Below are positions 1 to 64,000 of a stretch of 64,000 bases of DNA, one piece after another; within the stretch, counting starts at the first letter, position 1, and each line of letters begins with the position of its first letter. Location: positions 1-64,000 of the forward strand of contig JANQLT010000081.1 in assembly GCA_028280455.1 (NCBI GenBank). Reading direction: 5' to 3'. Origin of the DNA: Kiloniellales bacterium. Lineage in GTDB: Bacteria > Pseudomonadota > Alphaproteobacteria > Kiloniellales > JAKSDN01. A program made the translations under genes and the position numbers. A model generated the notes under the pieces. It saw nothing but the letters and a program-made list of their open reading frames with translations, was not told the DNA's origin and searched no databases.

Positions 1-1326
1 AAGTCGATCCTGGCCGCGGCCCACCACGCTCAGGCGCACCGCACCAGCGCGCGCTTCGGCGTCAACGGCAGCGAGCCCAAGGTCGACTTCAAGGCGGTGC
101 ACGACCACATCCACGGCGTCATCGCCGGCATCGCGCCGCACGACTCGGTCGAGCGCTTCGAGGGCCTCGGCGTCACGGTGCTCCAGGCCAAGGCCGCGTT
201 CGTCGGCCCCGGCGAGATCGTCGCCGGCAACCGCCATGTCCAGGCGCGGCGCTTCGTGGTCGCGACCGGCTCCTCGGCGATGGTGCCGCCGGTGCCGGGC
301 CTCGACGAGGTGCCCTACCTGACCAACGAGACGGTCTTCGAGCTGACCGAGACGCCCGAGCACCTGGTGGTGGTCGGCGGCGGCCCGATCGGGCTCGAGC
401 TGGCCCAGGCCTTCCGACGCCTCGGCGCCAAGGTGACGGTGGTCGAGATGTTCCGGGCGCTGGCCAAGGACGACCCGGAAGCGGCCGCGGTCGTGACGAC
501 CCGGCTGCGCCGCGAGGGCGTCGAGATCCTGGAGAACACCAAGGTCCACGCGGTCGCCAAGCTGGTGCGCAACGGCAACGGCAGCGCCCCGGGCGTCGCG
601 GTGACCGTCGAGGAGCCGGGCGAGGAGCCCGGCGCGGACGACGACGGCGCCGGGAGCGGGCGCCGGGCCATCCGGGGCAGCCACCTGCTGGTGGCCGCCG
701 GGCGCTCGCCCAACGTCAAGGGCCTGAACCTCGAGGCCGCCGGCGTCGAATACGATGCCAAGGGCATCAAGGTCGACCAGCGGCTGCGCACCAGCAACAG
801 CAAGATCTTCGCCATCGGCGACGTCGCCGGCGGCTACCAGTTCACCCACATGGCCGGCTACCACGCCGGCATCGTCATCCGCAACGCGCTGTTCCGCCTG
901 CCGGCCAAGGTCGACTACCGGGCGGTGCCCTGGGTCACCTACACAGACCCGGAGCTGGCCAAGGTTGGCATGACCGAAGCAGAGGCCCGCGCGGCCGAGG
1001 AGGACGTACGCAGCCTGCGCTGGCGCTTCGAGGAGAACGACCGGGCACAGGCCGAGCGCGAGACCGAGGGCTTCATCAAGGTGCTGACCGGCCGGCGCGG
1101 CCGGGTGCTCGGCGCGACCATCGTCGGCAGCCACGCCGGCGACCTGCTGCTGCCCTGGATCATGGCCGTGCAGCAGAAGCAGAAGATCGGCGCCATCGCC
1201 AGCCTGATCGCGCCCTATCCGACGATCAGCGAAGTCTCGAAGCGGGTGGCCGGCAGCTACTACACCGGCGCCCTGTTCAGCGAGCGCACGCGACGCATCG
1301 TGCGCGCCTTGAGCTGGTTCGGCTGA
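1..1326 (+). CDS. FAD-dependent pyridine nucleotide-disulfide oxidoreductase (mercuric reductase/Lpd-like), 5' truncated
   Basis: The reading frame is open from the first base, so the gene begins left of the window; 441 residues are visible. A GTG at 97 is in frame, but the preceding 32 codons read as family sequence (SKILAAAHHAQ resembles the region just after the CxxxxC redox disulfide), so it is not the start. Seen: the NAD-binding GGGPIGLELA near visible residue 126, the second FAD motif AIGDVAGG near 271, and a C-terminal dimerisation domain. The first FAD motif and redox cysteines lie outside the window. The family is cytosolic NAD(P)H:disulfide or metal reductases. There is no lipoyl-complex gene nearby, so a mercuric-reductase-like or general flavoprotein role fits better than true Lpd. 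Substrate unknown. Confidence 0.85.
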   Translation, partial: KSILAAAHHAQAHRTSARFGVNGSEPKVDFKAVHDHIHGVIAGIAPHDSVERFEGLGVTVLQAKAAFVGPGEIVAGNRHVQARRFVVATGSSAMVPPVPGLDEVPYLTNETVFELTETPEHLVVVGGGPIGLELAQAFRRLGAKVTVVEMFRALAKDDPEAAAVVTTRLRREGVEILENTKVHAVAKLVRNGNGSAPGVAVTVEEPGEEPGADDDGAGSGRRAIRGSHLLVAAGRSPNVKGLNLEAAGVEYDAKGIKVDQRLRTSNSKIFAIGDVAGGYQFTHMAGYHAGIVIRNALFRLPAKVDYRAVPWVTYTDPELAKVGMTEAEARAAEEDVRSLRWRFEENDRAQAERETEGFIKVLTGRRGRVLGATIVGSHAGDLLLPWIMAVQQKQKIGAIASLIAPYPTISEVSKRVAGSYYTGALFSERTRRIVRALSWFG

Positions 1327-1343
1327 ACCGGCGTTTTGGGAGA

Positions 1344-2132
1344 ATGAGCATGATACAGCAGCAGGCGACGGCGCAGCTCGAGGCCCCCGTCCCCCAGGGA
1401 CCCGTTGCGAGCTTCGGACTTGTAAACGCTGCGCGGGCCAAGCCGACCAGCGTCAAGCGGGTGCTGATCGCTTTCGGCGACGACGACAGCCGGCGCCAGG
1501 TCAGCCGCCTGGTCGACCGCCAGAGCGAAGCCTCGGCCCTGGAGTGCGATTGCCAGGAGAGCTGCAAGGCGCTGCTCGGCGAGCAGCGGATCAACGCGCT
1601 GCTGCTGGACACCGCGCTGCCGGGGCGCGCGGCGGCCGCCTTCTGCGCCAGCCTGCGCGAGGAGCGCTTCCGGCCGCCGATCATTCTGTTCGGTCCCAGC
1701 GGCGCCGATCACACGGCGATCGAGGCGCTCGATGCCGGCGCCACCGACTACCTGGCCATGCCCTTCAGCCCGACGGTCTTCATGGCCCGGCTGCGCGCCC
1801 ACCTGCGCCAGCACGACGAGAGCGACTTCGTCGCCTACCGCTTCGGGCCCTTCGACTTCGAGCCCGGCAACCGGCTGCTCTACGACCGCGAGCTCGGCCG
1901 CAAGATCCACCTGACCGCCATCGAGACCAAGCTCGTGCGCCACCTGCTGCAGCAGCCCGCCGGCTGTGCCGACCGCGACGAGCTGATGGTCGCGCTCTGG
2001 GGCGCCTGCAACGGCAAGACCAGCCACGCCATCGACAGCCACGTCTACCGCGTGCGCCAGAAGATCGAGCCCGACCCCAAGGCACCCGTGCGCCTGATCA
2101 CCGAAGGCCGCAACTACCGCCTGGTGCTGTAG
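1344..2132 (+). CDS. OmpR/PhoB-type winged-helix response regulator with degenerate receiver
   Basis: A 262-residue protein with a ~40-residue N-terminal extension, a receiver domain (about 40-155) and an OmpR/PhoB winged helix (about 165-262, including AIDSHVYRVRQKIEP and the wing EGRNYRLVL). The phospho-acceptor Asp is present in LLLDTALPG. The conserved Lys-Pro of beta5 reads MP (DYLAMPFSP), and the usual Thr/Ser after beta4 reads FG (IILFGPSG). That suggests the switch may not respond normally to phosphorylation. No histidine kinase is adjacent, so it is an orphan regulator. It starts 17 bp after the flavoprotein gene with GGGAGA just upstream, so the two may be co-transcribed. A repeat element begins at its stop codon. 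Confidence 0.85.
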   Translation: MSMIQQQATAQLEAPVPQGPVASFGLVNAARAKPTSVKRVLIAFGDDDSRRQVSRLVDRQSEASALECDCQESCKALLGEQRINALLLDTALPGRAAAAFCASLREERFRPPIILFGPSGADHTAIEALDAGATDYLAMPFSPTVFMARLRAHLRQHDESDFVAYRFGPFDFEPGNRLLYDRELGRKIHLTAIETKLVRHLLQQPAGCADRDELMVALWGACNGKTSHAIDSHVYRVRQKIEPDPKAPVRLITEGRNYRLVL

Positions 2133-2215
2133 CAAGCTGCTGAAGAAACCTGGTGTCCCCGACCGGGGTCACCCTTCGCCAAGCTCACCCTTCGTCAGGC
2201 TCCCCCGGGCCGCAA
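2130..2215. repeat. Partial copy of the 37951-38097 intergenic repeat element
   Basis: Starting at the TAG stop of the preceding gene, the sequence reads AGCAAGCTGCTGAA and later GGTCACCCTTCGCCAAGCTC. It follows the left two thirds of the element at 37951-38097 in the same order with scattered mismatches. The right-hand terminal inverted repeat is missing or decayed here. As with the full copy, one edge abuts a stop codon. Nothing else is apparent between it and the HupE gene at 2308. Confidence 0.6.
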
Positions 2216-2307
2216 CGATTCCGGTTCCCCGATTCCTTGATGGCCGCTATCCTCGGCCGCTCCGAGTCGACCGAGGACTCCCGGTCAAAGCAGTGTGGAG
2301 AGCTTGA

Positions 2308-2907
2308 ATGTTGAAAGTCCGCCAAACGACCGCCTTGCTGTTTGCCCTCTGCGTGAGCCTATTGCTGCCGGAGATTGCGCTGGCTCACACGGAAGGAGGG
2401 ATCGCAGGAGGCTTTGTTAGCGGCTTTACCCACCCCATTCTCGGTTGGGATCACGTCGTCGCGATGGTTGCGGTTGGCCTTTGGGGCGCGTTCCTCGGCG
2501 CACCGGCGATCTGGCTGCTACCCGTCGTCTTTCCCCTTGTCATGGCGTTCGGCGCGGCCCTGGGGGTTCTTGCTGTCCCTGTCCCAGCCGTCGAGATCGG
2601 GATAGCAGGCTCCGCCGTCGTGCTCGGACTCCTGATCGTTCTCGCGGCGCGGCTGCCGCTTTGGCTTGCGAGTGTGATTGTCGGCGTCTTCGCTATCTTC
2701 CATGGCTATGCCCATGGGACCGAGCTGCCCGAGGCCACCAACCCGTTTGCCTATGGTGTCGGCTTCGTCGTTGCGACGGGACTTCTCCACTTGCTTGGCA
2801 TCGCGTTCGGGTTGCTCGTGCGCTGGCCGATGGGAACCTATGCGGTTCGCGCCGGTGGAGCGGTGGTCTCAGCCGTGGGTTGTATCTATCTCTTCAATGC
2901 GGCCTAG
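2308..2907 (+). CDS. HupE/UreJ family membrane protein (putative Ni/Co permease)
   Basis: A 199-residue polytopic protein. A signal-peptide-like segment (residues 1-26, ending LPEIALA) precedes the family hallmark GFTHPILGWDHVVAMVAVG with its conserved His and Asp, then about five further hydrophobic helices and a second His motif, FHGYAHGTELP, that matches the HupE metal-binding signature. The family takes up nickel or cobalt, or serves hydrogenase/urease maturation. No urease or hydrogenase genes are in the window, so metal and partner are unproven. The stop overlaps the start of the next membrane protein, which points to co-translation. The codon use looks slightly less GC-extreme than that of its neighbours. 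Confidence 0.87.
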   Translation: MLKVRQTTALLFALCVSLLLPEIALAHTEGGIAGGFVSGFTHPILGWDHVVAMVAVGLWGAFLGAPAIWLLPVVFPLVMAFGAALGVLAVPVPAVEIGIAGSAVVLGLLIVLAARLPLWLASVIVGVFAIFHGYAHGTELPEATNPFAYGVGFVVATGLLHLLGIAFGLLVRWPMGTYAVRAGGAVVSAVGCIYLFNAA

Positions 2908-3511
2908 GACGCTTGCTGCTGGATCCTGCATTGCTGCTGTATGCCTCGCGCCGGCCGTTGCGCTAGCCCATAGTCCGATACCCGGTATTGAGGGCTTCTA
3001 TAGCGGCCTGCTCCATCCCTTCTCCAGCGTAGCTCAGCTCCTCGCGCTCCTTGCCTTCGCGGTTCTGCTGGGGCGTGGCTTTGGGCGGAGTGCCGCTGCT
3101 TCTCTGCCCGCACTTGCCGTCAGCCTCCTCGTCGGGATCGTTCTTGGTCAGTTCGCGCTGACGGCCGACTGGCTGCAAGGCGGATTGCTTGTCGTCGCTG
3201 TGGCGGCCGCCGCGATCTCCGCGCTCTTTCGTCTGCTCCCAATCATGGTGCCCGTGCTTTTCGCTCTCGTCGTCGGCGTTCTGGTCGGCATCGCATCGAC
3301 ACCGGACCCGGGGCCGCTCCGAGCGACGTTGATCACGCTCACCGGGAGCTTTGTCGGGGCGAATCTCTTGGTGCTCTACGTCTCGGTCGGTGTCGATTGG
3401 GTCAGCCGGACATACAGCCAGCAATGGGTCCAGATCGGCATACGTGTCGTCGCAGCCTGGATCGGCGCCATTTCGGTTCTGATGACGGCCTTCGCCTTTG
3501 CCGGCTCATAG
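2897..3511 (+). CDS. Second HupE/UreJ-like membrane protein
   Basis: The ATG at 2897 overlaps the stop of the upstream HupE gene by 11 bp, giving 204 residues. In-frame ATGs further upstream lie inside hupE and are rejected. An N-terminal signal-like segment ends VALAHSPIPG. A motif GFYSGLLHPFSS then parallels the GFxxGxxHP motif of HupE but lacks the following GxDH. Five to six hydrophobic helices follow. This pattern fits the second HupE/UreJ family that often sits directly after a canonical HupE. It probably forms a functional pair with the preceding protein. Transported substrate unknown. Confidence 0.75.
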   Translation: MRPRTLAAGSCIAAVCLAPAVALAHSPIPGIEGFYSGLLHPFSSVAQLLALLAFAVLLGRGFGRSAAASLPALAVSLLVGIVLGQFALTADWLQGGLLVVAVAAAAISALFRLLPIMVPVLFALVVGVLVGIASTPDPGPLRATLITLTGSFVGANLLVLYVSVGVDWVSRTYSQQWVQIGIRVVAAWIGAISVLMTAFAFAGS

Positions 3512-3578
3512 TGCTTGTCGGATCGAAGAAATTGTGGCGCTTCAGCCTGCCGAGGAACGGCCGTCCATCAGCTAGGGC

Positions 3579-3947
3579 TCAGTCGTACTTGATGTAGGCG
3601 AAGCGCGGGTCGGTCGGTGTGCCGTCGAGGGCGCCGGACTCGGCGCCCGGCTGCCAGGCGACCACGTCCTCGATCTTGCGGGCCAGCTCGAAGTCCTTGT
3701 CGGTGATGCCGCCGGCGTCGTGGGTGTTCAGGGAGACCTCGACCCAGGGGAAGGAGGCGGCGATGTCCGGGTGGTGCCAGGCCGCCTCGGAGAGGTGGCC
3801 GACGGTGTTGATCACCATCAGCGTGGCCTTCCAGCCGTGAGTCTGATAGCGGCGGCGGATGGCGCCGTCTTCGAGGCGCCATTTCGGCAGCTCGCCGGCG
3901 AGGCGGGCCTCGACCTCGTCGTCGCTGTAGGTCTTGGCGCCGCTCAT
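3579..3947 (-). CDS. phhB: Pterin-4a-carbinolamine dehydratase
   Basis: A 122-residue protein of normal family length. It carries the PCD/DCoH core: GWKATLMVINTVGHLSEAAWHHPDI with the catalytic His pair (WHHPD), then VEVSLNTHDAGGITDKDFELA with the third conserved His. It dehydrates 4a-hydroxytetrahydrobiopterin to quinonoid dihydropterin, classically recycling the cofactor of aromatic amino-acid hydroxylases. Its ATG overlaps the stop of folB (ATGA), so the two are translationally coupled. No phenylalanine hydroxylase is in the window, so the partner reaction may be elsewhere, or the enzyme may serve the pterin-related cluster to the right. Confidence 0.93.
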   Translation of the reverse strand: MSGAKTYSDDEVEARLAGELPKWRLEDGAIRRRYQTHGWKATLMVINTVGHLSEAAWHHPDIAASFPWVEVSLNTHDAGGITDKDFELARKIEDVVAWQPGAESGALDGTPTDPRFAYIKYD

Positions 3948-4408
3948 GAGGGGCCCGCGGGTCGGACGCCGCCCCCGGCGGCCACGTCGCTGCGCCGGCG
4001 GCGGTGGATCTCGACGCCGACGCCGGCGGCATCCGGCTCGATGTCCGGCTTCTCGACGCGGATGGTGGCGCTGACCACGCGCTCGTCGCGCAGGCAGAGC
4101 TTGGCGATACGCTCGGCCAGGGTCTCGACCAGCTTGATGTGGCCCTGGTCGACGATCTTGCGGATGCCCTCGACGATCTCCTCGTAGGACACGACCGAGG
4201 AGATGTCGTCGTCGCTGGCCGGCGTGCGCTTGTCGACCCGCAGCTCGACGTCGATCTTGACCCGCTGCGGCGCCAGGTGCTCGTGGGCGTGGATGCCGAT
4301 GCTGGCGCGCAGGATCAGGTCCCGGATCAGCAGGCGGTCGTGGCGCAAGCCCCGCTCCAGGGCCTCGCTGTCGCCCAGGCGGAGCGAGAAGAGATCGTCG
4401 TCGGGCAT
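3944..4408 (-). CDS. folB: Dihydroneopterin aldolase
   Basis: The ATG at 4408 (MPDDDLFSLRLGD) gives 154 residues; a longer in-frame extension to 4477 is GC-rich and unlike the family. FolB features seen: DRLLIRDLILRASIGIHAHEH, an Ala/Val-Ser-Tyr segment (SSVVSYEEIVEGIR), and the active-site region KLVETLAERIAKLCL with the conserved Glu. It converts 7,8-dihydroneopterin to 6-hydroxymethyldihydropterin and glycolaldehyde in folate synthesis. The C-terminal ~25 residues are basic and Gly/Pro-rich and go beyond the usual ~120-residue domain. It is the first gene of a folB-phhB operon and divergent from the ligase gene at 4562. Confidence 0.9.
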   Translation of the reverse strand: MPDDDLFSLRLGDSEALERGLRHDRLLIRDLILRASIGIHAHEHLAPQRVKIDVELRVDKRTPASDDDISSVVSYEEIVEGIRKIVDQGHIKLVETLAERIAKLCLRDERVVSATIRVEKPDIEPDAAGVGVEIHRRRRSDVAAGGGVRPAGPS

Positions 4409-4561
4409 CGGCCGGCTCTCTCGAAGCTCATCGGACCCCGGGAGCCTAAGCGATCGGAGGGGGCTCCGGCAACGCAACAGAAAGCATGACCTGTTATCAC
4501 CGGGGCATGGCGCCTGCTAAGCTGCGCCGAGCCGTCCCGAAGCCCCGAAAGGCCCCGTTTC

Positions 4562-5941
4562 GTGCTGGATCTGCATTCCCATACCAAGGGGGTCGCCTGG
4601 CCCTCCTTCCCGAACACCTTCGCGATGCCGGTCTACGCGATCCTGTTCCAGCTCGAGCACAGCCAGTGGTTCCCGCCCGAGGCCCTGCTGGAGATGCAGT
4701 TCCGGCAGCTCCGGACCCTGCTCGCCCACGCCGCCCGGAGCGTGCCCTTCTACGAGAAGCGCTTCGAGAGCCTGGACGAGGCGGCGATCGAGGCGCTCGA
4801 CCCGGAGAGCTGGCGCGAGCTGCCGATCCTGACCCGGGCCGACATCCAGGATGCCGGCCAGGATCTGCGCAGCGACCGGCTCCCCACGAGCCACGGCAAG
4901 ACCGGCGAGATCTTCTCGGTCGGCGGCAACGGCCAGCCGATCCGCGTGCTGCGCAGCCAGATCTGGAGCTACTACCGGGCCGCCGCGACCATGCGCAGCC
5001 ACCTCTGGCACGGCCGCAACCTCAAGGGCAAGCTGGCGGCGATCCGCGAGACCAACCGGGGCAAGCACCTCTATCCGCGCGGCACCGATGCCCGGGGCTG
5101 GAGCCAGATCACCCGCGAGATCTTCAACAACGGCCCCGGCGTGGCGCTCAACGTCAACACGCCGGTGCCGATGATGGCCCGCTGGCTGCAGCGGCAGGAT
5201 CCCGACTACCTCTTGAGCGCGCCCGGCGTCATCGGGCCGCTGGCCGACTACTGCCGGGCCAATCACATCCTCCTGCCGCGCCTGCGCCAGGTCGAGACGA
5301 ACTCCGAGATCGTCGACGACTCGCTGCGCGAAGCCTGTCGCGAGGCTTGGGGCGTGCCCTTGGTCGACAGCTACAGCACGCGCGAGGCCGGCCACTTGGC
5401 CCTGCAGTGCCCGGAGCAGCGCCACTACCACGTGCAGTCGGAGTGCGTCTATCTGGAGGTCCTGGACGAGGCGGGGCGGCCCTGCCGGCCCGGCGAGACC
5501 GGCCGGGTCGTGGTCACCGCGCTGCACAACCTCGCCATGCCGCTGATTCGCTACGAGATCGGCGACCTGGCCGAGGTCGGCCCGCCTTGCCCCTGCGGCC
5601 GCGGCCTGCCGGTGCTCAAGCGCATCGTCGGCCGGCGCCAGAACAAGGTGCTGATGCCGAACGGCGAGACCCGCTGGCCGCTGCTGACCTCGGAGGCCGT
5701 CGCGGAGCTGCTCGAGGTCGCGCCGATCCGCCAGTATCAGCTCGCCCAGATCGGCCACGACGCGCTCGAAGCGCGCCTGGTGATCGACCGGCCGCTGGAA
5801 TGGACCGAGGAAGAGCGCCTGCAGGCCTGGGTCGCCGAGTGGCTCTACCGGCCCTTCGAGGTGACGGTCACCTACCACCAGGACCTGCCGCGCACGGCCG
5901 ACGGCGGCTTCGACGACTTCGTCTGCGAGCTGCCGCGGTGA
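4562..5941 (+). CDS. Phenylacetate-CoA ligase/CapK-type adenylate-forming enzyme
   Basis: A GTG start gives 459 residues; an in-frame ATG at 4625 is an alternative. The protein aligns in pattern with the PaaK/CapK branch of the ANL superfamily: an N-terminal SVPFYEKRFE and LPILTRADIQ, a shortened phosphate-loop region near residue 117 (GEIFSVGGNGQPIR), a central STREAGHLALQCPE, and the C-terminal PLIRYEIGDLAEVG with the conserved Asp and a CPCGRGLPVLKRIVGR segment. It probably activates a carboxylate as an adenylate; the acceptor is unknown. It is the first gene of a three-gene operon joined by GTGA overlaps to the creatininase and RibD-type genes, so it likely acts in the same pathway. Confidence 0.85.
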   Translation: MLDLHSHTKGVAWPSFPNTFAMPVYAILFQLEHSQWFPPEALLEMQFRQLRTLLAHAARSVPFYEKRFESLDEAAIEALDPESWRELPILTRADIQDAGQDLRSDRLPTSHGKTGEIFSVGGNGQPIRVLRSQIWSYYRAAATMRSHLWHGRNLKGKLAAIRETNRGKHLYPRGTDARGWSQITREIFNNGPGVALNVNTPVPMMARWLQRQDPDYLLSAPGVIGPLADYCRANHILLPRLRQVETNSEIVDDSLREACREAWGVPLVDSYSTREAGHLALQCPEQRHYHVQSECVYLEVLDEAGRPCRPGETGRVVVTALHNLAMPLIRYEIGDLAEVGPPCPCGRGLPVLKRIVGRRQNKVLMPNGETRWPLLTSEAVAELLEVAPIRQYQLAQIGHDALEARLVIDRPLEWTEEERLQAWVAEWLYRPFEVTVTYHQDLPRTADGGFDDFVCELPR

Positions 5942-6747
5942 CCGAGCTGCCGCCGAGCGGGGCTTGGGGCGAGCGCACGACACGCGACTTCGACGGCCTG
6001 GATCCCGAGGCGGTGATCGCGCTGCTGCCGCTCGGGGCCACCGAGCAGCATGGGCCGCACCTGCCGCTCGACACCGACAGCGCCATCAACGCCGCCGTCG
6101 TGGCCCGCACCTTGGCGCGTCTGCCAGACGGTCTCAGCCTGCAGGTGCTGCCGATGCTGGCCGTCGGCGACAGCGGCGAGCATGCCGACTTCCCCGGCAC
6201 CCTCGACCTGGAGCCGGAGACCGCGATCGCGCTCTGGAGCGAGATCGGCGCCGGCGTGGCGCGGGCGGGACTGCGCAAGCTGGTGCTGTTCAACAGCCAC
6301 GGCGGCCAGACGCAGATCGTCGACATCGTCGCCCAGCGCTTGCGCCGGCGCCACAAGATGCTGGTGGTGCGCGCCAACATCTTCGACTTCGGCCTGCCGC
6401 AAGGCGCGATCGGCGCCGAGGAGGTGGCCCACGGCATCCATGGCGGCGCGCTCGAGACCTCGATGATGCTGGCCATCGCGCCGGAGCGGGTACGCCTGGA
6501 GCAGGCCAAGGACTTCGTGCCCCTGTCGCGGCGCCTGGCCCAGGACCACGCGCTGCTCGGCACCGAGCGGCCGGTCGGCATCGGCTGGCAGAGCCAGGAC
6601 CTGCATCCCGAGGGCGCCTGCGGCGACGCGACGCAGGCCGATGCCGAGACCGGCGAGCGGCTGCTCGACTATCTGGCCGAGCGCCTGGCGCTGCTGCTGC
6701 ACGAGCTGCGCCACACGCCGCTCAGCATCCTGCGCGATCACCCGTGA
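5938..6747 (+). CDS. Creatininase-family metallohydrolase
   Basis: The GTG at 5938 overlaps the upstream stop (GTGA), giving 269 residues. Metal-ligand motifs of the creatininase fold are intact: LPLGATEQHGPHLPLDTD (Glu, His, Asp), GEHADFPGT (His), NSHGGQ (His) and GGALETSMM (Glu). The family includes creatininase, mycofactocin MftE, and the archaeal ArfB deformylase that acts just after GTP opening in F420/riboflavin synthesis. Because a RibD-type reductase follows with another GTGA overlap, an ArfB-like amidohydrolase role on a pyrimidine or pterin precursor is more likely than creatinine breakdown. That assignment is inferred from context. Confidence 0.87.
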   Translation: MTELPPSGAWGERTTRDFDGLDPEAVIALLPLGATEQHGPHLPLDTDSAINAAVVARTLARLPDGLSLQVLPMLAVGDSGEHADFPGTLDLEPETAIALWSEIGAGVARAGLRKLVLFNSHGGQTQIVDIVAQRLRRRHKMLVVRANIFDFGLPQGAIGAEEVAHGIHGGALETSMMLAIAPERVRLEQAKDFVPLSRRLAQDHALLGTERPVGIGWQSQDLHPEGACGDATQADAETGERLLDYLAERLALLLHELRHTPLSILRDHP

Positions 6748-7523
6748 CGGCCCTCGACGCCGAGGCCGTCTGGCGTCTGCTGCTCGATGGCGGCTCGTTC
6801 GGCCTCGAGGGGCAGGCGCTGACGGAGGCGGCGGTGCGCTTGGTCGCGCTCTACGGCCCCTTCGCTCGCGCCCGCGAGGACGGGATGACCGTGGGCCACC
6901 TCGGGCAGAGCCTGGACGGCATGATCGCCACCGCCGCCGGCCAATCGCACTACGTCACCGGCCCGGAGAACCTGGAGCACCTGCACCGCATGCGCGCGCT
7001 GGCCGACGCGGTGATCGTCGGCGCCGGCACCGTGGCGGCCGACGACCCGCGGCTCACCGTGCGCCGGGTCGAAGGGCCGAACCCGGTGCGCGTGGTGATC
7101 GATCCGCGCGGACGGCTCGCATCGGGCCATCGCGTCTTCACCGATGGGGCCGCCGAGACCCTGGTGGTCGCTCGGCAAGCCGGTCCGGTCGAGACGCTGG
7201 TCTTGGTGGACGAGGCCGGAGAGATCTCGCCGCCGGCCATCGTCGCCGCGCTGCGGGCGCGGGGCCTGCGGGCTCTGTTCGTCGAGGGCGGCGGCGACAC
7301 GGTTTCCCGGTTCCTGCGCGCGGGCGCGCTCGACCGTCTGCAGATCGCCGTCGCGCCCTTCGTGATGGGCGCGGGGCGGCCCGGCTTGTCACTGCCGGGC
7401 ATCGACGACCTGGCGGCCGTCGCCCGGCCGGCGAGCAAGGTCTATCCCATGGGCGCCGACGTGCTGTTCGACTGCGATCTCAGGACGGCCGCCAGGCCAG
7501 CAGATCGCGGTGGCCGATCCTGA
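6744..7523 (+). CDS. RibD C-terminal (pyrimidine reductase/DHFR-like) domain protein
   Basis: The GTG at 6744 (GTGA overlap) gives 259 residues. An unassigned N-terminal ~55 residues precede a RibD C-terminal reductase domain: VGHLGQSLDGMIAT, DAVIVGAGTVAADDPRLTVR, NPVRVVIDPRGRL, and the NADPH-site LFVEGGGDTVSRFL near residue 175. No deaminase zinc motif is present, so it resembles stand-alone reductases such as ArfC/RIB7 rather than bifunctional RibD. These reduce the ribosyl side chain of a diaminopyrimidine to a ribityl chain. It is the last gene of the ligase-creatininase-reductase operon. Its 3' end overlaps the convergent methyltransferase by 44 bp. Confidence 0.85.
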   Translation: MTALDAEAVWRLLLDGGSFGLEGQALTEAAVRLVALYGPFARAREDGMTVGHLGQSLDGMIATAAGQSHYVTGPENLEHLHRMRALADAVIVGAGTVAADDPRLTVRRVEGPNPVRVVIDPRGRLASGHRVFTDGAAETLVVARQAGPVETLVLVDEAGEISPPAIVAALRARGLRALFVEGGGDTVSRFLRAGALDRLQIAVAPFVMGAGRPGLSLPGIDDLAAVARPASKVYPMGADVLFDCDLRTAARPADRGGRS

Positions 7524-8268
7524 CCCGGCTGTCGCCGGCTTCGATGATTGCGCGCCGGCGTTCCTGCCAGCCCGCGACATCGAGATCGGACGTGGCCTCC
7601 GCCGCCGCGTCAGCCTGGCCGGCGAGCAGCGCTTCCTGCAGGGCGGCCTCGTCCGCGCCGAGCTGCCAGTCGCTGCGCGCGGCCCGGACCTGGTAGCCGG
7701 CGCGCTGCAGCAGCCGCTCGGCCGTCTGCGCCGCCTCGCTGCCGAGCGCCGGGCCGAAGCCCTTGTCGCCGCGTTGATGCCGGCGGAAGGCGGCGAGCAC
7801 GGCCTCGTCCTCGGGATCGGTCGGCGACCAGGCGACGCGGCCATCGACCGTCAGGGCGACGTGCAGCAATGCGCGGGTGGGGCGGCAGGCGGCGATCAGC
7901 GTCTCCAGCCAGGGCGTCGAGACCAGGTCGAGCAGGGCCGAGGCCGTCACCAGGTCGGCCTGCTCCAGCCCGATGCCGCTGAGGTCGCGCGCCAGGTCGC
8001 GCACCAGGGGCGTGATGCCGGCCCGGGGCAAGGCCTCGGCTAGCGCCAGCAGCGCCGCGTCCCGCTCGACCAGCAGCCAGTGCTGCGGCCGGGCCAGCAA
8101 GGGTGCCAGGAAGCGCAGGTTGGCGCCGCTACCGGCGCCGAGATCGACGACCTTGAGCCGGGGTCGCCGGTCGAGCAGGGCGCGGACCTGTCGGCAGAGA
8201 CCGGCATGGCGCGCCCGTCGGTCGGCCGGCTCGCGCAAGGCCAGCCAGTCGGCGGTGAAGTCGCTCAT
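7480..8268 (-). CDS. Class I SAM-dependent methyltransferase
   Basis: A 262-residue protein with the Rossmann motif I VVDLGAGSGANLRFLA near residue 40, the acidic beta2 end LVERD near 68, and ADLVTASALLDLVST as motif IV/post-IV. The substrate-binding C-terminus is not diagnostic. It is the last gene of the seven-gene minus-strand operon; its ATG overlaps the glycosyltransferase stop (ATGA). It overlaps the convergent RibD-type gene tail-to-tail. It may methylate the pterin-like or glycosylated product of this cluster. Substrate not determined. Confidence 0.85.
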   Translation of the reverse strand: MSDFTADWLALREPADRRARHAGLCRQVRALLDRRPRLKVVDLGAGSGANLRFLAPLLARPQHWLLVERDAALLALAEALPRAGITPLVRDLARDLSGIGLEQADLVTASALLDLVSTPWLETLIAACRPTRALLHVALTVDGRVAWSPTDPEDEAVLAAFRRHQRGDKGFGPALGSEAAQTAERLLQRAGYQVRAARSDWQLGADEAALQEALLAGQADAAAEATSDLDVAGWQERRRAIIEAGDSRVRIGHRDLLAWRPS

Positions 8269-9314
8269 GGCAGGAGCGCCGCCAAGGCGGCCGCGAACCT
8301 GGCGCCGCTGTCCCGCCAGCTCGGCAGCGCCTCGCGGGCGCGCCGGGCCGCCGCGGCGAGATCGGCGTGCGCGGCCGGGTCGGCGATCAGCGGGCGCAGC
8401 GCCTCGGCCAAGGCCGGCGGGTCGTTCGGCGGCACCAGCCGGGCCGCCTTGTCCGGCAGGGCTTCGGGGATCGCGCCGGCCGCCGTGGCGACGATGGGCA
8501 GGCCACGCATCAGGGCCTCGGTCAGGACCATGCCGTAGCCTTCGTGGTGCGAGGCCAGGACGAAGAGATCGGCGCCGTTGTAGAGACGGTTCAAGGCGGG
8601 CTCATCGGCCTCGCCCAGCCAGTCGATACGATTGCCGAGGCCATGCGTGGCGACGAGTGTGTGCAGTCGCTCCGCGCAGCCCGGGTCGCGCGTGTCGCTG
8701 CCGGCGCAGCGCAGGCGCCAGGGGTGGTCCCGCAGCCTCGCCAGGGCCTCGATCAGCACGGCGTGGCCCTTGCGCGGCGTCAGGCTGGCCACGCAGAGCA
8801 GCAGGGGCGCCGCCTCGCCGGAGCCCCTCGCCAAAGGTGCCGGCTCGACGCCCGGCTCGGCGACGCGGATGCGCTCGGCCGGCACGCCGTAGTCGCGCAG
8901 GCCGAGTGCCGTGTGCCGGCTGGTCGTGACGACCCCGGCAACTTGCGACAGTGCCGCGCGCTCGCTGTCGAAGAGGCGCGCGCTGGTCGCCGCATCGAGT
9001 CCGGTCTCCTCGGCGAGCGGATGGTGGACCAGGGCGATCAGGCGGAGGCGTTCGCTGTGTAGCGCGACTTCCGTCGGCAGAACACCGAGCGCCAGGCCGT
9101 CGATCACCACGGCGGCGCCGTTCGGCAGCGTGGCGAGCAGGTCCGCCGCCGCGGCGCGCGCGGTTTCGTTCGGGAAGGGGAAGCCGTTGGGCAGGGCATG
9201 CTCCGTGGCGCTCCAGCCGGCGTCGCGGAGCGCGGCGACGACGCGCCGGTCGTAGAGGAAGCCGCCGCTGCGGGTCTCGGGATCGCCGGGCAGCACGAAA
9301 TGCAGGGAGCGCAC
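8265..9314 (-). CDS. GT4-family glycosyltransferase
   Basis: A 349-residue GT-B fold enzyme. The N-terminal half starts SLHFVLPGDPETRSGGFLYDRR. The C-terminal nucleotide-sugar domain has VASLTPRKGHAVLIEAL near residue 200 and the family signature HHEGYGMVLTEALMRGLPIVATAAGAIPE with the EX7E-type glutamates. There is no signal peptide, so it is likely cytosolic. It sits 6 bp downstream of the PTPS homologue and is coupled to the methyltransferase. Glycosylation of a small metabolite is a reasonable inference, since no polysaccharide export genes accompany it. Confidence 0.87.
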   Translation of the reverse strand: MRSLHFVLPGDPETRSGGFLYDRRVVAALRDAGWSATEHALPNGFPFPNETARAAAADLLATLPNGAAVVIDGLALGVLPTEVALHSERLRLIALVHHPLAEETGLDAATSARLFDSERAALSQVAGVVTTSRHTALGLRDYGVPAERIRVAEPGVEPAPLARGSGEAAPLLLCVASLTPRKGHAVLIEALARLRDHPWRLRCAGSDTRDPGCAERLHTLVATHGLGNRIDWLGEADEPALNRLYNGADLFVLASHHEGYGMVLTEALMRGLPIVATAAGAIPEALPDKAARLVPPNDPPALAEALRPLIADPAAHADLAAAARRAREALPSWRDSGARFAAALAALLP

Positions 9315-9320
9315 GCCCGC

Positions 9321-9725
9321 CTAGCGCTCCAGCGGGCCTTCGTAGGCGGCCCAAGCGAGGTGGGATTCCCGCAGGCTCACCTTCATGGAGTCCAGGTCCT
9401 TGGCGCCGGGGCCGAGCGCGCCCTCGGCGATGGCCGCGGCCAGGCGGTCGAAGACCAGGCGGGCCAGGAACTCGGTCGTGGTGTTCTCGCCGGCGAGCTC
9501 GGGCAGCGAGTCCAGGTTCTGGTAGTCGAGCGGTGCCAGCACGGCGCGCAAGGTCTCGCGGGCGCGGCCGATGTCGACCACGATGCCGTCGGCGTCCAGA
9601 TCGGCGCGGCGAAACGCGACGTCGACGATGTAGGTCGCGCCATGCAGGCCTTGTGCCGGGCCGAAGACCTCGCCGCTCAGGCTGTGCGCGATCATCATGT
9701 GGTCGCGGACGGTCACGCTGTACAT
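9321..9725 (-). CDS. 6-pyruvoyltetrahydropterin synthase/QueD-family protein with altered active site
   Basis: A 134-residue protein with the T-fold pattern of the PTPS/QueD family: RDHMMIAHSL (first zinc His), LHGATYIVDV, VVDIGRARETLRAVLAPLDYQNL, the NTTTEFLA segment with the conserved Glu, and SLRESHLAWAAYEG. The catalytic Cys that precedes HGH by four residues in QueD/PTPS is Ala here, and the second His of HGH is Ala (HGAT). The enzyme therefore lacks the usual catalytic nucleophile and one zinc ligand. It probably binds a pterin-like substrate but should not perform the standard reaction. It lies 3 bp after the MDR dehydrogenase and 6 bp before the glycosyltransferase. Confidence 0.85.
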   Translation of the reverse strand: MYSVTVRDHMMIAHSLSGEVFGPAQGLHGATYIVDVAFRRADLDADGIVVDIGRARETLRAVLAPLDYQNLDSLPELAGENTTTEFLARLVFDRLAAAIAEGALGPGAKDLDSMKVSLRESHLAWAAYEGPLER

Positions 9726-9728
9726 GGC

Positions 9729-10706
9729 TCAGGTCCCGTAGCGGATGCGGTGGCAGAGCACGCCCGGCGGGTCGCCGGCGAGCTGCTGCATCAGCGCGGG
9801 CAGCTCGGCGAAGGGGCTCTCGCCGGAGATCAGCAGATCGAAGCGCGAGTCGGCGAGCAGCGCCAGGGCGAGGGCGAGCCGGCGCCGGTGGCTCCAGCGC
9901 GCGCGCCGCTCGGGCGGCAGCCGCGAGACCTGCGAGCTGCGGATGGTCAGGCGCTTGGCGTGGAACTCGGCGCCCAGGGGCAGGCCGACCGTGCAGTCGC
10001 CGTACCAGCTCAGCTCGACGATGCGCGCCTCGGCACCGGCCAGGGACAGCGCCGTGACCAGGCCGCCCGGATCGCCGCTGGCGTGAAACACCAGGTCGAG
10101 GTCGTGCGGCGCGGCCTCGGGCTGGGCGAAGCCGAGCCCCAGGGTCTCGGCGATGCCGGCCTTCCCGCCTTGGCGGTCGACCAGGGTCACTTGGCAGCCC
10201 GGCACCTCGGCGGCCAGGGCCGCGACGAGGCAGCCGACCGTGCCGGCGCCGATCACGGCGATGCGGTCGCCGGGCCCGGGCGCGCCGTCCCACAGGCCGG
10301 TGACGGCGGTCTCCATGTTGGCGGCGAGCACGGCCCGTTCCGGCGGCAGCGCCTCGGGCAGCGGCAGCAGCTCGTGGGCCGCGACGACGTAGGCGTCCTG
10401 GTGCGGGTAGAGGCAGAAGACGGCGCGGTCCCGCAGCGCCGCCGGGCCGGCTTCGACCCGGCCGACGTTGGCGTAGCCGTACTTGACCGGGAAGGGCAGC
10501 TCGCCGGCCTGGTGCGGCGCGCGCATGCTGGCGGCCTGGCTTTCCGGGACGCGCCCGGCGAAGACCAGGGTCTCGCTGCCGCGGCTGATGCCGCTGTAGA
10601 GCGTGCGCACCAGGGCCTCCTCGGGCCCGGGCTCGGGCAGGGGCTCGCGGCGGATCTCGCCGCGGCCCCGGGCGACGCTCCAGAATGCCTGCGCCTCGTG
10701 GCTCAC
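9729..10706 (-). CDS. Medium-chain (zinc-type) alcohol dehydrogenase-like oxidoreductase
   Basis: A 325-residue MDR-superfamily protein. The N-terminal GroES-like segment contains YSGISRGSETLVF and KYGYANVGRVE. The Rossmann NAD(P) site is IAVIGAGTVGCLVAALAAEV near residue 150, followed by VTLVDR. The classic catalytic-zinc Cys/His pattern (GHE) is not visible, and the four-Cys structural zinc loop is absent; the sequence resembles the branch that includes BchC. It overlaps FkbM upstream (ATGA) and the PTPS homologue follows 3 bp later. Likely oxidises or reduces an alcohol on the cluster metabolite. Confidence 0.82.
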   Translation of the reverse strand: MSHEAQAFWSVARGRGEIRREPLPEPGPEEALVRTLYSGISRGSETLVFAGRVPESQAASMRAPHQAGELPFPVKYGYANVGRVEAGPAALRDRAVFCLYPHQDAYVVAAHELLPLPEALPPERAVLAANMETAVTGLWDGAPGPGDRIAVIGAGTVGCLVAALAAEVPGCQVTLVDRQGGKAGIAETLGLGFAQPEAAPHDLDLVFHASGDPGGLVTALSLAGAEARIVELSWYGDCTVGLPLGAEFHAKRLTIRSSQVSRLPPERRARWSHRRRLALALALLADSRFDLLISGESPFAELPALMQQLAGDPPGVLCHRIRYGT

Positions 10707-11497
10707 GGGGCGAGCTGGGCGTAGACGTCGCCCGAGCGGGAGCCCGGCGGCAGGCTGTCGAGCGCCGCCCGCAGGCCGGCGGCGTCGCGCCAGACTGCGA
10801 AGCGCAGGCGCGGCCGCTCGCCCAGGCTGAGGTTGAAGCGATAGTCGCCCAGCGCGGCGAGGCGGTCGAGGCAGGCCCGGGCGACCGGCAGCGCCGCCGG
10901 CAGCACCTCGAAGCAGAGCCGGGGCAGGGGCCGGCTCAGCCCGGCCAGGACCTCGGCTTCCGCGCCCTCGACGTCGATCTTGCAGAAGGCCGGCAGGCCG
11001 TGGCGCTCGATCAGAACGTCGAGCGTCGTGGTCTCGACCGGCAGGCGGCCGTCCCAGGCGACGCCGGCGAAGCCCTCGGTCGGCTTCACCCGCGCGATCC
11101 AGGACTCCGAGAGCGTCGAGACCGTGGGCGTCGCCGTGCTGGTGTGGAGCACCGCCCGCCCCGGCCGCGCGCCCAGCGCCAGCCTCGACAGCGTGACGTC
11201 GTCGCGCCGGCCGTAGAGCCGCCGCAGGAAGGCCGCGAAGTCCGGCTGCGGCTCGACCGCGACGACCCGTGCGCCGAGCGACAGCCAGGCCGCCGTGTGG
11301 TTGCCGAGATGGGCGCCGATATCGAAGCAGAGATCGCCCGGCTCGACGAAAGGCCGGTAGAAGGCGACCCGCTCGCGCTGCCGCCAGGGCCTGAGGCGAT
11401 AGATCGCCAGGGAGCGGGCAAAGCCGGCCCAGCGCCGCAGGCTCGTGCCCGCGCCCCCCGGTGCCGTCTTTGCCGCCTCTGCCGCGAGCGTCGCCAT
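10703..11497 (-). CDS. FkbM-family methyltransferase
   Basis: A 264-residue protein with the FkbM methyltransferase layout: CFDIGAHLGNHTAAWLSLGARVVAVEPQPDF (motif I plus acidic beta2), a middle ETTTLDVLIERHGLPAFCKIDVEGAEAEVLAGL with the characteristic DVEGAE, and a C-terminal beta-rich part. The family O-methylates sugars, polyketides and lipids. It sits 2 bp after yceI and overlaps the dehydrogenase start, within the minus-strand operon. Together with the class I methyltransferase at 7480 it provides two methylation steps for the pathway. Confidence 0.87.
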   Translation of the reverse strand: MATLAAEAAKTAPGGAGTSLRRWAGFARSLAIYRLRPWRQRERVAFYRPFVEPGDLCFDIGAHLGNHTAAWLSLGARVVAVEPQPDFAAFLRRLYGRRDDVTLSRLALGARPGRAVLHTSTATPTVSTLSESWIARVKPTEGFAGVAWDGRLPVETTTLDVLIERHGLPAFCKIDVEGAEAEVLAGLSRPLPRLCFEVLPAALPVARACLDRLAALGDYRFNLSLGERPRLRFAVWRDAAGLRAALDSLPPGSRSGDVYAQLAP

Positions 11498-11499
11498 GG

Positions 11500-12087
11500 C
11501 TACTGCTTGATCGCCTCCAGCTCGATGATGACCTGCACCTCGTCGCCGACGAAGCCGTTCTCGACGGCGTAGGTCATGCCGAAGTCGCTGCGCTTGATCG
11601 TGGTGCGCGCCGAGATGCCGAGCACCGGCCGCTTGTGGCCGAAGGGATAGACGCCGGACTTGTTCAAGGTGACGTCGAGCGTCACCGGCCGCGTGACGCC
11701 GAGCAGGGTCAGGTCGCCGGTGACCGTGCCGGCCGTGTCGCTGCTCGGCGTGGCGGCGGTGCCGACGAAGACGATCTCGGGGTGGTCGTCGACGTCCAGG
11801 AAGTCGGCGTTGCGGACATGCTCGTCGCGCTTGTCGTGGTTCGAGAAGATGCTCTCCGCCTCGATCACGACCTCGAGGTCCGACAGGCTTTGCGTCGCCT
11901 CGTCGTAGCGGAAGCTGCCTTCCACCTCGAGGAACTGGCCCAGCGTATCGGCGTAGCCGATGTGCCGGACCAAGAAGGCGACGGCGACATGCTCTTCGTC
12001 GATCTCGTAGAGCGCCGGCTCCGCCGAGGCCGGGGCGGCGAGCAGCAGGCCGGTAGCGAAGGCGAGCGCCGATACGCGCAGCGTCAT
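11500..12087 (-). CDS. YceI-family periplasmic lipocalin-like protein
   Basis: The ATG at 12087 gives 195 residues. An N-terminal signal peptide (ALAFATGLLLAAPASA) is followed by the YceI domain: YEIDEEHVAVAFLVRHIGYAD, SNHDKRDEHVRNADFLDV, FVGT..., and TRTTIKRSDFGM-like C-terminal strands. YceI proteins form a lipocalin-like barrel that binds isoprenoid or amphipathic ligands in the periplasm. Its ATG overlaps the CDP-alcohol phosphatidyltransferase stop. A periplasmic binding protein inside this operon suggests that a lipophilic or exported intermediate is involved; this is inference. Confidence 0.9.
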   Translation of the reverse strand: MTLRVSALAFATGLLLAAPASAEPALYEIDEEHVAVAFLVRHIGYADTLGQFLEVEGSFRYDEATQSLSDLEVVIEAESIFSNHDKRDEHVRNADFLDVDDHPEIVFVGTAATPSSDTAGTVTGDLTLLGVTRPVTLDVTLNKSGVYPFGHKRPVLGISARTTIKRSDFGMTYAVENGFVGDEVQVIIELEAIKQ

Positions 12088-12833
12088 GTAGTGCTCCTGT
12101 TCCTGATGAGCCAGAGGAGGTCGAGGCCGAAGGAGGCGCTGAGGGCGGCCAGGCCGAGGCCGGCGAGCCAGGGCGCCAACAAGGGAGATAGGCTCGGCGC
12201 CAGGCAGGCGATCAGCAGCACGGCCTGGACCACGAAGACCGCCTTGCGGCGGCCGCTCGGCGGCAAGGGACGGCGCAGCGCCGGCCAGAGCAGGACGGCG
12301 GCGACGAAGCCGTAGCGCCAGAGGCCGGCGAGCAGGATCCAGGGTCCGGCCTTGCCGACCGCCGCGACCAGCAGGGCCAGCACCAGCATGAAGAGGGCGT
12401 CGGCCTCCAGGTCGAAGCGGGCGCCGAAGCCTGACGCCTCGCGGTAGCGCCGGGCCAGCCAGCCGTCGAAGCCGTCGAGGACCAGGGCCGCCGTGGCCAG
12501 CGCGACCAGGCTCCAGGCGAGCGCCCCGCTCCAGGGCTGCGCGACCAGGGCGGCGGCCAGCACGCAGGTGAAGGCCAGGCGCGTGGCGGTGACGGTGTTG
12601 GCGCGGCCGAAGCGCCGGCCCGGCAGCCAGCGCGGCAGCAGCGCGAGCAGCGGCGCCGCGCCGAGCAGGAAGAGCAGCGCGGCCGTCAGCGGAAAGGCCG
12701 GCCCGAGGCCGCCGGCGTGGCCGATCGCCGCGCCGATGCCGAGCGCCAGCAGCGCGCCGGCGCCGAGGCCCAGAGTCGCGCTGGCGCGCAGGCTGCGCTG
12801 GCTCGGCAGGTCGGGGACTCGCAAGGACGCCAT
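12084..12833 (-). CDS. CDP-alcohol phosphatidyltransferase family membrane protein
   Basis: A 249-residue polytopic protein, first gene of the minus-strand operon. The family motif is complete: DGFDGWLARR then GARFDLEADA, matching D-x2-D-G-x2-A-R-x(7-8)-G-x3-D-x3-D. About six hydrophobic helices surround it. Such enzymes transfer a phospho-alcohol between CDP-activated lipid and an alcohol acceptor. It is longer at the N-terminus than typical PgsA (~185 residues), with two extra helices before the motif. The acceptor is unknown. Its placement with YceI, and divergent from the sulfatase-like enzyme at 12898, suggests membrane-linked or phosphodiester chemistry. Confidence 0.87.
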   Translation of the reverse strand: MASLRVPDLPSQRSLRASATLGLGAGALLALGIGAAIGHAGGLGPAFPLTAALLFLLGAAPLLALLPRWLPGRRFGRANTVTATRLAFTCVLAAALVAQPWSGALAWSLVALATAALVLDGFDGWLARRYREASGFGARFDLEADALFMLVLALLVAAVGKAGPWILLAGLWRYGFVAAVLLWPALRRPLPPSGRRKAVFVVQAVLLIACLAPSLSPLLAPWLAGLGLAALSASFGLDLLWLIRNRSTT

Positions 12834-12897
12834 GGCAGGGGCATTCTAGCCTCGAAGCGGCGGCAAGGGCCATGGCGGATCAGGGACTTACGGAAAG

Positions 12898-14544
12898 GTG
12901 ATGGCGGATTCGGGAGCGTCATCGCGCGGCCCGGCGGGCGTCCTCTGGGCGCTGCTCGCGCTGTTCTGGCTCAACGCCAGCTTGAGCTTCCAGAACCTCT
13001 GGCCGACGCCTTGGGTGCGCCTGGTGCCCGAGCTCGCGGCCGAGCTCTTCGCGGTCCTGGCGCTCTGCGGCCTCGCCGGTCTCGCTCGATGGCGTATCGG
13101 CGCATGGATGCTCCGCGTGCTGGCCCTGGTCTGGCTGCTGGGGATCGTGCTGCGCTATGTGGAGGTGACCGCCGGTCCCCTGTTCGGCCGACCGCTCAAC
13201 ATCTATTGGGACCTGGACCACGTGCCGAACCTGCTGGTGCTGTTCTGGCAGGCCGCGGGACCGGTCCAGTTCAGTCTTGCCGCCCTCGGCCTGCTCCTGC
13301 TTCTCGCGCTTCTCTACAAGCTCAACCTCGCCGCCTTGCGCGTGCTGGCGGCGGCGCGCGGTGGTGCTGCGGTCCTGTTCGCTTTGCTCGGGCTTCTGGG
13401 GCTGGGCGCCTACGCCACCATCTACCTGCCGGGGACCACGGCGGTTCGGTCGGCCTTCGCGATCCCCGCCCCGCTGATCGCCGCCAAGCACATCGGCTTC
13501 GCGCGCGATGTGTGGCGCTTGAAGGCGGCCGGCCCGGCCGCGCTCGACGCGCTCTTCGGTCCGGCGCCGGAGGTGACCGCCGACCTTGCCGGCTACGGCG
13601 GCGAAGACGTCACCGTCGTGTTCCTGGAGTCCTACGGCACGACGCTGTTCGACCACGAGAAGCACTGGCCCGCGGCGGAGCCGGCCTTCCGCGCCTTCCA
13701 GGCGCGCGTGTCGGAAGCGGGCTGGCACGCGGTCTCGCGCCGCCTGGTCTCGCCGACCTTCGGCGGCGGCTCCTGGTGGGCACACGGCACGCTGCTCAGC
13801 GGCGTGTCCCTGGCCGACCAGACCGCCTACAGCCTCTACCTGGCCAGCGGCCGCGAGACGCTGGTGCACCGCTTCAAGCAGGCCGGCTACCGCGCGCTCG
13901 CTTTTCAGCCCGGCATCCAACGCGCCTGGCCCGAGGGCGCCTTCTTCGGCTTCGACGAGATTCGGGACGCGGCGGCGCTCGACTACGCCGGGCCGGCCTT
14001 CGGCTACTGGCGCATCCCGGACCAGGTCACCTTGCAGCGCTATTCGCGGGCGGCGGCCGATGGCGAGTCGCCGCTCTTCGCCCTGGTCGTGCTGATCATG
14101 AGCCACATGCCGTTCCAGCCCTTGCCGCCCTATCACGCCGACTGGTCCCGGCTCGACGAGACGCCGCCCTACGACCCGGCGGCGGCCGAGGCCGTCAACG
14201 CGACGCCGCCGGACTGGAGCGATCTCAATGGCGCCTACGTCGCGGCCATGGGCCATCTGCACGTCATGCTGGGCGACTGGCTGGCCGAGCAGGTGACGCG
14301 CCCCGGGCTGGTCGTGCTGATCGGCGACCACCAGCCGCCGGCGCTGGTGGCGGGCGAGAAGCAGCCCTGGACCGTGCCGATCCACATCCTCGCCAAGGAT
14401 CCCGCGCGCCTGGCGCCCTTCGAGCGGCTGGGCTATCGGCCGGGGCTGTTCCCGCAGCCGGGCAGCGAGCAGCCGATGGCCCGGGTCTTCGAGGACTTGC
14501 TCAAGGCCGGGGATTCGCGTAGCGCAGGCGGCGCCGCCCGGTGA
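12898..14544 (+). CDS. Sulfatase/LTA-synthase-like membrane enzyme
   Basis: A 548-residue protein. About four N-terminal membrane helices (residues 14-190) precede an extracytoplasmic alkaline-phosphatase-superfamily domain. Motifs: VVFLESYG (metal Glu), SPTFGGGSWWAHGTLLSG with the Ser/Thr nucleophile region near residue 290, IMSHMPF, and VVLIGDHQPP (metal Asp-His). This order matches LtaS/OpgB-type phosphoglycerol transferases and related sulfatases. It starts 64 bp from the divergent CDP-alcohol phosphatidyltransferase. Its end overlaps the convergent GH17-GT2 gene by 44 bp. It could add phosphoglycerol or phospho-alcohol groups to a periplasmic glucan, or hydrolyse a phospho/sulfo ester; sequence alone does not decide. 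Confidence 0.82.
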   Translation: MMADSGASSRGPAGVLWALLALFWLNASLSFQNLWPTPWVRLVPELAAELFAVLALCGLAGLARWRIGAWMLRVLALVWLLGIVLRYVEVTAGPLFGRPLNIYWDLDHVPNLLVLFWQAAGPVQFSLAALGLLLLLALLYKLNLAALRVLAAARGGAAVLFALLGLLGLGAYATIYLPGTTAVRSAFAIPAPLIAAKHIGFARDVWRLKAAGPAALDALFGPAPEVTADLAGYGGEDVTVVFLESYGTTLFDHEKHWPAAEPAFRAFQARVSEAGWHAVSRRLVSPTFGGGSWWAHGTLLSGVSLADQTAYSLYLASGRETLVHRFKQAGYRALAFQPGIQRAWPEGAFFGFDEIRDAAALDYAGPAFGYWRIPDQVTLQRYSRAAADGESPLFALVVLIMSHMPFQPLPPYHADWSRLDETPPYDPAAAEAVNATPPDWSDLNGAYVAAMGHLHVMLGDWLAEQVTRPGLVVLIGDHQPPALVAGEKQPWTVPIHILAKDPARLAPFERLGYRPGLFPQPGSEQPMARVFEDLLKAGDSRSAGGAAR

Positions 14545-17113
14545 GCGCCGGTGCCGCGCCGAGCAGCGCCATCGCCAGGGCGGCGAGATAGGGCAGGGAC
14601 TGCACCAGCAGCAGCAGCGCCCAGAGCTGCGCTGCCGGCTCATGGGCGCCGCGCGCCGCGACGATGCCGAGCGCGGCCGACCAGAGCCCGGTGAGCAGGG
14701 CCAGCTCCTCGCGCACGCTGTGCAGCGCCGCGGCCAGGCCCGGCGGTCGCTCGGCCTTGGGAGTCCGCTGGAAGGGCCAGGGCCGGCCCGCCAAGCCGCG
14801 CCAGACCGCCTTGGCCACGCCGTGCGACAGCGCGACGCCGGCCAGCGCCGCGCCGAGCGCGCCGAGCAGGCCGCTGCCGACCCGCGCCTGGTAGAGCCAG
14901 AGCAGCTTGGCGAGCTTGAAGCCGACGTAGCCCAGCACGGTCGCCACGAAGAGGCCGAGCGGGAAGTGGAAGTGGCCGGGCAGGGCGATCAGGCCGAAGG
15001 TCCAGAACAGGGCGAAGAGGCTGACCGCCAAGTGCAGGCCGTCGGCCAGCCAGGGCAGCCAGCCGGCCAGGTAGTGGTAGCGCTGGCCGAAGGACAGGCC
15101 GCGCCCCGGCCGGGCCAGCAGGGCGCCGGCATGGCCGCGGAGGATCTGCATGGCGCCGTAGGCCCAGCGGAAGCGCTGCTGGCGATAGGCCCGGAAGCTG
15201 TCGGGCAGCAGGCCGCGGCCGAAGCTCTCGACGACGTAGGCGCTGCGATGGCCTTCGGCCGCCAGGCGCAGGCCGAGCTCGGCGTCCTCGCAGAGGCACC
15301 ATTCGCCCCAGCCGCCGACGGCCTCGAGCGCCCGGCGGCTGAGCAGGGCCATGGTGCCGTGCTGGATGATCGCGTCGCGCTCGTTGCGCTGGACCATGCC
15401 GAGCCGGAAGAAGCCGGCGTACTCCCAGAAGCAGAGCCGCTTGAACAGGCTGGCCGGCGCGTCGCGCTGGTCCTGCGGCGCCTGCACCAGGGCAAGGCGC
15501 GGGTCCTCGAACAGCGGCACCAGCCGGCGCAGCCAATCGGGCTCGACCTCATAGTCGCTGTCGAGGACCGCGACGATCTCGCTTTGCGGCCGGGAGCGGG
15601 CCAGGGCCTCGTTGAGGGCGCCCGCCTTGAAGCCCGGCCGGTCGCCGAGCCGCAGGAAGCGGAAGCGCGCGCCGAGCGCGCGGCAGTGCGCCTCGACCGG
15701 CCGCCAGAGCGAGTCGTCCGCCGTGTTGTTCTCGACCACGAGCACCTCGACGTCCGGATAGTCGAGCCGCGCCAGCGCGTCCAAGGTGGCGATCACCATG
15801 GCCGGGGGCTCGCTGCGGATCGGCAGGTGGATGGAGACCGGTGGGCAGTCCTGGTCCGCCGCCGGCGCCGCGGGCTCGAAGCGGCGGCGCCAGCGGCGAG
15901 TCCAGAGGCATTCGATCAGCTCCAGGCCCTCGGTCAGGGTCAGCACCAGCAGCAGCAGGAAGGCCGAGCCCATCACCGCCAGGAGGCCGACGCTCAGGTG
16001 GTTCAGGTAGCGGGTCTCGTGCAGCAAGGTGGCCCAGAGCGCGAGCTGGGCCGAGGCGATGACCAGACAGGCCAGGAGCGCGCGGCCCGGCAGGCGCACG
16101 TGGCGCAGGCGCTGCATCAGCAGCAGCGCGAGCAGGGCGGCGGCCAGCAAGGTTGCCGCGGTCGGAACCTGCCAGCCCGGCAGGTTGACCAGGGGGCCCT
16201 GGAGGCTGGCCTTGCTGCGCCGCTCGGCGTCGTGCAGGCCCCAATAGGCGCCGCTCGGGCCTTCCAGCACCATCTTCCAGGGCTGATCGAAGGCCTCGAT
16301 GACGTAGTAGTCGAGGCCGCGCGCCTCGGCCCGGGGCAGGAACCGGCGCAGGAAGATCCCCTGATTGACCTTCGAGGGACGGGCCGCGCCGCGCGGCGTG
16401 CCGTCGCTCGGCCAGCCGACCTCGGTCAGCACCACCTGCTTGCCGGGGAAGGCGGCGCGCAGCTCCTCGGCGCGGGCCAGCACGTAGTCGGCCGCGGCCT
16501 CGACGGGCAGGCCTTCCCAGTAGGGCAGGACGTGGGCGGCGACGAAGTCGACCTCCTCGGCCAGTCGCGGGTTGGCCAGCCAGACGTGCCAGGGCTCGGA
16601 GGTGCTGACCGGCACCGCGGCCTCGCGGCGCAGCGCCCGCAGCAGGTCGATCAGGCGGCCGAGGGCGATGTCGCCGCGCAGCATGGTCTCGTTGCCGGCG
16701 AGGATGCGCGTGACGTTGCCGTGGCGCCGGGAGAGCGCGACGGCTTGTTCGATCTCGCGGCGGTTGCGGGCCTCGTCGCGGCCGAGCCAGGCGCCGAGCG
16801 TCACCTCGAGGCCGTGGCGCTCGGCGAGGCGCGGCACCTCGGCGAGCGTACCCAGCGCGCCGTAGGTGCGCAGCGAGCCGGTCAGGCCGGCGGCGATCTC
16901 AAGGTCGGCCGCGATGCGCGCTTCGCTCGGCTGGTCGCCGTCGAGCGGCGACTCGCCGGCCGCAAAGGGACTGAAGGAGAGGCCGTCGAGCGGTTCCCGC
17001 CAGGGCGGCGCCTCGACCGGCCGGTTCAGCCAGGCGGCGGCGGACCAGACCGACAGGGCGATGAGCGCGACCGCCAGGAGGTCGCCGAGCGCGCCTCGGA
17101 GTTTCGCCATCAT
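14501..17113 (-). CDS. GH17-GT2 fusion, NdvB-like beta-glucan synthase candidate
   Basis: An 870-residue membrane protein. Order: an N-terminal helix (1-30); a GH17-like glucanase domain (about 40-300) keeping both catalytic glutamates in GNETML and TEVGWPSDG; two to three membrane helices (about 315-400); a GT2 cellulose-synthase-like domain with VLDSDYEVEPDW, a CEDAELGLRL motif and QQRFRWAYGAMQ (the QxxRW motif); then C-terminal helices. The same GH17+GT2 architecture occurs in Pseudomonas NdvB, required for cyclic beta-(1,3)-glucans. It probably polymerises glucose from UDP-glucose across the inner membrane with a linked remodelling domain. Product and linkage are inferred. Confidence 0.85.
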   Translation of the reverse strand: MMAKLRGALGDLLAVALIALSVWSAAAWLNRPVEAPPWREPLDGLSFSPFAAGESPLDGDQPSEARIAADLEIAAGLTGSLRTYGALGTLAEVPRLAERHGLEVTLGAWLGRDEARNRREIEQAVALSRRHGNVTRILAGNETMLRGDIALGRLIDLLRALRREAAVPVSTSEPWHVWLANPRLAEEVDFVAAHVLPYWEGLPVEAAADYVLARAEELRAAFPGKQVVLTEVGWPSDGTPRGAARPSKVNQGIFLRRFLPRAEARGLDYYVIEAFDQPWKMVLEGPSGAYWGLHDAERRSKASLQGPLVNLPGWQVPTAATLLAAALLALLLMQRLRHVRLPGRALLACLVIASAQLALWATLLHETRYLNHLSVGLLAVMGSAFLLLLVLTLTEGLELIECLWTRRWRRRFEPAAPAADQDCPPVSIHLPIRSEPPAMVIATLDALARLDYPDVEVLVVENNTADDSLWRPVEAHCRALGARFRFLRLGDRPGFKAGALNEALARSRPQSEIVAVLDSDYEVEPDWLRRLVPLFEDPRLALVQAPQDQRDAPASLFKRLCFWEYAGFFRLGMVQRNERDAIIQHGTMALLSRRALEAVGGWGEWCLCEDAELGLRLAAEGHRSAYVVESFGRGLLPDSFRAYRQQRFRWAYGAMQILRGHAGALLARPGRGLSFGQRYHYLAGWLPWLADGLHLAVSLFALFWTFGLIALPGHFHFPLGLFVATVLGYVGFKLAKLLWLYQARVGSGLLGALGAALAGVALSHGVAKAVWRGLAGRPWPFQRTPKAERPPGLAAALHSVREELALLTGLWSAALGIVAARGAHEPAAQLWALLLLVQSLPYLAALAMALLGAAPALTGRRRLRYANPRP

Positions 17114-17138
17114 CGCCGGGCTGCGATTGGCGCCGCGC

Positions 17139-18140
17139 CTAGTCGAGCTTGGTGTCGTTCAGCTTGGCGACGGCGTGGCAGAGCTGCGGCATGTACTCCG
17201 CGCCGTGGCCGAGGCTGTTGGCGATGACGTAGGCCTGCTGCACGGCGTTGCCGACCACGGCGGAGGCGGGCGTCGCCGCGGCGAACTGCGCGTAGTAGCT
17301 GATGTCCTTGAGGCAGTTCTTCAGGGTGAACATGTGCGCCTTGGGATCGCCGCCCATCACGCCCTTCTTGACGATGTTGTCCATGATGCCGCAGTGCAGC
17401 GGGCCGGCGGCGAGGACCGAGGCCAGGCTGTTCAGGTCGAGGCCGCTCTTGGCCGCCACGGTCAGCGCCTCGGCGTAGAGCGAGGCGTAGCCCATGGCCA
17501 CGAAGTTGTTGATCAGCTTGATCTTGTGGCCGTCGCCGACGCCGCCGACATGGATGATGTTCTCGGCCCAGGTCTCGAGGATCGGCCGCAGCGTCTTCAG
17601 GGTCTTCTTGTCGCAGCCGGCCATGGCATTGAGCTTGCCGCCCTCGGCGTCGCGCGGCGTGCGGCCGAGCGGGATGTCGACGAAGCGCGTGCCCAGGGGC
17701 TTCAGCTCGGCGGCCAGCGCCAGGGTCGACTGCGGGATCGAGGTCGAGCAGTCGACGATGATCAGGCCCTTGCGGGCGCCGGCCTTGAGGCCGTCGGGCC
17801 GGCGCACCAGGTCCTCGACCTGCGGGCTGCCGGTGACGCAGAGGAAGATCACGTCGCAGGCCTCGGCCATGGCCTTGGGGCTCTTGGCTTCGGTGGCGCC
17901 GCGCTTGAGCAGGTCGGTCACCGGCTTGCGGTTCTTGTGGCCCATGATCGTCAAGGGGTAGCCCTTCTCGACGATGTTCTTGGCCATGCCGTGGCCCATC
18001 AGGCCGACGCCGATGAAGCCGATGCGCGGCTTTGCGGGCGCCTCAGACTCCGCCTTGGCTTCGGCGACGACCTGTTCCGCCTCAGCGACCAGCTTGTTCT
18101 TCTTCTTCTTGCCCTTCTTGTCGGCTTTGTCCTTCGCCAT
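17139..18140 (-). CDS. 3-hydroxyisobutyrate dehydrogenase-family oxidoreductase with lysine-rich N-terminus
   Basis: The ATG at 18140 gives 333 residues. The first ~36 residues are highly charged and Lys/Ala/Glu-rich (DKADKKGKKKKNK...), unlike the family. The dinucleotide site GFIGVGLMGHGMAKN starts at residue 43, followed by FLCVTGSPQVEDLV, DCSTSIPQSTLALA, and the catalytic Lys segment GHKIKLINNFVAMG near 205. The family oxidises beta-hydroxyacids (3-hydroxyisobutyrate, tartronate semialdehyde, threonate). It is 11 bp downstream of an FAH-family gene in a minus-strand hydroxyacid operon. Starting at a later Met would remove part of the nucleotide-binding loop, so the long start is preferred. 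Confidence 0.85.
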   Translation of the reverse strand: MAKDKADKKGKKKKNKLVAEAEQVVAEAKAESEAPAKPRIGFIGVGLMGHGMAKNIVEKGYPLTIMGHKNRKPVTDLLKRGATEAKSPKAMAEACDVIFLCVTGSPQVEDLVRRPDGLKAGARKGLIIVDCSTSIPQSTLALAAELKPLGTRFVDIPLGRTPRDAEGGKLNAMAGCDKKTLKTLRPILETWAENIIHVGGVGDGHKIKLINNFVAMGYASLYAEALTVAAKSGLDLNSLASVLAAGPLHCGIMDNIVKKGVMGGDPKAHMFTLKNCLKDISYYAQFAAATPASAVVGNAVQQAYVIANSLGHGAEYMPQLCHAVAKLNDTKLD

Positions 18141-18151
18141 GGTCTCGCTCC

Positions 18152-19003
18152 CTATGCTGCGGTCGCGGCGACGATCGTCTGCTGCTGCTCGCCCAGGCCC
18201 TCGACCCCGAGCCGGACCACCTGGCCCGGCTTGAGGAATCCCGGCGGGGTCATGCCCATGCCCACGCCCGGCGGCGTGCCGGTGGTGATGATGTCGCCGC
18301 TCTGCAAGGACATGAAGCGGCTGACGTAACTCACCAGGTGGGCGGAGGAGAATATCATGGTTCGCGTGTTGCCGGTCTGCCGGCGCTCGCCGTCGACGTC
18401 GAGCCAGAGGTCGAGCGCCTGCGGGTCGGGCACCTCGTCGCGGGTCACCAGCCAGGGGCCGATCGGGCCGAAGCTGTCGGCGCTCTTGCCCTTGACCCAC
18501 TGGCCCGTGCTCTCGATCTGGAAGGCCCGCTCGGAGACGTCGTTGACCGTGCAGTAGCCGGCGACGTGGGACAGGGCGTCGGCCTCGGCGATGTAGGCGC
18601 CCGGCTTGCCGATCACCAGGCCCAGCTCGACCTCGTAGTCGAGCTTGGTCGAGCCCCGCGGCACGATGGTGTCGTCGTTCGGCCCGCAGATCGAGCTGGT
18701 CGCCTTCATGAAGATGATCGGCTCGCGCGGCGGCTCGGCACCGGTCTCAGCGGCGTGGTCGCTGTAGTTCAGGCCGATGGCCGGGAACTTGCCGACCCGG
18801 CCGACGCAGGGGCCGATGCGCGGCTCGCCCTCGACCGCCGGCAGCGAGGCGGGATCCAGCGCCGCCAGGCGGGCCAGGCCCTCCGGCAGGAGGACATCGC
18901 CGGCGATGTCCTCGACCTCGCCCGAGAGGTCGCGGATCCGGCCCTCGCCATCCAGGAGCCCCGGCTTCTCCGAGCCGGCCGGCCCGTAACGCAACAGCTT
19001 CAT
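18152..19003 (-). CDS. Fumarylacetoacetate hydrolase-family protein
   Basis: A 283-residue protein of the FAH superfamily. Seen: IGLNYSDHAAETGAEPPREPIIFMKATSS, then LDYEVELGLVIGK (metal ligands Glu-x-Glu) and NDVSERAFQIESTGQWVKGKSADSFGPIGPWLV, and TGTPPGVGMGMTPPGFLKPG. This pattern matches the ureidoglycolate lyase-like or 2,4-diketo-3-deoxy-L-fuconate hydrolase group rather than true fumarylacetoacetase. It probably cleaves or hydrates a diketo/keto-deoxy acid produced by the neighbouring dehydrogenases. It sits between the 2-hydroxyacid dehydrogenase and the HIBADH-like gene on the same strand. Confidence 0.87.
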   Translation of the reverse strand: MKLLRYGPAGSEKPGLLDGEGRIRDLSGEVEDIAGDVLLPEGLARLAALDPASLPAVEGEPRIGPCVGRVGKFPAIGLNYSDHAAETGAEPPREPIIFMKATSSICGPNDDTIVPRGSTKLDYEVELGLVIGKPGAYIAEADALSHVAGYCTVNDVSERAFQIESTGQWVKGKSADSFGPIGPWLVTRDEVPDPQALDLWLDVDGERRQTGNTRTMIFSSAHLVSYVSRFMSLQSGDIITTGTPPGVGMGMTPPGFLKPGQVVRLGVEGLGEQQQTIVAATAA

Positions 19004-19028
19004 GGTCTCGTTTCCTTCCCCCGAGAAA

Positions 19029-19967
19029 TCAGGTCACCGGTGTCAGCACCGCGCGGCCTTCGAAGTGGGCTTTCAGGTTGTCCAGCATCAGCTCGCCCAT
19101 GGCGTGGCGGGTCTCGACGGTGGCGCTGCCGCGGTGCGGCTGCAGCACCACCTGCTCCATGGCCAGCAGGGCCTCGGGCACCTGCGGCTCGGCGACGAAG
19201 ACGTCGAGCCCGGCGCCGCCCAGGCGGCCCTCCTCGAGGGCGGCGACCAGGGCCGGCTCGTCGACGACGGAGCCGCGGGCGACGTTGACCAGGATGCCCT
19301 CGGGGCCGAGCGCGTCGAGCACGGCGCGGCCGACCAGCTTCTCGGTCTCCTGGCCGCCGGGGCAGATGACCACCAGGAAGTCGCTCGCCGCGGCCAGCTC
19401 GACCAGGCTCGCGAAGAAGCGGTAGGGCTGGTCCTCCTGCTGCCGGCGGCCGTGGTAGGCGACCTCGCAACCGAAGACCTCGGCCTTCCGGGCGATCAGC
19501 TTGCCGATCCGGCCGAGGCCGAGGACGCCGAGGGTCTTGCCGTGCAGGCTGCGGGCCAGGGGCATGTCGGCCTCGTGCCACTTGCCGCCGCGGACGTAGC
19601 GGTCGCCGGCGCTGACCCGGCGGGTGACGTCGAGCAGCAGGGCGATCGCCAGGTTCGAGACGTCCTCGTTCAGGACGTCCGGCGTGTTGGTGACCAGCAC
19701 GCCCCTGGTTCTAGCCTCGGGCACGTCGACGGCGTCGTAGCCGACCCCATAGGAGGAGATGATCTCCAGCTTCGGGCAGGCCGCCATCATGGCCGCGCCG
19801 GCGCCGTGGTGGCCCGAGGTGGCGATGCCCCGGATGCCCGGGCCGACCTCGCGCAGGAAGGCCTCGGGGTCGTCGGCCTGCCAGTAGTGACGGACCTCGT
19901 AGTCGCGCTCCAGGGTTGCCATGACGTGGGGATTCATCTGGCAGACAAGCAGGATCTCCGGCTTCAT
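19029..19967 (-). CDS. D-2-hydroxyacid dehydrogenase
   Basis: The ATG at 19967 (MKPEILLVCQMNP), preceded by GGGAGA, gives 312 residues; the frame stays open far upstream but that part is a shadow of the FAH gene at 20056. The NAD site is GVLGLGRIGKLIARKAEVFG near residue 148. The catalytic Arg (NVARGSVVD), Glu (AEPQVPE) and His (QPHRGSAT) are present. It resembles the hydroxypyruvate/glyoxylate reductase-like branch. It is first of the minus-strand trio with FAH and the HIBADH-like protein. The exact hydroxyacid is unknown. Confidence 0.88.
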   Translation of the reverse strand: MKPEILLVCQMNPHVMATLERDYEVRHYWQADDPEAFLREVGPGIRGIATSGHHGAGAAMMAACPKLEIISSYGVGYDAVDVPEARTRGVLVTNTPDVLNEDVSNLAIALLLDVTRRVSAGDRYVRGGKWHEADMPLARSLHGKTLGVLGLGRIGKLIARKAEVFGCEVAYHGRRQQEDQPYRFFASLVELAAASDFLVVICPGGQETEKLVGRAVLDALGPEGILVNVARGSVVDEPALVAALEEGRLGGAGLDVFVAEPQVPEALLAMEQVVLQPHRGSATVETRHAMGELMLDNLKAHFEGRAVLTPVT

Positions 19968-20055
19968 GGCTGGTCTCTCCCCGGTCGCGCCTCGCCTCAT
20001 GAGGGCGAGGATCAATAGCACCCGCCCCTTGATAGACCAAGGCGGGCAGGGATAG

Positions 20056-21285
20056 ATGGGAGGCCACGTCTTGGGGAAGACGGCCTTGGACATCCTGCTG
20101 ACGCCGGACAACAGCCTGCCGGAGGACGCCGGGCAGGCCTGCCTGGTGGCCCGTTTCTGGCGCCCCGGCGCGCCGGCCGGGCCCGCCGTCTGCCTGCTCG
20201 AGGGCGAGCGGGTGGTCGACATGACCCGGCGCTTTCCGACCCTGGCGCACCTGCTGAACCATCCCGAGCCGGCAGCCGCGGCGCGCCGGGCGGCGGCCGA
20301 GGGCGAGACGCTCTGCGGCCTGGCCGAGGCCTTGGCCGGCAGCGGCCCTGAGGCCCGCGCGGCCGACCGCGTCCACCTCCTGGCGCCGGCCGACCTGCAG
20401 GCGCTCAAGGCCTGCGGCGTCACCTTCGCCCGCTCGATGCTGGAACGGGTCATCGAGGAGCAGGCCAAGGGCGACCCGGCCGCGGCCGAGGGCATCCGCG
20501 CAACCCTGGTGGCCGAGATCGGCAGCGACCTGGGCGCCGTGGTGCCCGGCTCCGAGCCGGCCATGAGGCTCAAGGCGGCGCTGATCGAGCGCGGCCTCTG
20601 GTCGCAGTACCTCGAGGTCGGCATCGGCCCGGACGCCGAGATCTTCACCAAGAGCCAGCCGATGTCGGCGCTGGGCAGCGGTGCCGAGATCGGCCTGCAC
20701 CCGGACTCGGTCTGGAACAACCCGGAGCCGGAGACCGTGCTGGCGATCAACACGAGGGGCGAGATCGTCGGCGCGACCCTGGGCAACGACGTCAACCTGC
20801 GCGACTTCGAGGGGCGCAGCGCCTTGCTGCTGGGCAAGTCGAAGGACAACAACGGCTCCTGCGCCATCGGGCCCTTCCTGCGCCTGTTCGACGAGGCCTA
20901 CGGGCTGGACGGCCTGCGCGCCGCCGAGGTCAGCCTGCTGGTCGAGGGCGACGAGGGCTTCCGGCTCCAGGGCCTGAGCTCGATGGCCGAGATCAGCCGT
21001 GACCCGCTCGACCTGGCCGGCCAGGCGATCGGCGCGACCCATCAGTATCCGGACGGGCTGCTGCTCTTCACCGGCACCATGTTCGCGCCGACCGAGGACC
21101 GCGAGCGGCCCGGCGAGGGCTTCACGCACAAGCCGGGCGACCGGGTGACCATCGCCAGCCCGCGGCTCGGCGCGCTGATCAACCGGGTGGGCTTGAGCGA
21201 CCGCATCCCGCCCTGGAGCTTCGGCCTCGGTGCGCTGATGGAAAACCTGGCGGCGCGGGGACTCTTGGCGGGGGAGCGGACATGA
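20056..21285 (+). CDS. FAH-family protein, 2-keto-3-deoxy-sugar-acid dehydratase-like
   Basis: A 409-residue protein, longer than the one at 18152 and a different subgroup. Seen: LKACGVTFARSMLERVIEEQAKGD, then AEIFTKSQPMSALGSGAEIGL, the metal-ligand NPEPE pair, GATLGNDVNLRDFEGRSALLLGKSKDNNGSCAIGPF, and HKPGDRVTIASPRLG near the C-terminus. This layout matches ~390-residue FAH proteins linked to 2-keto-3-deoxy-D-arabinonate or similar dehydration. Its stop overlaps the ATG of denD, so the two act together. It is divergent from the D-2-hydroxyacid dehydrogenase. The substrate is inferred from family and context. Confidence 0.85.
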   Translation: MGGHVLGKTALDILLTPDNSLPEDAGQACLVARFWRPGAPAGPAVCLLEGERVVDMTRRFPTLAHLLNHPEPAAAARRAAAEGETLCGLAEALAGSGPEARAADRVHLLAPADLQALKACGVTFARSMLERVIEEQAKGDPAAAEGIRATLVAEIGSDLGAVVPGSEPAMRLKAALIERGLWSQYLEVGIGPDAEIFTKSQPMSALGSGAEIGLHPDSVWNNPEPETVLAINTRGEIVGATLGNDVNLRDFEGRSALLLGKSKDNNGSCAIGPFLRLFDEAYGLDGLRAAEVSLLVEGDEGFRLQGLSSMAEISRDPLDLAGQAIGATHQYPDGLLLFTGTMFAPTEDRERPGEGFTHKPGDRVTIASPRLGALINRVGLSDRIPPWSFGLGALMENLAARGLLAGERT

Positions 21286-22259
21286 AAGTCGTCATCACCG
21301 GAGGCTGCGGCTTCATTGGCCAGCGCTTGGCGCAGCGCCTGCTCGAAAAGGGCAGCCTGGTCGGGCCCTCGGGCCGGCAGGAGGAGATCGACAAGCTCAC
21401 TTTGTTCGACACGGTGGCGCCGCCGGATAAGCTGCCGAAGGACCCCCGCGCCGAGCTGGTCACCGGCGACATCGCCAACTGGCCGCTGTTCGAGAGCCTG
21501 ATCGACCGCGACGACATCAGCGTCTTCCACCTGGCCTCCGTGGTCAGCGGCGGCGGCGAGAAGGACTTCGACGCGGCGATGCGGATCAACCTGAACGGCG
21601 GGCTCAACGTCTTCCAGGGCTTGCGCCAGCGCGAGTCCGTGCCGCGCCTGGTCTTCGCCAGCTCGATCGCCGTGTTCGGCGGCGCGGCCATGCCGGAGAC
21701 CGTCGGCGATCTCGCCAAGCAGACGCCGCAGACCACCTACGGCATGACCAAGGCGGTCTGCGAGCTGATGATCAACGACTACAGCCGCAAGGGCTTCTTC
21801 GACGGCCGCTCGGCGCGCCTGCCGACCGTGGTGATCCGCCCCGGCAAGCCGAACGCCGCGGCCTCCAGCTTCGCCAGCGGCGTGTTCCGCGAGCCGCTGA
21901 ACGGCGAGCCCTGCGTGCTGCCGGTCGAGACCTCGCAGGTCATGCCGCTGCTCGGCTACCGCTCGGTGGTCGAGGGCTTCATCCGCTTGCACGAGGTCGA
22001 GGCCGAGGCGCTGGGCGACGACCGGGCGGTCAGCCTGCCGAGCCTGGTGGTCGACGTCGCCGAGATGATCGCGGCCTTGCGGCGGGTCGCCGGCGAGCGG
22101 CCGCTCGGCGAGATCACGGTCGCGCCCGACCCCTTCATCCAGGCGATCTGCGCGACCTGGCCCAGGGACTCGCGGGAGGAGCGGGCCGACGCCCTGGGCC
22201 TGCCGAAGGAGGGCAGCGTCGACGAGATCGTCGAGGCCTACATCGAGGACTATCTTTGA
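21282..22259 (+). CDS. denD: D-erythronate dehydrogenase (DenD-type SDR)
   Basis: A 325-residue extended SDR. The NAD motif is TGGCGFIGQRLAQRL at residues 6-20; the active site is Ser in FASSIAVFGG and YGMTK (Tyr-x3-Lys) near 162; then VIRPGKPNAAASSFASG, a stretch typical of the DenD group. DenD oxidises D-erythronate to 2-oxo-tetronate as the entry step of erythronate catabolism, followed by OtnI isomerase, OtnK kinase and OtnC decarboxylase. otnK and otnC occur at 40842-42730, but no OtnI is seen. It is coupled by an ATGA overlap to the FAH gene. Confidence 0.82.
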   Translation: MKVVITGGCGFIGQRLAQRLLEKGSLVGPSGRQEEIDKLTLFDTVAPPDKLPKDPRAELVTGDIANWPLFESLIDRDDISVFHLASVVSGGGEKDFDAAMRINLNGGLNVFQGLRQRESVPRLVFASSIAVFGGAAMPETVGDLAKQTPQTTYGMTKAVCELMINDYSRKGFFDGRSARLPTVVIRPGKPNAAASSFASGVFREPLNGEPCVLPVETSQVMPLLGYRSVVEGFIRLHEVEAEALGDDRAVSLPSLVVDVAEMIAALRRVAGERPLGEITVAPDPFIQAICATWPRDSREERADALGLPKEGSVDEIVEAYIEDYL

Positions 22260-22360
22260 GGTCCGGAGGGGATTGGCTTCTTGGCCAAGGCCTGCCGCCG
22301 TTCAAGCAGATCTACATTCGATTGAGAGATCCGATTCACACACGTCTCTACTCTACGGGC

Positions 22361-22627
22361 TTAAAGCGCCGTCAGAGTCAACTCGCTCGAGCCTTCGATG
22401 CGGAGAACACAAGGCAACTGGGACAGAGCATCGATCTGCTCTCGCGAGAGATTTGCCGTAAACAACGTCGCTCCCGCCTTCCCTGCTCTGACCCCTAGCT
22501 TGCTGATCGAAGCGAGATCGGCGTGCGAGGCTGGCGCCACCAAGCGAACGAACACGGGACGGGGTCGCTCACCATCGTCCGGCTCGAACTGCAGCGTCAG
22601 CAGCGGGTCTATTTTCGCGTGGTCCAT
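22361..22627 (-). CDS. Small propeptide/I9-inhibitor-like protein paired with subtilase
   Basis: An 88-residue protein encoded 93 bp downstream of the subtilase on the same strand. It has no signal peptide and its predicted order is beta-alpha-beta-beta-alpha-beta: VFVRLVAP, a middle helix, LFTANLSREQIDALSQL, then VLRIEGSSELTL. This resembles subtilisin propeptides and free I9 inhibitors. It also resembles residues ~45-108 of the neighbouring subtilase itself (shared VFVR, GV, T-x2-L, final I-x3-S-x2-L). I infer a dedicated inhibitor or chaperone acting in trans. Base composition is less GC-rich than the window average. Confidence 0.65.
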   Translation of the reverse strand: MDHAKIDPLLTLQFEPDDGERPRPVFVRLVAPASHADLASISKLGVRAGKAGATLFTANLSREQIDALSQLPCVLRIEGSSELTLTAL

Positions 22628-22720
22628 CTCTCTAGTCCGTAAGTGATCGCTGTTCGAAGGCTTGAGAACACGACGCTCACCGACATAGTCGCTGCGACTT
22701 TCCCCAAGTCACATCAGCCA

Positions 22721-24463
22721 TTATAGGTTGCCTGCATTGATCAATCCATAACCCCATTTCGGGTCAAATGCGCCAGCCGCTTGGCCAGGAATGGCCGATA
22801 CGGCCTGAAGGTCCTGCTTGGCCTGAGCCGGCGTCAGATGACGGTTCCGCTCCAGCATCAGGGCCACCAAACCGGTGACCACGGGGCAGGCCATGCTCGT
22901 TCCGGCGTTGACCCGAAAATCTGCCGTAATCTTCATGCTGTCCGAGACAGAAGCGGCCGACGAGAAGGGCGCCACGACGAAAGCCCCTGGCGCAGCGAGG
23001 TCCGGTTTCCGGGCCAAGTCACGCAGCGGACCTTCGCTGGAGAAGTCCGATATCGTGTTGAGCGGGAGGCTGGTGCCGCGCGCGTCTCCGTTGATGTCGG
23101 TCCAGTTGCTGCGAGATGTGTAGGAGGCCACGGTAATGGCTTCTGCCGCGCAGCCTGGGGAGCCAATCTTCAGGCGATCTGTTGCAGCTCTCCCCCGGAA
23201 GGTGACGTCGCTGAACCGGTTGTTGTCGAGCGCCCAAGCATGGAGCTCGCTGTCGGGCCCGGCGACGCCCCGCACGTGGAGTCTCCAAGTGCCGGCCGCT
23301 GCGGTGAGCGTTGGCGGACCGCCATCGATTACCACCACGGCATTGTGATCGCCGTTTGCAGCGTTCGGGCCGGGCGTGAGGAGCCTTACCCTGTCGGTTC
23401 CCAGAAAGAAGGTCGCCAGTTGAGTGCCGCCTTGCATGATCCCACGAAAGGGAGTCTGCAGCCCGCTGGGCGCTGACACGGCGATCTCGGCGGAAGTCTG
23501 ACCCGAATACCAAGCGTTGACGATCGCTTTGCGGGTGCCGGAAGGCACACGAAACTCGATCGTCTCGGTTTGGCCGACGGCAATCTGCGCTTCGGCGTGT
23601 ATGTCGTCGTTACCCTCGTTGCCTGCCGCACAGCAGACAATTCTCCCGGGGCCGCTCTCGTTGTCGATGATCGAGGACAGGCCGTCGCTGCCGTCGTGGG
23701 CATCGGAGTGGCCACCGAGACTGAGGTTCACAACGGCAGGCAGCTCTAGGTCCTTTGCAACGCGAAAGACATAGCGGACTCCGTCCGCGACATGCGCGTT
23801 GTTCATGTCGGTTTTGACAACGACCAGCGTTGCACCCGGAGCGATTCCGGCGAACTGGGGATGGGCGCCGGCAGCGATACCGGCGACGTGCGTGCCGTGT
23901 CCGTTGGCATCGGCCGATCCGGCTAGATGCCCCGCCGTGAACTCCTGTCCGTAGGCACCCTCAGGGACGCCCGGTCCACCGGGTATTGTCTGATCCCAAA
24001 TCCGAGAGATCCGGTTTGCGAAAGCGGTATGGGCCGGGTCAATGCCGCTGTCGACGATGCCGACAACAACGTCCTTGCCAACGCTTGGACCATGATTCTG
24101 CTGGTATGTGGGCATGTCGATCTGCGACGGGACGATATCCATCAATGGACGTAGTTGGTGCGAGCCGAGGATCTCTTGGATGCCTGGCTCCTCACTCAGA
24201 TAGGGCAGTGCCTCCAACGGCAGAATGGCTGTTCGGACCTCCCCAGCTGGGGAATTCACCACCACGCCTTGCTGCTCCAATGGCGCAAAATCCTTGTCGT
24301 TGTCGCACCGGACAAACACGACCGATCGGGCAGGGCGAGCACTCGCCAAGTCCTCGCCGACGATGCCAAGTGGACCCAGCATCCGGGCAACTTCTTCCAA
24401 TTCCTGCGACGTCCAATCCTCATATGCGGTCAGCAATGAGGGAGAAACGATTTCATCGCGCAT
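22721..24463 (-). CDS. S8-family subtilisin-like serine peptidase without signal peptide
   Basis: A 580-residue protein. An N-terminal propeptide-like domain (about 45-110) is followed by the S8 catalytic domain with complete triad: Asp in VVGIVDSGID, His in GHGTHVAGIAAG, Ser in NAGTSMACPVVTG, plus the oxyanion Asn in CCAAGNEG. A ~150-residue beta-rich insertion sits between the Asn and Ser motifs (about 290-440). There is no signal peptide or Tat motif, so it may stay in the cytosol or leave by an unusual route. It lies in a lower-GC islet between denD and the dehydratase, with a clear sigma70-like promoter upstream. The small I9-like gene follows it. Confidence 0.92.
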   Translation of the reverse strand: MRDEIVSPSLLTAYEDWTSQELEEVARMLGPLGIVGEDLASARPARSVVFVRCDNDKDFAPLEQQGVVVNSPAGEVRTAILPLEALPYLSEEPGIQEILGSHQLRPLMDIVPSQIDMPTYQQNHGPSVGKDVVVGIVDSGIDPAHTAFANRISRIWDQTIPGGPGVPEGAYGQEFTAGHLAGSADANGHGTHVAGIAAGAHPQFAGIAPGATLVVVKTDMNNAHVADGVRYVFRVAKDLELPAVVNLSLGGHSDAHDGSDGLSSIIDNESGPGRIVCCAAGNEGNDDIHAEAQIAVGQTETIEFRVPSGTRKAIVNAWYSGQTSAEIAVSAPSGLQTPFRGIMQGGTQLATFFLGTDRVRLLTPGPNAANGDHNAVVVIDGGPPTLTAAAGTWRLHVRGVAGPDSELHAWALDNNRFSDVTFRGRAATDRLKIGSPGCAAEAITVASYTSRSNWTDINGDARGTSLPLNTISDFSSEGPLRDLARKPDLAAPGAFVVAPFSSAASVSDSMKITADFRVNAGTSMACPVVTGLVALMLERNRHLTPAQAKQDLQAVSAIPGQAAGAFDPKWGYGLINAGNL

Positions 24464-24506
24464 GGCTTATGTCCCCCAGGAGGCCGAAGGTAGTTTTCAA
24501 CGACTT

Positions 24507-24535
24507 TTATAACGTTTGATGATAAAGAAATACAA
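24507..24535 (-). promoter_or_regulatory. Putative sigma70-type promoter for the subtilase gene
   Basis: On the minus strand, TTGTAT (24535-24530) is followed after 17 bases by TTATAA (24512-24507), in an AT-rich patch that stands out in this GC-rich window. It lies about 45 bp from the start codon at 24463, with a GGGGGA ribosome-binding-like stretch closer in. Prediction only. Confidence 0.5.
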
Positions 24536-24930
24536 TTACTAATAAATATAGTGGCGAACCGGAGAACGGAAACTGGGATGGGTCCCATAGGTCGGTTAGC
24601 CATGCGAGAAACCGCCCGAAGGCTGGGCGAGATAGGCCAACGAGTGCGCTCGATTGGAGCGGCGGCGCCTTTGGCTAAGCGCGAAGACCGTCTCGCCGGC
24701 CCCAAGCACAACCGTCCCCATCGTCATTGCCTCTGCCTGCCCGACCGGGGCGGCTGGTCCTCGGCGCGCTGTGCCCGGTTTGGCTCTGCATCACGCAGCC
24801 GATACTGAACCTCTTCGCAAATGTCATGGCGGGCTCTAGCGTGGAGACCTAGACTTCGAATCAGTCGGGCGTTGTCAGTGCGACCGATCCAATCGTTATA
24901 ACCGACAGAAGTATGCGGAGGAATCCAGGC
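24536..24930. other. Gap with no supported gene
   Basis: About 400 bp between the subtilase promoter and the dehydratase start. Short open frames occur on both strands (for example 24551-24808 plus), but none has a convincing ribosome-binding site or recognisable motif. The left part is AT-rich, the right part returns to chromosomal composition. It could be the decayed edge of the inserted islet. The GGAGGA at 24917-24922 belongs to the dehydratase start at 24931. Confidence 0.5.
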
Positions 24931-26661
<1,731 letters not shown>

Positions 26662-26677
26662 GCCGGAGGGCCGTTCC

Positions 26678-27721
26678 TTGTCCGAGCGCCTGCTGGTGCT
26701 GACTCCCGACGCGCGCTACGCCGACGACGCCGAGCTCGAGCGCGCCATGGCCGGGCCCGACGTCGAGTTCGCGATCTTCCGCGAGCGCGAGCGTAGCGGC
26801 CTGCCGGCCGACCTGCTGGCGCGCTGCGACGGCCTGCTGGTCTGGAACGAGATGCCGATCGATGCCGGGCTGCTCGGCCAGGCGCGCAACTGCCGCATCG
26901 TCTCGCGCGCCGGCGTCGGCTTCGACCACATCGACCTGGAGGCCGCGGCGGCGGCCGGCATCCCGGTCTGCAACACGCCGGACTACGGCACGGCGGAGGT
27001 CGCCGACCACGCCATCGCGCTGATGCTCGCCCTGAAGCGCGGCCTGATCGTCTATCACCAGGCGATCGTCGAGGAGCCGCGCGGCGGCTTCAACTTCCGC
27101 CATGCCGACCGGGTCAAGCGCCTGCGTGGCGCCTGCTTCGGCGTTCTCGGCCTCGGCCGGATCGGCACCGCCACCGCGCTGCGCGCCAAGGCCTTCGGCC
27201 TCGACGTGGCGGCCTACGACCCCTACCTGCCGTCGGGCCAGGAGCTGGCCCTGGGCGTCCGCCGCCACAAGACCCTGGCCGACCTGGTCGCCGAGGCGGA
27301 CGTGCTCAGTCTCCACGTGCCTCTGACGCCGGAGACGCGCGGCCTGGTCGATCGCGATCTGCTGCGCGCCATGAAGCCGAGCGCCATGCTGATCACCACC
27401 GCGCGCGGCGCCGTGGTCGATCCGGCGGCGCTCCACGAGGCCCTGCGCGAGGGCTGGATCGCCGCCGCCGGCCTCGACGTGCTGCCGCAGGAGCCGCCGG
27501 ACCCCGAGACGCCCTTGCTGCGCGACTACGCGGCGCAGCCCGACTGGCTGCGCGGCCGCCTGCTGATCAGCCCGCATGCCGCCTGGTACTCGCCGGAGAG
27601 CCAGGCCGACGCCCGCCGCCTCTCGACCGAGACCCTGCTGCTCTATCTGCGCGAAGGCCGGCTGCGCAACTGCGTCAACGCCGACCTGCTGAGGGACCGA
27701 CCCTTGCGGGCCGCACAGTGA
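26678..27721 (+). CDS. D-2-hydroxyacid dehydrogenase (CtBP/phosphoglycerate dehydrogenase-like)
   Basis: The TTG at 26678 has GGAGGG ending 7 bp upstream and directly follows the dehydratase; no ATG exists near the conserved N-terminus. It gives 347 residues. The NAD site is FGVLGLGRIGTATALRAKAFG near residue 150; catalytic Arg (TTARGAVVDP), Glu (LPQEPP) and His (ISPHAAWYS) are present. It resembles the CtBP-type subgroup. Its role is likely reduction or oxidation of an alpha-keto/hydroxy acid in the same pathway. TTG starts are uncommon and may lower its expression. Confidence 0.87.
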   Translation: MSERLLVLTPDARYADDAELERAMAGPDVEFAIFRERERSGLPADLLARCDGLLVWNEMPIDAGLLGQARNCRIVSRAGVGFDHIDLEAAAAAGIPVCNTPDYGTAEVADHAIALMLALKRGLIVYHQAIVEEPRGGFNFRHADRVKRLRGACFGVLGLGRIGTATALRAKAFGLDVAAYDPYLPSGQELALGVRRHKTLADLVAEADVLSLHVPLTPETRGLVDRDLLRAMKPSAMLITTARGAVVDPAALHEALREGWIAAAGLDVLPQEPPDPETPLLRDYAAQPDWLRGRLLISPHAAWYSPESQADARRLSTETLLLYLREGRLRNCVNADLLRDRPLRAAQ

Positions 27722-27722
27722 C

Positions 27723-28550
27723 ATGCCGGCCTCGCTGAGCGACGCGCAGGTCGAGCGCTACCAACGCGACGGCTATTTGGCGCCCTTGCCGTCGATCGGC
27801 GCGGCCCGCGCGGCCGGTCTGGTGCGCCGCCTCGAGGCCTTCGAGGCGGAGACCGGCCAGCAGGCCGGGCAGGTGATCCGCAACAAGGGCCACCTGAAGC
27901 TGACCGCGCTCTACGCGCTGGTCGCCGAGCCGATCCTGCTCGACGCGGTGGAGGGCGTCCTGGGGCCCGACATCCTCTGCTGGGGCTCCAGCCTTTTCGT
28001 CAAGGATCCGGGCGATCCCGCATTCGTCGCCTGGCACCAGGACTCCTACTATTGGGGCATGGAGCCCCACGACGTCGTCTCGGTCTGGATCGCGCTGCTG
28101 CCGAGCACCCGGGAGAACGGCGCCATGCGCGTCGTCCCCGGCACGCACCGAGGGCCGGCGATGGCGCACGAGGCCTCGCCGGCCGGCAGCGCCAACATGC
28201 TCTTCACCCACGAGGAGCTGGCCGAGGCGGTCGACGAGGCGGCGGCGGTCGAGATCCTGCTCGAGGCCGGCGAGATGTCGCTGCACCACATCAACCTGCT
28301 GCACGGCTCGCAGCCGAACCGCAGCGCGGGCCGGCGCATGGGCTACGCGATCCGCTACGTCGCGCCCCATGTCCGCCAGCGCGGCGAGATGGACAGCGCC
28401 ACCCTGGTCCGCGGCCGCGACCGCTACGGCCACTTCAAGCCGGACCCGGTGCCCGAGCGCGATCTCGACCCGGCCATCCTGGCCTTCGTCGATGCGCCGC
28501 TCGGGGCGCTGCCCCATGGCGCCGCCAAGGACAAGGAGCTGACGCGATGA
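27723..28550 (+). CDS. Phytanoyl-CoA dioxygenase (PhyH)-family protein
   Basis: A 275-residue Fe(II)/2-oxoglutarate-type dioxygenase. The metal triad is visible as HQD in AWHQDSYYWGM near residue 102 and the distal His in LLHGSQPNRSAGRRMGYAIRYV near 198 with the 2-oxoglutarate-binding Arg. Members hydroxylate small acids, ectoine, or natural products. It begins 1 bp after the hydroxyacid dehydrogenase and overlaps the next SDR (ATGA). It may hydroxylate or demethylate a substrate feeding the sugar-acid pathway. Substrate unknown. Confidence 0.87.
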   Translation: MPASLSDAQVERYQRDGYLAPLPSIGAARAAGLVRRLEAFEAETGQQAGQVIRNKGHLKLTALYALVAEPILLDAVEGVLGPDILCWGSSLFVKDPGDPAFVAWHQDSYYWGMEPHDVVSVWIALLPSTRENGAMRVVPGTHRGPAMAHEASPAGSANMLFTHEELAEAVDEAAAVEILLEAGEMSLHHINLLHGSQPNRSAGRRMGYAIRYVAPHVRQRGEMDSATLVRGRDRYGHFKPDPVPERDLDPAILAFVDAPLGALPHGAAKDKELTR

Positions 28551-29263
28551 GTCTCGAAGGCCGGGCGGCGGTGATCACGGGCGCGACCAGCGGCATCGGC
28601 TTCCGCGTCGCCTGCGCCCTGTCGCGGCGCGGCGTCAAGCTGGTGCTCGGCGGCCGGCGCGCCGATGTGCTGGAGCAGCACTGCGAGGTCCTGCCCGACG
28701 CGCTCTACCTGGCCGGAGACATCGCCGAGCCGGACATGCCGGGCCGGCTGCTCGAGCTGGCCCTGGAGCGCCACGGCCGCCTCGACATCGTCGTCAACAA
28801 CGCCGGGCAGAACCACAACGGGCCGATCGAGTCCGTCGACGTCGAGCAGGTCTGTGGGATGGCCCGGGTCAACGTCGAGGCGGCCTTTCGCATGGCCTAT
28901 CTGGCCGTGAAGCACTTCCGCGACGTGGGCCGCGGGCATCTGGTCAACACCTCCTCGGTCCTCGGCTTCAAGGTGCGGCCCTATGCCGGCGCCTACGCCG
29001 GGACCAAGTATGCCGTCGAGGCGCTCTCCGAAGCCCTGCGCCTGGAGCTTGCCGGCACGCCGATCAAGGTGACCTGCGTCGAGCCGGGGCTGGTCATCAC
29101 CGACCTGCACCGCGATCATGCGGACCGGCCGGAGGTCGCGCAGGACGTCGCGGAGCCGCTGATGCCGGAGGAGGTCGCGGAGATGATCGTCTACGCCTTG
29201 GAGCAGCCCGACCACATCGCCACGCCGCGGCTGATGATCCTGCCGCAGAGCCAGTCGATCTAG
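28547..29263 (+). CDS. Short-chain dehydrogenase/reductase
   Basis: The ATG at 28547 overlaps the PhyH stop, giving 238 residues. Classical SDR: TGATSGIG cofactor motif at residues 11-18, NNAG at ~83, Ser in NTSSVLGF and YAGTK (Tyr-x3-Lys) near 150. It has an acidic-free beta2 end with GGRR, suggesting NADP preference. It is fourth in the 24931-30018 operon. The specific alcohol substrate is unknown. Confidence 0.87.
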   Translation: MSLEGRAAVITGATSGIGFRVACALSRRGVKLVLGGRRADVLEQHCEVLPDALYLAGDIAEPDMPGRLLELALERHGRLDIVVNNAGQNHNGPIESVDVEQVCGMARVNVEAAFRMAYLAVKHFRDVGRGHLVNTSSVLGFKVRPYAGAYAGTKYAVEALSEALRLELAGTPIKVTCVEPGLVITDLHRDHADRPEVAQDVAEPLMPEEVAEMIVYALEQPDHIATPRLMILPQSQSI

Positions 29264-29274
29264 GGCCGCGGCGG

Positions 29275-30018
29275 ATGGCGGAGTCTCTCGTCGGCAAGCG
29301 CGCCCTGGTGACCGGGGCGGCGCAGGGCATCGGACTGGCCTCGACCATGGCCCTGGTCCGTGAGGGCGCGCACGTGCTCGCCACCGACACCAACCGCTCC
29401 AAGCTCGCCGAGCTGCCGATGCACGGCGGCTCGCTGGACACGGCGGCCCTGGACGTCACCGACGGCGAGGCCATCGCGGCCCTGGCCGCCATGGACAGCG
29501 ATTTCGACATCCTGGTCAACGTCGCGGGCTTCGTGCACCAGGGCTCGATCCTCGACTGCGAGGAGATGGACTGGGACTTCTCCTTCGACCTCAACGTCAA
29601 GTCGATGTACCGCATGATCCGCGCCTTCCTGCCGGCCATGCTGGAGGCCGGCTCGGGCTCGATCATCAACATCGCCTCGGTCGCCTCCTCGATCCGCGGG
29701 CTGCCGAGCCGCTGCGCCTACGGCGCCAGCAAGGCCGCGGTCATCGGCCTGACCAAGGCGGTGGCGGCTGACACCATCAAGGGCGGCGTGCGCTGCAACG
29801 CGGTCTGTCCCGGCACGGTCGAATCGCCCTCGCTGGAGCAGCGCATCGCCTCCTTCGAGGACCCGGCGGCGGCCCGCAAGGCCTTCATCGCCCGCCAGCC
29901 CATGGGCCGGCTCGGCACGCCCGAGGAGGTCGCCGCGGCGGTGGCCTATCTGGCCAGCGATGCCGCGGCTTTCACCACCGGCACCACGCTGATCGTCGAC
30001 GGCGGCGTCGCGCTCTGA
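29275..30018 (+). CDS. Short-chain dehydrogenase (2-keto-3-deoxy-L-fuconate dehydrogenase/DHRS6-like)
   Basis: A 247-residue SDR with TGAAQGIG at residues 13-20, an Asp after beta2 (LATDTN, NAD preference), NVAG near 83, catalytic Ser in NIASVASSIRG and YGASK near 145, and C-terminal TTLIVDGGVAL. Unlike the preceding SDR it resembles the group acting on 3-hydroxybutyrate or 2-keto-3-deoxy-L-fuconate/rhamnonate. That would suit an operon with a dehydratase making 2-keto-3-deoxy acids and an FAH hydrolase that cleaves diketo products. It starts 11 bp after the previous gene and ends the operon. Confidence 0.86.
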   Translation: MAESLVGKRALVTGAAQGIGLASTMALVREGAHVLATDTNRSKLAELPMHGGSLDTAALDVTDGEAIAALAAMDSDFDILVNVAGFVHQGSILDCEEMDWDFSFDLNVKSMYRMIRAFLPAMLEAGSGSIINIASVASSIRGLPSRCAYGASKAAVIGLTKAVAADTIKGGVRCNAVCPGTVESPSLEQRIASFEDPAAARKAFIARQPMGRLGTPEEVAAAVAYLASDAAAFTTGTTLIVDGGVAL

Positions 30019-30182
30019 ATCCGCTCCAGGCGCCCGCGGCACGACGACACAGCTAGCGACCTCGCGCGATGTCTATAGGCGACTTGACCTAGACGACAAT
30101 AGTAAAACGCTTTCACTAAGTTTTAAGGCTTCTGGCGTCGAATCGTCGGCATCGCTGCCCGTTTACCGCGAAGCCTGCCGAG

Positions 30183-30791
30183 ATGACCGCTTACGACTTC
30201 GAGAAGCTGCGAGTCTTGGCCATAGACGACAACCGTTTCACCTTGTCCGTCATCAAGTCCCTGCTCGACACGATGGGCGTCAAGACGGTGTTCTGCATGT
30301 CCAAGGGCACGAACGCGCTCGAGATCATGAAGCAGTGGCAGCCCGACGTGCTGATCGTCGACCAGGTCATGCAGCCGATCAGCGGCCTGGACCTGATCCG
30401 CCAGATCCGGGACTCCGATTCCGACAAATACAGCTTCGTGCCGATCGTTCTGGTGACGGCCCACGCGAGCAAAGAGGTCGTCCATCGCGCGCGCTTCTGG
30501 GCGGGGGCCGACGCGGTCCTGGTCAAGCCCTTGTCGGCACGGCGGCTCTTCAACTGCATCGTCGCGCTCTACGAAAGCGATCGGACCTTCGTGCGCACCG
30601 GGGACTATTTCGGACCGGACCGGCGGGTCAAGGACCGGCCCTTCGAGGGCGAGGGCCGGCGGGCGGAGGACCCGGCGCAGGACAAGCCCGAGGGGGCCGC
30701 GGTCGCTGCGGCCGCCGCCGACGATGGCGATCTCCTGTTCATCGGCGTCGACGACGACGCCGACGAGCCGCCGCGGCGCGCGAGCGCCTGA
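30183..30791 (+). CDS. Single-domain response regulator with GPDRR-type C-terminal tail
   Basis: A 202-residue protein. The receiver domain (about 8-128) has the full active site: IDDN, phospho-Asp in LIVDQVMQP, Thr in VLVTAHAS, Lys in LVKPLSARRL. After it comes YFGPDRRVKDRPFEGEGRR, a short basic motif common in stand-alone alphaproteobacterial receivers, and an acidic low-complexity tail. There is no DNA-binding domain, so it should act by protein contact. The Hpt-like protein follows 3 bp downstream, an obvious phosphotransfer partner. Confidence 0.87.
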   Translation: MTAYDFEKLRVLAIDDNRFTLSVIKSLLDTMGVKTVFCMSKGTNALEIMKQWQPDVLIVDQVMQPISGLDLIRQIRDSDSDKYSFVPIVLVTAHASKEVVHRARFWAGADAVLVKPLSARRLFNCIVALYESDRTFVRTGDYFGPDRRVKDRPFEGEGRRAEDPAQDKPEGAAVAAAAADDGDLLFIGVDDDADEPPRRASA

Positions 30792-30794
30792 GCC

Positions 30795-31316
30795 ATGGCC
30801 GCGCCGACCGCCAAGAAGGGTGAGCGTGGCAAGGCCGGGGCCTGCCATTTCATCCAGCCGCCGGACTTCATCAAGTCGAAGGCGGTCAAGGGCCGGGGCG
30901 TCGATCTCACCACGGTCGAGGAACAGGCCCAGGCCATGGTCTCCGCCCTCAAGGGCGAGTACCTGGAGCGGGTCAAGTCCGAGCTTGCCATCCTCGAGAA
31001 GGCCGTCGACTCGATCCGCAAGGGCGCGCCGGAGGAGCGCGGCGGGGCCTTGCGCACGCTCTCGCACATCAGCCATGAGATCACCGGCCAGGCGGGCACC
31101 TTCGGCTTCGAGCTGATCACGACCATCGGCAACTCGCTCTGCGAGTTCGTCGCCGAGCTGGATGACCCGACGGCCAACGACCTCAAGGCGATCGAGATCC
31201 ACGCCGACGCCATCCGGGTCGTGATCTCCCAGAAGATCCAGGGCAGCGGCGGCGAGGTCGGCCAGCACCTGCTGACCGGGATCGAGGCCATGGTCGCCAA
31301 GGTGCGCGCCCGCTAG
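30795..31316 (+). CDS. Hpt-domain (histidine phosphotransfer) protein
   Basis: A 173-residue, mainly helical protein. A ~40-residue N-terminal segment precedes an Hpt-like bundle with LSHISHEITGQAGTFGFELI, where the His followed by E-x-x-G-Q-A-G-T-F-G matches the phospho-accepting helix of Hpt proteins. It has no kinase or membrane domain. Placed 3 bp after the receiver gene it likely relays phosphate to or from it; the cognate hybrid kinase is not in the window. Confidence 0.78.
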   Translation: MAAPTAKKGERGKAGACHFIQPPDFIKSKAVKGRGVDLTTVEEQAQAMVSALKGEYLERVKSELAILEKAVDSIRKGAPEERGGALRTLSHISHEITGQAGTFGFELITTIGNSLCEFVAELDDPTANDLKAIEIHADAIRVVISQKIQGSGGEVGQHLLTGIEAMVAKVRAR

Positions 31317-31475
31317 CGAGGCGGCCGCGCGTCGCCCCTTTCGTTCTTCAGGTTCACTGCATTCCGGAGGAGCTGCCGAGCTTCGAGCGCAAGGCGCTGG
31401 CACGACCGGCCTATTGGTCCTTCCGGCAAATACGGTCTCGCAGATAGACGACAGCCTTTCGGCGCTCCCGCGCCA
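31317..31475. other. Non-coding stretch before repeat element
   Basis: About 160 bp between the Hpt gene and the palindromic repeat at 31476. No supported frame, RNA motif or promoter is apparent. Together with the repeat and 53 bp after it, this makes the 324-bp gap before the GST gene. Confidence 0.5.
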
Positions 31476-31587
31476 GCCCCCCTCCCGGCGCTACCCGCCG
31501 GCCTCCCCCTCAAGGGGGGAGGCTCAACATGCTGGTGCGAAAGAACAATTCCCTCCCCACGCGAGGGGGAGGGATAGGGAGGGGGGC
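31476..31587. repeat. GC-rich palindromic intergenic repeat
   Basis: A 112-bp element bounded by GCCCCCCTCCC (31476-31486) and its perfect complement GGGAGGGGGGC (31577-31587). Inside are further hairpins, CCTCCCCC with GGGGGGAGG and CCCTCCCC with GGGGGAGGG. It can fold into a cruciform-like set of stems. Such elements recur between genes in alphaproteobacterial genomes. It lies between the convergent Hpt and GST genes and may also work as a transcription end. Confidence 0.65.
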
Positions 31588-31640
31588 GTCCGCGAAGCGG
31601 ACAAAGAACAGTCTTCAGCCCTCAAGCGGACAGCCGTGCT

Positions 31641-32261
31641 TCAGGTCAAGGGGATCATCACCTGATCGCGGAAGGCGGGGCGCTCGCTCAGGCGCTCGTA
31701 CCAGGCCCGCACGTTCGGCCGCTCGGCATGGGCCAGGGGCAGGCCGTACCAGCGATAGGTCAGGCAGCCGACCGGGATGTCGGCCATGGTCAGCGCCTTG
31801 CCGAGCATGGTCTGGCGCTCGGCCAGGTGCCGGTCGAGGACCTCGTAGATCTCGCCGGCCTGCCGGGCCGCCGCCTCGACGGCGGCCATGTCGCGCTCGG
31901 TCTCGGGCGTGCGGATCAGGTTCCAGAAGCAGATGCCGATCGGCGGCAGCAGCGTCGTGGTCGCCCAGTCCATCCAGCGGTCGGCGTCGGCCCGGGAGCG
32001 CTCCGTCTTCGGACAGAGCGACCCCAGGCCGTAGCGGGCCGAGAGATAGCGCACGATGGCGTTGGATTCCCAAAGCGTGAAGCCGTCGTCGTCGACCACC
32101 GGCACCCGGCCGTTGGGGTCCATGGCCCGGTACCAGTCCTCGTCGTTCTTGCCGAACCGCCCGCCGGCCTCGATCCGCTCGTGCGCCAGGCCGAGCTCGG
32201 CGACGCACCACATGACCTTCTGCACGTTCACGGAGTTATTCCGGCCCCAGACCTTCAGCAT
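31641..32261 (-). CDS. Glutathione S-transferase-family protein
   Basis: The ATG at 32261 gives 206 residues. The thioredoxin-like N-terminal domain begins KVWGRNNSVNVQKVMWCVAELG and contains NGRVPVVDDDGFTLWESNAIVRYL with the glutathione gamma-glutamyl-binding Glu-Ser (ES). The C-terminal helical domain has ALTMADIPVGCLTYRWYGL with the N-capping Asp. Cytosolic; conjugates or reduces electrophiles with glutathione. It stands alone 23 bp from the beta-propeller gene on the same strand. Confidence 0.9.
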   Translation of the reverse strand: MLKVWGRNNSVNVQKVMWCVAELGLAHERIEAGGRFGKNDEDWYRAMDPNGRVPVVDDDGFTLWESNAIVRYLSARYGLGSLCPKTERSRADADRWMDWATTTLLPPIGICFWNLIRTPETERDMAAVEAAARQAGEIYEVLDRHLAERQTMLGKALTMADIPVGCLTYRWYGLPLAHAERPNVRAWYERLSERPAFRDQVMIPLT

Positions 32262-32284
32262 CGCTTCCGCCTCCCACTGCCGTT

Positions 32285-33214
32285 TCAGGACTCTAGCATC
32301 ACCGTGGCGCTCGGGTCCGGGCCCGCGGCCGTGGCGATGGCATGCAGCCGCCGCCCGGCGGCGACGTCGACGACCCAGATCCTGTCGGCCAGCGTGCTGA
32401 CGAAGGCCCAGCCGAGCGCCGCATCGTAGGAGATTGCCACCGGCGCCTCGGGCAGCGCGACCTGCGTCTGCTCTCCGGGCCGGTCCGGATCGACGATGGC
32501 CAGGGCCTTGGCGTGGTAGAGCGGCACCAGGAGCCAGCCCTGCGCATCGCCGCAGATCCGCACCGGGCCCGGCGGCGTGGCGATGGGCGCCAGCGCTGCC
32601 AGCCTGTCGACGTCGATCACCGAGATCTCGGCGCTCTCGCGGTTGACCAGGTAGAGCCGTTTCTCCGCCGCGTCGAGCAGGGAGCCCTCGGGGCGCCGGC
32701 CGACCGGGATCGTCACCGGGGCTCGGGCCGGCTCCTGCGGAAACAGCACGCTCAGGCTGTCCGAGCCCATGTTGCTGACGAAGGCGAGGCGGCCGTCGGC
32801 GGTGACGGTGACCCAGTGCGAGCCGCGGCCGCCGGTCGGCAGGTCGCGGTCGAAGCGGCCCTGCGCCGGGTCCTCGGCGACGAGCAGGCGGCTGGCGCCC
32901 TCGCTGAGCACGTAGAGCCGGCCGGCGCCGTCGAGGGCGATGCCGTGGGGCCGGCGGAAGGCACCGCAGTCCAGCGTGCCGACGCGCCGGCGGGCGGCGA
33001 CGTCGACGACCGAGACCGTGTGGCCGCCCGGGCCCTCGTCCTCGGCGAGGGCGACGCCGAAGTGGCAGCAGTAGGCCCGGCGGCCGTCGGCCGAGACGGC
33101 GAGCTCGTGCGGGTAGGGATCCAGCGCCACGCGCCCCAGCGGCTCGCCGCTCTGCGGCTCGTAGAAGCCGAGGGAATGGTCGTTCTTCTGGACGACCAGC
33201 AGGGCCTTGGGCAT
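32285..33214 (-). CDS. YVTN/YncE-type beta-propeller protein
   Basis: The ATG at 33214 gives 309 residues; no signal peptide is visible. Repeated blade units of about 40-45 residues each contain an SVIDV/VVDVAAG-like strand and an HGIALDGAGRLYV/VSADGRRAY-like strand. Such propellers bind ligands or act as lactonases. It is transcribed divergently from the ABC importer operon across a palindromic operator at 33288, so it may belong to the same sugar-acid regulon, for instance as a lactone hydrolase. That role is inferred from context. Confidence 0.78.
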   Translation of the reverse strand: MPKALLVVQKNDHSLGFYEPQSGEPLGRVALDPYPHELAVSADGRRAYCCHFGVALAEDEGPGGHTVSVVDVAARRRVGTLDCGAFRRPHGIALDGAGRLYVLSEGASRLLVAEDPAQGRFDRDLPTGGRGSHWVTVTADGRLAFVSNMGSDSLSVLFPQEPARAPVTIPVGRRPEGSLLDAAEKRLYLVNRESAEISVIDVDRLAALAPIATPPGPVRICGDAQGWLLVPLYHAKALAIVDPDRPGEQTQVALPEAPVAISYDAALGWAFVSTLADRIWVVDVAAGRRLHAIATAAGPDPSATVMLES

Positions 33215-33287
33215 GGCGGGACGGCACTCCCTGGGAGCCGGCCGCCGAGCCCTTCGCAAGAGGGACTAGACGGCCGGCGCAATTCCG

Positions 33288-33305
33288 AATAACGTATACG
33301 TTAAT
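33288..33305. promoter_or_regulatory. Predicted GntR operator, importer/beta-propeller divergent region
   Basis: The sequence AATAACGTATACGTTAAT is an almost perfect palindrome (core AACGTATACGTT, 33291-33302) in a 144-bp divergent promoter region. It matches 16 of 18 positions with the site at 40740-40757, and the two differing positions are symmetric, keeping both palindromes intact. It probably binds the GntR protein encoded at 38096. Confidence 0.7.
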
Positions 33306-33358
33306 TCTCGAAGCAGACAAGCCGGCCGCATAAGGCCGGAGAGCGCGAGAGGGAGGAC

Positions 33359-34432
<1,074 letters not shown>

Positions 34433-34507
34433 CGGCGGCCCGCTCAGCGACTTGATGTCTCGATGCGAATGGAGCGAAACACAAAAGGAAACTGGGAGGA
34501 GACAGCC

Positions 34508-35824
34508 ATGAAGATCTTCACGAGACGTGACATTCTGAAATCTTCGGCAGGAGCCGCCGCCGGCGTGGTCGCCGGTCCCGCCTTGCTACAGGCGGCCCAA
34601 GCCTGGGCTGCGGACAGTCCCTTCACACCCGAGAAAGACGCCAGCATCCGCCTGCTGCGCTGGAAGCACTTCGTCAAATCCGAGGACGAGGCCTTCATGG
34701 CCCTGGTCGACGCTTTCTCCAAGGCGACCGGCGTCGCGGTGCGCATCGACAACGAGGGCTTCGAGGATCTGCGCCCGAAGGCCGCCGTCGCTGCCAGCAT
34801 CGGCAAGGGCCCCGACATCATCTGGACGATCCACGCCGACCCGCATCTCTATCCCGACAGCCTGGTCGAGATGAACGACGTCGCCGACTATCTCGGCGGC
34901 AAGTACGGCGGCTGGTACCCGATCGCCGAGTTCTACTCCAAGCGCGGCGATTCCTGGATCTCGATCCCCTACTTCTTCAGCGGCAATTTCCCCAACTACC
35001 GGGTCTCCTCGATGAAGGCGGCCGGCTTCGACAGCTTCCCGGGCGACACGGACGGCTTCCTGAAGCTGATGGCCGGGCTGAAGAAGAACGGCACGCCGGG
35101 CGGCTTCGCGCTCGGCAACGCCAGCGGCGACGGCAACTGCTGGACCCACTGGATCCTCTGGTCGCACGGCGGCCGGATGGTCGACGAGGACGACAACGTC
35201 GTCATCAACAGCAAGGAGACCATCGAGGGCCTGAAGTACGTCAACGCCATGGCCCAGCATTTCCTGCCCGGCTGCGCTTCCTGGCTGGACGGCCACAACA
35301 ACAAGGCCTTCCTGCAAGGCGAATGCCACCTGACCAACAACGGCATCTCGATCTACGCGGCCGCCCAGCGCGAGAACATGACCAACATCTCCGAGGACAT
35401 GGACCACGCCTACTGGCCGGTCGGCCCGGTCGGCAAGCCGATGGAGTTCCACGTCCAGTTCCCGATGATGGTCTACAAGCACTCGCCCAACCCGATGGCC
35501 GCCAAGGCCTTCATCGCCTGGATGATGGAGGCGCCGCAGTTCAACCAGCACCTGCAAGGCTCGGTCGGCTACCTGTCGCACCCGCTGCGGGCCTACGACG
35601 ACCATCCGGTCTGGACCGAGGACCCGAAGCGCAAGGCCTTCCGCGACACGGTCGACCGCACCGTGCCCTACAGCCACTCGGGCTCGCTGGGCAACGCGGC
35701 CTCCAGCGTCTTCGCCGACTTCGTGGTGGTCAACATGGTCGCCGAGGCGGCCCTGGGCACCAAGACGCCGGAAGAGGCGGCGGCCGACGCCCAGAAGCGC
35801 GCCGAGCGCTACTACAGGAGCTGA
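34508..35824 (+). CDS. Extracellular solute-binding protein, Tat-exported (family 1)
   Basis: The ATG at 34508 is preceded by GGGAGGAG; the in-frame ATG at 34463 lies upstream of that site and is rejected. It gives 438 residues. The N-terminus holds a twin-arginine motif TRRDILKSS and a hydrophobic stretch ending in AQAWA, so it is probably exported folded by Tat. The rest shows the CUT1 binding-protein pattern (GPDIIWTIHADPH, FNQHLQGSVGYLSHPLRAY). It captures the importer's substrate in the periplasm; linked genes suggest sugar acids or related polyols. A hairpin follows its stop. Confidence 0.92.
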   Translation: MKIFTRRDILKSSAGAAAGVVAGPALLQAAQAWAADSPFTPEKDASIRLLRWKHFVKSEDEAFMALVDAFSKATGVAVRIDNEGFEDLRPKAAVAASIGKGPDIIWTIHADPHLYPDSLVEMNDVADYLGGKYGGWYPIAEFYSKRGDSWISIPYFFSGNFPNYRVSSMKAAGFDSFPGDTDGFLKLMAGLKKNGTPGGFALGNASGDGNCWTHWILWSHGGRMVDEDDNVVINSKETIEGLKYVNAMAQHFLPGCASWLDGHNNKAFLQGECHLTNNGISIYAAAQRENMTNISEDMDHAYWPVGPVGKPMEFHVQFPMMVYKHSPNPMAAKAFIAWMMEAPQFNQHLQGSVGYLSHPLRAYDDHPVWTEDPKRKAFRDTVDRTVPYSHSGSLGNAASSVFADFVVVNMVAEAALGTKTPEEAAADAQKRAERYYRS

Positions 35825-35835
35825 CGCGCAACGAC

Positions 35836-35880
35836 CGGGGCGGCGCGGCCACGGCCCGCCGCCCCGCTGTGCGCTTTTTT
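35836..35880 (+). terminator. Hairpin with T-run inside the ABC operon
   Basis: CGGGGCGGCG (35836-35845) pairs with CGCCGCCCCG (35857-35866) around an 11-base loop; six T follow at 35875-35880 after an 8-base gap. It sits 12 bp after the binding-protein stop and before the permease genes. It could stabilise or partly terminate the transcript so that the binding protein is made in excess. Confidence 0.6.
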
Positions 35881-35937
35881 CGGTTTGCAATGAAATGGCT
35901 GTTAGATCGGGTGCACGAACTTCCCAGCCACCTCACT

Positions 35938-36043
35938 GTCATTGCCGGGCGGGCTGAGCCCGAGCGCTTCGCGCTCCCGGCAATCCATCGCGGTCCCGGT
36001 CTCGGACCTCGATGGACCCTCGGGTCAAGCCCGAGGGTGACGG
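35938..36043. repeat. Intergenic palindromic repeat
   Basis: Several nested inverted arms: ATTGCCGGG with CCCGGCAAT (35941-35983 region) and CCCTCGGG with CCCGAGGG (36016-36038), ending GTGACGG. This GTCATTGCCGGG...ATCCAT arrangement is typical of repeated intergenic hairpins in alphaproteobacteria. It lies between the binding-protein and permease genes of the importer operon. Confidence 0.6.
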
Positions 36044-36113
36044 TATTTGTGGGGTTGGAAGGCAGTCGACGATCACCGCAGTCGCAATTCTTGCCGGGCG
36101 AGACCGTCTGAGC

Positions 36114-37061
36114 ATGGCCGTCCTCAGCGCATCGGGCCGGGAGGTCCAGCAGGTCGACTGGCGGAAGCGGCTGCTGCACAACCGGACCTTCCTCGGCCTG
36201 CTGTTCATGCTGCCGGCGGCGGCGCTGCTACTGACCTTCCTGACCTTCCCGCTCGGCTACGGCGTCTGGATCAGCCTGACCGACGAGAAGGTCGGCCGCG
36301 GCGGCGCCTTCGTCGGCTTGGAGAACTACGGCTGGCTGTTCGAGGACTCGGTCTTCTGGCTCTCGGTGTTCAACACCTTCCTCTACACGGTGGTCGCCAG
36401 CATCATCAAGTTCGTGCTCGGGCTCTGGCTCGCGATGCTGCTCAACCACCACCTGCCGTTCAAGGCCTTCCTGCGGGCCATCGTCCTGATGCCCTTCATC
36501 GTGCCGACCGTGCTCTCGGCCCTGGCCTTCTGGTGGATCTACGACTCCCAGGATTCGGTGATCTCCTGGATCCTGATCGAGCTGGGCCTGATGGACGAGA
36601 CCATCGACTTCCTGGGCGATCCCTGGAACGCGCGCTGGTCGGTCATCGCCGCCAACATCTGGCGCGGCATCCCCTTCGTCGCGATCACCCTGCTGGCCGG
36701 CCTGCAGACCATCTCGCCGTCGCTCTACGAGGCGGCGACCATCGACGGCGCCAGCGAGTGGCAGCGCTTCCGGCACATCACGCTGCCCTTGCTGACGCCG
36801 ATCATCGCCGTCGTCATGACCTTCTCGGTGCTCTTCACCTTCACCGACTTCCAGCTCATCTGGGTCATGACCAGGGGCGGGCCGATCAACGCCACGCACC
36901 TGATGGCGACCCTGTCCTATCAGCGCGCGATCGTCGGCGGCTCGCTGGGCGAGGGGGCGGCCATCGCCACCGCCATGATTCCCTTCCTGCTGGCGGCGAT
37001 CCTCTTCTCCTACTTCGGCCTGCAGCGCCGCAAGTGGCAACAGGGAGGCCGCGATGATTAG
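36114..37061 (+). CDS. ABC transporter permease, MalF-like
   Basis: The ATG at 36114 gives 315 residues; longer in-frame starts run into the upstream repeat. About six membrane helices, beginning FLGLLFMLPAAALLLTFLTFPLG. The cytoplasmic EAA loop is present: EAATIDGASEWQRFRHITLPLLTPI near residue 205. It forms the inner-membrane channel with the next permease. The frames overlap by 8 bp, indicating coupled translation. Confidence 0.94.
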   Translation: MAVLSASGREVQQVDWRKRLLHNRTFLGLLFMLPAAALLLTFLTFPLGYGVWISLTDEKVGRGGAFVGLENYGWLFEDSVFWLSVFNTFLYTVVASIIKFVLGLWLAMLLNHHLPFKAFLRAIVLMPFIVPTVLSALAFWWIYDSQDSVISWILIELGLMDETIDFLGDPWNARWSVIAANIWRGIPFVAITLLAGLQTISPSLYEAATIDGASEWQRFRHITLPLLTPIIAVVMTFSVLFTFTDFQLIWVMTRGGPINATHLMATLSYQRAIVGGSLGEGAAIATAMIPFLLAAILFSYFGLQRRKWQQGGRDD

Positions 37062-37938
37062 ACGGCGGAAGGCGGACGACCACCGCAGCGGCATGGACTA
37101 CCTGGAGAACCTGCCCCGCAAGGTCGTGGTGGTCTATCTGCCGCTCTTCATCTTCGTCTTCGTGCTGCTCTTCCCCTTCTATTGGATGGCGATCTGCGCC
37201 TTCAAGACCAACGAGGAGCTGCACGCCTACAAGGGCCTCGCCGGCATGTGGGTCTGGGAGCCGACCCTGGACAACATCCGGCGGCTGTTCTTCGAGACCG
37301 AGTATCCGGCCTGGATGTGGAACACCATGCTGGTGACGGTGGTCTCGACCTTCCTGTCGCTGTTCTGCGCGGTCTGCGCCGCCTACGCCATCGAGCGGCT
37401 GCGCTACAAGGGCTCGCGCTATGTCGGCATGGCGATCTTCCTGGCCTACCTGGTGCCGCCGAGCATCCTCTTCATCCCGCTCGCCAAGATGGTCTACGCC
37501 CTCGACATCTTCGATACCAACCTGGCCCTGATCCTGACCTACCCGACGATCCTGATCCCCTTCTGCACCTGGCTGCTGATGGGCTACTTCCGCTCGATCC
37601 CCTACGAGCTGGAGGAATGCGCCCTGGTCGACGGCGCCACGCGGCTGCAGATCCTGACCAAGATCGTCTTGCCGCTGGCCGTGCCGGGGCTGATCTCCGC
37701 CGGCATATTCGCCTTCACCCTGTCCTGGAACGAGTTCATCTACGCCCTGACCTTCATCTCCTCGGCCGAGAACAAGACCGTGCCGGTCGGCATCGTCACC
37801 GAGCTGATCTCCTTCGACGTCTACGACTGGGGCGGCCTGATGGCCGGCGCGCTCTTCGGCTCGCTACCGGTGGCGATCCTCTACTCCTTCTTCGTCGAGC
37901 ACTACGTCTCGTCGATGACGGGGGCGGTGAAGGAGTAG
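37054..37938 (+). CDS. ABC transporter permease, MalG-like
   Basis: A 294-residue protein with about six helices. The first is VVVYLPLFIFVFVLLFPFYWM, and the EAA-type loop reads EECALVDGATRLQILTKIVLPLAVPG near residue 190. It pairs with the MalF-like subunit and overlaps it by 8 bp. It completes the CUT1 importer (ATPase, binding protein, two permeases). A 147-bp repeat element follows 12 bp after its stop and separates it from the convergent GntR gene. Confidence 0.94.
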   Translation: MIRRRKADDHRSGMDYLENLPRKVVVVYLPLFIFVFVLLFPFYWMAICAFKTNEELHAYKGLAGMWVWEPTLDNIRRLFFETEYPAWMWNTMLVTVVSTFLSLFCAVCAAYAIERLRYKGSRYVGMAIFLAYLVPPSILFIPLAKMVYALDIFDTNLALILTYPTILIPFCTWLLMGYFRSIPYELEECALVDGATRLQILTKIVLPLAVPGLISAGIFAFTLSWNEFIYALTFISSAENKTVPVGIVTELISFDVYDWGGLMAGALFGSLPVAILYSFFVEHYVSSMTGAVKE

Positions 37939-37950
37939 GGCGCGGCCCCC

Positions 37951-38097
37951 AGCAGGCTGCTGAAAAGGTCCGGAGTGCTTGACCACGGTCATCCTTCGTC
38001 AAGCTCAGGATGAGGTGAAACGACTGAAAATGCTCGGCCTCACCCTGAGCCTGACGAAGGGTGAGGCTGGCCGCCGACACGATTTCAGCAGCCTGCT
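37951..38097. repeat. 147-bp repeat element with 15-bp perfect terminal inverted repeats
   Basis: The left end AGCAGGCTGCTGAAA (37951-37965) is exactly complementary to the right end TTTCAGCAGCCTGCT (38083-38097). Inside, TCCTTCGTCAAGCTCAGGAT is mirrored by CCTGAGCCTGACGAAGGGTG. The whole can fold as one long hairpin or transpose as a MITE-like unit. A diverged partial copy is at 2130. Its right end supplies two bases of the GntR stop codon. Confidence 0.75.
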
Positions 38098-38779
38098 AGA
38101 CGGCATCGAGCTTGTAGCGCTCCAGAATCCCGATCAGCAGCTTCATGGCGTCCTGGCGGTGCTTGAAGTGGGCCTTGTAGGCGGCCTCGGGCTTGCCGGC
38201 GAGGATGGCGTCGAGCACCTGGCGGTGGTCTTCGCTCGAGCGCCGGGGCAGGGGGCGCATGCGCAGGGTCACCATGCGCGCGCGGTGCGCCTGGTCGAAG
38301 ACCGTGAAGGCCATGTTCGCCAGGCGGCTGTTGCCGGACATGCGGAGCAGGAGGCGATGGAAGCGCTCGTCGGCCTCGGCCCAGCCGTCGAGGTCGTGGG
38401 CGTCGAGCGCCTTGTCCATCTCGTCGACCGCCTCGATCAGCGGCGCGATGGCCTCGGGCGCCGGCTTGCTCTCGGCCAGGCGCTGCGCCGCCCGGGCCTC
38501 CAGGCAGGTCAGCACGTCGTAGATATCGGCCATGTCGTCCGGCGCGACCGGCACCACGCGCATGCCGCGCCGCGGGGTGATCTCGACCAGGCCCTCCTTC
38601 TCCAGACGGATCAGGGCCTCGCGGACCGGCGTCCGGCTCATGCCGAGCTGGGCGGCCAGCTCCTGCTCGAGCACCTGCAGGCCCGGCGGATAGATGTTGC
38701 CCATGATGCGGCGCTTGATCTCGCCGTAGGCGAGCTCGCTGCGCGAGGGCTTCTGGCTCTTCGCGGCGCTGCTGCTCAT
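38096..38779 (-). CDS. GntR-family (FadR/FCD-type) transcriptional regulator
   Basis: The ATG at 38779 gives 227 residues. An N-terminal winged helix has the GntR signature YGEIKRRIMGNIYPPGLQVLEQELAAQLGMSRTPVREALIRLEKEGLVEI (residues ~17-66). The C-terminal FCD ligand domain keeps candidate metal-binding residues: Asp in EADERFHRLLL, His in DEDHRQVLDAI-like SSEDHRQV and HFKHRQD. It overlaps the SMP-30 gene (ATGA) in a minus-strand operon. It is the obvious candidate to bind the two AAYGTATACRTT palindromes and respond to a sugar-acid or keto-acid inducer. Confidence 0.92.
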   Translation of the reverse strand: MSSSAAKSQKPSRSELAYGEIKRRIMGNIYPPGLQVLEQELAAQLGMSRTPVREALIRLEKEGLVEITPRRGMRVVPVAPDDMADIYDVLTCLEARAAQRLAESKPAPEAIAPLIEAVDEMDKALDAHDLDGWAEADERFHRLLLRMSGNSRLANMAFTVFDQAHRARMVTLRMRPLPRRSSEDHRQVLDAILAGKPEAAYKAHFKHRQDAMKLLIGILERYKLDAV

Positions 38780-39759
38780 GCCGCGAAATCCCAGTAGGGC
38801 GGCGGCAGCCCGGCCACCGGCGAGCGGAAGCGGGCCACTGAATCGCCGAGCAGGCAGCCGAGGGTGACGGTCTTCAGGTCCGGGCCGCCGAAGGCCAGGC
38901 TCGAGATGTTGCGCAGGCGGCGGCTGACGATCTTGTCGAGATGCGGCCGGCCGAGGCCGCCGTCGCGATAGGCCGCCTCGACCCAGTCGAGGTGGGCCGG
39001 GTCGCAATCCTCCAGGATCAGCTCCTGGCGGCCGTCCGGCAGCACGCGGATCACCCGGTTGCTGATGATGCAGGTGACCCAGACCGCGCCTTCGCTGTCG
39101 AAGGCCATGCCGTCGGGGAAGCTGCCGGGGCCGAACTCGCAGACCGTCTCCTTGCCCGATAGAGTGCCGTCGGCCGCCAGGCGGAAGCGCGACAGGCGCC
39201 GCGCGAAGGTCTCGTTGACGTAGAGCCAGTCGCCGTCCGGCGAGAGGCGGACCTCGTTGGTGTAGCCGAGACCCTCGGCGGCGATGCGCGCGCCGCGCTC
39301 GTCGAGCAGCACGATGAAGCCGTCGGCGACGTCGCCCCGGTAGGCCAGGTCGCGCGGCTGGTGGCGCGTGCTGACGGTCAGCCAGATCCGCCCGGCCTCG
39401 TCTTCCAGCGGGTAGTTGCTGGGCGGCAGCGGCGCGCCGTCGATCTCCAGCAGCAGCGGCCGCAGGCTGCCGTCGCGCAGCAGGTGGAACAGGCCGCCCT
39501 CGTCCTGTCCCAGGTGGGCGACGAGGAAGGAGCCGTCGGGCCGGAGACCGATGCCGTTGGGCCGCAGCCAGCCCTCCGGCTCGAGAAAGCGCGTGACCGC
39601 ACCGTCCGGGGCGAGGCGGGCGACGCCGCCGTCCCAGTCCGAGACGAAGAGCGGCCCGGCGCGGGTCGTCAGGACGCATTCGGGCCGCCTCAGGCCGGCG
39701 CCGAAGAAGTCGATCTCCTCGAGCGTGACCTGAGGGCTTTGCGGATCGGCCGGCATCAC
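38776..39759 (-). CDS. SMP-30/gluconolactonase-like family protein
   Basis: A 327-residue six-bladed beta-propeller; ATG at 39759, with a second ATG immediately after. Metal-site residues of the family are visible: Glu in RRPECVL near the start, Asn in YTNEVRLSPDGDWLYVNET, and Asp in FPDGMAFDSEGAVWV. It hydrolyses sugar lactones to acids. It is coupled by overlaps to the dehydrogenase upstream and the GntR gene downstream, so it likely opens a lactone that feeds the tetronate pathway. Confidence 0.9.
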   Translation of the reverse strand: MMPADPQSPQVTLEEIDFFGAGLRRPECVLTTRAGPLFVSDWDGGVARLAPDGAVTRFLEPEGWLRPNGIGLRPDGSFLVAHLGQDEGGLFHLLRDGSLRPLLLEIDGAPLPPSNYPLEDEAGRIWLTVSTRHQPRDLAYRGDVADGFIVLLDERGARIAAEGLGYTNEVRLSPDGDWLYVNETFARRLSRFRLAADGTLSGKETVCEFGPGSFPDGMAFDSEGAVWVTCIISNRVIRVLPDGRQELILEDCDPAHLDWVEAAYRDGGLGRPHLDKIVSRRLRNISSLAFGGPDLKTVTLGCLLGDSVARFRSPVAGLPPPYWDFAA

Positions 39760-40694
39760 GCCGTTTCGGTCGGCCCGAAGCGGCGGCCGATCGCCTCTTC
39801 ATAGAGGTGCGCGACGGCCGAGAAGTCCTCCGCGCCCCAGCCCGCGGCGCTGGCCTGCTGGAATCGCTCGAGGACGCCTTGCAGCAGGGGGGCGTCGAGG
39901 CCGACGGCGTCGGCCAGGTCCTTGGCCAGGCCGGCATCCTTCTTCATGAAGTCGAGGGCGAAGAGCGGGTCGAAGTTGCCGTCGCGCATCCGCGGGATCC
40001 GCTTCTCGAAGTAGCGGGAGTAGGCGAAGCCGCCGCCGTTGCAGACCACGTCGTAGAAGGTCTCGAGATCGGTGTCGCTCTTCAGGCAGAGCGCCACCGC
40101 TTCGGCCACCGCCACCGCGTTGCAGGCGACCAGCGTCTGGTGGATCAGCTTGATGCGGTTGCCGGCGCCGCTCGGCCCGGCGTAGCTGCGGAAGCGGCCG
40201 ACGATATCGAGCAGCGGCGCGGCGCGCGCGAAGGCCTTGGCCGGGCCGCCGACGACGAAGCCGATCTCGCCGCTTTCGGCCTGCGGCACCGAGCCGAGCA
40301 TGGCGGCGTCGAGGTGCCGGACCCCGCGCTCGGCCAGGGCATCGTGGATCTCCTTGGTGACGCCGGGGCTGACGGTCGAGCAGTCGATGGTGATGCTGCC
40401 GGCCCGCAGCGCCGCGACCAGGCCCTGGTCCCCGAGGTAGACCTCGCGCAGGACCGCGTCGTTCGGCAGGCAGGTGAAGAGCAGGTCCGAGGCCGCGGCG
40501 GCATCCTGGGCCGAGCCGGCGACGCTGACGCCCTCGATGGCGGCGGCCCGGCGCCGCGCCTCGGCCGCCGGATCGCTGACCGAAAGGCCGTAGCCCTCAG
40601 CCGCCAGACAGCGGCACATCGGCAGGCCCATGGCGCCCAGGCCGATGAAGCCGAGGGGCGTCGCCTTGTCGATCGGGGGCTGTTGCTCGGCCAT
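39756..40694 (-). CDS. LtnD-like beta-hydroxyacid dehydrogenase (HIBADH family)
   Basis: A 312-residue protein: nucleotide site GFIGLGAMGLPMCRCLAAEG at residue 15, LFTCLPNDAVLREV, DCSTVSPGVTKEIHDAL, and catalytic Lys in NRIKLIHQTLVACNAVAV near 175. Family members include L-threonate dehydrogenase (LtnD), tartronate semialdehyde reductase and 3-HIBADH. Next to otnK and otnC across a shared operator, oxidation of a four-carbon sugar acid to 2-oxo-tetronate is the most probable activity. A dedicated experimental assignment is lacking, so no symbol is given. Confidence 0.86.
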   Translation of the reverse strand: MAEQQPPIDKATPLGFIGLGAMGLPMCRCLAAEGYGLSVSDPAAEARRRAAAIEGVSVAGSAQDAAAASDLLFTCLPNDAVLREVYLGDQGLVAALRAGSITIDCSTVSPGVTKEIHDALAERGVRHLDAAMLGSVPQAESGEIGFVVGGPAKAFARAAPLLDIVGRFRSYAGPSGAGNRIKLIHQTLVACNAVAVAEAVALCLKSDTDLETFYDVVCNGGGFAYSRYFEKRIPRMRDGNFDPLFALDFMKKDAGLAKDLADAVGLDAPLLQGVLERFQQASAAGWGAEDFSAVAHLYEEAIGRRFGPTETA

Positions 40695-40739
40695 GGTCTC
40701 CGCTCGCCGTCGGTGAATCCGGTTTCACGGCGCCTGCCA

Positions 40740-40757
40740 AATAATGTATACATTAAT
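40740..40757. promoter_or_regulatory. Predicted GntR operator, ltnD-like/otnK divergent region
   Basis: AATAATGTATACATTAAT, a perfect palindrome over its core AATGTATACATT (40743-40754), 46 bp before the LtnD-like start and 85 bp before otnK. It is an AT-rich patch in GC-rich surroundings and matches the site at 33288-33305 except for two symmetric changes. Confidence 0.72.
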
Positions 40758-40841
40758 CCCGGGCCTGGCCAGCACCGCGACTCCGCGGGGGGTCTGTGGC
40801 TTGGCCGGGCATGACGAGGGCCGAGGGGAGCGGCTGCGAGG

Positions 40842-42101
40842 GTGTTGCTGGGGGCTATCGCCGACGACTTCACGGGCGCCACCGATCTGGCGAACAGCCT
40901 GACGCGCCGCGGCATGCCCTGCGTGCAGCTCAACGGCTTGCCCGGTCCGGACGAGGCGGCCGGGCCCGAGGCGGCCCAGGTGATCGCCTTGAAGACTCGC
41001 AGCATCGCCGCGCAGGAGGCGGTCGCGCAGTCGCTGGCGGCGCTGGACTGGCTGCGCGCCCGGGGCTGCGAGACGGTCTTCTTCAAGATCTGCTCGACCT
41101 TCGATTCCACCGACCGCGGCAACATCGGCCCGGTCGCCGAGGCCCTGCTGGCGGCGCTCGGCGGCGACATCGCCGTGGCCTGCCCGGCGGCGCCGGAGAA
41201 CGGGCGCACCGTCTACCAGGGCCATCTCTTCGTCGGCGACCGCCTGCTGTCCGAGACCGGCATGCGCGATCATCCGCTGACGCCCATGACCGACAGCGAT
41301 CTGGTCCGCGTGCTCGGCCGGCAGAGCCAGGGCAAGGTCGGCCTGGTGCCGCACCACCGCGTGGCGGTCGGCGCGGCCGCCGTCGCCAAGGCGGTCGCCG
41401 GCTTGCGCGAGACCGGGCATCGTTTCGCCATCGTCGATGCCATCGACGAGGCCGACCTGGCGGTCATCGCCGAGGGCGCCGTCGATCTGCCGCTGCTGGT
41501 CGGCGGCTCCGGCCTGGCGACCGGCCTGCCGGCCTTGTTCCGCCGCCAGGGCCGCCTCTCGGCCGAGACCGCCTCGGCGCCGCCGGTGGTCGAGGGCGCC
41601 GCGGCGGTGCTCTCGGGCAGTTGCTCGCAGGCGACCAACGCGCAGGTCGCCGCCATGGCCGCGGCGCGGCCGAGCTACCGGCTGGACCCGGCGGCGCTGG
41701 CCCGGGACGAAGCGGCCGTCGACGAAGCCCTGGACTGGGCGGCCGGCCACCTCGAGGGGGGACCGATCCTGCTCTACGCCACGGCGCCGCCGGACGAGGT
41801 CGCGGCGATCCAGGCCGCGCTCGGCCGCGAGCGCGCCGGCGCCCTGGTCGAGCGGGCCATGGCGGCGCTCGCCACGGGCCTGCTCCGGCTCGGCGTGCGC
41901 CGGCTGGTGGTCGCCGGCGGCGAGACCTCGGGCGCGGTGGTCTCGGCCCTGGGTCTAAGGCGCTTGGCGATCGGTCCGGAGATCGCGCCCGGCGTGCCCT
42001 GGACCTTCAGCGGCGGCCCGCCGCCGATCGCGCTGGTCCTGAAGTCCGGCAACTTCGGCGGGCCGAACTTCTTCGCCGAGGCCTTCGAGGTGCTGTCGTG
42101 A
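40842..42101 (+). CDS. otnK: 3-oxo-tetronate kinase (four-carbon acid sugar kinase family)
   Basis: A GTG start gives 419 residues; the family N-terminus ADDFTGATDLANSLTRRGM begins at residue 7. Other family blocks: FFKICSTFDSTDRGNIGPVAEAL, CPAAPENGRTVYQGHLFVGDRLL, and the C-terminal nucleotide-binding VAGGETSGAVVSALGL and LKSGNFGGPNFF. OtnK phosphorylates 3-oxo-tetronate at C4 in threonate/erythronate breakdown. Its stop overlaps the otnC start (GTGA). Likely induced together with the divergent dehydrogenase through the shared operator. Confidence 0.92.
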   Translation: MLLGAIADDFTGATDLANSLTRRGMPCVQLNGLPGPDEAAGPEAAQVIALKTRSIAAQEAVAQSLAALDWLRARGCETVFFKICSTFDSTDRGNIGPVAEALLAALGGDIAVACPAAPENGRTVYQGHLFVGDRLLSETGMRDHPLTPMTDSDLVRVLGRQSQGKVGLVPHHRVAVGAAAVAKAVAGLRETGHRFAIVDAIDEADLAVIAEGAVDLPLLVGGSGLATGLPALFRRQGRLSAETASAPPVVEGAAAVLSGSCSQATNAQVAAMAAARPSYRLDPAALARDEAAVDEALDWAAGHLEGGPILLYATAPPDEVAAIQAALGRERAGALVERAMAALATGLLRLGVRRLVVAGGETSGAVVSALGLRRLAIGPEIAPGVPWTFSGGPPPIALVLKSGNFGGPNFFAEAFEVLS

Positions 42102-42730
42102 GCGAGTCCGCCCTGCGCGAGGCGATCGCCCTGCACGGCGAGTCGCTCTTCAACCGGGGTTACGGTTGCGGCAGCTCCGGCAACATCTCGGTGCGGCTCG
42201 ACGACGGCCTGCTGGTCACGCCGACCAACTCCTGCATGGGCCGGCTCGACCCCGCGCGGATCGCCAAGCTCGATGCCGAGGGCCGGCACCTGAGCGGCGA
42301 CCAGCCCTCGAAGGAGGCCTTCCTGCACCTGGCGGTCTATCAGGAGCGCCCGGAGGCCAAGTCGGTCGTCCATCTGCACGCGACCCACAGCGTCGCGGTC
42401 TCCTGCATCGAGGGCCTCGACCCGAGCGACCTGCTGCCGCCGATCACCGCCTACTACGTCATGCGGGTCGGCAAGCTGCCGCTGGTGCCCTACTTCCGGC
42501 CCGGCGACATGGCCCTGGCCGAGGCGGTGCGGGCGGTGGCCCGGGAGCATCGCGCCATGATGCTCGCCAACCACGGCCCGGTGGTCGCCGGCAAGGCGCT
42601 CGACGCCGCGGTCTACAGCGCCGAGGAGCTGGAGGAGACCGCCAAGCTCTTCCTGCTGCTGCGCAACGAGAAGGTCCGGCTGCTGACCCGGGCGCAGCTC
42701 GCCGAGCTGGCCGAGGCTTTCCCATCGTGA
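42098..42730 (+). CDS. otnC: 3-oxo-tetronate 4-phosphate decarboxylase (class II aldolase family)
   Basis: The GTG at 42098 overlaps otnK, giving 210 residues. Class II aldolase features: GYGCGSSGNISVRL, PTNSCMGRLDP, the zinc-binding VVHLHATHS (two His), the catalytic-region Glu in PSKEAFLHL, and NHGPVVAG with the third zinc His. OtnC decarboxylates 3-oxo-tetronate 4-phosphate to dihydroxyacetone phosphate. Together with otnK this completes the lower tetronate pathway; a hydroxypyruvate-isomerase-like OtnI is not seen in the window. Confidence 0.9.
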   Translation: MSESALREAIALHGESLFNRGYGCGSSGNISVRLDDGLLVTPTNSCMGRLDPARIAKLDAEGRHLSGDQPSKEAFLHLAVYQERPEAKSVVHLHATHSVAVSCIEGLDPSDLLPPITAYYVMRVGKLPLVPYFRPGDMALAEAVRAVAREHRAMMLANHGPVVAGKALDAAVYSAEELEETAKLFLLLRNEKVRLLTRAQLAELAEAFPS

Positions 42731-42743
42731 GGGACTCCAAGAC

Positions 42744-43031
42744 ATGTACGTGATCGCCGTGACCTTCCTGGCAACCGAGGCCGACAAGGGACGCTTCCTC
42801 GAGCGGGTCCGGCAGCAGGCGCGGGACTCGCTGGAGCGCGAGCCGGGCTGCCATCGGTTCGACGTCTGCGTCGACCCCGGGGACGCGCGCCGGATCTTTC
42901 TCTACGAGCTCTACGACGACGAGGCCGCCTTCCAGGCCCACCTGGCGAGCGATCACTTCAAGGACTTCGACCGGACCACGGCGGGCTGGTTCGAAGACAA
43001 GCAGGTCCAGGCCTGGCAGCGGCTCGACTGA
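42744..43031 (+). CDS. Antibiotic biosynthesis monooxygenase (ABM/YgiN)-domain protein
   Basis: A 95-residue single-domain protein of dimeric ferredoxin-like fold: a first strand YVIAVTFLATEAD, EPGCHRFDVCVDPGD, IFLYELYDDEAAFQAHLASDHF with the conserved His, and a short C-terminal strand. Family members are quinol monooxygenases or epimerase-like helpers. It lies 13 bp after otnC and 14 bp before the dehydrogenase, so it belongs to the operon. Its activity there is unknown. Confidence 0.85.
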   Translation: MYVIAVTFLATEADKGRFLERVRQQARDSLEREPGCHRFDVCVDPGDARRIFLYELYDDEAAFQAHLASDHFKDFDRTTAGWFEDKQVQAWQRLD

Positions 43032-43045
43032 GGACGCGGAGAGTC

Positions 43046-44158
43046 ATGCGCAACGATCGAGTCTTCCGCATCGCCGTGCTCGGCGGCGACGGCATCGGCC
43101 CGGAGGTCATGGCGCCCTGCCTCGAATTGCTGGACGCCGCCGTCGGCCGGGTCGAGGGCCTGAGCCTCGACTACCAAGAGCTCGACGCCGGGGCGACGCT
43201 CTTCGCGAAAACCGGCGAGGCCTTTCCGGAGGCCTGCTTCGAGGCGGCCAAGGCGGCCGACGCCATGCTGCTCGGCGCCATGGGCCTGCCCGACGTGCGC
43301 GGCCCCGACGGCCGCGAGCTGGCGCCGCAGCTCGAGCTGCGCGAGCGCCTCGCGCTCTTCGCCGGCGTCCGGCCGGTGCGCACCTGGCCCGGCCTGCCGG
43401 CGCCGCTGGCCGACCCGCGCGCCGAGCGGCTCGACTTCGTGCTGATCCGCGAGTCGACCGAAGGCCTCTTCGCCGGGCGCACCACCGGCCGGGTCGTCGA
43501 CGATGCCGTGGCGCAGGACACCCTGACGATCAGCCGCGAGGGCTGCGAGCGGCTGTTCGACTTCGCCTTCGACCTGGCCCGCGCCCGACGCGACGGCAGG
43601 GGCGGGGCCGGCGCGCCGCGCTCGGTCACCTGCATCGACAAGGCCAACGTCTTCCGCTCTTTCGGCTTCTTCCGCAAGGTCTTCGACGAGCGCGCCGCCC
43701 TGCATCCCGAGGTCGAGGCGCGGCACATGTACGTCGACGCCTGCGCGCTCAACATGGTGCGCCAGCCCTGGGCCTTCGACGTGCTGGTCACCGAGAACAT
43801 GTTCGGCGACATCCTCTCCGACCTCGGCGCCGGCCTGATGGGCGGCATGGGCATGGCGCCCTCGGCCGACATCGGCGCCGAGCACGCGCTGTTCCAGCCC
43901 TGTCACGGCTCGGCACCCGACATCGTCGGCCAGGGCAAGGCCAACCCGACGGCGACCATCCTCTCCGGCGCCATGATGCTCGACTGGCTCGGCCGGCGGC
44001 AGGACTGCCCGGCGGCCGTCGAGGCGGGCGCGCGGCTGGTCGCGGCCGTCGAGGCCGCCTACGCCCTAGGCACGCTCAGGCCCTTCGAGGTCGGCGGCGC
44101 GGCGGGCACGGCCGAGATCGCCGGGCGCATCGGCGACGCCCTGGCCGGGGCCGCCTGA
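43046..44158 (+). CDS. Isocitrate/isopropylmalate dehydrogenase-family protein (tartrate dehydrogenase-like)
   Basis: A 370-residue protein with the beta-decarboxylating dehydrogenase pattern: AVLGGDGIGPEV at residue 10, LELRERLALFAGVRPV, IRESTEGLFAG, the Lys/Asn in DKANVFRSFGFF, the metal Asp in FGDILSDLGAGLMGGMGMAPSADI and NAD-site CHGSAPDIVGQGKANPTATI. The ESTEG motif in place of the usual ELTGG of LeuB suits tartrate/malate-type substrates. In this operon oxidation of a C4 acid such as tartrate is likely. Leucine-pathway genes are absent nearby. Confidence 0.88.
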   Translation: MRNDRVFRIAVLGGDGIGPEVMAPCLELLDAAVGRVEGLSLDYQELDAGATLFAKTGEAFPEACFEAAKAADAMLLGAMGLPDVRGPDGRELAPQLELRERLALFAGVRPVRTWPGLPAPLADPRAERLDFVLIRESTEGLFAGRTTGRVVDDAVAQDTLTISREGCERLFDFAFDLARARRDGRGGAGAPRSVTCIDKANVFRSFGFFRKVFDERAALHPEVEARHMYVDACALNMVRQPWAFDVLVTENMFGDILSDLGAGLMGGMGMAPSADIGAEHALFQPCHGSAPDIVGQGKANPTATILSGAMMLDWLGRRQDCPAAVEAGARLVAAVEAAYALGTLRPFEVGGAAGTAEIAGRIGDALAGAA

Positions 44159-44159
44159 G

Positions 44160-45188
44160 ATGGCCGAGCGCCTGCGCGTCGCGGTCGCCGGCAGCGGCTA
44201 CTACAGCCGCTTCCACTACGACGCCTGGTCGCGCCTGAAGCAGGCCGAGCTGGTCGGGCTGGCGACCTTGGACCTGCCGGCCGGCGAGGCCATGGCGGCC
44301 GAGCATCGCGTGCCCGAGGTCTTCGACGACGCGGCCGCCATGCTGGACCGCCTGAAGCCCGACCTCTTCGACATCGTCACGCCGCCGGCCAGCCACCGGG
44401 CCCTGGTCACCTTGGCCGCCGCGCGCGGCATCCCGGTGGTCTGCCAGAAGCCGCTGGCGCCGACCCTGGCCGAGGCCGAAGCCATCGTCGAGATCGCCGC
44501 CTCCGCCGACATCCCGCTGATCGTGCACGAGAACTTCCGTTTCATGCCTTGGTTCCGCGAGGCTGCGCGCCTGGTCGCCGAGGGCCGGCTCGGCGCACCG
44601 CATTCGATCCACTTCCGCATGCGCCCCGGCGACGGCCAGGGGCCCGAGGCCTACCTGGCCCGGCAGCCCTACTTCCAGTCCATGGAGCGCTTCCTGATCC
44701 ACGAGACCGGCATCCACTTCGTCGACGTCTTCCGCTGCCTGCTGGGCGAGGTGAGGGCGGTGACGGCGCGGCTGCGCCGGCTCAACCCGGCGATCGCCGG
44801 CGAGGATGCCGGCGTGGTGATCTTCGAGTTCGACGGCGGAACCCTGGGCGTGCTCGACGGCAACCGCCTGAACGACCACAGCGCCGAGGACTGCCGCCTG
44901 ACCATGGGCGAGATGCACCTGGAGGGCGCGGCCGGCGTGCTGCGCCTGAACGGCTACGGCCGCCTGTTCTGGAAGCCCCACGGCGAGCCCGAGACACAGC
45001 ATGCCTACGACTTCGCGCTGAAGGGCTTCGGCGGCGACTGCGTGCACGCCCTGCAGAGCCACGTGCTGGCGCACCTGATCGAGGGCGCGCCGGTCGCCAA
45101 CAGCGGCCAGGACTACCTGACCAACGTCCGCGTCGAGGAGGCGATCTACGAATCGCACGAGACAGGACAGCGGGTGACCCTGCGTTAG
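44160..45188 (+). CDS. Gfo/Idh/MocA-family oxidoreductase
   Basis: A 342-residue protein starting 1 bp after the previous gene. The N-terminal Rossmann segment has AVAGSGYYSRFHYDAW; then FDIVTPPASHRALV and VCQKPLAPTLAEA with the conserved Lys-Pro; catalytic-region HETGIHFVDVFRCL near residue 180 with an Asp/His pair. The family acts on sugars, inositol and their phosphates with NAD(P). It is last of the otnK operon, probably funnelling another sugar or polyol into the same route. Substrate unknown. Confidence 0.88.
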   Translation: MAERLRVAVAGSGYYSRFHYDAWSRLKQAELVGLATLDLPAGEAMAAEHRVPEVFDDAAAMLDRLKPDLFDIVTPPASHRALVTLAAARGIPVVCQKPLAPTLAEAEAIVEIAASADIPLIVHENFRFMPWFREAARLVAEGRLGAPHSIHFRMRPGDGQGPEAYLARQPYFQSMERFLIHETGIHFVDVFRCLLGEVRAVTARLRRLNPAIAGEDAGVVIFEFDGGTLGVLDGNRLNDHSAEDCRLTMGEMHLEGAAGVLRLNGYGRLFWKPHGEPETQHAYDFALKGFGGDCVHALQSHVLAHLIEGAPVANSGQDYLTNVRVEEAIYESHETGQRVTLR

Positions 45189-45218
45189 GGCGGCTGCCGC
45201 CCAGCGCCTAAAGCTTTC

Positions 45219-45233
45219 TTAACCCGCCGTTAG
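45219..45233. promoter_or_regulatory. Candidate CtrA-like motif upstream of receiver-PilZ gene
   Basis: TTAA, seven bases, TTAG (45219-45233) resembles the alphaproteobacterial CtrA box TTAA-N7-TTAA with one mismatch. It is 37 bp before the start of the receiver-PilZ gene, whose receiver looks CtrA-derived. A single near-match could be chance. Confidence 0.3.
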
Positions 45234-45269
45234 TACAATCCTCAGTTCTGAAGAAAGGCCTTTTCGCCC

Positions 45270-45944
45270 ATGCGCCTGCTGCACGTCGATGACGACGCCC
45301 GGACCGCTTCAGCCGTCAAACGGCTGCTGGAGGCGAAGGGCCACGCTTGCGAGACGGCGGGGAGCGGCGAGGACGCGCTCGAGCAGTTGCGCGGCGGTAC
45401 CTACGACTTGATTCTGCTCGACCTCACGCTGCCCGGCATCGACGGCTTGGACGTGCTGCGGCGGATGCAGTCCGAGGCGATTCGAGTACCTGTGCTGGTG
45501 CAGTCCGGTCACGACGACAACGAGCAGAAGGTCGCGGGCTTGACCCGTCAGCTAGAGGAGCTCCTCGCGAAGCCCAACGGCAAGGCCCAGCCGGCCGCTC
45601 ATGAGGCGGCGAGGCCTGAGAGCAAGGACGACCCCGAGACGGCGCCGAGTCCGGAGCCGGACGCCACCGACCGGCGGGAGGAGCCGCGGCCCGGCAGCCC
45701 GGTGCGCCGACAGGCCAAGCGCACCCGCATGCTGAAGTCCGGCCAGATCGTCTACAACAACGCGAGCTGCGTCATCGAGTGCGTGCTGAAGGACATTTCC
45801 GACAGCGGTGCCAGGCTCGAGGTGCCGGACATGTTCGAATGCCCGCCCGAGGTCACCTTGCGCATCCTCCACGGGCCGACCCACCGCTGCTCGGTGCGCT
45901 GGCAGAACGGCAAGTCGATCGGCGTCGAGTTCCTCGACGTCTGA
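45270..45944 (+). CDS. Receiver-PilZ fusion protein
   Basis: A 224-residue protein. The N-terminal receiver (1-~105) has VDDD, phospho-Asp in LILLDLTLPGIDG and Ser in LVQSGHDD, but the region after is shortened: the Lys-Pro lies in LLAKPNGK with no room for a normal last helix. Its QSGHDDNEQKVAGL resembles the CtrA receiver. A charged Pro/Glu-rich linker (~105-150) leads to a PilZ-like domain: RRQAKRTRMLKSGQIVYNN, then DISDSGARLEV with the D-x-S-x-x-G motif, and VRWQNGKSIGVEF. It may join phosphorylation to c-di-GMP signalling; there is no output DNA-binding domain. Confidence 0.85.
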   Translation: MRLLHVDDDARTASAVKRLLEAKGHACETAGSGEDALEQLRGGTYDLILLDLTLPGIDGLDVLRRMQSEAIRVPVLVQSGHDDNEQKVAGLTRQLEELLAKPNGKAQPAAHEAARPESKDDPETAPSPEPDATDRREEPRPGSPVRRQAKRTRMLKSGQIVYNNASCVIECVLKDISDSGARLEVPDMFECPPEVTLRILHGPTHRCSVRWQNGKSIGVEFLDV

Positions 45945-45992
45945 CACCGCCGCCGCTTGCGCCGCGGCAGGGGCCGAGGCGAGGATGGCGCG

Positions 45993-46502
45993 ATGGATAT
46001 CTTCCGTTTCGCCGAGCGCCTCATGTCCATGGACGAGGCGGCCTGGGAGCGCCACGCCAACCCCTTGAGCGCCTGGACGCGCTTCACCTGCGGGCCGCTC
46101 ATCGTGCTGGCGATCTGGAGCCGGGACTGGCTCGGCTGGTGGTCGCTGCTGCCGCTCGCCGTCGCGCTGTTCTGGACCTGGCTCAACCCGCGGATCTTCG
46201 GGCCGCCGATCAGCACCGACAATTGGGCCTCCAAAGGCACCTTCGGCGAGCGGATCTTTCTGAAGCGCGCCGAGCGGCCGGTCCCGGCCCACCACGAGCG
46301 CGCCGCCAAGCTGCTGACCTGGGTCTCGGCCCTCGGCCTGCTGCCGCTGGTCTACGGGCTGGTCGTGTTCGACGCCCGCAGCACCGTCTTCGGCCTGGTC
46401 GTCGCCATCGGCGCCAAGGTCTGGTTCGTCGACCGCATGGTCTGGCTCTACGAGGACATGAAGGACACGAGCCCGGAGTACGCCGGCTGGCTCAGGCGCT
46501 AG
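45993..46502 (+). CDS. Conserved hypothetical membrane protein
   Basis: The ATG at 45993 gives 169 residues. Pattern: an N-terminal amphipathic segment MSMDEAAWERHANPLSAWTRF, two to three hydrophobic helices (about 35-75), a polar middle with TFGERIFLKR, and two more helices near the end followed by VWLYEDMKD. The HANPLSxWTRF block recalls an uncharacterised family (possibly DUF6653). No enzymatic motif. It starts 49 bp after the PilZ gene and is convergent with the GFA gene. Function unknown. Confidence 0.75.
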   Translation: MDIFRFAERLMSMDEAAWERHANPLSAWTRFTCGPLIVLAIWSRDWLGWWSLLPLAVALFWTWLNPRIFGPPISTDNWASKGTFGERIFLKRAERPVPAHHERAAKLLTWVSALGLLPLVYGLVVFDARSTVFGLVVAIGAKVWFVDRMVWLYEDMKDTSPEYAGWLRR

Positions 46503-46505
46503 GCG

Positions 46506-46910
46506 CTATTGCCTCTCCAGGCGTTGGTCCGCGCCCTCGACCGTCACCCAGTCCTGCGCGGAGCAGCGCCAGAGCTCGATCCTGGGACTGAGCTCGGCAC
46601 GCTGCCGGGCGGTGCCGAGCCGGAGATTGACGCGCTGCGGGCTGCCGGCCAGGGACTTCGAGTAGATCGGCGAGGCGCAGGTCGGGCAGAACATCTGATG
46701 GTTCTCCAAGCCGCTGTCCGATCGCTTCACGTAGGCCTTAGGCTCGCCGGACAGGATCCTCAGGTTCTCCTCCGGGATCGAGACGGCCCAGCGAAAGGCG
46801 CCGCCCGAGAAGGCCTGGCAGTCCGTGCAATGGCAGGCGTAGACCTGGTCGGGGTCGACTTCCGCCTCGTAGGTGATGAATCCGCAGTGGCAGGCGCCAT
46901 CGACTTTCAT
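46506..46910 (-). CDS. GFA/CENP-V-domain zinc protein
   Basis: A 134-residue protein with the family's cysteine pattern: GACHCGFITYEA, ACHCTDCQAFSGGAFRW, and FCPTCASPIYSKS. These Cys residues bind two zinc ions. The family is named after the glutathione-dependent formaldehyde-activating enzyme, but most members have no proven reaction. A single-gene unit between a membrane protein (convergent) and an SDR on the same strand 33 bp downstream. Confidence 0.9.
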   Translation of the reverse strand: MKVDGACHCGFITYEAEVDPDQVYACHCTDCQAFSGGAFRWAVSIPEENLRILSGEPKAYVKRSDSGLENHQMFCPTCASPIYSKSLAGSPQRVNLRLGTARQRAELSPRIELWRCSAQDWVTVEGADQRLERQ

Positions 46911-46942
46911 GGTTCTTCTCCGCTCGGCATCCCAGTGAGCTG

Positions 46943-47695
46943 TCAGTAGGTCGCCCGGCCGCCGGAGATGTCGAACACGCCGCCGGTGGTGAAGGCGCAG
47001 TCGGCCGAGGCGAGCCAGGCGATCAGGGCGGCGACCTCCTCGACCTTGACGAAGCGGCCGCGCGGAATCTTGGACAGCATGTAGTCGATCTGCTCTTGGG
47101 TCATCTGATCGAAGATCCGCGTCTTGGCGGCGGCCGGCGTCACGCAGTTGACCGCGATGTCGTGCTCGGCCAGCTCCTTGCCCAGCGACTTAGTGAGCGC
47201 GATGACGCCGCCCTTGGCGGCGCTGTAGGCCACGGCGTTGGGGTTGCCCTCCTTGCCGGCGATCGAGGCGACGTTGACGATGCGGCCGTAGCCGCGCTCG
47301 ATCATGCCCGGCACGACGGCCCGGCAGCAGAGGAAGACGCCCGTCAGGTCGATGTCGAGCACGCGCTGCCAGGCGGCGATGTCGTAGTCCCAGGTCTTGG
47401 CGTTGGGGCCGGATATGCCGGCGTTGTTGACCAGGATGTCGATGCCGCCGAGCGCTTTGTCGGTCCGGGCGCAGGCCGCACTGACGGAGTCCGGGTCGGT
47501 GACGTCCATGGCCACGGCCTCGACCCGGCCCTCGGCCGCCAGCTCTGCGCAGGTCGCCGCGACGAGGGCCGCGTCCTGGTCCCAGAGCGCGACCGCCGCG
47601 CCGGAGCGCAGCAGCCGCTCCGCGGCGGCGCGGCCGATGCCCTGGGCCGCGCCGGTGACGACCGCCCGGCGGCCTTCGAGATCGATGCGGTTCAT
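46943..47695 (-). CDS. Short-chain dehydrogenase/reductase
   Basis: The ATG at 47695 gives 250 residues. Classical SDR: TGAAQGIGRAAAERLL at residues 15-30, Asp after beta2 (ALWDQD, suggesting NAD), NNAG near 93, Ser in NVASIAGKEG and YSAAK near 158, then VNCVTPAAAKTRIFDQM and C-terminal GGVFDISGGRATY. It resembles sugar or 3-oxoacyl reductase-like members; the substrate is unknown. Its ATG overlaps the stop of a small upstream frame at 47692-47940. Confidence 0.87.
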   Translation of the reverse strand: MNRIDLEGRRAVVTGAAQGIGRAAAERLLRSGAAVALWDQDAALVAATCAELAAEGRVEAVAMDVTDPDSVSAACARTDKALGGIDILVNNAGISGPNAKTWDYDIAAWQRVLDIDLTGVFLCCRAVVPGMIERGYGRIVNVASIAGKEGNPNAVAYSAAKGGVIALTKSLGKELAEHDIAVNCVTPAAAKTRIFDQMTQEQIDYMLSKIPRGRFVKVEEVAALIAWLASADCAFTTGGVFDISGGRATY

Positions 47696-47940
47696 GATGT
47701 CCCTGTCGCTCCTGCTTCGGCCTCGGCCGCCTCGCGCTGGTCGGCGACGCGGCGGATCGCTTGCCGGAAGTCCCCGTCGGTCGCCATCGGCTCCTGGAAG
47801 TCCGTCTTGTCGAGGACCGGGAGCCGGACGCGAGTCGGCGCCCGAATGGTCGCGCCGCGCTGTCCGCTGCGCAAGAGCGCCCGCCGCCCGTCGACGATCA
47901 CCCGGCCGAGGCTCGCCTCCGCCGGGGCAGGTTTTTCCAC
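47692..47940 (-). CDS. Small hypothetical protein coupled to SDR
   Basis: An 82-residue open frame whose TGA overlaps the SDR ATG (ATGA), the same coupling used by true operons in this window. The sequence is charged (RVIVDGRRALLRSG, ATDGDFRQAIRRVADQR) with no membrane segment or known motif. It could be a real small protein, or a remnant of a larger gene cut off by the divergent Sel1 locus. Start at 47940 uncertain. Confidence 0.4.
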   Translation of the reverse strand: MEKPAPAEASLGRVIVDGRRALLRSGQRGATIRAPTRVRLPVLDKTDFQEPMATDGDFRQAIRRVADQREAAEAEAGATGTS

Positions 47941-48014
47941 AGCCCGCCATGGTTCCGCCGCGGGAATAGGCTAGGCTCTTGGCCCCGGTTCCCGAGAGGT
48001 GCTACAGGCTGGAT

Positions 48015-50012
48015 ATGACGAGCTGGATCCGAGCGCCGGCGCTGCTTTGCGGCTTGGCTCTGGCCTTGGCCGCCGGTCCCCTCCGGCCGCTCGCCGCGGC
48101 CGAGCCGAGCTACGGGGCCGCGGTCGAGGCGATCGGCGCGGAAGACTACGACACGGCCTTCGCCAATCTGCTGCCGCTGTCCGAGGCGGGGGACTCCAAC
48201 GCCCAGTTCACCCTGGCCTTCCTCTACGACTTCGGCCAGGGGGTCGAGGAGAGCCCCGAGGAAGCCGCCTTCTGGTACGGCCAGGCCTCGCTCGCCGATC
48301 TGCCGGTGGCGCAGTTCACCCTCGCCGGCATGTACGAGATCGGCCGCGGCGTCGAGCGCGACCCGGTCCGGGCCTACTACTGGTACAGCCGCGCCATCGA
48401 CAACCTCTCGGCCGGCGAGACCCGCGACACCGTGGCGGCCAGCCGCGACGCCATGGCCGAGCGGCTGAGCGAAGCCCAGCTCGCCGAGGTCGAGGCGGGC
48501 ATCAACAACCAGGTCGATCCGACGCGGATGGTGCCGCGCCGAGCCGGCGAACCGCTGCCCGAGCCCCAAGTCGCGACCAAGCCGGAAGCGGCGCCGGCCG
48601 AGACCATGCCCGCCAAGCCCGAGCCAGACACCGCGGCCGCGGCGCAACGGCCGGCCACCGCGCCGCTGCCGGAGCCGGAAGTCGAGGCCCCGCAGCCGGC
48701 CGCGGAGCCGGCCATCGAGCCGGCACCGGCGGCCGAGAGCGTCGATCTGGTGGATCGCGCCGCGGCGCCCGAGGCGCGGGAGCTGGCGATCGTCCAGCCG
48801 GATCTGGAAAGGCCGCCGGAGGTGGCGCCGTCGGCCGACGAGATCGCAGCGCCGGCGCCGCGACCCGACGAGGTGGTGTCCGACTCGCAGGTGGCGCGGG
48901 CCGAGTCCGTCGCGGTACAGCCCGACGAGTCGGCCGGCGCCGCGCCGGAACCGGAGGTCCTCGACCGCGCCGCGCCCGACGCCGAGCTGGCGGCGGCGCC
49001 GTCGCCGGAGCGGGCCGAGCCGGTCGACGCCGAGCGCGCGGCCGTCGTCTCCGCGCCGGCGCCGGCCTCGGAGCCTGATCTGGCGGCCGACTCGCCGAGC
49101 CGCGCGGACAACGGCGCCCGGCTCGAGGCCGCGCCGGAGCCCGCCGCGGCGCCGGAAGCCGCGCCGGAGCCGACGCCGGAGGCGGTCGACAGCGCCACGG
49201 CTGCGCCGGAACCGGCGGCGCCCGATTCGACCCCGCCGGAGCGGGCGAGCGACGTCGGCCCGGAGAGCCTCGCGGCCGCGCCGCAACCGCAGGCGGCGGC
49301 CGAGCCTGCGCCGGCCGAGGCACCCGCGCCGCTGCCGCAAGAAGCCCCGGCCCCGGAACCCGAGCTGGCGGCCGCCGTGGCGCCGGAAGCGACGGCTCCC
49401 GAGCCGGAGATCGCCGCGGCGCCCGAGCCCATTGAGCCCGTGGTGCCGGAGAAGCGCCCGGACGACGCCGCGCCGCTGCCCGAGAGCGAGCCGTCCGAGA
49501 CCGAAGCGGCCGAGACGTCGGAAGCGTCAGGCGTATCGCTGGCGGAGATCTTGGAGCGTCAGCAACGCGCGCCCGACGCGGAAGTTGCGGCGCTCGCGGG
49601 CGAAGCCTCTGCCAGTGAGTCGACGGCGACGCAGCGGGCGGCGCGACCGCAGGCGGCGGCGCCGGCGGAGCCGGCAGTGCCTATGTCGCCCTACGCCGAG
49701 GAGACCGTCTTCGTGCTGGAGCGGCGTCTGTCGCTGCTCGGCCAGATCTCCGAGGACTTGCAGACGGCGAGCGCCGCGGCCGCCGGCTGGCAGCGTCTGG
49801 AGTCCTGGGAGCGGGAGACCAAGCGCCTGCTGGAGAGCCGCATCGGCCGGGGCATCATGTACCGCTTCAACGCGGCGCGCGACAACGCGCTCAGGGCGGG
49901 CGACCCGGTCGGCAACGTCAACCGCTCGATGCAGGCCTACAAGGGCCTGCTGATCGAGGTTCTGGAGAGCATCAGAGCCAATCCCGGCGCCTACGCCTCG
50001 GCACCCTCCTGA
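48015..50012 (+). CDS. Sel1-repeat periplasmic protein with long Pro/Ala/Glu-rich region
   Basis: The ATG at 48015 (MTSWIRAP), rather than a GTG at 47979, gives 665 residues with a signal peptide (LLCGLALALAAGPLRPLAAA). Sel1-like repeats follow (about 35-130): NAQFTLAFLYDFGQGVEESPEEAAFWYGQA and a second copy VAQFTLAGMYEIGRGVERDPVRAYYWYSRA. Residues ~180-560 are low-complexity Ala/Pro/Glu. A helical C-terminal part begins MSPYAEETVFVLERRLSLLGQI and ends with RFNAARDNALRAGDPVGN. Such linkers can span the periplasm. Function unknown. Its end overlaps the convergent HyuB gene by 22 bp. Confidence 0.82.
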   Translation: MTSWIRAPALLCGLALALAAGPLRPLAAAEPSYGAAVEAIGAEDYDTAFANLLPLSEAGDSNAQFTLAFLYDFGQGVEESPEEAAFWYGQASLADLPVAQFTLAGMYEIGRGVERDPVRAYYWYSRAIDNLSAGETRDTVAASRDAMAERLSEAQLAEVEAGINNQVDPTRMVPRRAGEPLPEPQVATKPEAAPAETMPAKPEPDTAAAAQRPATAPLPEPEVEAPQPAAEPAIEPAPAAESVDLVDRAAAPEARELAIVQPDLERPPEVAPSADEIAAPAPRPDEVVSDSQVARAESVAVQPDESAGAAPEPEVLDRAAPDAELAAAPSPERAEPVDAERAAVVSAPAPASEPDLAADSPSRADNGARLEAAPEPAAAPEAAPEPTPEAVDSATAAPEPAAPDSTPPERASDVGPESLAAAPQPQAAAEPAPAEAPAPLPQEAPAPEPELAAAVAPEATAPEPEIAAAPEPIEPVVPEKRPDDAAPLPESEPSETEAAETSEASGVSLAEILERQQRAPDAEVAALAGEASASESTATQRAARPQAAAPAEPAVPMSPYAEETVFVLERRLSLLGQISEDLQTASAAAAGWQRLESWERETKRLLESRIGRGIMYRFNAARDNALRAGDPVGNVNRSMQAYKGLLIEVLESIRANPGAYASAPS

Positions 50013-51694
50013 CCTTCGGGCTCGGCGTGACCGTAGTGCGCCGCCGCGGCCTGCTCGGAGATCAGGCCGTCGCGCAGGTCCCGCGCGACGCGGGGTGCCT
50101 CGCGCGTCGCGGGATCGCCGAGGCCGCCGCCGCCGGGCATCTCCAGGATCAGCCGGTCGCCGCCGGGCACCCTTTGGCGTCCCTTGCCGCGCAGGGCCGT
50201 GCCGCTCTTCAGGCGCAGCCGCCCGGTGGTGCCGTCGGCGCCGCCGTTGCGGCCGCGGGGCGCATGCTGCACCCGATCGAACATCGCCGAGATGGCGAAG
50301 GGCGCGCCCTCGATGTGGCCGATCTCCATGACCTGCCCGACGCCGCCGCGCAGCCGGCCCGGGCCGCCCGAGTCCGCGCGGTATTCCTTCCGCCAGACCA
50401 CGATGGGCGCGATGGTCTCGTTGATCTCGACCGGCGTGCTGCGCACGCCCGAGGGAAAGGCGGTGGCGTCGAGGCCGTCCTTGCCCGGCCGGGCGCCGGT
50501 GCCGCCGGTGTGGAACATGGAGATGGTGAAGGGCGCTCCCGGGTTCTCGGTCTCGTCCTTGTCGTCCGTGCCGGCGACGCCGTGGCCGCCCAGCAGGGTG
50601 GCGATCCACAGACAGGAGGTGCCTTCCGCCGGCACGCGCTCCGGCACCGCCTGGTGCAGGCAGCCGAGCACGACGTCGGGCAGCATCTGGCCGACCACGT
50701 GGCGGGTGGCGACCGCGCAGGGGTCCGGGGCGTTCAGGATGGAGCCGGCCGGCGCGGTCACGCGCACCGGCGCCAGCGAGCCGGCATTGTTGGGCACGGC
50801 CGAGCCGATGACGCAGCGCACGCCGAAGGAGGCATAGGCCTGGGTGTAGGTCAGCGGCACGTTGATGCCGCGCGCCGAGATCGGCGAGGTGCCGGCGAAG
50901 TCGACGTCGATGCCGCTCTCGCCGATGGTCATCTCGGCGACCAGGTCGATCGGCGACTCGTAGCCGTCGATGCGCATGGCGTTGCGGTAGACCCCGAAGG
51001 GCAGGGCGCGGATCTCCTCCAGCATGGCCTTCTCGGAGGCCGATATGATCGCCGCGGCGAGCGGCCCGATGTCGTCGAGATCGAACTCCGCCATCATGTC
51101 CAGCAGCCGGCGGCAGCCGGTCTCGTTGCAGGCGGCCAGCGAATAGAGGTCGCCTTCGACCTGGTCGGGCTCGCGCACGTTGGCGCGGACCAGCGCCAGC
51201 AGCGTCTCGTTCATGACGCCGCGGGTCGCCAGCGGCAGGATCGGCACCCGCACGCCCTCCTCGTAGACCTGCCGCGCATCGGGCCCGAAGCCGAGGCCGC
51301 CGACGTCGACCACGTGGCTGGTCGAGGCGAAGAGCGCCACGGGCCGGCCGTTGCGGAAGGTCGGGGTGACGACGGTGAAGTCGTGCAGGTGGCCGGTGCC
51401 CTGCCAGGGATCGTTGGTGACGTAGACGTCGCCCTCGGCCATGTCCTCGACGGCGAAGCGCTGCAGGAAGAAGCCGACCGAGGCGGCCATGGCGTTGACA
51501 TGGCCCGGCGTGCCGGTCACCGCCTGGGCCAGCATCCGCCCCTCGAGGTCGAAGACACCGGCCGAGAGATCGCCCGCCTCGCGCACCGAGGTCGAGAAGG
51601 CCGTGCGGATCAAGGTCTGCGCCTGCTCCTCGACCACCGAGAGCAGCCGGTTCCACATGATCTGCAGATGAATCTGTTCGAGGGCGTCGCTCAT
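49991..51694 (-). CDS. Hydantoinase B/oxoprolinase subunit (HyuB-type)
   Basis: The ATG at 51694 gives 567 residues; a longer frame to 51814 is not family-like. HyuB features: LQIMWNRLLSVVEEQAQTLIRTAFSTSVREAGDLSAGVFD, TGTPGHVNAMAASV, YVTNDPWQGTGHLHDF, and C-terminal GGPGRLRGGVGQVMEI and PGGGGLGDP. With HyuA subunits these enzymes hydrolyse hydantoins, 5-oxoproline or carboxylate ketones in an ATP-dependent way. The HyuA-type partner is at 57306, on the same strand but about 5.6 kb upstream; normally the two are adjacent. Confidence 0.92.
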   Translation of the reverse strand: MSDALEQIHLQIMWNRLLSVVEEQAQTLIRTAFSTSVREAGDLSAGVFDLEGRMLAQAVTGTPGHVNAMAASVGFFLQRFAVEDMAEGDVYVTNDPWQGTGHLHDFTVVTPTFRNGRPVALFASTSHVVDVGGLGFGPDARQVYEEGVRVPILPLATRGVMNETLLALVRANVREPDQVEGDLYSLAACNETGCRRLLDMMAEFDLDDIGPLAAAIISASEKAMLEEIRALPFGVYRNAMRIDGYESPIDLVAEMTIGESGIDVDFAGTSPISARGINVPLTYTQAYASFGVRCVIGSAVPNNAGSLAPVRVTAPAGSILNAPDPCAVATRHVVGQMLPDVVLGCLHQAVPERVPAEGTSCLWIATLLGGHGVAGTDDKDETENPGAPFTISMFHTGGTGARPGKDGLDATAFPSGVRSTPVEINETIAPIVVWRKEYRADSGGPGRLRGGVGQVMEIGHIEGAPFAISAMFDRVQHAPRGRNGGADGTTGRLRLKSGTALRGKGRQRVPGGDRLILEMPGGGGLGDPATREAPRVARDLRDGLISEQAAAAHYGHAEPEGQEGAEA

Positions 51695-51734
51695 GTGTGG
51701 TCCGAGCCTAGCTATTGCCTTCCCAAATCGAGAC

Positions 51735-52151
51735 CTATTTGCGCGCGTCTTGCCTTGGCATTTCTCCTCGCCATGCGAGGATCGTTTCGTCAGCCGTGAC
51801 GAGCGTGGCGCCAATCGATAGGGCCGAGGCGACGATGATCCGATCGGCGGGGTCGCCGTGCAAGTTCTCCAGGCTGCCGGCAGCCAAGCCGATAGAGCCG
51901 TCTACCTGTATCTCTTGAACACCGAAGTTGAACAGGCTCTGGCGCCATTTGCCGAGCGGCCCCCCGAGAGTGACCCGGTTTTTTCGCACCAGCATCGCGA
52001 CTTCCCAGAAGGTGATCGCCGAGACGTGAAGGGCTTGATCCTGGATCGCTTCGTCGGCCATGCGACGAGACCGCGATCCAAGTCTCGTCATTCCTTGGTC
52101 GAGCCAGACGAGCGCGTGGGTATCGAAGAGGATCAGCGGTCCGCATCCCAC
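51735..52151 (-). CDS. vapC: VapC-type PIN-domain toxin
   Basis: A 138-residue PIN ribonuclease with all acidic residues: Asp in LFDTHALVWLD, Glu in TFWEVAMLV, Asp in HGDPADRIIVASA and Asp in LVTADETIL. Such toxins cleave tRNA or rRNA when not neutralised. Its start overlaps the antitoxin end by 19 bp, which is usual for toxin-antitoxin operons. It sits between the two separated hydantoinase genes. Confidence 0.92.
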   Translation of the reverse strand: MGCGPLILFDTHALVWLDQGMTRLGSRSRRMADEAIQDQALHVSAITFWEVAMLVRKNRVTLGGPLGKWRQSLFNFGVQEIQVDGSIGLAAGSLENLHGDPADRIIVASALSIGATLVTADETILAWRGEMPRQDARK

Positions 52152-52360
52152 TCGACGTCAATGGGCGCGATGATGTCGCCCTTGACCTTGATGAGGCCCT
52201 TGTGGGCGCCGAACAGCGACTTGACGGGCTTCTTGACCGGCGATAGCTCGGCGACCGGCTTGCCGTTCTTGGTGATCACCAGCGTCTCGCCGGACTCCGC
52301 CACTTCATCCATGAGTTTCAAGCACTTGGCTTTGAACTCGGAGGCCTTGATGGTCTTCAT
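52133..52360 (-). CDS. Phd/YefM-type antitoxin
   Basis: The ATG at 52360 with AAGGAAA upstream gives 75 residues; an in-frame extension to 52396 covers the operator and is rejected. N-terminal MKTIKASEFKAKCLKLMDEVAESGETLVITKNGKPVAEL is the Phd DNA-binding/dimer fold; the short C-terminus (HKGLIKVKGDIIAPIDVEWD) wraps the toxin. It should bind the tandem 12-bp sites just upstream and repress the pair. Confidence 0.92.
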   Translation of the reverse strand: MKTIKASEFKAKCLKLMDEVAESGETLVITKNGKPVAELSPVKKPVKSLFGAHKGLIKVKGDIIAPIDVEWDADR

Positions 52361-52371
52361 CGCGGTTTCCT

Positions 52372-52395
52372 TGACTATGGTCATGACTATAGTCA
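52372..52395. promoter_or_regulatory. Tandem 12-bp operator of the antitoxin-toxin operon
   Basis: TGACTATGGTCA (52372-52383) directly abuts TGACTATAGTCA (52384-52395); the second is a perfect palindrome and the first differs by one base. They lie 12-35 bp upstream of the antitoxin start, where Phd-family proteins autoregulate. Binding is inferred. Confidence 0.65.
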
Positions 52396-52541
52396 CATGA
52401 CCTCCAAGAGTCCAGCGGTCGTCCCTATGTGGCGGTCCGCTCGGTGCCGCGCGCGACGACCTTGCGGTCCTTCCAGCGCCGGGGTCGCCGGCTCGATATC
52501 TACAATTATAGGTTTAGCGGAAACTTCACGCCTCCCGGCGC

Positions 52542-52994
52542 ATGCTTGCGCGTCTTGGGGATGAGGGGAGTGCCGCGACCGTGGCGGTCTTTGGCGATCT
52601 GCATCGGAACCTCTTGGCCGGCCTCAGGCTGAGCCTGTTTCTGCCGGTCAAGGCCGACGCCTTCCGGTCGACTGTCGGGCAGGCCATCAGTCTGACGCTT
52701 CTGTCCTTCCTTCTGCTCCTGTCGCAGGGCTACCTCTTGACCGTCGAGCCGCGCGCTTTCCACGCCGAAGGGCTGTGGTCGTTCGCGGCCATCATGTTCG
52801 TCTATGTCGTCGCGATCGCCCTGCGGGGCGTCGCGGCAGCCGAAGAGAGCCTGGACTTCGAGCCGTCGGAGCCGCAGATCCATGTCGGCAGCGCGATCCG
52901 GCCGAAGCTCGAGGCCCTCGAGCGCCGGCTCCAAGGTCTCGCCAACATCGCCGCCGACAGCGGCGGCGAGGCGCCCGACTCGCTGCCCAACTAG
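52542..52994 (+). CDS. Hypothetical membrane protein
   Basis: A 150-residue protein. FGDLHRNLLAGLRLSLFLPVKADAFR leads into two hydrophobic helices (ISLTLLSFLLLLSQGYLL and FAAIMFVYVVAIAL), then a charged C-terminus with a possible short coiled-coil (KLEALERRLQGLANIAAD). The N-terminus resembles the membrane anchor of larger conserved proteins, so this may be a shortened member. Alone between the divergent toxin-antitoxin operon and the convergent aminopeptidase. Function unknown; the start is uncertain. Confidence 0.6.
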   Translation: MLARLGDEGSAATVAVFGDLHRNLLAGLRLSLFLPVKADAFRSTVGQAISLTLLSFLLLLSQGYLLTVEPRAFHAEGLWSFAAIMFVYVVAIALRGVAAAEESLDFEPSEPQIHVGSAIRPKLEALERRLQGLANIAADSGGEAPDSLPN

Positions 52995-53006
52995 GCATCG
53001 GACGGC

Positions 53007-55754
53007 TCACTCGCCCGCGCCGGGCCCCGTCGTGAAATAGGCCACCGCCTCCGCCCGCTGGCGCTCGACCAGGCCGGCGCAGATCTCGATGCGCTCCAGG
53101 ACGTTGGCCAGCGCGCGGGGGCCGCCGGGCTGGGTCTCGGCCTTGGGGCCGAAGAAGGCCTCGACCTCGTCGCGCCTCTCGAGGCTGCAGAAGGCCGAGG
53201 TCAGCCAGGGCAGGTTGCCGAGATGGCCGCTGGGCAGGCGGGCGACGAGCCGGTCGTAGTTGGCTTGGACCCAGGCCCAGAGATCCTCGCGGTTGTCGAC
53301 CCGGCGCCCCTGGCGGTAGATCAGCCGCGAGGCCTCGCGCTGCCGGACCTTCTGAGTCATGGCGAGCTCGCGCACCTTGGCGGTGATCGCCGGATCGTTC
53401 TGGTAGGCCAGGACCGCGGTAATGTTGCCGCGCAGCACGGCGTCGTCCGTCTCGGCGAGATGCGCCAGCAGCGTCTCGACGAAGGGCAGGCCGGTCTCGT
53501 CGGTCGCCACGTTGAGCGCGGCGCGGACCAGGCTGGGATCGACCGCCGCCTTGTTCAGGCGGCCGTCGGCGCCGTGGCCGAGGTAGGCCTGGCCGACCTC
53601 GCTCAGCACGGCGCGTATCTCGCTGTCCTCGGCATCGATGGCCAGGAACCAGACCAGCTCGGCGCGCATCAGCTCGGCGTTGGCGTCGCCCGCCAGCGCG
53701 TCCGTGGCCACCGGCGACCAGCCAATGCGCTCGAGCACCGGGCGATAGAGCCTGCGGTAGTGCGCCAGCACGCGCTCGCGCTGGCTACGGGGCGTGACGA
53801 AGTTCTTGATGTCGCGCAGGATGTCGAAGGGCGCCTTGACCACGTCCCAGGCCGGCGCGCGGACCGCCATCTCGACCACGGCCAGCAGGTCCTCGATGTC
53901 GACGAAACCGGAGCGGTAGCCCTTCGCGGCGTTGACCGTGACGTTGTAGAGGTCGCTCGCCTCGAGCTGATCCGCCGACTCGACCAGCGCCCGCAGCCCC
54001 GCCGGCTCGAGCGCCCAGCGGTAGTAGCCGGCGCCGGCGCTGTTCGGCAGCAGCCAGCGCGGGCAGCTTTCGGCCGGCAGCGCGATCTCTTCGACCGTTT
54101 CGCGCAGCAGCCGGCAGTGCTGCTTGCGGGCCGTGCCGTCGTGGTAGGCGAAGCAGGCCGGGATCTCCCAGCGCTCGTCGCGCGAGCCCTTGGAACCCAG
54201 GGGCAGGTAGCGCGACTGCCGCAGGGTCAGGCGCGGCGCCCCGCCGGCGGGGCATTGCAAGGTGGTCTCGACCAGCGGCACGCCCGGCTGCTCGATGAAG
54301 GAGCGGAAGGCCGAGACGATCTGCGGGTCCTCCGTCGCGTCCTCCAGGGCGTCGAAGAAGTCCTCGGCGCTGGCCGTGCCGTGCGGGAAGCGCTTGAGGT
54401 AGGTCTGTACCGCCCGGCGAAAGACCTCGCGGCCCAGGTAGCGCTCGAACATGCCGAGCACGCCGGCGCCCTTGGAATAGGTGATGCTGTCGAAGGCGCT
54501 CTTGATGTCGTGGTGACTGTCGATCGGCTGGCGGATCTGCCGGGCGCTGATGAGCTGGTCGCTCCACATGGCCCATTCGGCCGAGCGCAAGGGGCCGCGG
54601 TTGTCGAACACGGCGGGCTGCCAGGCGTGGGTGGCCAGGCTGGCAAGCCAGGTGGCGAAGGACTCGTTCAGCCAGAGATCGTCCCACCACTTGGGCGTGA
54701 CCAGGTTTCCGAACCAGTTGTGGGCGATCTCGTGGGCGTGCAGGGAGGCGTAGTAGCGCTCCTGGTAGATCGAGGGGTTGTCGTCGAACAGCAGGCCGGA
54801 CTCGCGATAGATCATCAGGCCGGCGTTCTCCATGCCGCCCGCGGAGAAATCGACGGCGGCGACCAGGTCGAGCTTCTCGTAGGGATAGGGCAGGCCGAAG
54901 TAGTCCTCGAAGATCTCGACCAGCGGACCGCTGTTCTCCAGCGCATAGGCGAACTGCGGGCCCTTGCCGCGCGCCGCGATGCCGCGCAGCGGCAGCGGCC
55001 GCGACCGCACGTCCGTGGGCGGCAGGTCTGGTGCCTCGACGACGTCGAAGTCGCCGACGGCGAGCGCGATCAGGTAGGTCGGCAAGGGCTTGGTCGTCGC
55101 GAAGCGCACGCGCTTCTGGCCGCTTTCGAGCGCGACGCTCGCCATCTCCGGCGCGTTTGAGAAGGCGCCGTGGTCGGCCTCGACCGTGAGCGTGATGTCG
55201 TAGGGCGTCTTGAAGCGCGGCTCGTCGAAGGAGGGAAAGGCCGCGCGGGCGGAGAGCGGCTGGAACTGCGTATAGGCGTAGGACTTGCCGTCGACCGTGG
55301 TCTTGTAGAGGCCGCGCAGGCCGTCGCCGAAGGCCGCGTCGTAGACGATCACCAGGGTCGCCGTGCCGGGGCCCACCGGCCGCTCCAGGCTCAGGCGCGC
55401 GACGCCGCTGTCGTCGCGCTGCTCGAAGCGGCCGGCGACCTCCTTGCCGTCCTTGTCGAGCGCGAAGGCCTCGATCGGCCGCAGCGTCTTGCCGTGCAAC
55501 CAGATGTGGTCCTGCGCCGCGTCCAAGGTGACCGCGATCTCGACCCGGCCGGAGAAGCGCTCGCGCGTCGGCACGACGGTGAGGTCGAGCTTGTAGTGGG
55601 TCGGCGCGACACCGGCCGGCAGCTTGCCCAGGGGCACGTCCTGGTCAGCGGCGGCGCTGCCGGCGAAGGCGAGCGCAAGAAGCACGGCGACCGCCGTCAA
55701 CCGACGCAAAGGGCGACAGTGGCGAGTGCTGGTTTGAAGCCCGAGGCCTAGCAT
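53007..55754 (-). CDS. M1-family zinc aminopeptidase, exported
   Basis: The ATG at 55754 gives 915 residues; a longer open frame running into the divergent hydrolase gene is a shadow. A signal peptide (LTAVAVLLALAFAGSAAA) is followed by the M1 beta domain, the exopeptidase motif GGMENAG near residue 305, and the zinc site HEIAHNWFGN...LNESFA (HExxH-x18-E) near 340. The C-terminal helical ERAP1-like domain (about 520-910) is complete. It cleaves N-terminal residues from peptides in the periplasm. It is divergent from the beta-lactamase-like gene; 33 bp separate the annotated frames. Confidence 0.94.
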   Translation of the reverse strand: MLGLGLQTSTRHCRPLRRLTAVAVLLALAFAGSAAADQDVPLGKLPAGVAPTHYKLDLTVVPTRERFSGRVEIAVTLDAAQDHIWLHGKTLRPIEAFALDKDGKEVAGRFEQRDDSGVARLSLERPVGPGTATLVIVYDAAFGDGLRGLYKTTVDGKSYAYTQFQPLSARAAFPSFDEPRFKTPYDITLTVEADHGAFSNAPEMASVALESGQKRVRFATTKPLPTYLIALAVGDFDVVEAPDLPPTDVRSRPLPLRGIAARGKGPQFAYALENSGPLVEIFEDYFGLPYPYEKLDLVAAVDFSAGGMENAGLMIYRESGLLFDDNPSIYQERYYASLHAHEIAHNWFGNLVTPKWWDDLWLNESFATWLASLATHAWQPAVFDNRGPLRSAEWAMWSDQLISARQIRQPIDSHHDIKSAFDSITYSKGAGVLGMFERYLGREVFRRAVQTYLKRFPHGTASAEDFFDALEDATEDPQIVSAFRSFIEQPGVPLVETTLQCPAGGAPRLTLRQSRYLPLGSKGSRDERWEIPACFAYHDGTARKQHCRLLRETVEEIALPAESCPRWLLPNSAGAGYYRWALEPAGLRALVESADQLEASDLYNVTVNAAKGYRSGFVDIEDLLAVVEMAVRAPAWDVVKAPFDILRDIKNFVTPRSQRERVLAHYRRLYRPVLERIGWSPVATDALAGDANAELMRAELVWFLAIDAEDSEIRAVLSEVGQAYLGHGADGRLNKAAVDPSLVRAALNVATDETGLPFVETLLAHLAETDDAVLRGNITAVLAYQNDPAITAKVRELAMTQKVRQREASRLIYRQGRRVDNREDLWAWVQANYDRLVARLPSGHLGNLPWLTSAFCSLERRDEVEAFFGPKAETQPGGPRALANVLERIEICAGLVERQRAEAVAYFTTGPGAGE

Positions 55755-55847
55755 TCGTGTACAGTAACACGATGGCGTTTCCGTGCTATGGCGACCGTCG
55801 AGGAGAGAGGGCTCGACACCAGCCGTTCCGTTGGGAGAAGCGACAGA

Positions 55848-57290
55848 ATGGGTCAGACGATTGCCGGGCGTTTGAGACTCGTCTTCCTGCTGCTCGTGCT
55901 CGCCTGGGTGAGCGCGTGCCAGTCGGCGCCGCGCTGGGCCCTCTACGATGGCGAGAGCCGCGACGTCTTCCCCGGCGAAAGCTGGGCCAAGGCGGAAAGC
56001 CCGGAGCTGCTCGGCTGGTCGTCGGACAAGCTGGCGGCAGCCCAGGCCTTTTCCCGGGAGATCGGCTCCACGGCGGTGATGATCGTCGAGAGCGGTGTCG
56101 TGGTCGACGCCTGGGGCGGCATCGCCACCAAGTCGAACCTGCACTCCGTTCGCAAGAGCCTGCTCAGTGGCCTGATCGGGATCGCGGTCGACGACGGGAA
56201 GATCGATCTCGCGACCAGCCTCGAAGAGCTCGGCATCGACGACAACGAGCCCTCGCTGACGGCCGTCGAGAAGCAGGCCACGGTCGGCGATCTGATCAAG
56301 GCGCGTTCCGGTATCTACCATCCCGCGCTCTACGAGACCCGGCGCATGACGGCCTCGAAGCCGCCGCGCGGCAGCCACGCGCCGGGCAGCTTCTGGCACT
56401 ACAACAACTGGGATTTCAACGCGCTGGGCACGATCTACGAGCAGGAGACCGGCGAGACGATCTTCGAGTCCTTCCGGCAGCGCATCGCCGAGCCCTTGCA
56501 GATGGAAGACTACCGGCCCAGCGACGGCGAGTACGTCACGGGCGCGAAGTCGGAGCACGCGGCCTATCCCTTTCGCATGACGGCCCGCGACCTGGCGCGT
56601 TTCGCGCTGCTCTATCTGCGCGAGGGGCGCTGGGCCGACCGGCAGATCGTCTCCGCCGACTGGGTGGCGGAGAGCACCGCGGCCCATTCCTCGATCGGCG
56701 CGGAGAGCGGCTACGGCTACATGTGGTGGACCGGCTCCGGCGGCGGCGTGAAGCCGAACGTCCGGATCCCGGCGCCGAGCTACCATGCGGCGGGCTGGGG
56801 CGGGCAGTATGCCTTCGTCTTTCCCTCTCTCGACCTGGTGTTGGTTCACCGCGTCAACACCGACGGGGACCACGCCTTCCTCACCAACAGACAGATCGGC
56901 CGCCTGCTCTGGATGATCCTGGCGGCCAAGGGCCTGCAGGACATCGGGCCGGACCCCTCGATCGAGGCCGCCGTGGGCACGCGGCTGCTGGGCGATGCCC
57001 TCGCCGGCCTCGGCGCGGACAGCACGCTGACCGGCAAGAACGGCGACGGCACCAGCTGGCGGATGACCTTGACGCCGGACGGCCGAACGAGCGGCGTCGC
57101 GGGGCGCGACGGCGAGTTCCGGGACAAAGGGACCTGGCGGGTCGACGCGGACCGCTTCTGCGTCACCTGGGACAACTGGCGGGAAGGACGGGAGCGCTGC
57201 TTCGGCGTGGTGCGCGACGGCGACGCGCTGAAGTCCTACGACCCCACCGGCACCTACCGCTCGACCATGACCCTCGTCACGGGGGAGTAG
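55848..57290 (+). CDS. Serine beta-lactamase-fold hydrolase, putative lipoprotein
   Basis: The ATG at 55848 with GGGAGAAG upstream gives 480 residues; an ATG at 55788 would add 20 non-signal residues. The N-terminal helix ends WVSACQS, a lipobox-like site. Catalytic motifs of class C/esterase type: SVRK (Ser-x-x-Lys) in LHSVRKSLLSGLIG near residue 112, YNN in WHYNNWDFNALG, and HAAGWGGQY near 305. The C-terminal ~110 residues form an extra domain with WRVDADRFCVTWDNWREGRERCF. Hydrolyses an ester or amide in the periplasm; not evidence for antibiotic resistance. Confidence 0.87.
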   Translation: MGQTIAGRLRLVFLLLVLAWVSACQSAPRWALYDGESRDVFPGESWAKAESPELLGWSSDKLAAAQAFSREIGSTAVMIVESGVVVDAWGGIATKSNLHSVRKSLLSGLIGIAVDDGKIDLATSLEELGIDDNEPSLTAVEKQATVGDLIKARSGIYHPALYETRRMTASKPPRGSHAPGSFWHYNNWDFNALGTIYEQETGETIFESFRQRIAEPLQMEDYRPSDGEYVTGAKSEHAAYPFRMTARDLARFALLYLREGRWADRQIVSADWVAESTAAHSSIGAESGYGYMWWTGSGGGVKPNVRIPAPSYHAAGWGGQYAFVFPSLDLVLVHRVNTDGDHAFLTNRQIGRLLWMILAAKGLQDIGPDPSIEAAVGTRLLGDALAGLGADSTLTGKNGDGTSWRMTLTPDGRTSGVAGRDGEFRDKGTWRVDADRFCVTWDNWREGRERCFGVVRDGDALKSYDPTGTYRSTMTLVTGE

Positions 57291-57305
57291 CGTTGCCGGC
57301 GGCCG

Positions 57306-59387
57306 TCAGCGCCGCGTCATGACGATGTAGCCGAGGTCATTGAGCCGCGCCTCGAAGCTGGGGCCCACCACGGTGGTCGTCTGTGGCTCGACGATCAGCG
57401 CCGGCCCCGCCACGCAAGTACCCGGCGACAACGCCTCGCGGCGGTAGACCGGCACGGCGCCGAAGCTTGCCGACTGGCTGTCGAAGAGCTGTCTCTCGCC
57501 GAGCGGCGCGGGTGGCGGGGCCGTGCCGTCGGGTGCCCGCGTGACCTGCGGCGCCGGAGTCTCCGTCGAGAGCGTCAGGGTCCAGCTCAGGATCTCGATG
57601 TCGAGGCCGGGAATGCGCCGGCCGTAGTGCCGGCTGTAGGTCTCGTCGAACAGCGCTTGCAGGGCGTCCCCATCGTCCTGCAGCAGCGCGCGCGCCGGCA
57701 GCGCGACCTCGATCTCGTGGCCCTGGCCGAGGTAGCGCATGGAGGCCGTGCGGGTCTCGACCAGGGGCGCGCCGCCGGCCGCCGGCTCGACGATGGCCGC
57801 CGCCTCGGCGCGCATCTCCGCCATCAGCGCGTTGGCCAGCGCGGCATCGAAGTCCGCCAGTCGCAGGTAGCGGCTGCGCACGACCTCGTAGGCGATCGCC
57901 GCGCGCAGGAAGCCGATGGCCGAGCCGACGCCGGCGCCGGTCGGCACCACCACGTGATCGATGCCGAGCTTCTCGGCCAGCCGGGCGGCATGGATCGGCG
58001 CCGCGCCGCCGAAGGCGACCATGGCGCGGCGGGCGATGTCCTTGCCCCACTCGATGGCATGGACCCGCGCCGCGTTGGCCATGGCCTCGTCGACCATCTC
58101 GCTGATCGCGAAGGCGGCCAGCGGCGTCTCCAGGCCGAGCCCCTGGCCGACGTCGGTGTCGATGCAGGCCGCGGCGGCGGCCGGATCGAGCGTCATGCTG
58201 CCGCCGGCGAAGTCGTCGGGGTCGAGCCGCCCGAGGGTCAGGTCGGCGTCGCTGACGGTCGGCGCGCTGCCGCCGCGGCCGTAGCAGGCCGGCCCCGGCT
58301 CGGCGCCCGCGCTTTCCGGGCCGACCACGACGCGTCCCAGCGCGTCCAGCGCGGCGATCGAGCCGCCGCCGGCGCCGATCTCGACCATCTCGATGCAGGG
58401 GATGCGCAGCGGAAGGCCGCTGCCCTTCTTGAAGCGATAGACCCGGTCGACCTCGAAGGCGCGCGAGGTCAGCGGCGTCGCCTCGTCGATCAGGCAGATC
58501 TTCGCCGTGGTGCCGCCCATGTCGAAGGAGAGCAGGGCGTCGAGGCCGCATTCCGCGGCGATCCGGCTGGCCAGCACCGCGCCGCCGGCCGGCCCGGATT
58601 CGACCAGGCGGATCGGGAAGCGCACCGCGGTCTCGAAGCCGGTCAGGCCGCCGCCCGAGGTCATCAGCAGGAAGGGGCAGGCGAAGCCCCGCGCGCGCAG
58701 CGCCGCTTCCAGCTCGGTCAGGTAGCGCGCCATGAGCGGCTGGATGTAGGCGTTGGCGCAGGCGGTCGACTGCCGCTCGTACTCGCGGATCTCCGGGCAG
58801 ACCTCCGACGACAGGGTGATCGGCAGATCCGGATGGGCCGCGCGCAGGATCGCCGCGACCCGCTCTTCGTGGGCCGGGTTGGCGTAGCTGTGGATCAGGC
58901 CGATGGCCAGGCTCTCGATCCCCTCGGCCTCGATCCGCGGCAGCAAGGCCTCGACGCTGGCCTCGTCGAGCGGCAGCAGGGCCTCGCCTTGGGCGCTCAG
59001 CCGCTCGCGCAGCGGCCAGCGCAGGTAGCGCGGCACCAGGGGATCCGGCCGATCGATGCCGATGTCGTACTGCTCGAAGCGGTTCTCGTAGGCCATCTCG
59101 AGAGAGTCGCGCAGGCCCTCGGTCACCAGCAGCGCCGTCTTGGCGCCCTTGCGCTCGATGATCGCGTTGGTCGCCAGGGTCGTGCCGTGGATGATCAGGC
59201 CGACCTCGGCCGGCTGCGTCGCGGTCTCCTCGAGCAGCTTGGCGATGCCGTCGAGCACCGCCTGCTCGGGCTGCCGGGGCGTGGTCAGGACCTTCGCCGT
59301 GGCCAGCGCGTCGCCGCGCTCCAGGGCAATGTCCGTGAAGGTGCCGCCGATATCGACGGCGAGCCGGGCGTTGTTCGGGCTGCTCAT
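57306..59387 (-). CDS. Hydantoinase A/oxoprolinase subunit (HyuA-type)
   Basis: A 693-residue protein with the ATP-binding actin-like fold: LAVDIGGTFTDIALE at residue 9, IIHGTTLATNAIIERKGAK, the mid-protein SFDMGGTTAKICLID near 290, IEMVEIGAGGGSIA, and PGPACYGRGGSAPTVSDADL. The C-terminal part ends GPALIVEPQTTTVVGPSFEA. It activates the substrate with ATP for the HyuB subunit, which is encoded at 49991. The intervening genes are unrelated, so the pair is split. Substrate unknown (hydantoin, 5-oxoproline, or a ketone). Confidence 0.92.
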   Translation of the reverse strand: MSSPNNARLAVDIGGTFTDIALERGDALATAKVLTTPRQPEQAVLDGIAKLLEETATQPAEVGLIIHGTTLATNAIIERKGAKTALLVTEGLRDSLEMAYENRFEQYDIGIDRPDPLVPRYLRWPLRERLSAQGEALLPLDEASVEALLPRIEAEGIESLAIGLIHSYANPAHEERVAAILRAAHPDLPITLSSEVCPEIREYERQSTACANAYIQPLMARYLTELEAALRARGFACPFLLMTSGGGLTGFETAVRFPIRLVESGPAGGAVLASRIAAECGLDALLSFDMGGTTAKICLIDEATPLTSRAFEVDRVYRFKKGSGLPLRIPCIEMVEIGAGGGSIAALDALGRVVVGPESAGAEPGPACYGRGGSAPTVSDADLTLGRLDPDDFAGGSMTLDPAAAAACIDTDVGQGLGLETPLAAFAISEMVDEAMANAARVHAIEWGKDIARRAMVAFGGAAPIHAARLAEKLGIDHVVVPTGAGVGSAIGFLRAAIAYEVVRSRYLRLADFDAALANALMAEMRAEAAAIVEPAAGGAPLVETRTASMRYLGQGHEIEVALPARALLQDDGDALQALFDETYSRHYGRRIPGLDIEILSWTLTLSTETPAPQVTRAPDGTAPPPAPLGERQLFDSQSASFGAVPVYRREALSPGTCVAGPALIVEPQTTTVVGPSFEARLNDLGYIVMTRR

Positions 59388-59492
59388 GGGCGCAGCCTAG
59401 GAGACCGACCAGTTCGTCGGCAAGCGGTGCTGGACCCATCGGGTCGGGCGGTCTAAGAGCGACGGCTGGTCTCCCGAGTCGGATCCCGCAAG

Positions 59493-60377
59493 ATGTCACT
59501 CAAGCCGATGGACATAGCGATGGGCGTGGCTGTCGCGCTGACCTGGGGTATGGGCGTGGTCTTCGCCAAGGCGGCGATCGAGCATTTCCCGCCGATACTC
59601 CTGATGTCCTTTCGCTTCGCCGTTACCGCCCTGGTCATGGTCTGGTTCGTCAGGCCACCGCTCGGCGATCTGGCCAATATCTGCGCTATCGCGTTCGTTG
59701 TCGCAGCCATTCAATACAGCCTGACTTTCACGGGCCTCACGGGCGTCGATGCCTCCGTGGCAGCGCTCGTGGTGCAGCTGGAGGTGCCGTTTCTGGTCCT
59801 GCTGGGCGCGCTGCTTCTGAAAGAGCGGCCGAGCCTGCGCAAGTGGCTCGGCATCCTCCTGGCTTTCGTCGGGGTTGCCTTGATCGCGGGCGAGCCCAAG
59901 GTCGGCAGCGCCTGGCCGTGCCTTCTGATGGTCGTCGGCGGCGCCCTGGTTTGGGCGGTGGGGCAGATCATGGTACGCCGGCTGCGGCGTGTGGAGGGCT
60001 TGGCCATGACGGCCTGGCTCGCGGTCTTCGCCGCGCCGCAGTTGCTCGTCATGTCGCTGATCTTTGAAGACAACCAGCTTGCCGCGGTTCGCGAGGCCGA
60101 CTGGATCGTCTGGTCGACGGTCCTCTACCTGGGCATCATCATGACCGCCTTTGGATACGGCATGTGGTACACGCTGGTGCATCGTCACCCGGTCAGTCAC
60201 GTCGCGCCCTTTCTCTTGCTGTTGCCGGTGTTTTCGGTCCTCGGTGGCGTCGGCCTGCTCGGCGAGCAGCTGACCACGCGCATTCTGTTGGGCGGGGCGG
60301 TCGTCATCGGAGGCGTCGCCTTCATCCTGATCGAGCGGCCGGCGGTCGCGGCGACGCTGCCCGGCGATGGCCGCTGA
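59493..60377 (+). CDS. DMT-superfamily (EamA) transporter
   Basis: A 294-residue protein with about ten membrane helices in two EamA repeats: the first starting MGVAVALTWGMGVVFAKAAIEHFPP and ending LLLKERPSLRKWLGILLAFVGVALIA; the second with ALVWAVGQIMVRRL, TAFGYGMWYTLV and LLGEQLTTRILLGGAVVIGGV. Exports or imports small metabolites; the substrate cannot be read from sequence. It may serve the downstream decarboxylase/oxidase genes although a palindromic repeat intervenes. Confidence 0.92.
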   Translation: MSLKPMDIAMGVAVALTWGMGVVFAKAAIEHFPPILLMSFRFAVTALVMVWFVRPPLGDLANICAIAFVVAAIQYSLTFTGLTGVDASVAALVVQLEVPFLVLLGALLLKERPSLRKWLGILLAFVGVALIAGEPKVGSAWPCLLMVVGGALVWAVGQIMVRRLRRVEGLAMTAWLAVFAAPQLLVMSLIFEDNQLAAVREADWIVWSTVLYLGIIMTAFGYGMWYTLVHRHPVSHVAPFLLLLPVFSVLGGVGLLGEQLTTRILLGGAVVIGGVAFILIERPAVAATLPGDGR

Positions 60378-60404
60378 TGGCGCTGACCTTGCCGATCCTC
60401 TAGA

Positions 60405-60523
60405 GCGTTTTCCGATCGGACGGCACCGGCCCGCTCTCCCTCCCGGCCACCCACGGCAGTATCCTATTGGGTGGCCGGGAGGGGAGCGGGCCGGTGTCGT
60501 GATTCCGCGTCGGCGGAAAACGC
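60405..60523. repeat. Nested palindromic repeat element
   Basis: The outer arms GCGTTTTCCG (60405-60414) and CGGAAAACGC (60514-60523) are perfect complements. The inner arms CACCGGCCCGCTC and GGCCACCC pair with GAGCGGGCCGGTG and GGGTGGCC around a short loop at 60453-60468. The long hairpin lies between the transporter and the decarboxylase genes and could end transcription. A TAGAGCGTTTTCC edge resembles repeats common in alphaproteobacteria. Confidence 0.7.
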
Positions 60524-60563
60524 GCTAGTGTCCCGAGGCGTGCAGGTCAGCGAGAGGCGGGCT

Positions 60564-61076
60564 GTGGCGGGTTGGTCGCAAGAGACGCATCGGGTGTTGG
60601 CGGCGGCGGGGGTCCGGCAGGTCGCCTACGTGCCCGATGCCGGGCACAAGACGCTGATCGCGCTCTGTCAGGAAGACCCCGGCATGACGGCGGTGCCGCT
60701 GACCACGGAGGAGGAAGGCGTGGCCCTGCTGGCCGGCGCCTGGCTCGGCGGCGAGCGCGGCGTCCTGCTGATGCAGTCCTCCGGCGTCGGCAACTGCATC
60801 AACCTCTTCAGCCTGACTCAGACCTGCCGCTTCCCGCTGCTGATGCTGGTGACCATGCGCGGGCAGTCGGGCGAGTTCAATCCCTGGCAGGTGCCGATGG
60901 GCCGGGGCAGCGCCGCGCACTTGCGCCAGGCCGGCGTCATGGTCGAGGAAGTCGACCAGGCCGACCAGGTGGCTTCGGCGACGGCCGCGGCGGCACGGCT
61001 CTGCTTCGAGAGCGCGGCCGCGGTCGCCTTGCTGATCGACCAGCGCGTGCTCGGCATCAAGACCTTCGAGCAATGA
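60564..61076 (+). CDS. ThDP-dependent decarboxylase, alpha (PYR) subunit, sulfopyruvate/phosphonopyruvate type
   Basis: The GTG at 60564 has GAGAGG 6 bp upstream and gives 170 residues; an in-frame GTG at 60528 lies at the edge of the repeat. Pattern of the PYR domain: YVPDAGHKTLIALC, VPLTTEEEGVALLAGAWLGG with the cofactor-activating Glu, LLMQSSGVGNCINLFSL, and LLMLVTMRGQSGEFNPWQ. Family members include ComD sulfopyruvate and phosphonopyruvate decarboxylases. Its stop overlaps the beta-subunit ATG. It acts as a hetero-oligomer with the next protein. Confidence 0.87.
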   Translation: MAGWSQETHRVLAAAGVRQVAYVPDAGHKTLIALCQEDPGMTAVPLTTEEEGVALLAGAWLGGERGVLLMQSSGVGNCINLFSLTQTCRFPLLMLVTMRGQSGEFNPWQVPMGRGSAAHLRQAGVMVEEVDQADQVASATAAAARLCFESAAAVALLIDQRVLGIKTFEQ

Positions 61077-61675
61077 GCGCGCGCAGCGACGGCTATCCGC
61101 TGCACCGCCGCGCGCTGGTCGAGACGCTGCTCGCGGAGCGCGGCGAGACGCTCCTGGTGACCGGGCTCGGCGCGCCGAGCTGGGACGCCGCCGCGGCCGG
61201 CGACTCGCCCCTGACCTTCCCGCTTTGGGGCGCCATGGGCGGCGCGGCCATGGTCGGGCTCGGCCTGGCGCTCGCCCAGCCGGCGCGCCGGGTCCTGGTC
61301 ATCACCGGCGACGGCGAGCTGCTCATGGGCCTCGGCGCGCTGGCCACCATCGCCGTGCAGAAGCCGCGCAACCTGGCGATCGCCGTGCTCGACAACGAGC
61401 GCTACGGCGAGACCGGCCAGCAGGCGACCCACACGGCCTGGGACGTCGACCTGGCCGCCGTCGCCCGCGCCGTCGGCTTCGAGGCCGCGCTGGTCGTCGA
61501 GGCGCCCGACGCCGTGGCATCCGCCGTGGCGCAAGTTCACCAGGCACCGGGGCCGCTGCTCGCGGTCTTCAAGGTGCGGGCCGAAGATCTGCCGCTGGTC
61601 CTGCCGCCGAAGGACGGCGTGCTTCTCAAGGCCCGCTTCCGCGAGGCACTGCTCGGGGCCGAGGCGGAGCCGTGA
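61073..61675 (+). CDS. ThDP-dependent decarboxylase, beta (PP) subunit
   Basis: A 200-residue PP domain: FPLWGAMGGAAMVGLGLALAQPARRVLVITGDGELLMGLGALATIAVQKPRNLAIAVLDNERYGETG contains the ThDP/Mg motif GDG...N (the DN being the distal ligand). Resembles ComE and the PP half of phosphonopyruvate decarboxylase. Coupled to alpha (ATGA) and to the oxidase (GTGA). The pair would decarboxylate a beta-substituted pyruvate to an aldehyde. Confidence 0.88.
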   Translation: MSARSDGYPLHRRALVETLLAERGETLLVTGLGAPSWDAAAAGDSPLTFPLWGAMGGAAMVGLGLALAQPARRVLVITGDGELLMGLGALATIAVQKPRNLAIAVLDNERYGETGQQATHTAWDVDLAAVARAVGFEAALVVEAPDAVASAVAQVHQAPGPLLAVFKVRAEDLPLVLPPKDGVLLKARFREALLGAEAEP

Positions 61676-62853
61676 GCCGCGCCGCCCGGGATGTCGTCAT
61701 CGTCGGTGGCGGCGTCATGGGCTGCGCCATCGCCTACTTCCTGGCCGCCGAGGAGCGCTTCGACGGCTCCATCCTGGTGGTCGAGCGCGACCCGTGCTAC
61801 GAGCGCTGCGCCACGACGCGCTCCTGGGGCGGTATCCGCCAGCAGTTCTCAACCCGCGAGAACATCCTCATGTCGCTCTTCGGCATCGAGTTCGTGCGCA
61901 ACGCGACGGCGCTGCTGGCGGTCGACGGTGAGGGACCGGACCTGGCCTTTCGCGAGCAGGGCTACCTGTTCCTGGCCAGCCCGAGCGGCGTCGAGGTCCT
62001 GCGCGCCAACCACGGCCTGCAGCGCGAGCTCGGCGCACGAGGGGCGTTCCTGGAGCCGGACGCTCTGCGCAGCCGCTTTCCCTGGCTGTCCGGCGAGGGC
62101 ATAGGCGCTGCCGTCTTCGGCACGGCGAACGAAGGCTGGATCGATCCGAGCGCGCTGCTGCATGGCTTTCGCCGCAAGGCGCGCAGCCTCGGCGTCGAGT
62201 TCCTGACCGACGAGGCGGTGGCGATCGCCTGCGCGACGGGGCGGCTGCAGGGCGTAACCCTGGCGGGAGCGGGCGAGATCGCCTGCGGGGCGTTGGTCAA
62301 TGCGGCGGGGCCGCGGGCCGGCGCCGTCGCGAAGCTGGCCGGCATCGCGCTGCCTGTGGCACCGCGCAAGCGCATGTCCTACGTGTTCGATTGCCGCACG
62401 AGGATCGAGGCAATGCCCCTGACCATCGACCCTAGCGGCGTCGCCTGCCGGCCGGAGGGCGGCCAGTACATCGCCATCGTCTCGCCGCCGGCCGAGCAGG
62501 ACCGGGACTGCGAGGACCTGGAGGAGGACTACGCGCTCTTCGAAGAGATCATCTGGCCGACTCTGGCGCGCCGCATTCCCGTCTTCGAGGCCATCAAGCT
62601 GTCCGGTGCCTGGGCCGGCCACTACGACTACAACAGCTTCGACCAGAACGCGGTCCTGGGCGAGCACCCGGAGATCGGCGGCTTCTACTTCTGCAACGGC
62701 TTCAGCGGCCACGGCCTGCAGCAGTCGCCGGCCGCCGGCCGGGCGACCGCCGAGCTGATCGCGCGGGACCGCTACGTCAGCATCGACCTGACGGCCTTCG
62801 GCTATCGGCGGCTGCTGGAAGGCCGGCCCCTGCGCGAGGCGAATGTGGTGTGA
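61672..62853 (+). CDS. DAO-type FAD-dependent oxidoreductase
   Basis: The GTG at 61672 (GTGA overlap) gives 393 residues. FAD site VVIVGGGVMGCAIAYFLA at residue 8, then ERCATTRSWGGIRQQFSTREN, the second FAD region NAAGPRAGAVAKLAGI near 220, and C-terminal FYFCNGFSGHGLQQSPAAGRATAELI. It belongs with sarcosine/dimethylglycine/glycine oxidase-type enzymes that oxidise amines. Coupled to the decarboxylase pair, it may oxidise an amine to or from the acid handled by that enzyme (for instance an aminosulfonate or aminophosphonate). Confidence 0.88.
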   Translation: MSRAARDVVIVGGGVMGCAIAYFLAAEERFDGSILVVERDPCYERCATTRSWGGIRQQFSTRENILMSLFGIEFVRNATALLAVDGEGPDLAFREQGYLFLASPSGVEVLRANHGLQRELGARGAFLEPDALRSRFPWLSGEGIGAAVFGTANEGWIDPSALLHGFRRKARSLGVEFLTDEAVAIACATGRLQGVTLAGAGEIACGALVNAAGPRAGAVAKLAGIALPVAPRKRMSYVFDCRTRIEAMPLTIDPSGVACRPEGGQYIAIVSPPAEQDRDCEDLEEDYALFEEIIWPTLARRIPVFEAIKLSGAWAGHYDYNSFDQNAVLGEHPEIGGFYFCNGFSGHGLQQSPAAGRATAELIARDRYVSIDLTAFGYRRLLEGRPLREANVV

Positions 62854-62865
62854 GACGGGCGCCGA

Positions 62866-63075
62866 TCAGCGGAGCAGGTCGAACACCCAGGTGGCGATAC
62901 CCAAGGCGCCGAGCAGGACGAGGAAGGACAGCCAGGCCGAGACCACGTCCTTCAGGTTCACGCGTTTCTCCAGGGTTTCCTCGGCCGGAGCCTTGAGAAC
63001 CGGGCGGTTTTCGTCGGGGACCACGCTTTGCATCGCGGCGGTAGCCGACGACAGGGTGTCATTGAGTGTGATCAT
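62866..63075 (-). CDS. Small single-pass membrane protein
   Basis: A 69-residue protein: a polar N-terminus (NDTLSSATAAMQSVVPDEN), a basic patch TLEKRVNLKD, and a C-terminal helix AWLSFLVLLGALGIATWVFDLL. No known motif. It is a single-gene unit convergent with the oxidase and downstream of the Crp/Fnr gene with 237 bp between. Composition and the clean hydrophobic helix support it being real. Confidence 0.5.
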   Translation of the reverse strand: MITLNDTLSSATAAMQSVVPDENRPVLKAPAEETLEKRVNLKDVVSAWLSFLVLLGALGIATWVFDLLR

Positions 63076-63182
63076 GGCCGGCAGACTGCCGCCCCGGAGC
63101 GCCGCCGGCTGTGGTCAAAATCACAAGCCTGGGAGTCCTTGTTCGGGGCTGGCCGCGGCCCCGCCGGCGGCCCGTCACACCA

Positions 63183-63211
63183 AAGCTCGATGAGCTCGTC
63201 CCATCGAGCTT
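63183..63211. repeat. Short inverted repeat
   Basis: AAGCTCGATG (63183-63192) and CATCGAGCTT (63202-63211) pair perfectly around a 9-base loop in the gap between the small membrane gene and the Crp/Fnr gene. It could be a weak terminator or part of a repeat. No T-run follows. Confidence 0.4.
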
Positions 63212-63282
63212 CGGCAAGCGCGACCGCGCGTCCGCAGCGAAGTGAGGATAAGCCCGCGTGGCGCTTGGACGCCATACAGCTT

Positions 63283-63303
63283 GCGATGAGTTCACCTCAT
63301 CGC
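63283..63303 (-). terminator. Hairpin downstream of Crp/Fnr gene
   Basis: GCGATGAG (63283-63290), five bases, CTCATCGC (63296-63303) lies 10 bp past the Crp/Fnr stop. No strong T-run follows on the minus strand, so it may stabilise the 3' end rather than terminate fully. Confidence 0.45.
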
Positions 63304-63312
63304 AGGCTGGTA

Positions 63313-64000
63313 TCAGTCATTGAGATCCGGCAGCTCGCCGAGGACTTCCTCGACCATCGCCTCGAGCCGATGGACGTCGGTGACGGTCAGGCTCCGCTCC
63401 TGGCGGATCAGCAGTCCGGCGCTAGCCAGCTCGCTGAGCTCCCGGGTCACGGCCTCGCGGTGGGTGCTGAGCCGGCTCGCCAGATCGGCGTGGGTCGGCA
63501 CGGGATCGATCTTGGCGGTCTTGTCGTCGATCATGCTGTCCCGGCTGAGCCGCAGGATCTCGACATGGATGCGGTTCTTGACGGCGAGGGTGCTGAACTC
63601 GAAGACCCGCTCCGTCAATGATCGGACCAGGGCCGTCAGGCGCTTCATGACGGCCGCCGCGACCTCCGGGTGGCGGCGCAGGAGATGCCAGAAGGCCTCC
63701 GCCGACAGCGAGGCCAGCAGGCAGTCCTCGATCGCGACGACATTGGTCGAGCGCGGTCCGCCGTCGATGGCGGCCAGCTCGCCGAAGACCTCGCCGACGT
63801 GGATATCGCGGAAGGCGACCTCCTTGCCGCCGAGGGAGTAGCTGATCGCGCGCAGCCGGCCCTCGACCAGGAAGGAGACTTCGTGCGTATCGTCCTTGTA
63901 GCCGACGACCTGCTGGTCCTGCTCGAAACGGCGCCAGGTGCACTCCTTCGCGACAACCTCGAGGTCGGGCTCCCCGAGGTCGCGGAGGATCTCGACATCG
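63313..64000 (-). CDS. Crp/Fnr-family transcriptional regulator, 5' truncated by window edge
   Basis: The minus-strand frame stays open through 64000, giving about 229 visible residues with no start. Translated directly, it shows a cyclic-nucleotide-binding beta-roll: EQDQQVVGYKDDTHEVSFLVEG, FRDIHVGEVFGELAAIDGG and STNVVAIEDCLLASLS, then a dimer helix (HLLRRHPEVAAAVMKRLTALV) and a Crp-type winged helix with DLASRLSTHREAVTRELSELASAGLL. GEVFGELAAIDGGPRS keeps the phosphate-binding cassette pattern (GE, RS) expected for cAMP binding. A shorter ATG at 63648 would cut through the dimer helix and is rejected. Confidence 0.9.
   Translation of the reverse strand, partial: DVEILRDLGEPDLEVVAKECTWRRFEQDQQVVGYKDDTHEVSFLVEGRLRAISYSLGGKEVAFRDIHVGEVFGELAAIDGGPRSTNVVAIEDCLLASLSAEAFWHLLRRHPEVAAAVMKRLTALVRSLTERVFEFSTLAVKNRIHVEILRLSRDSMIDDKTAKIDPVPTHADLASRLSTHREAVTRELSELASAGLLIRQERSLTVTDVHRLEAMVEEVLGELPDLND

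Follow-up and report, generated by a model that had tools for sequence, protein, structure and literature searches.

Results

Gene content and coupling of the locus

The window, a stretch of 64,000 nucleotides from a Kiloniellales bacterium, carries on its reverse strand a run of genes for a CDP-alcohol phosphatidyltransferase (CDP-OH; 12084..12833; PF01066, 4.6e-16), a YceI-like protein (11500..12087; PF04264, 1.5e-42), an FkbM-type methyltransferase (10703..11497; TIGR01444, above cut-off), a BchC-like MDR-superfamily dehydrogenase (9729..10706; PDB MDR matches, and NCBIfam BchC at 1.3e-11, under its cut-off), a PTPS homologue with the T-fold (9321..9725; PF01242, 1.5e-24), a GT4 glycosyltransferase (8265..9314; PF00534, 6.1e-32) and a class I SAM methyltransferase (MT; 7480..8268). 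The Pfam matches of MT are weak, and its AlphaFold model (pLDDT 96) has the class I MTase fold. The forward strand encodes an AMP-binding ligase resembling PaaK and F390 synthetase (4562..5941; Pfam 24.2 bits, cut-off 29.9), a creatininase-family hydrolase (5938..6747; PDB creatininases, and NCBIfam MftE, creatininase and ArfB models, all sub-cut-off) and a RibD-type reductase (6744..7523; PF01872). phhB (3579-3947) and folB (3944-4477) lie on the reverse strand. The original prediction, made from the DNA letters, had listed these genes, and every one that it named was found where it had been placed.

It had also claimed that nearly all the genes are coupled by overlaps or tiny gaps, and the junctions bear this out. 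GTGA overlaps join the ligase gene to the creatininase gene and the latter to the RibD-type gene, whose GTG start overlaps the creatininase stop. CDP-OH and YceI share an ATGA, FkbM/MDR and GT4/MT overlap by 4 bases, and gaps of 3 and 6 bases separate MDR/PTPS and PTPS/GT4, respectively. The RibD-type and MT genes overlap tail to tail. A further forward-strand gene (12898..14544), within the region described by the prediction and unnamed in its text, encodes a membrane protein that falls in the sulfatase/alkaline-phosphatase superfamily (PF00884, 3.6e-07), here called the LtaS/EptA-like protein.

Conservation of the neighbourhood and its borders

We counted neighbours at 63 loci where the PTPS homologue is flanked by 9 kb or more in both directions. 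MDR and GT4 were present at all 63, MT and the RibD-type reductase at 60 each, and CDP-OH at 53 (including 22 of 24 Actinomycetota loci), followed by the LtaS/EptA-like protein (27/63), YceI (23/63), the creatininase-family protein (20/63) and FkbM (14/63). We class the PTPS homologue, MDR, MT and the RibD-type reductase as core, GT4 as near-universal, CDP-OH as a frequent member and the last four as accessory. MDR-PTPS-GT4 kept the same order and strand at 83/83 loci that have 1.6 kb of flank in each direction. Core loci span Actinomycetota, Pseudomonadota, Gemmatimonadota and one Acidobacteriota MAG, four phyla according to record titles. Among 58 genomes profiled, the window's own included, MDR and this type of PTPS occurred in the same 18 (MDR in 18/18 with PTPS vs 0/40 without), and CDP-OH in 12/18 genomes with the core vs 1/40 without. 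These neighbourhood counts and this profile establish that the co-located gene set is real and beyond chance. Failure to co-occur in relatives was the outcome that the original prediction had set against itself; MDR-PTPS-GT4-MT-RibD and CDP-OH do co-occur, in loci across all four phyla.

In-frame, stop-free joins were found for GCHII-RibD, for GT4-MT and for CDP-OH with either YceI (L026, L029, L107) or the phosphotransferase, the LtaS/EptA-type gene being in frame with CDP-OH at 6/98 loci. The LtaS/EptA-like membrane protein belongs to the cluster. A small cluster, MDR-PTPS-MT-RibD, occurs at L143. Neither there nor in L093, also a small cluster, was GT4 found beside PTPS, so that a product without a sugar is conceivable. 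PTPS stood alone at 3/11 plasmid loci.

The cluster is real and far more widespread than foreseen, with different borders: the LtaS/EptA-like protein is in, whereas phhB, folB and the ligase, which had been counted as parts of it, are out, since each occurs at 1/63 loci, the window. phhB and folB are present outside the conserved cluster; the ligase is translationally coupled to the creatininase gene, yet absent from all other loci, and is probably lineage-specific. A GTP cyclohydrolase, whose co-occurrence had been sought, is linked at 36/63 loci, but it is of type II (GCH II), not type I; the window is among the 27/63 loci where it is unlinked. A linked GCH II and a flippase-like protein are frequent members that the window does not have. 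These two, the LtaS/EptA-like protein and the link to periplasmic glucans described below had gone unnoticed in the original prediction.

The PTPS homologue is neither PTPS nor QueD

Within its genome the PTPS homologue is the only PTPS-family match and, as judged by sequence, the orthologue of SCO6650 (PDB 3d7j; 2.2e-48), the structure paper of which reportedly dates from 2008. We aligned 96 homologues and surveyed the active site. In 96/96 sequences other residues stand where PTPS has its catalytic Cys and His and the third His of its Zn site. At the positions that we take to be the catalytic residues, Cys reads Ala in 96/96, Asp is kept in 3/96 and His in 0/96; against PTPS 1b66, FGKC reads FGPA and LDHKNLD reads LDYQNLD. 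Two Zn His residues are kept in 96/96, and the third position is Ala in 96/96, the HGH of PTPS and QueD structures aligning with HGA. The three-His Zn site of PTPS and QueD is therefore incomplete, and with the catalytic Cys and His also replaced family-wide the protein is neither PTPS nor QueD; on this point the original prediction is not supported. The Glu of a C-terminal ESH motif, presumably the equivalent of the ring-binding Glu of PTPS, is present in 96/96, although pairwise alignments to PTPS end before it. Where their function is known, T-fold proteins bind pterins or similar rings. We predict that the homologue is a pterin- or pyrimidine-binding protein with a partial Zn site.

Predicted enzymes of GTP opening, reduction and deformylation

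The RibD_C domain was found in 32/32 RibD-type members scanned (of 82), and the N-terminal deaminase domain of bifunctional RibD in 0/32. The RibD domain is of the riboflavin type. Neither lumazine synthase nor riboflavin synthase was found among annotated cluster neighbours, and independent annotation names RibA or GTP cyclohydrolase II adjoining the cluster. In FAPy-forming GCH II (SCO6655 type) the active-site Tyr is replaced by Met. The linked GCH II has Tyr in 47/53 cases and Met in L066, L138 and L142; a creatininase gene accompanies 5/6 of the non-Tyr enzymes vs 10/47 of the Tyr type. The formyl logic is not strict, because these ten adjoin Tyr-type cyclohydrolases. Creatininase homologues also occur in 7/40 genomes without the cluster.

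The creatininase-type protein conserves EQHG, TD, HGG and ET in 20 sequences, which we take to be the creatininase metal-ligand motifs. It is a predicted AFRPP/FAPy formamidase. The ArfB-like role proposed for it originally is strengthened by BrbF, a bacterial creatininase-family protein for which AFRPP formamidase activity on a GTP-derived pyrimidine is demonstrated (PMC9478397).

The MDR protein departs from Zn-dependent relatives, whose ligand motifs are CGSD and GHExxG: it has SRG[TS]E in 95/95 sequences and KYGY in at least 92/95 per column, C-GSD aligning with S-RGSE in a sub-threshold alignment piece. Its PDB matches include sorbitol and other alcohol dehydrogenases.

Envelope-type genes and the periplasmic-glucan neighbourhood

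The CDP-OH protein matches its Pfam family and has DG..AR...G...D...D, the CDP-alcohol phosphatidyltransferase motif. A structure model of the LtaS/EptA-like protein (pLDDT 89.8) shows the superfamily catalytic-domain fold and N-terminal membrane helices, consistent with a predicted LtaS/EptA-type membrane phospho-head-group transferase. The model scores Z 20.5-22.3 to LtaP, LtaS and GacH, whereas sulfatases, at Z about 19, trail LtaS by only 2-3 and equal MCR/EptA; full-length MCR-1 aligns over 428 residues (6.3 A) and full-length EptA over 420 (6.2 A). No PDB sequence matched at E 0.01, profile search included. E244, S292, H403, D477 and H478 are invariant in 24 LtaS/EptA-like sequences and are candidates for the metal site and nucleophile.

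In many Proteobacteria the cluster adjoins the periplasmic-glucan synthase OpgH. OpgH was found near the cluster in none of 24 Actinomycetota loci, and no match was found in the window's genome at 1e-40. In the window, a reverse-strand GT2 protein with a sub-cut-off Pfam GH17 match (14501..17113) adjoins the cluster where many relatives have OpgH; it had no homologue in the other loci at 1e-10, and its association with the cluster is putative.

Discussion

We tentatively propose, at a little under an even chance, that the cluster encodes a conserved pathway from GTP to a methylated, glycosylated pterin-like compound and on to an envelope lipid or glycan; both product and destination are inferred. 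GCH II would open GTP to 2,5-diamino-6-ribosylamino-pyrimidinone phosphate, and the creatininase-family protein would take off the formyl group wherever the cyclohydrolase goes no further than the formylated intermediate, reactions published for these families and provisionally assigned here. The window would draw on a cyclohydrolase encoded elsewhere. By family, the RibD-type reductase would turn the ribosyl into a ribityl chain, the 2-amino group being retained as the deaminase domain is absent. MDR might then re-oxidise one hydroxyl of the side chain. The T-fold protein, devoid of PTPS catalytic residues, might bind the 2-amino-4-oxo ring and aid isomerisation or ring closure, and a pterin-like compound would arise without GTP cyclohydrolase I. 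MT would methylate it and GT4 glycosylate it. Most speculatively, the CDP-alcohol transferase could load the product onto a phospholipid, the flippase-like protein translocate it, and the LtaS/EptA-like enzyme hand on the phospho-head group to a glycan of the envelope, which in Proteobacteria might be the periplasmic glucan. The fullest form of this proposal, a second, GTP-cyclohydrolase-I-independent pterin route (a net Amadori rearrangement) whose methylated and glycosylated pterin alcohol passes via phospholipid to glycans of the envelope, the osmoregulated periplasmic ones among them, is a long shot; if true, it would mean a pterin-decorated envelope.

Automatic annotation as 6-carboxytetrahydropterin synthase favours a reading in which the PTPS homologue is either QueD or the PTPS of tetrahydrobiopterin synthesis and has ended up by chance in a glycan operon with which it has nothing to do. 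This is scarcely credible given the family-wide loss of catalytic residues, the strict linkage to MDR, a QueD model score of 44.4 where 89.25 is required, and a genome in which no QueC exceeds the cut-off (single match 20.9 bits, cut-off 22). A reading that is somewhat unlikely has two independent modules sharing one neighbourhood: a soluble methylated pterin-like pathway (MDR, T-fold protein, MT, RibD-type reductase, cyclohydrolase/formamidase) and an envelope module (CDP-alcohol transferase, LtaS/EptA-like transferase, YceI, FkbM, OpgH) that decorates glycans with a phospho-head group of the usual kind. The envelope part may be separate because one genome (G041, locus L134) has CDP-OH, phosphotransferase and FkbM together without the core; the small cluster L143 has no envelope genes, and in G010 RibD-FkbM-YceI-CDP-OH lies 65 kb from MDR-PTPS-GT4-MT. 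That same genome, however, puts the RibD-type gene with the envelope genes rather than with MDR-PTPS, and CDP-OH tracks the core both in the genome profile and in Actinomycetota loci.

The product might instead be a compound of another class (ribityl-pyrimidine, lumazine-like or deazapurine), free or attached to a lipid, with MDR and the T-fold protein acting on the sugar chain only. The upstream enzymes would be identical and MDR's sorbitol dehydrogenase-type matches fit; the ring binding of known T-fold proteins and the invariant C-terminal Glu make this distinctly unlikely. It is very improbable that the RibD-type and creatininase-type genes form a second riboflavin branch, the remaining cluster being unrelated. 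The riboflavin-type RibD domain favours such a branch, as does BrbF, which yields the riboflavin precursor in Sinorhizobium (PMC9478397). Yet the window's genome has another RibD-type gene (C47, in a 425-aa frame) and two cyclohydrolases elsewhere, GCH II included, the cluster's RibD-type gene has no deaminase domain and lies near MDR-PTPS at 60/63 loci, and the published neighbours of brbF are MarR and CobW genes (PMC9478397).

A multi-gene pathway kept in four phyla, built around the protein whose solved structure (3d7j) has no function assigned to it, is very likely to yield a single compound family. A literature search of papers outside subscription, judged by title and start of abstract, found none describing the cluster. 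The genes supply a precise substrate list for assays. They would also give a function to a PTPS subfamily labelled 6-carboxytetrahydropterin synthase in databases and would connect the chemistry of rings made from GTP with the cell envelope and with periplasmic glucans.

Cyanopterin and limipterin, pterin glycosides of cyanobacteria and green-sulfur bacteria, share the idea of a glycosylated pterin; they start from GTP cyclohydrolase I, whereas here GCH II, a RibD-type reductase and a non-PTPS T-fold protein would be used. GCH II and RibD reductase domains are common to the cluster and the early steps of riboflavin synthesis, from which the cluster differs in a RibD-type protein without a deaminase domain. 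The LtaS/EptA-like protein has, on its model, the catalytic-domain fold of LtaS/EptA transferases, and at six loci is in frame with a CDP-alcohol transferase. The creatininase-type protein, likened to the BrbF/ArfB formamidases by family, would be expected to carry out the same reaction on a formylated pyrimidine; its gene is linked to the T-fold core, whereas that of BrbF, as published, adjoins MarR and CobW genes (PMC9478397). The COG0720 subfamilies PTPS-I/QueD, PTPS-II and PTPS-III, told apart by the HGH-motif region (PMC5041015), share fold and family with the cluster protein, which has HGA in place of that motif throughout. SCO6650 of Streptomyces coelicolor matches it over residues 1-130, with active-site positions likewise replaced in the alignment; the PDB entry labels SCO6650 an uncharacterized protein, to which our analysis adds a multi-gene neighbourhood across phyla.

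Conservation of the gene cluster around the PTPS homologue

Every gene named in the original prediction was present in the window at its position. The minus strand carries phhB and folB (3579-4477), a methyltransferase (MT, 7480-8268), a GT4 glycosyltransferase (8265-9314), the PTPS homologue (9321-9725), an MDR dehydrogenase (9729-10706), FkbM (10703-11497), YceI (11500-12087) and a CDP-alcohol phosphatidyltransferase (12084-12833). On the plus strand, GTGA overlaps couple an AMP-binding ligase (4562-5941), a creatininase-type gene (5938-6747) and a RibD-type gene (6744-7523). Left unnamed by that prediction was a plus-strand gene for a membrane protein of the sulfatase/alkaline-phosphatase superfamily (12898-14544), here termed the predicted phosphotransferase, and the next gene (14501-17113) encodes a GT2 domain with a sub-cut-off GH17 match. 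A HupE/UreJ-type protein gene adjoins phhB, in a stretch of lower G+C (2308-2907; 0.65).

Using the PTPS homologue as sole query, we retrieved 80 loci, the best among at least 152 relatives (best-segment identity 55-71%), and added the 18 strong hits from a set of 58 genomes that includes the window's own. After removal of two duplicates (L109 and L110, on contigs identical to those of L026 and L029), 96 loci including the window remained, and in 63 the sequence reached 9 kb or more to either side of PTPS; plasmid loci (L136-L146) were counted separately, outside both tables. Loci that share a genus (Micromonospora, Marinobacter, Salinicola) do not count as independent observations, and L080 and L084 are almost identical. 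Families were detected with HMMs seeded with the window proteins, or from L034 for GTP cyclohydrolase II (GCH II) and the flippase, and grown on the loci.

Within approximately 10 kb of PTPS in the 63 loci, where weak family members are undercounted because the HMMs were grown on these same loci, we found MDR and GT4 in all 63, MT and RibD-type genes in 60 each, the CDP-alcohol transferase in 53, a flippase-like LPG_synthase_TM protein in 44, GCH II in 36, the phosphotransferase in 27, YceI in 23, the creatininase-type gene in 20, OpgH (periplasmic-glucan synthase) in 18 and FkbM in 14. The ligase, phhB and folB were each detected in 1/63 loci, the window itself, which ruled them out as members of the conserved cluster; as the identical procedure found none of them in other loci, they constitute an internal control. 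The ligase, coupled to the creatininase gene and lacking a counterpart in other loci, may thus perform a window-specific step.

MDR, PTPS and GT4 had the same order and strand in 83/83 loci with 1.6 kb either side; outside this set, L093 and L143 had no GT4 adjoining PTPS. According to record titles, which supplied all phylum labels and include several MAGs, the loci belong to Actinomycetota, Pseudomonadota, Gemmatimonadota and one Acidobacteriota MAG. A quick tree of MDR and PTPS (94 rows) placed Actinomycetota, Gemmatimonadota and Betaproteobacteria each in one group (support 97-100), split Gamma- and Alphaproteobacteria into several groups and gave the window no settled placement, a pattern compatible with an ancient unit that has at times been transferred or lost. 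Stop-free joined frames were found for CDP-alcohol transferase and phosphotransferase (6 loci: L041, L067, L075, L089, L092, L102), CDP-alcohol transferase and YceI (L026 and L029, both titled Kiloniellales, and L107), GT4 and MT (9 Marinobacter loci), GCH II and RibD-type (3 Pseudonocardia loci), and GT4 and flippase-like protein (L092); in high-GC genomes, some of the joins could be read-through by chance rather than true fusions.

Genome-level co-occurrence and plasmid copies

Strong PTPS matches were detected in 18/58 genomes including the window's own, and 4 more had weak matches only (approximately 30% identity). MDR searched alone (E <= 1e-30) was found in exactly the same genomes (18/18 PTPS-positive vs 0/40 PTPS-negative, p 2e-15), and the corresponding counts were 12/18 vs 1/40 for the CDP-alcohol transferase (p 2e-7) and 7/18 vs 1/40 for the phosphotransferase (p 7e-4), with p values that ignore relatedness. 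At locus L134 (genome G041, contig C25), FkbM, CDP-alcohol transferase and LtaS/EptA-like genes lie together with a GT4 gene close by; this genome has no PTPS match. The creatininase-type gene (E <= 1e-15) occurred in 12/18 PTPS-positive and 7/40 PTPS-negative genomes, indicating that it also serves elsewhere. Its homologues outside the cluster, at L129 (G048), L130 (G045) and L132 (C67 of the window's genome), neighbour NMT1/ABC transporter genes, MFS and DUF3179 genes, or a DUF2165 gene.

PTPS and MDR were absent from 6/6 genomes of the window's own family (G001-G006, two only ~70% complete), and the distribution is therefore patchy. Among 150 genomes drawn from the window's phylum, 11 carry this PTPS type (E <= 1e-25), including the window's own and G010. 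We also examined 11 plasmid loci among 20 records with a match, and MDR adjoined PTPS in 8 of the 11. Independent annotation of Agrobacterium pAt lists a sulfatase, flippase-like protein, CDP-alcohol transferase, RibA, zinc-binding alcohol dehydrogenase, 6-carboxytetrahydropterin synthase, GT4, methyltransferase and RibD, and the same gene set is present in annotated plasmid copies from Peteryoungia, Methylosinus (pOB3b1), Streptomyces fungicidicus and Thiodictyon. On the Streptomyces plasmids of L140, L144 and L145, a lone SCO6650-type PTPS lies near cupin, MBL-fold, MEKHLA or YbaB genes, with BTAD regulators also nearby, representing a second context for this subfamily. In several lineages a cytochrome b gene is near the cluster, at L137, L139 and L141 (annotation) and at L028, L047 and L052 (phmmer), which together with YceI hints at a redox role.

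Replaced active-site residues in PTPS and MDR

The closest solved structure to the PTPS homologue was SCO6650 of Streptomyces coelicolor (3d7j, 2e-48), while true PTPS structures matched only at 3e-4 and QueD at 8e-3. At the aligned positions that we take to hold the PTPS catalytic and zinc-binding residues, all 96 sequences have Ala in place of the catalytic Cys and of the third zinc His, and Tyr, Phe, Leu or Met in place of the catalytic His; the catalytic Asp is kept in 3/96. All 96 sequences retain the remaining two zinc His, as well as Glu in the C-terminal ESH motif. The 2008 structure paper on SCO6650 reportedly found the protein to lack zinc, a catalytic triad and PTPS activity.

A QueD function for the PTPS homologue was ruled out by the replaced catalytic residues, the weak QueD matches and the lack of a QueC match above cut-off. 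Since the window's genome contained no second PTPS match and no QueC above cut-off, a queuosine role is unlikely for this protein. Public annotation of the subfamily (L136, L138, L139, L141) assigns the name 6-carboxytetrahydropterin synthase and a queuosine GO term; judged from the replaced catalytic residues in the alignment, the enzyme name is likely a database misannotation. In MDR, the motifs SRG[TS]E (95/95 sequences) and KYGY presumably occupy the places of the usual MDR zinc-ligand motifs, and because these are replaced the label 'zinc-binding dehydrogenase' is doubtful. The nearest NCBIfam model to MDR was BchC, below its cut-off.

Envelope-related genes and OpgH

The catalytic domain in an AlphaFold model of the phosphotransferase (pLDDT 89.8) matched LtaP, LtaS, GacH, BcsG and EptC (Z 19.8-22.3, rmsd 3.3-5.6 A over 260-287 residues). 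These enzymes take phospho-head groups off phospholipids and pass them on to a glycan or a lipid. Sulfatases were close in the same fold search (Z ~19, level with MCR/EptA), and the modelled protein may be a hydrolase instead. Against PDB sequences, the phosphotransferase profile gave no match at 0.01 and the CDP-alcohol transferase none at 0.1. The predicted structure of MT was a confident generic class I fold, for which the fold search returned no informative relative.

OpgH, annotated as mdoH in plasmid locus L136, was present (E <= 1e-40) in 17/18 PTPS-positive vs 18/40 PTPS-negative genomes (p 2e-4, relatedness again ignored). In 14 of these 17 it lies on the same contig within ~15 kb of the cluster PTPS, CDP-alcohol transferase or creatininase gene, a definition of 'near' set after the coordinates were seen; it is not near in G013 and G020, and is on split contigs in G028. 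In G010, the RibD, FkbM, YceI and CDP-alcohol genes lie with OpgH, 65 kb from MDR-PTPS-GT4-MT. OpgH had no match at this threshold in the window's genome. The GT2 protein at 14501-17113 adjoins the cluster where many relatives carry OpgH, and this GH17-matching protein is possibly a glucan synthase. A search of the 24 Actinomycetota loci alone found no nearby OpgH in any of them, which makes a periplasmic glucan unlikely as the only destination.

A proposed pathway from GTP to the envelope

The RibD-type protein had only the reductase domain in 32/32 sequences scanned (of 82) and the deaminase domain in 0/32, and two of the 32 were joined to a cyclohydrolase. The window's cluster has a creatininase-type gene and no linked GCH II; other contigs of its genome carry a further RibD-type gene (425-aa frame, C47), two GCH II genes (C33, C97) and three GTP cyclohydrolase I (GCH I) genes. 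The GCH I matches (C82, C103, C127; L126-L128) have nearly equal scores of 245-248 bits, and an extra copy could be contamination (assembly rated 4.93% contaminated).

We propose that GTP would be converted to a diaminopyrimidine, deformylated and reduced, steps for which published work on these enzyme families provides support. MDR could then re-oxidise the compound, which would close or isomerise on the T-fold protein (the PTPS homologue) and be methylated and glycosylated; more speculatively, the product might be loaded onto lipid, flipped and transferred to a glycan. The most compact form of the cluster, in Rhodobacteraceae SC52, is MDR-PTPS-MT-RibD; this suggests that these four genes build the core compound, with the others decorating or positioning the product, barring help from SC52 genes elsewhere. 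The core idea of the original prediction is partly upheld, with different borders and with entry that would be by GCH II rather than GCH I.

Several results were counted against the proposed pathway: the sulfatase-level fold matches of the phosphotransferase, the creatininase-type genes without the cluster, the presence in G041, which lacks the core, of a CDP-alcohol transferase, phosphotransferase and FkbM, and the three of 11 plasmid loci (Streptomyces) with PTPS but no other cluster family. The genes of the cluster, their conservation and co-occurrence, and the replaced PTPS active site are observed features. The cluster is no artefact, and we read it as a conserved pathway whose product is probably GTP-derived and envelope-directed. 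A literature search, with subscription papers outside its coverage, found no known pathway or published account explaining the cluster.

Linked GCH II has the active-site Tyr in 44/48 genome loci and in three plasmid loci; the others have Met (L066, L138, L142, all Streptomyces), His (L073), Ile (L103) or Ser (L046). The creatininase-type gene was found in 5/6 non-Tyr vs 10/47 Tyr-type loci with five plasmid loci included (p 0.005), in 4/5 vs 10/46 with three added (p 0.017), in 3/4 vs 10/44 for genome loci only (p 0.055) and in 3/4 vs 10/35 for genome loci with 7 kb either side, the p values ignoring relatedness (the three Met sites being all Streptomyces) and shortened loci. A strict rule that the creatininase gene occurs only with a non-Tyr cyclohydrolase was ruled out by the 10 Tyr-type loci that have it.

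Met-type SCO6655 is said to stop at the formylated pyrimidine. Expression of this GCH II is opposed to modelled flux (r -0.61), as is that of SCO2687 (-0.52; PMC2853524). In Sinorhizobium meliloti, the creatininase-family protein BrbF deformylates exactly this formylated pyrimidine, and its partner cyclohydrolase in bacteria that carry BrbF is described as still awaiting discovery (PMC9478397). In the Streptomyces loci, the neighbouring genes for a Met-type GCH II and a creatininase-type protein are a candidate for such a pairing.

Follow-up and report, generated by a model that had tools for sequence, protein, structure and literature searches.

The window analyzed here (64,000 nucleotides of contig JANQLT010000081.1 from a Kiloniellales bacterium, assembly GCA_028280455.1) carries two adjacent minus-strand genes, one for an S8 subtilase and, downstream of it, one for a small protein (Table 1). 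The protease matches Peptidase_S8 of Pfam (E = 7.7e-41), and its triad (D138, H189, and S523) and oxyanion Asn (N282) are unchanged across eight relatives. An in-frame TAA lies one codon 5′ of the protease ATG (the open frame amounts to 581 codons) and therefore leaves no possibility of a signal peptide; moreover, neither the window protease nor its eight paired relatives contain a signal-like hydrophobic stretch (the best 12-residue Kyte-Doolittle mean within the first 60 residues is 1.7). The intact triad and the stop codon just before the ATG bear out the description of a signal-less subtilase in the initial annotation and, as judged from the sequence, the protease is presumably cytosolic.

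Table 1. Features of the subtilase/small-protein locus (positions in the window)
Feature	Position	Strand	Details
S8 subtilase, CspB-like architecture	22721..24463	minus	580 aa; D138/H189/S523 and N282 invariant in relatives
Prodomain-like N-domain of the protease (cis)	24140..24331	minus	approximately residues 45-108; homology to the small protein and modeled strand/helix order
Beta-rich insertion in the catalytic domain	23228..23599	minus	approximately residues 289-412; secondary structure of the model and alignment with CspB (PMC3567191)
Free-standing prodomain homologue, candidate I9-type inhibitor	22361..22627	minus	88 aa
Intergenic gap between the two genes	22628..22720	minus	93 bp; 64-205 bp in eight other pairs
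Foreign segment between epimerase and IlvD/EDD-type dehydratase genes	22260..24912		GC content 0.54-0.62, versus ~0.70 in the flanks

The small protein had been proposed to be a free copy of the propeptide-like domain of its neighbor, and both pairwise and profile comparisons confirm this. Between the two window sequences, residues 25-83 of the small protein align with residues 49-104 of the protease at 32% identity (BLASTP, E = 5e-4). An hhalign comparison of 9 small proteins with 18 N-domains yields a score of 60.2 (96.9%, E = 1e-10), far above those of 150 column-shuffled alignments (at most 13.7) and of the reversed alignment (8.6). Along the whole protease alignment, the high score is confined to the N-domain, and a profile built from small proteins only, without any protease, matches the N-domains of S8 proteases at other loci. 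As to the shared positions listed in the initial annotation, the resemblance stands above chance, but the motif common to both C-terminal ends reads I-x2-S-x2-L (I77/S80/L83 in the small protein and I98/S101/L104 in the protease) rather than I-x3-S-x2-L.

Searched as a single sequence, the small protein has no above-threshold match in Pfam, NCBIfam, PADLOC, the PDB (phmmer), or PHROGs. Its Inhibitor_I9 score is 12.1 bits, below the Pfam gathering cutoff of 21.2, and two of the nine family members produce any match to Inhibitor_I9 (best E = 0.091). When the PDB is queried with the family profile, the highest-ranking sequence, 8c4x_B (E = 0.019), is that of a subtilase propeptide. The structure model of the small protein (pLDDT of 58.5) has a strand-helix-strand-strand-helix-strand order, as in subtilisin propeptides, and subtilase propeptides rank first in Foldseek and VIA-align comparisons, with the fungal inhibitor POIA1 among the matches. 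An I9-like fold is, then, predicted for the small protein alone at modest confidence. Other ferredoxin-like folds, such as Cas2, score within 1 Z of the top matches; because such folds are common and unrelated ones score nearly equally, we regard the fold as supportive and let the sequence homology bear the claim. The alignments behind the structure models were shallow (plasmid-derived rows were left out), and the mean pLDDT of the protease model is 59.7, so the architecture alone was taken from it.

By both sequence and predicted fold, the top match of the window protease is to the CspB, CspA, and CspC proteins of clostridial germination, with CspB foremost (4i0w is matched over the full length at E = 2.8e-28; identity is ~24% when the folds are aligned). 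CspB has a prodomain and a jellyroll insertion of ~130 aa in its catalytic domain, for which the low-confidence model of the window protease shows a strand-rich counterpart. The protease nonetheless falls outside the curated Csp germination families, reaching 104 bits against an NCBIfam cutoff of 1250 for CspBA and 69 against 675 for CspC. Unlike the Csp system, the window-type pair has a separate prodomain gene, is hosted by Pseudomonadota and one actinomycete, and has no sporulation genes seen nearby.

In the window genome, the pair is a recent insertion, as is evident from its GC3 (0.70, versus 0.96-0.98 in neighboring genes) and from two relatives (G003 and G007) in which the same epimerase and dehydratase genes lie 0.75 and 0.2 kb apart with neither gene between them. 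The insertion is not bordered by any convincing repeats or target-site duplications. A third relative (G001) has other genes at the epimerase-dehydratase site, and a comparison with L134, L135, and L137 revealed a 215-aa ORF in the gap in L134 and an MBL-type hydrolase plus a haem-motif ORF in L135; since its contents differ among relatives, the gap could be a site of variable content. For the 93 bp separating the two genes of the pair, the idea of a conserved RNA element was considered and rejected (fold z-score of −0.47), and promoter and terminator scans at the pair gave uninformative output.

The protease and small gene together form a rare, horizontally moving two-gene unit. Small genes, 11 in all, were recovered from Actinomycetota and several groups of Pseudomonadota, and all but one directly follow a gene for an S8 relative. 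The exception, on a Leisingera plasmid (L138, 4950-5216), is an orphan beside insertion sequences, with remnants of an IS3-like transposase upstream at the expected site of the protease. A tblastn search of plasmids with the protease recovered an Embleya (Actinomycetota) plasmid with a protease of 44% identity and, next to it on the downstream side, a small-protein homologue of 93 aa, as well as more distant proteases on plasmids of Rhizobium, Agrobacterium, and Sphingobium, each followed by a hypothetical gene of 84-92 aa belonging to the small-protein family. A protease search of 337 genomes of the class added a further pair (G242) and a protease without a small gene (G154), and a blind search of 388 genomes of the phylum with the small-protein alignment returned new small genes in G736 and G538, each with an S8 relative immediately upstream (E = 1e-228 and 1e-221). 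In R. etli Mim1, both genes are present in unchanged order, and the cis N-domain occurs in all nine paired proteases. Close relatives were found neither in 143 related genomes (queried with the protease) nor in the 337 class genomes (queried with the small protein); a scan of contigs with the single protease sequence returned a remote Chloroflexi subtilase only, and phage collections contain relatives of the protease, with no small gene found in them. On the Embleya plasmid (L010, 5073-5564), a gene of peptidase-inhibitor family I36 precedes the protease but is read from the other strand, possibly by chance.

Two proteases of this lineage, one from Paenibacillus (in which an IS3-family transposase gene lies ~30 bp downstream) and one from a Bacillus-type prophage, have no small gene, although the S8 tree puts both of them, together with G242, within the paired group of rhizobial type. 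The small gene is, therefore, not indispensable everywhere. Consistent lack of the small gene among homologues, which the initial annotation had named as evidence against its reading, thus applies in part, to these two. On the prophage contig (L045, 2916-6125), the protease sits beside amidase and holin-like genes and is possible lysogenic-conversion cargo.

A tree of the cis and trans domains (resting on ~60 well-aligned columns) cleanly separates the nine trans copies from the nine cis copies (support of 95/99), with matching inner branching. Distances among small proteins correlate with those among proteases (r = 0.78; Mantel P = 0.001), such that the survey of pair conservation that had been proposed finds the two genes not only kept together but also co-diverging. 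A single early split between cis and trans copies followed by losses appears to fit these sequences best. The S8 tree sets the window/Embleya and rhizobial lineages apart, with unpaired lineages between them, and we also considered whether the small gene arose independently in the two; a second origin is possible given the ~60 aligned columns, but the cis/trans tree, by grouping all trans copies, argues against it.

How the small protein might act is suggested by several known proteins. Stand-alone I9 inhibitors (POIA1, yeast IB2, Arabidopsis SPI-1, Toxoplasma MIC5, and Plasmodium SUB1-ProM) are, like the protein described here, small, separate, and propeptide-like; in fungi, plants, and apicomplexan parasites, separately encoded mimics of this sort inhibit subtilases potently (PMC6993865). 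SUB1-ProM, in addition, is encoded next to subtilase genes and imitates the propeptide of the enzyme it targets. These inhibitors are all eukaryotic, whereas here the arrangement is a bacterial two-gene unit that recurs beside a protease with a similar N-domain, and inhibition is predicted. The prodomain of CspB stays on the enzyme once autoprocessing is complete and obstructs its active site, an effect also obtained when the prodomain is added in trans (PMC3567191). In an alignment to subtilisin propeptides made by eye, the C terminus would fall no more than two residues from the expected P1 in seven of the nine small proteins, and an aliphatic residue would occupy the expected P4 in eight of the nine.

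On the strength of trans blocking in CspB, the known mimics, and the P1/P4 fit, we favor, as somewhat better than an even prospect, a mobile module in which the small protein, as an I9-type inhibitor, blocks the active site of the protease in trans. Also in favor of this reading are the homology to the cis N-domain, the propeptide-like fold matches, the conserved pairing, the separate cis and trans clades, and the survival of a lone small gene in Leisingera. By analogy with CspB and the subtilisins, the N-domain of the protease would serve in cis as a folding aid and first plug. The sheet of the small protein would pack against the protease, with its C-terminal tail lying in the active-site cleft in the fashion of a cleavage product, and would keep the enzyme silent once the cis domain is cut or displaced; the enzyme would be released once some signal led to removal, titration, or degradation of the small protein. 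Weighing against this reading are the weak structure models, the missed I9 cutoff, and the existence of unpaired relatives. In addition, a protease that already contains a prodomain in cis needs some extra reason for a second inhibitor.

The main rival is that the small protein acts as a trans-acting foldase, promoting the folding or maturation of the protease with no lasting inhibition. Prodomains are generally folding chaperones, that of CspB included (PMC3567191), and the constant gene order beside the protease fits such a role. A precedent is ASP of Aeromonas sobria, a subtilase whose separately encoded chaperone, ORF2, replaces the propeptide; ASP is secreted and is described as lacking a propeptide and depending on the external chaperone (cited in PMC9549277). 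The window protease, however, has its own N-domain and no signal peptide. Because paired proteases retain a full cis N-domain, unlike ASP, and because close relatives without the small gene keep intact triads and so presumably fold, we judge the foldase role unlikely.

Another option is that the small protein is a regulatory or structural partner that does not block the active site; as a subunit for sensing or scaffolding, it would instead take the place of the cis prodomain or vie with it. CspB, CspA, and CspC act together, with CspC and CspA reported to form a signal-sensing heterodimer (PMC12880746), and the family alignment shows a shortened segment around helix 1 in rhizobial-type small proteins, which implies an altered surface. 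Yet the known stand-alone copies of prodomains are inhibitors, and chain ends so near the expected P1, as read by eye, also speak for blocking, which makes a nonblocking role highly improbable.

Inhibition would also underlie a toxin-antitoxin or defense module, which is mechanistically the favored trans inhibition plus a killing function: a toxic protease, held by the small protein as its antitoxin, would be freed upon phage infection or module loss. SgiAT (PMC10954446) and the S8/AAA pair of mycoplasmas (PMC8562856) provide proven cases of an S8 protease acting as an intracellular toxin, and the pair described here occurs on plasmids, is recently inserted in the window genome, and has an S8 relative beside lysis genes in a prophage. 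IetAS/SgiAT and the mycoplasma pairs resemble the window pair in having a mobile, signal-less S8 protease (PMC10954446, PMC8562856), but their partner is an AAA+ ATPase rather than a prodomain-like protein; no AAA+ ATPase gene adjoins the window pair, whose neighbors are the epimerase and dehydratase genes, and IetS models match the general catalytic core only of the window protease (at most 39 bits). The defense role suggested earlier receives no support from the surroundings. Among ten neighbors of the pair scanned in the window, PADLOC detected no convincing defense protein (one response regulator matched SduA weakly, at 18 bits), and ten genes scanned in the vicinity of the Embleya, G242, G736, and G538 pairs gave no convincing defense match. 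This lack of defense genes and the existence of relatives without the small gene count against a toxin-antitoxin or defense function, for which the lone Leisingera small gene is neutral, and we consider such a function rather unlikely. Its most novel form, in which a new mobile toxin-antitoxin or immunity module joins a cytosolic subtilase toxin to a free copy of its own prodomain as antitoxin, split once in an ancestor and kept beside the protease across phyla, strikes us as doubtful.

MBL-fold, caspase, and SduA-domain genes were seen solely beside more distant S8 lineages that have no small gene. On three rhizobial plasmids (L032, 3596-6927; L033, 3344-6825; and L035, 3437-6840), an MBL-fold hydrolase directly follows an S8 protease, with caspase-family or SduA-domain genes near this S8/MBL pair in two of the three; these are possibly a subtilase version of protease-activated nuclease pairs (PMC12799240). 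Any resemblance to such antiviral nuclease-protease pairs and to Canu (PMC12799240) resides in these distant relatives, which, in contrast to the window pair, have no small gene; the window pair, for its part, has no MBL-fold gene beside it. Three rhizobial plasmids with the pair (L011, 6124-7725; L012, 6295-7899; and L013, 6061-7665) encode a PLD-domain protein after it; that of L013, the one scanned, weakly matches the NAL1 N-domain at its N terminus (below cutoff) and DrmC models in its PLD part. In L040 (3397-5721), an S8 relative without a small gene is followed by an ORF that, judged by eye from its start, resembles a radical-SAM protein, in what is perhaps a peptide-maturation cluster.

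We found no description in the open-access literature of a conserved bacterial gene pair comprising a subtilase and a trans copy of its own prodomain; stand-alone prodomain inhibitors have been described in fungi, plants, and apicomplexan parasites (PMC6993865). The parts of the pair are thus known, and its chemistry probably is as well; what is new is their conserved arrangement in bacteria. The pairs on rhizobial and Sphingobium plasmids place it in tractable bacteria suited to direct testing. If inhibition holds true, the pair would illustrate, in compact natural form, how a cis prodomain turns into a trans regulator; it would also supply specific subtilase inhibitors and be a candidate module of controlled proteolysis moving between bacterial phyla.
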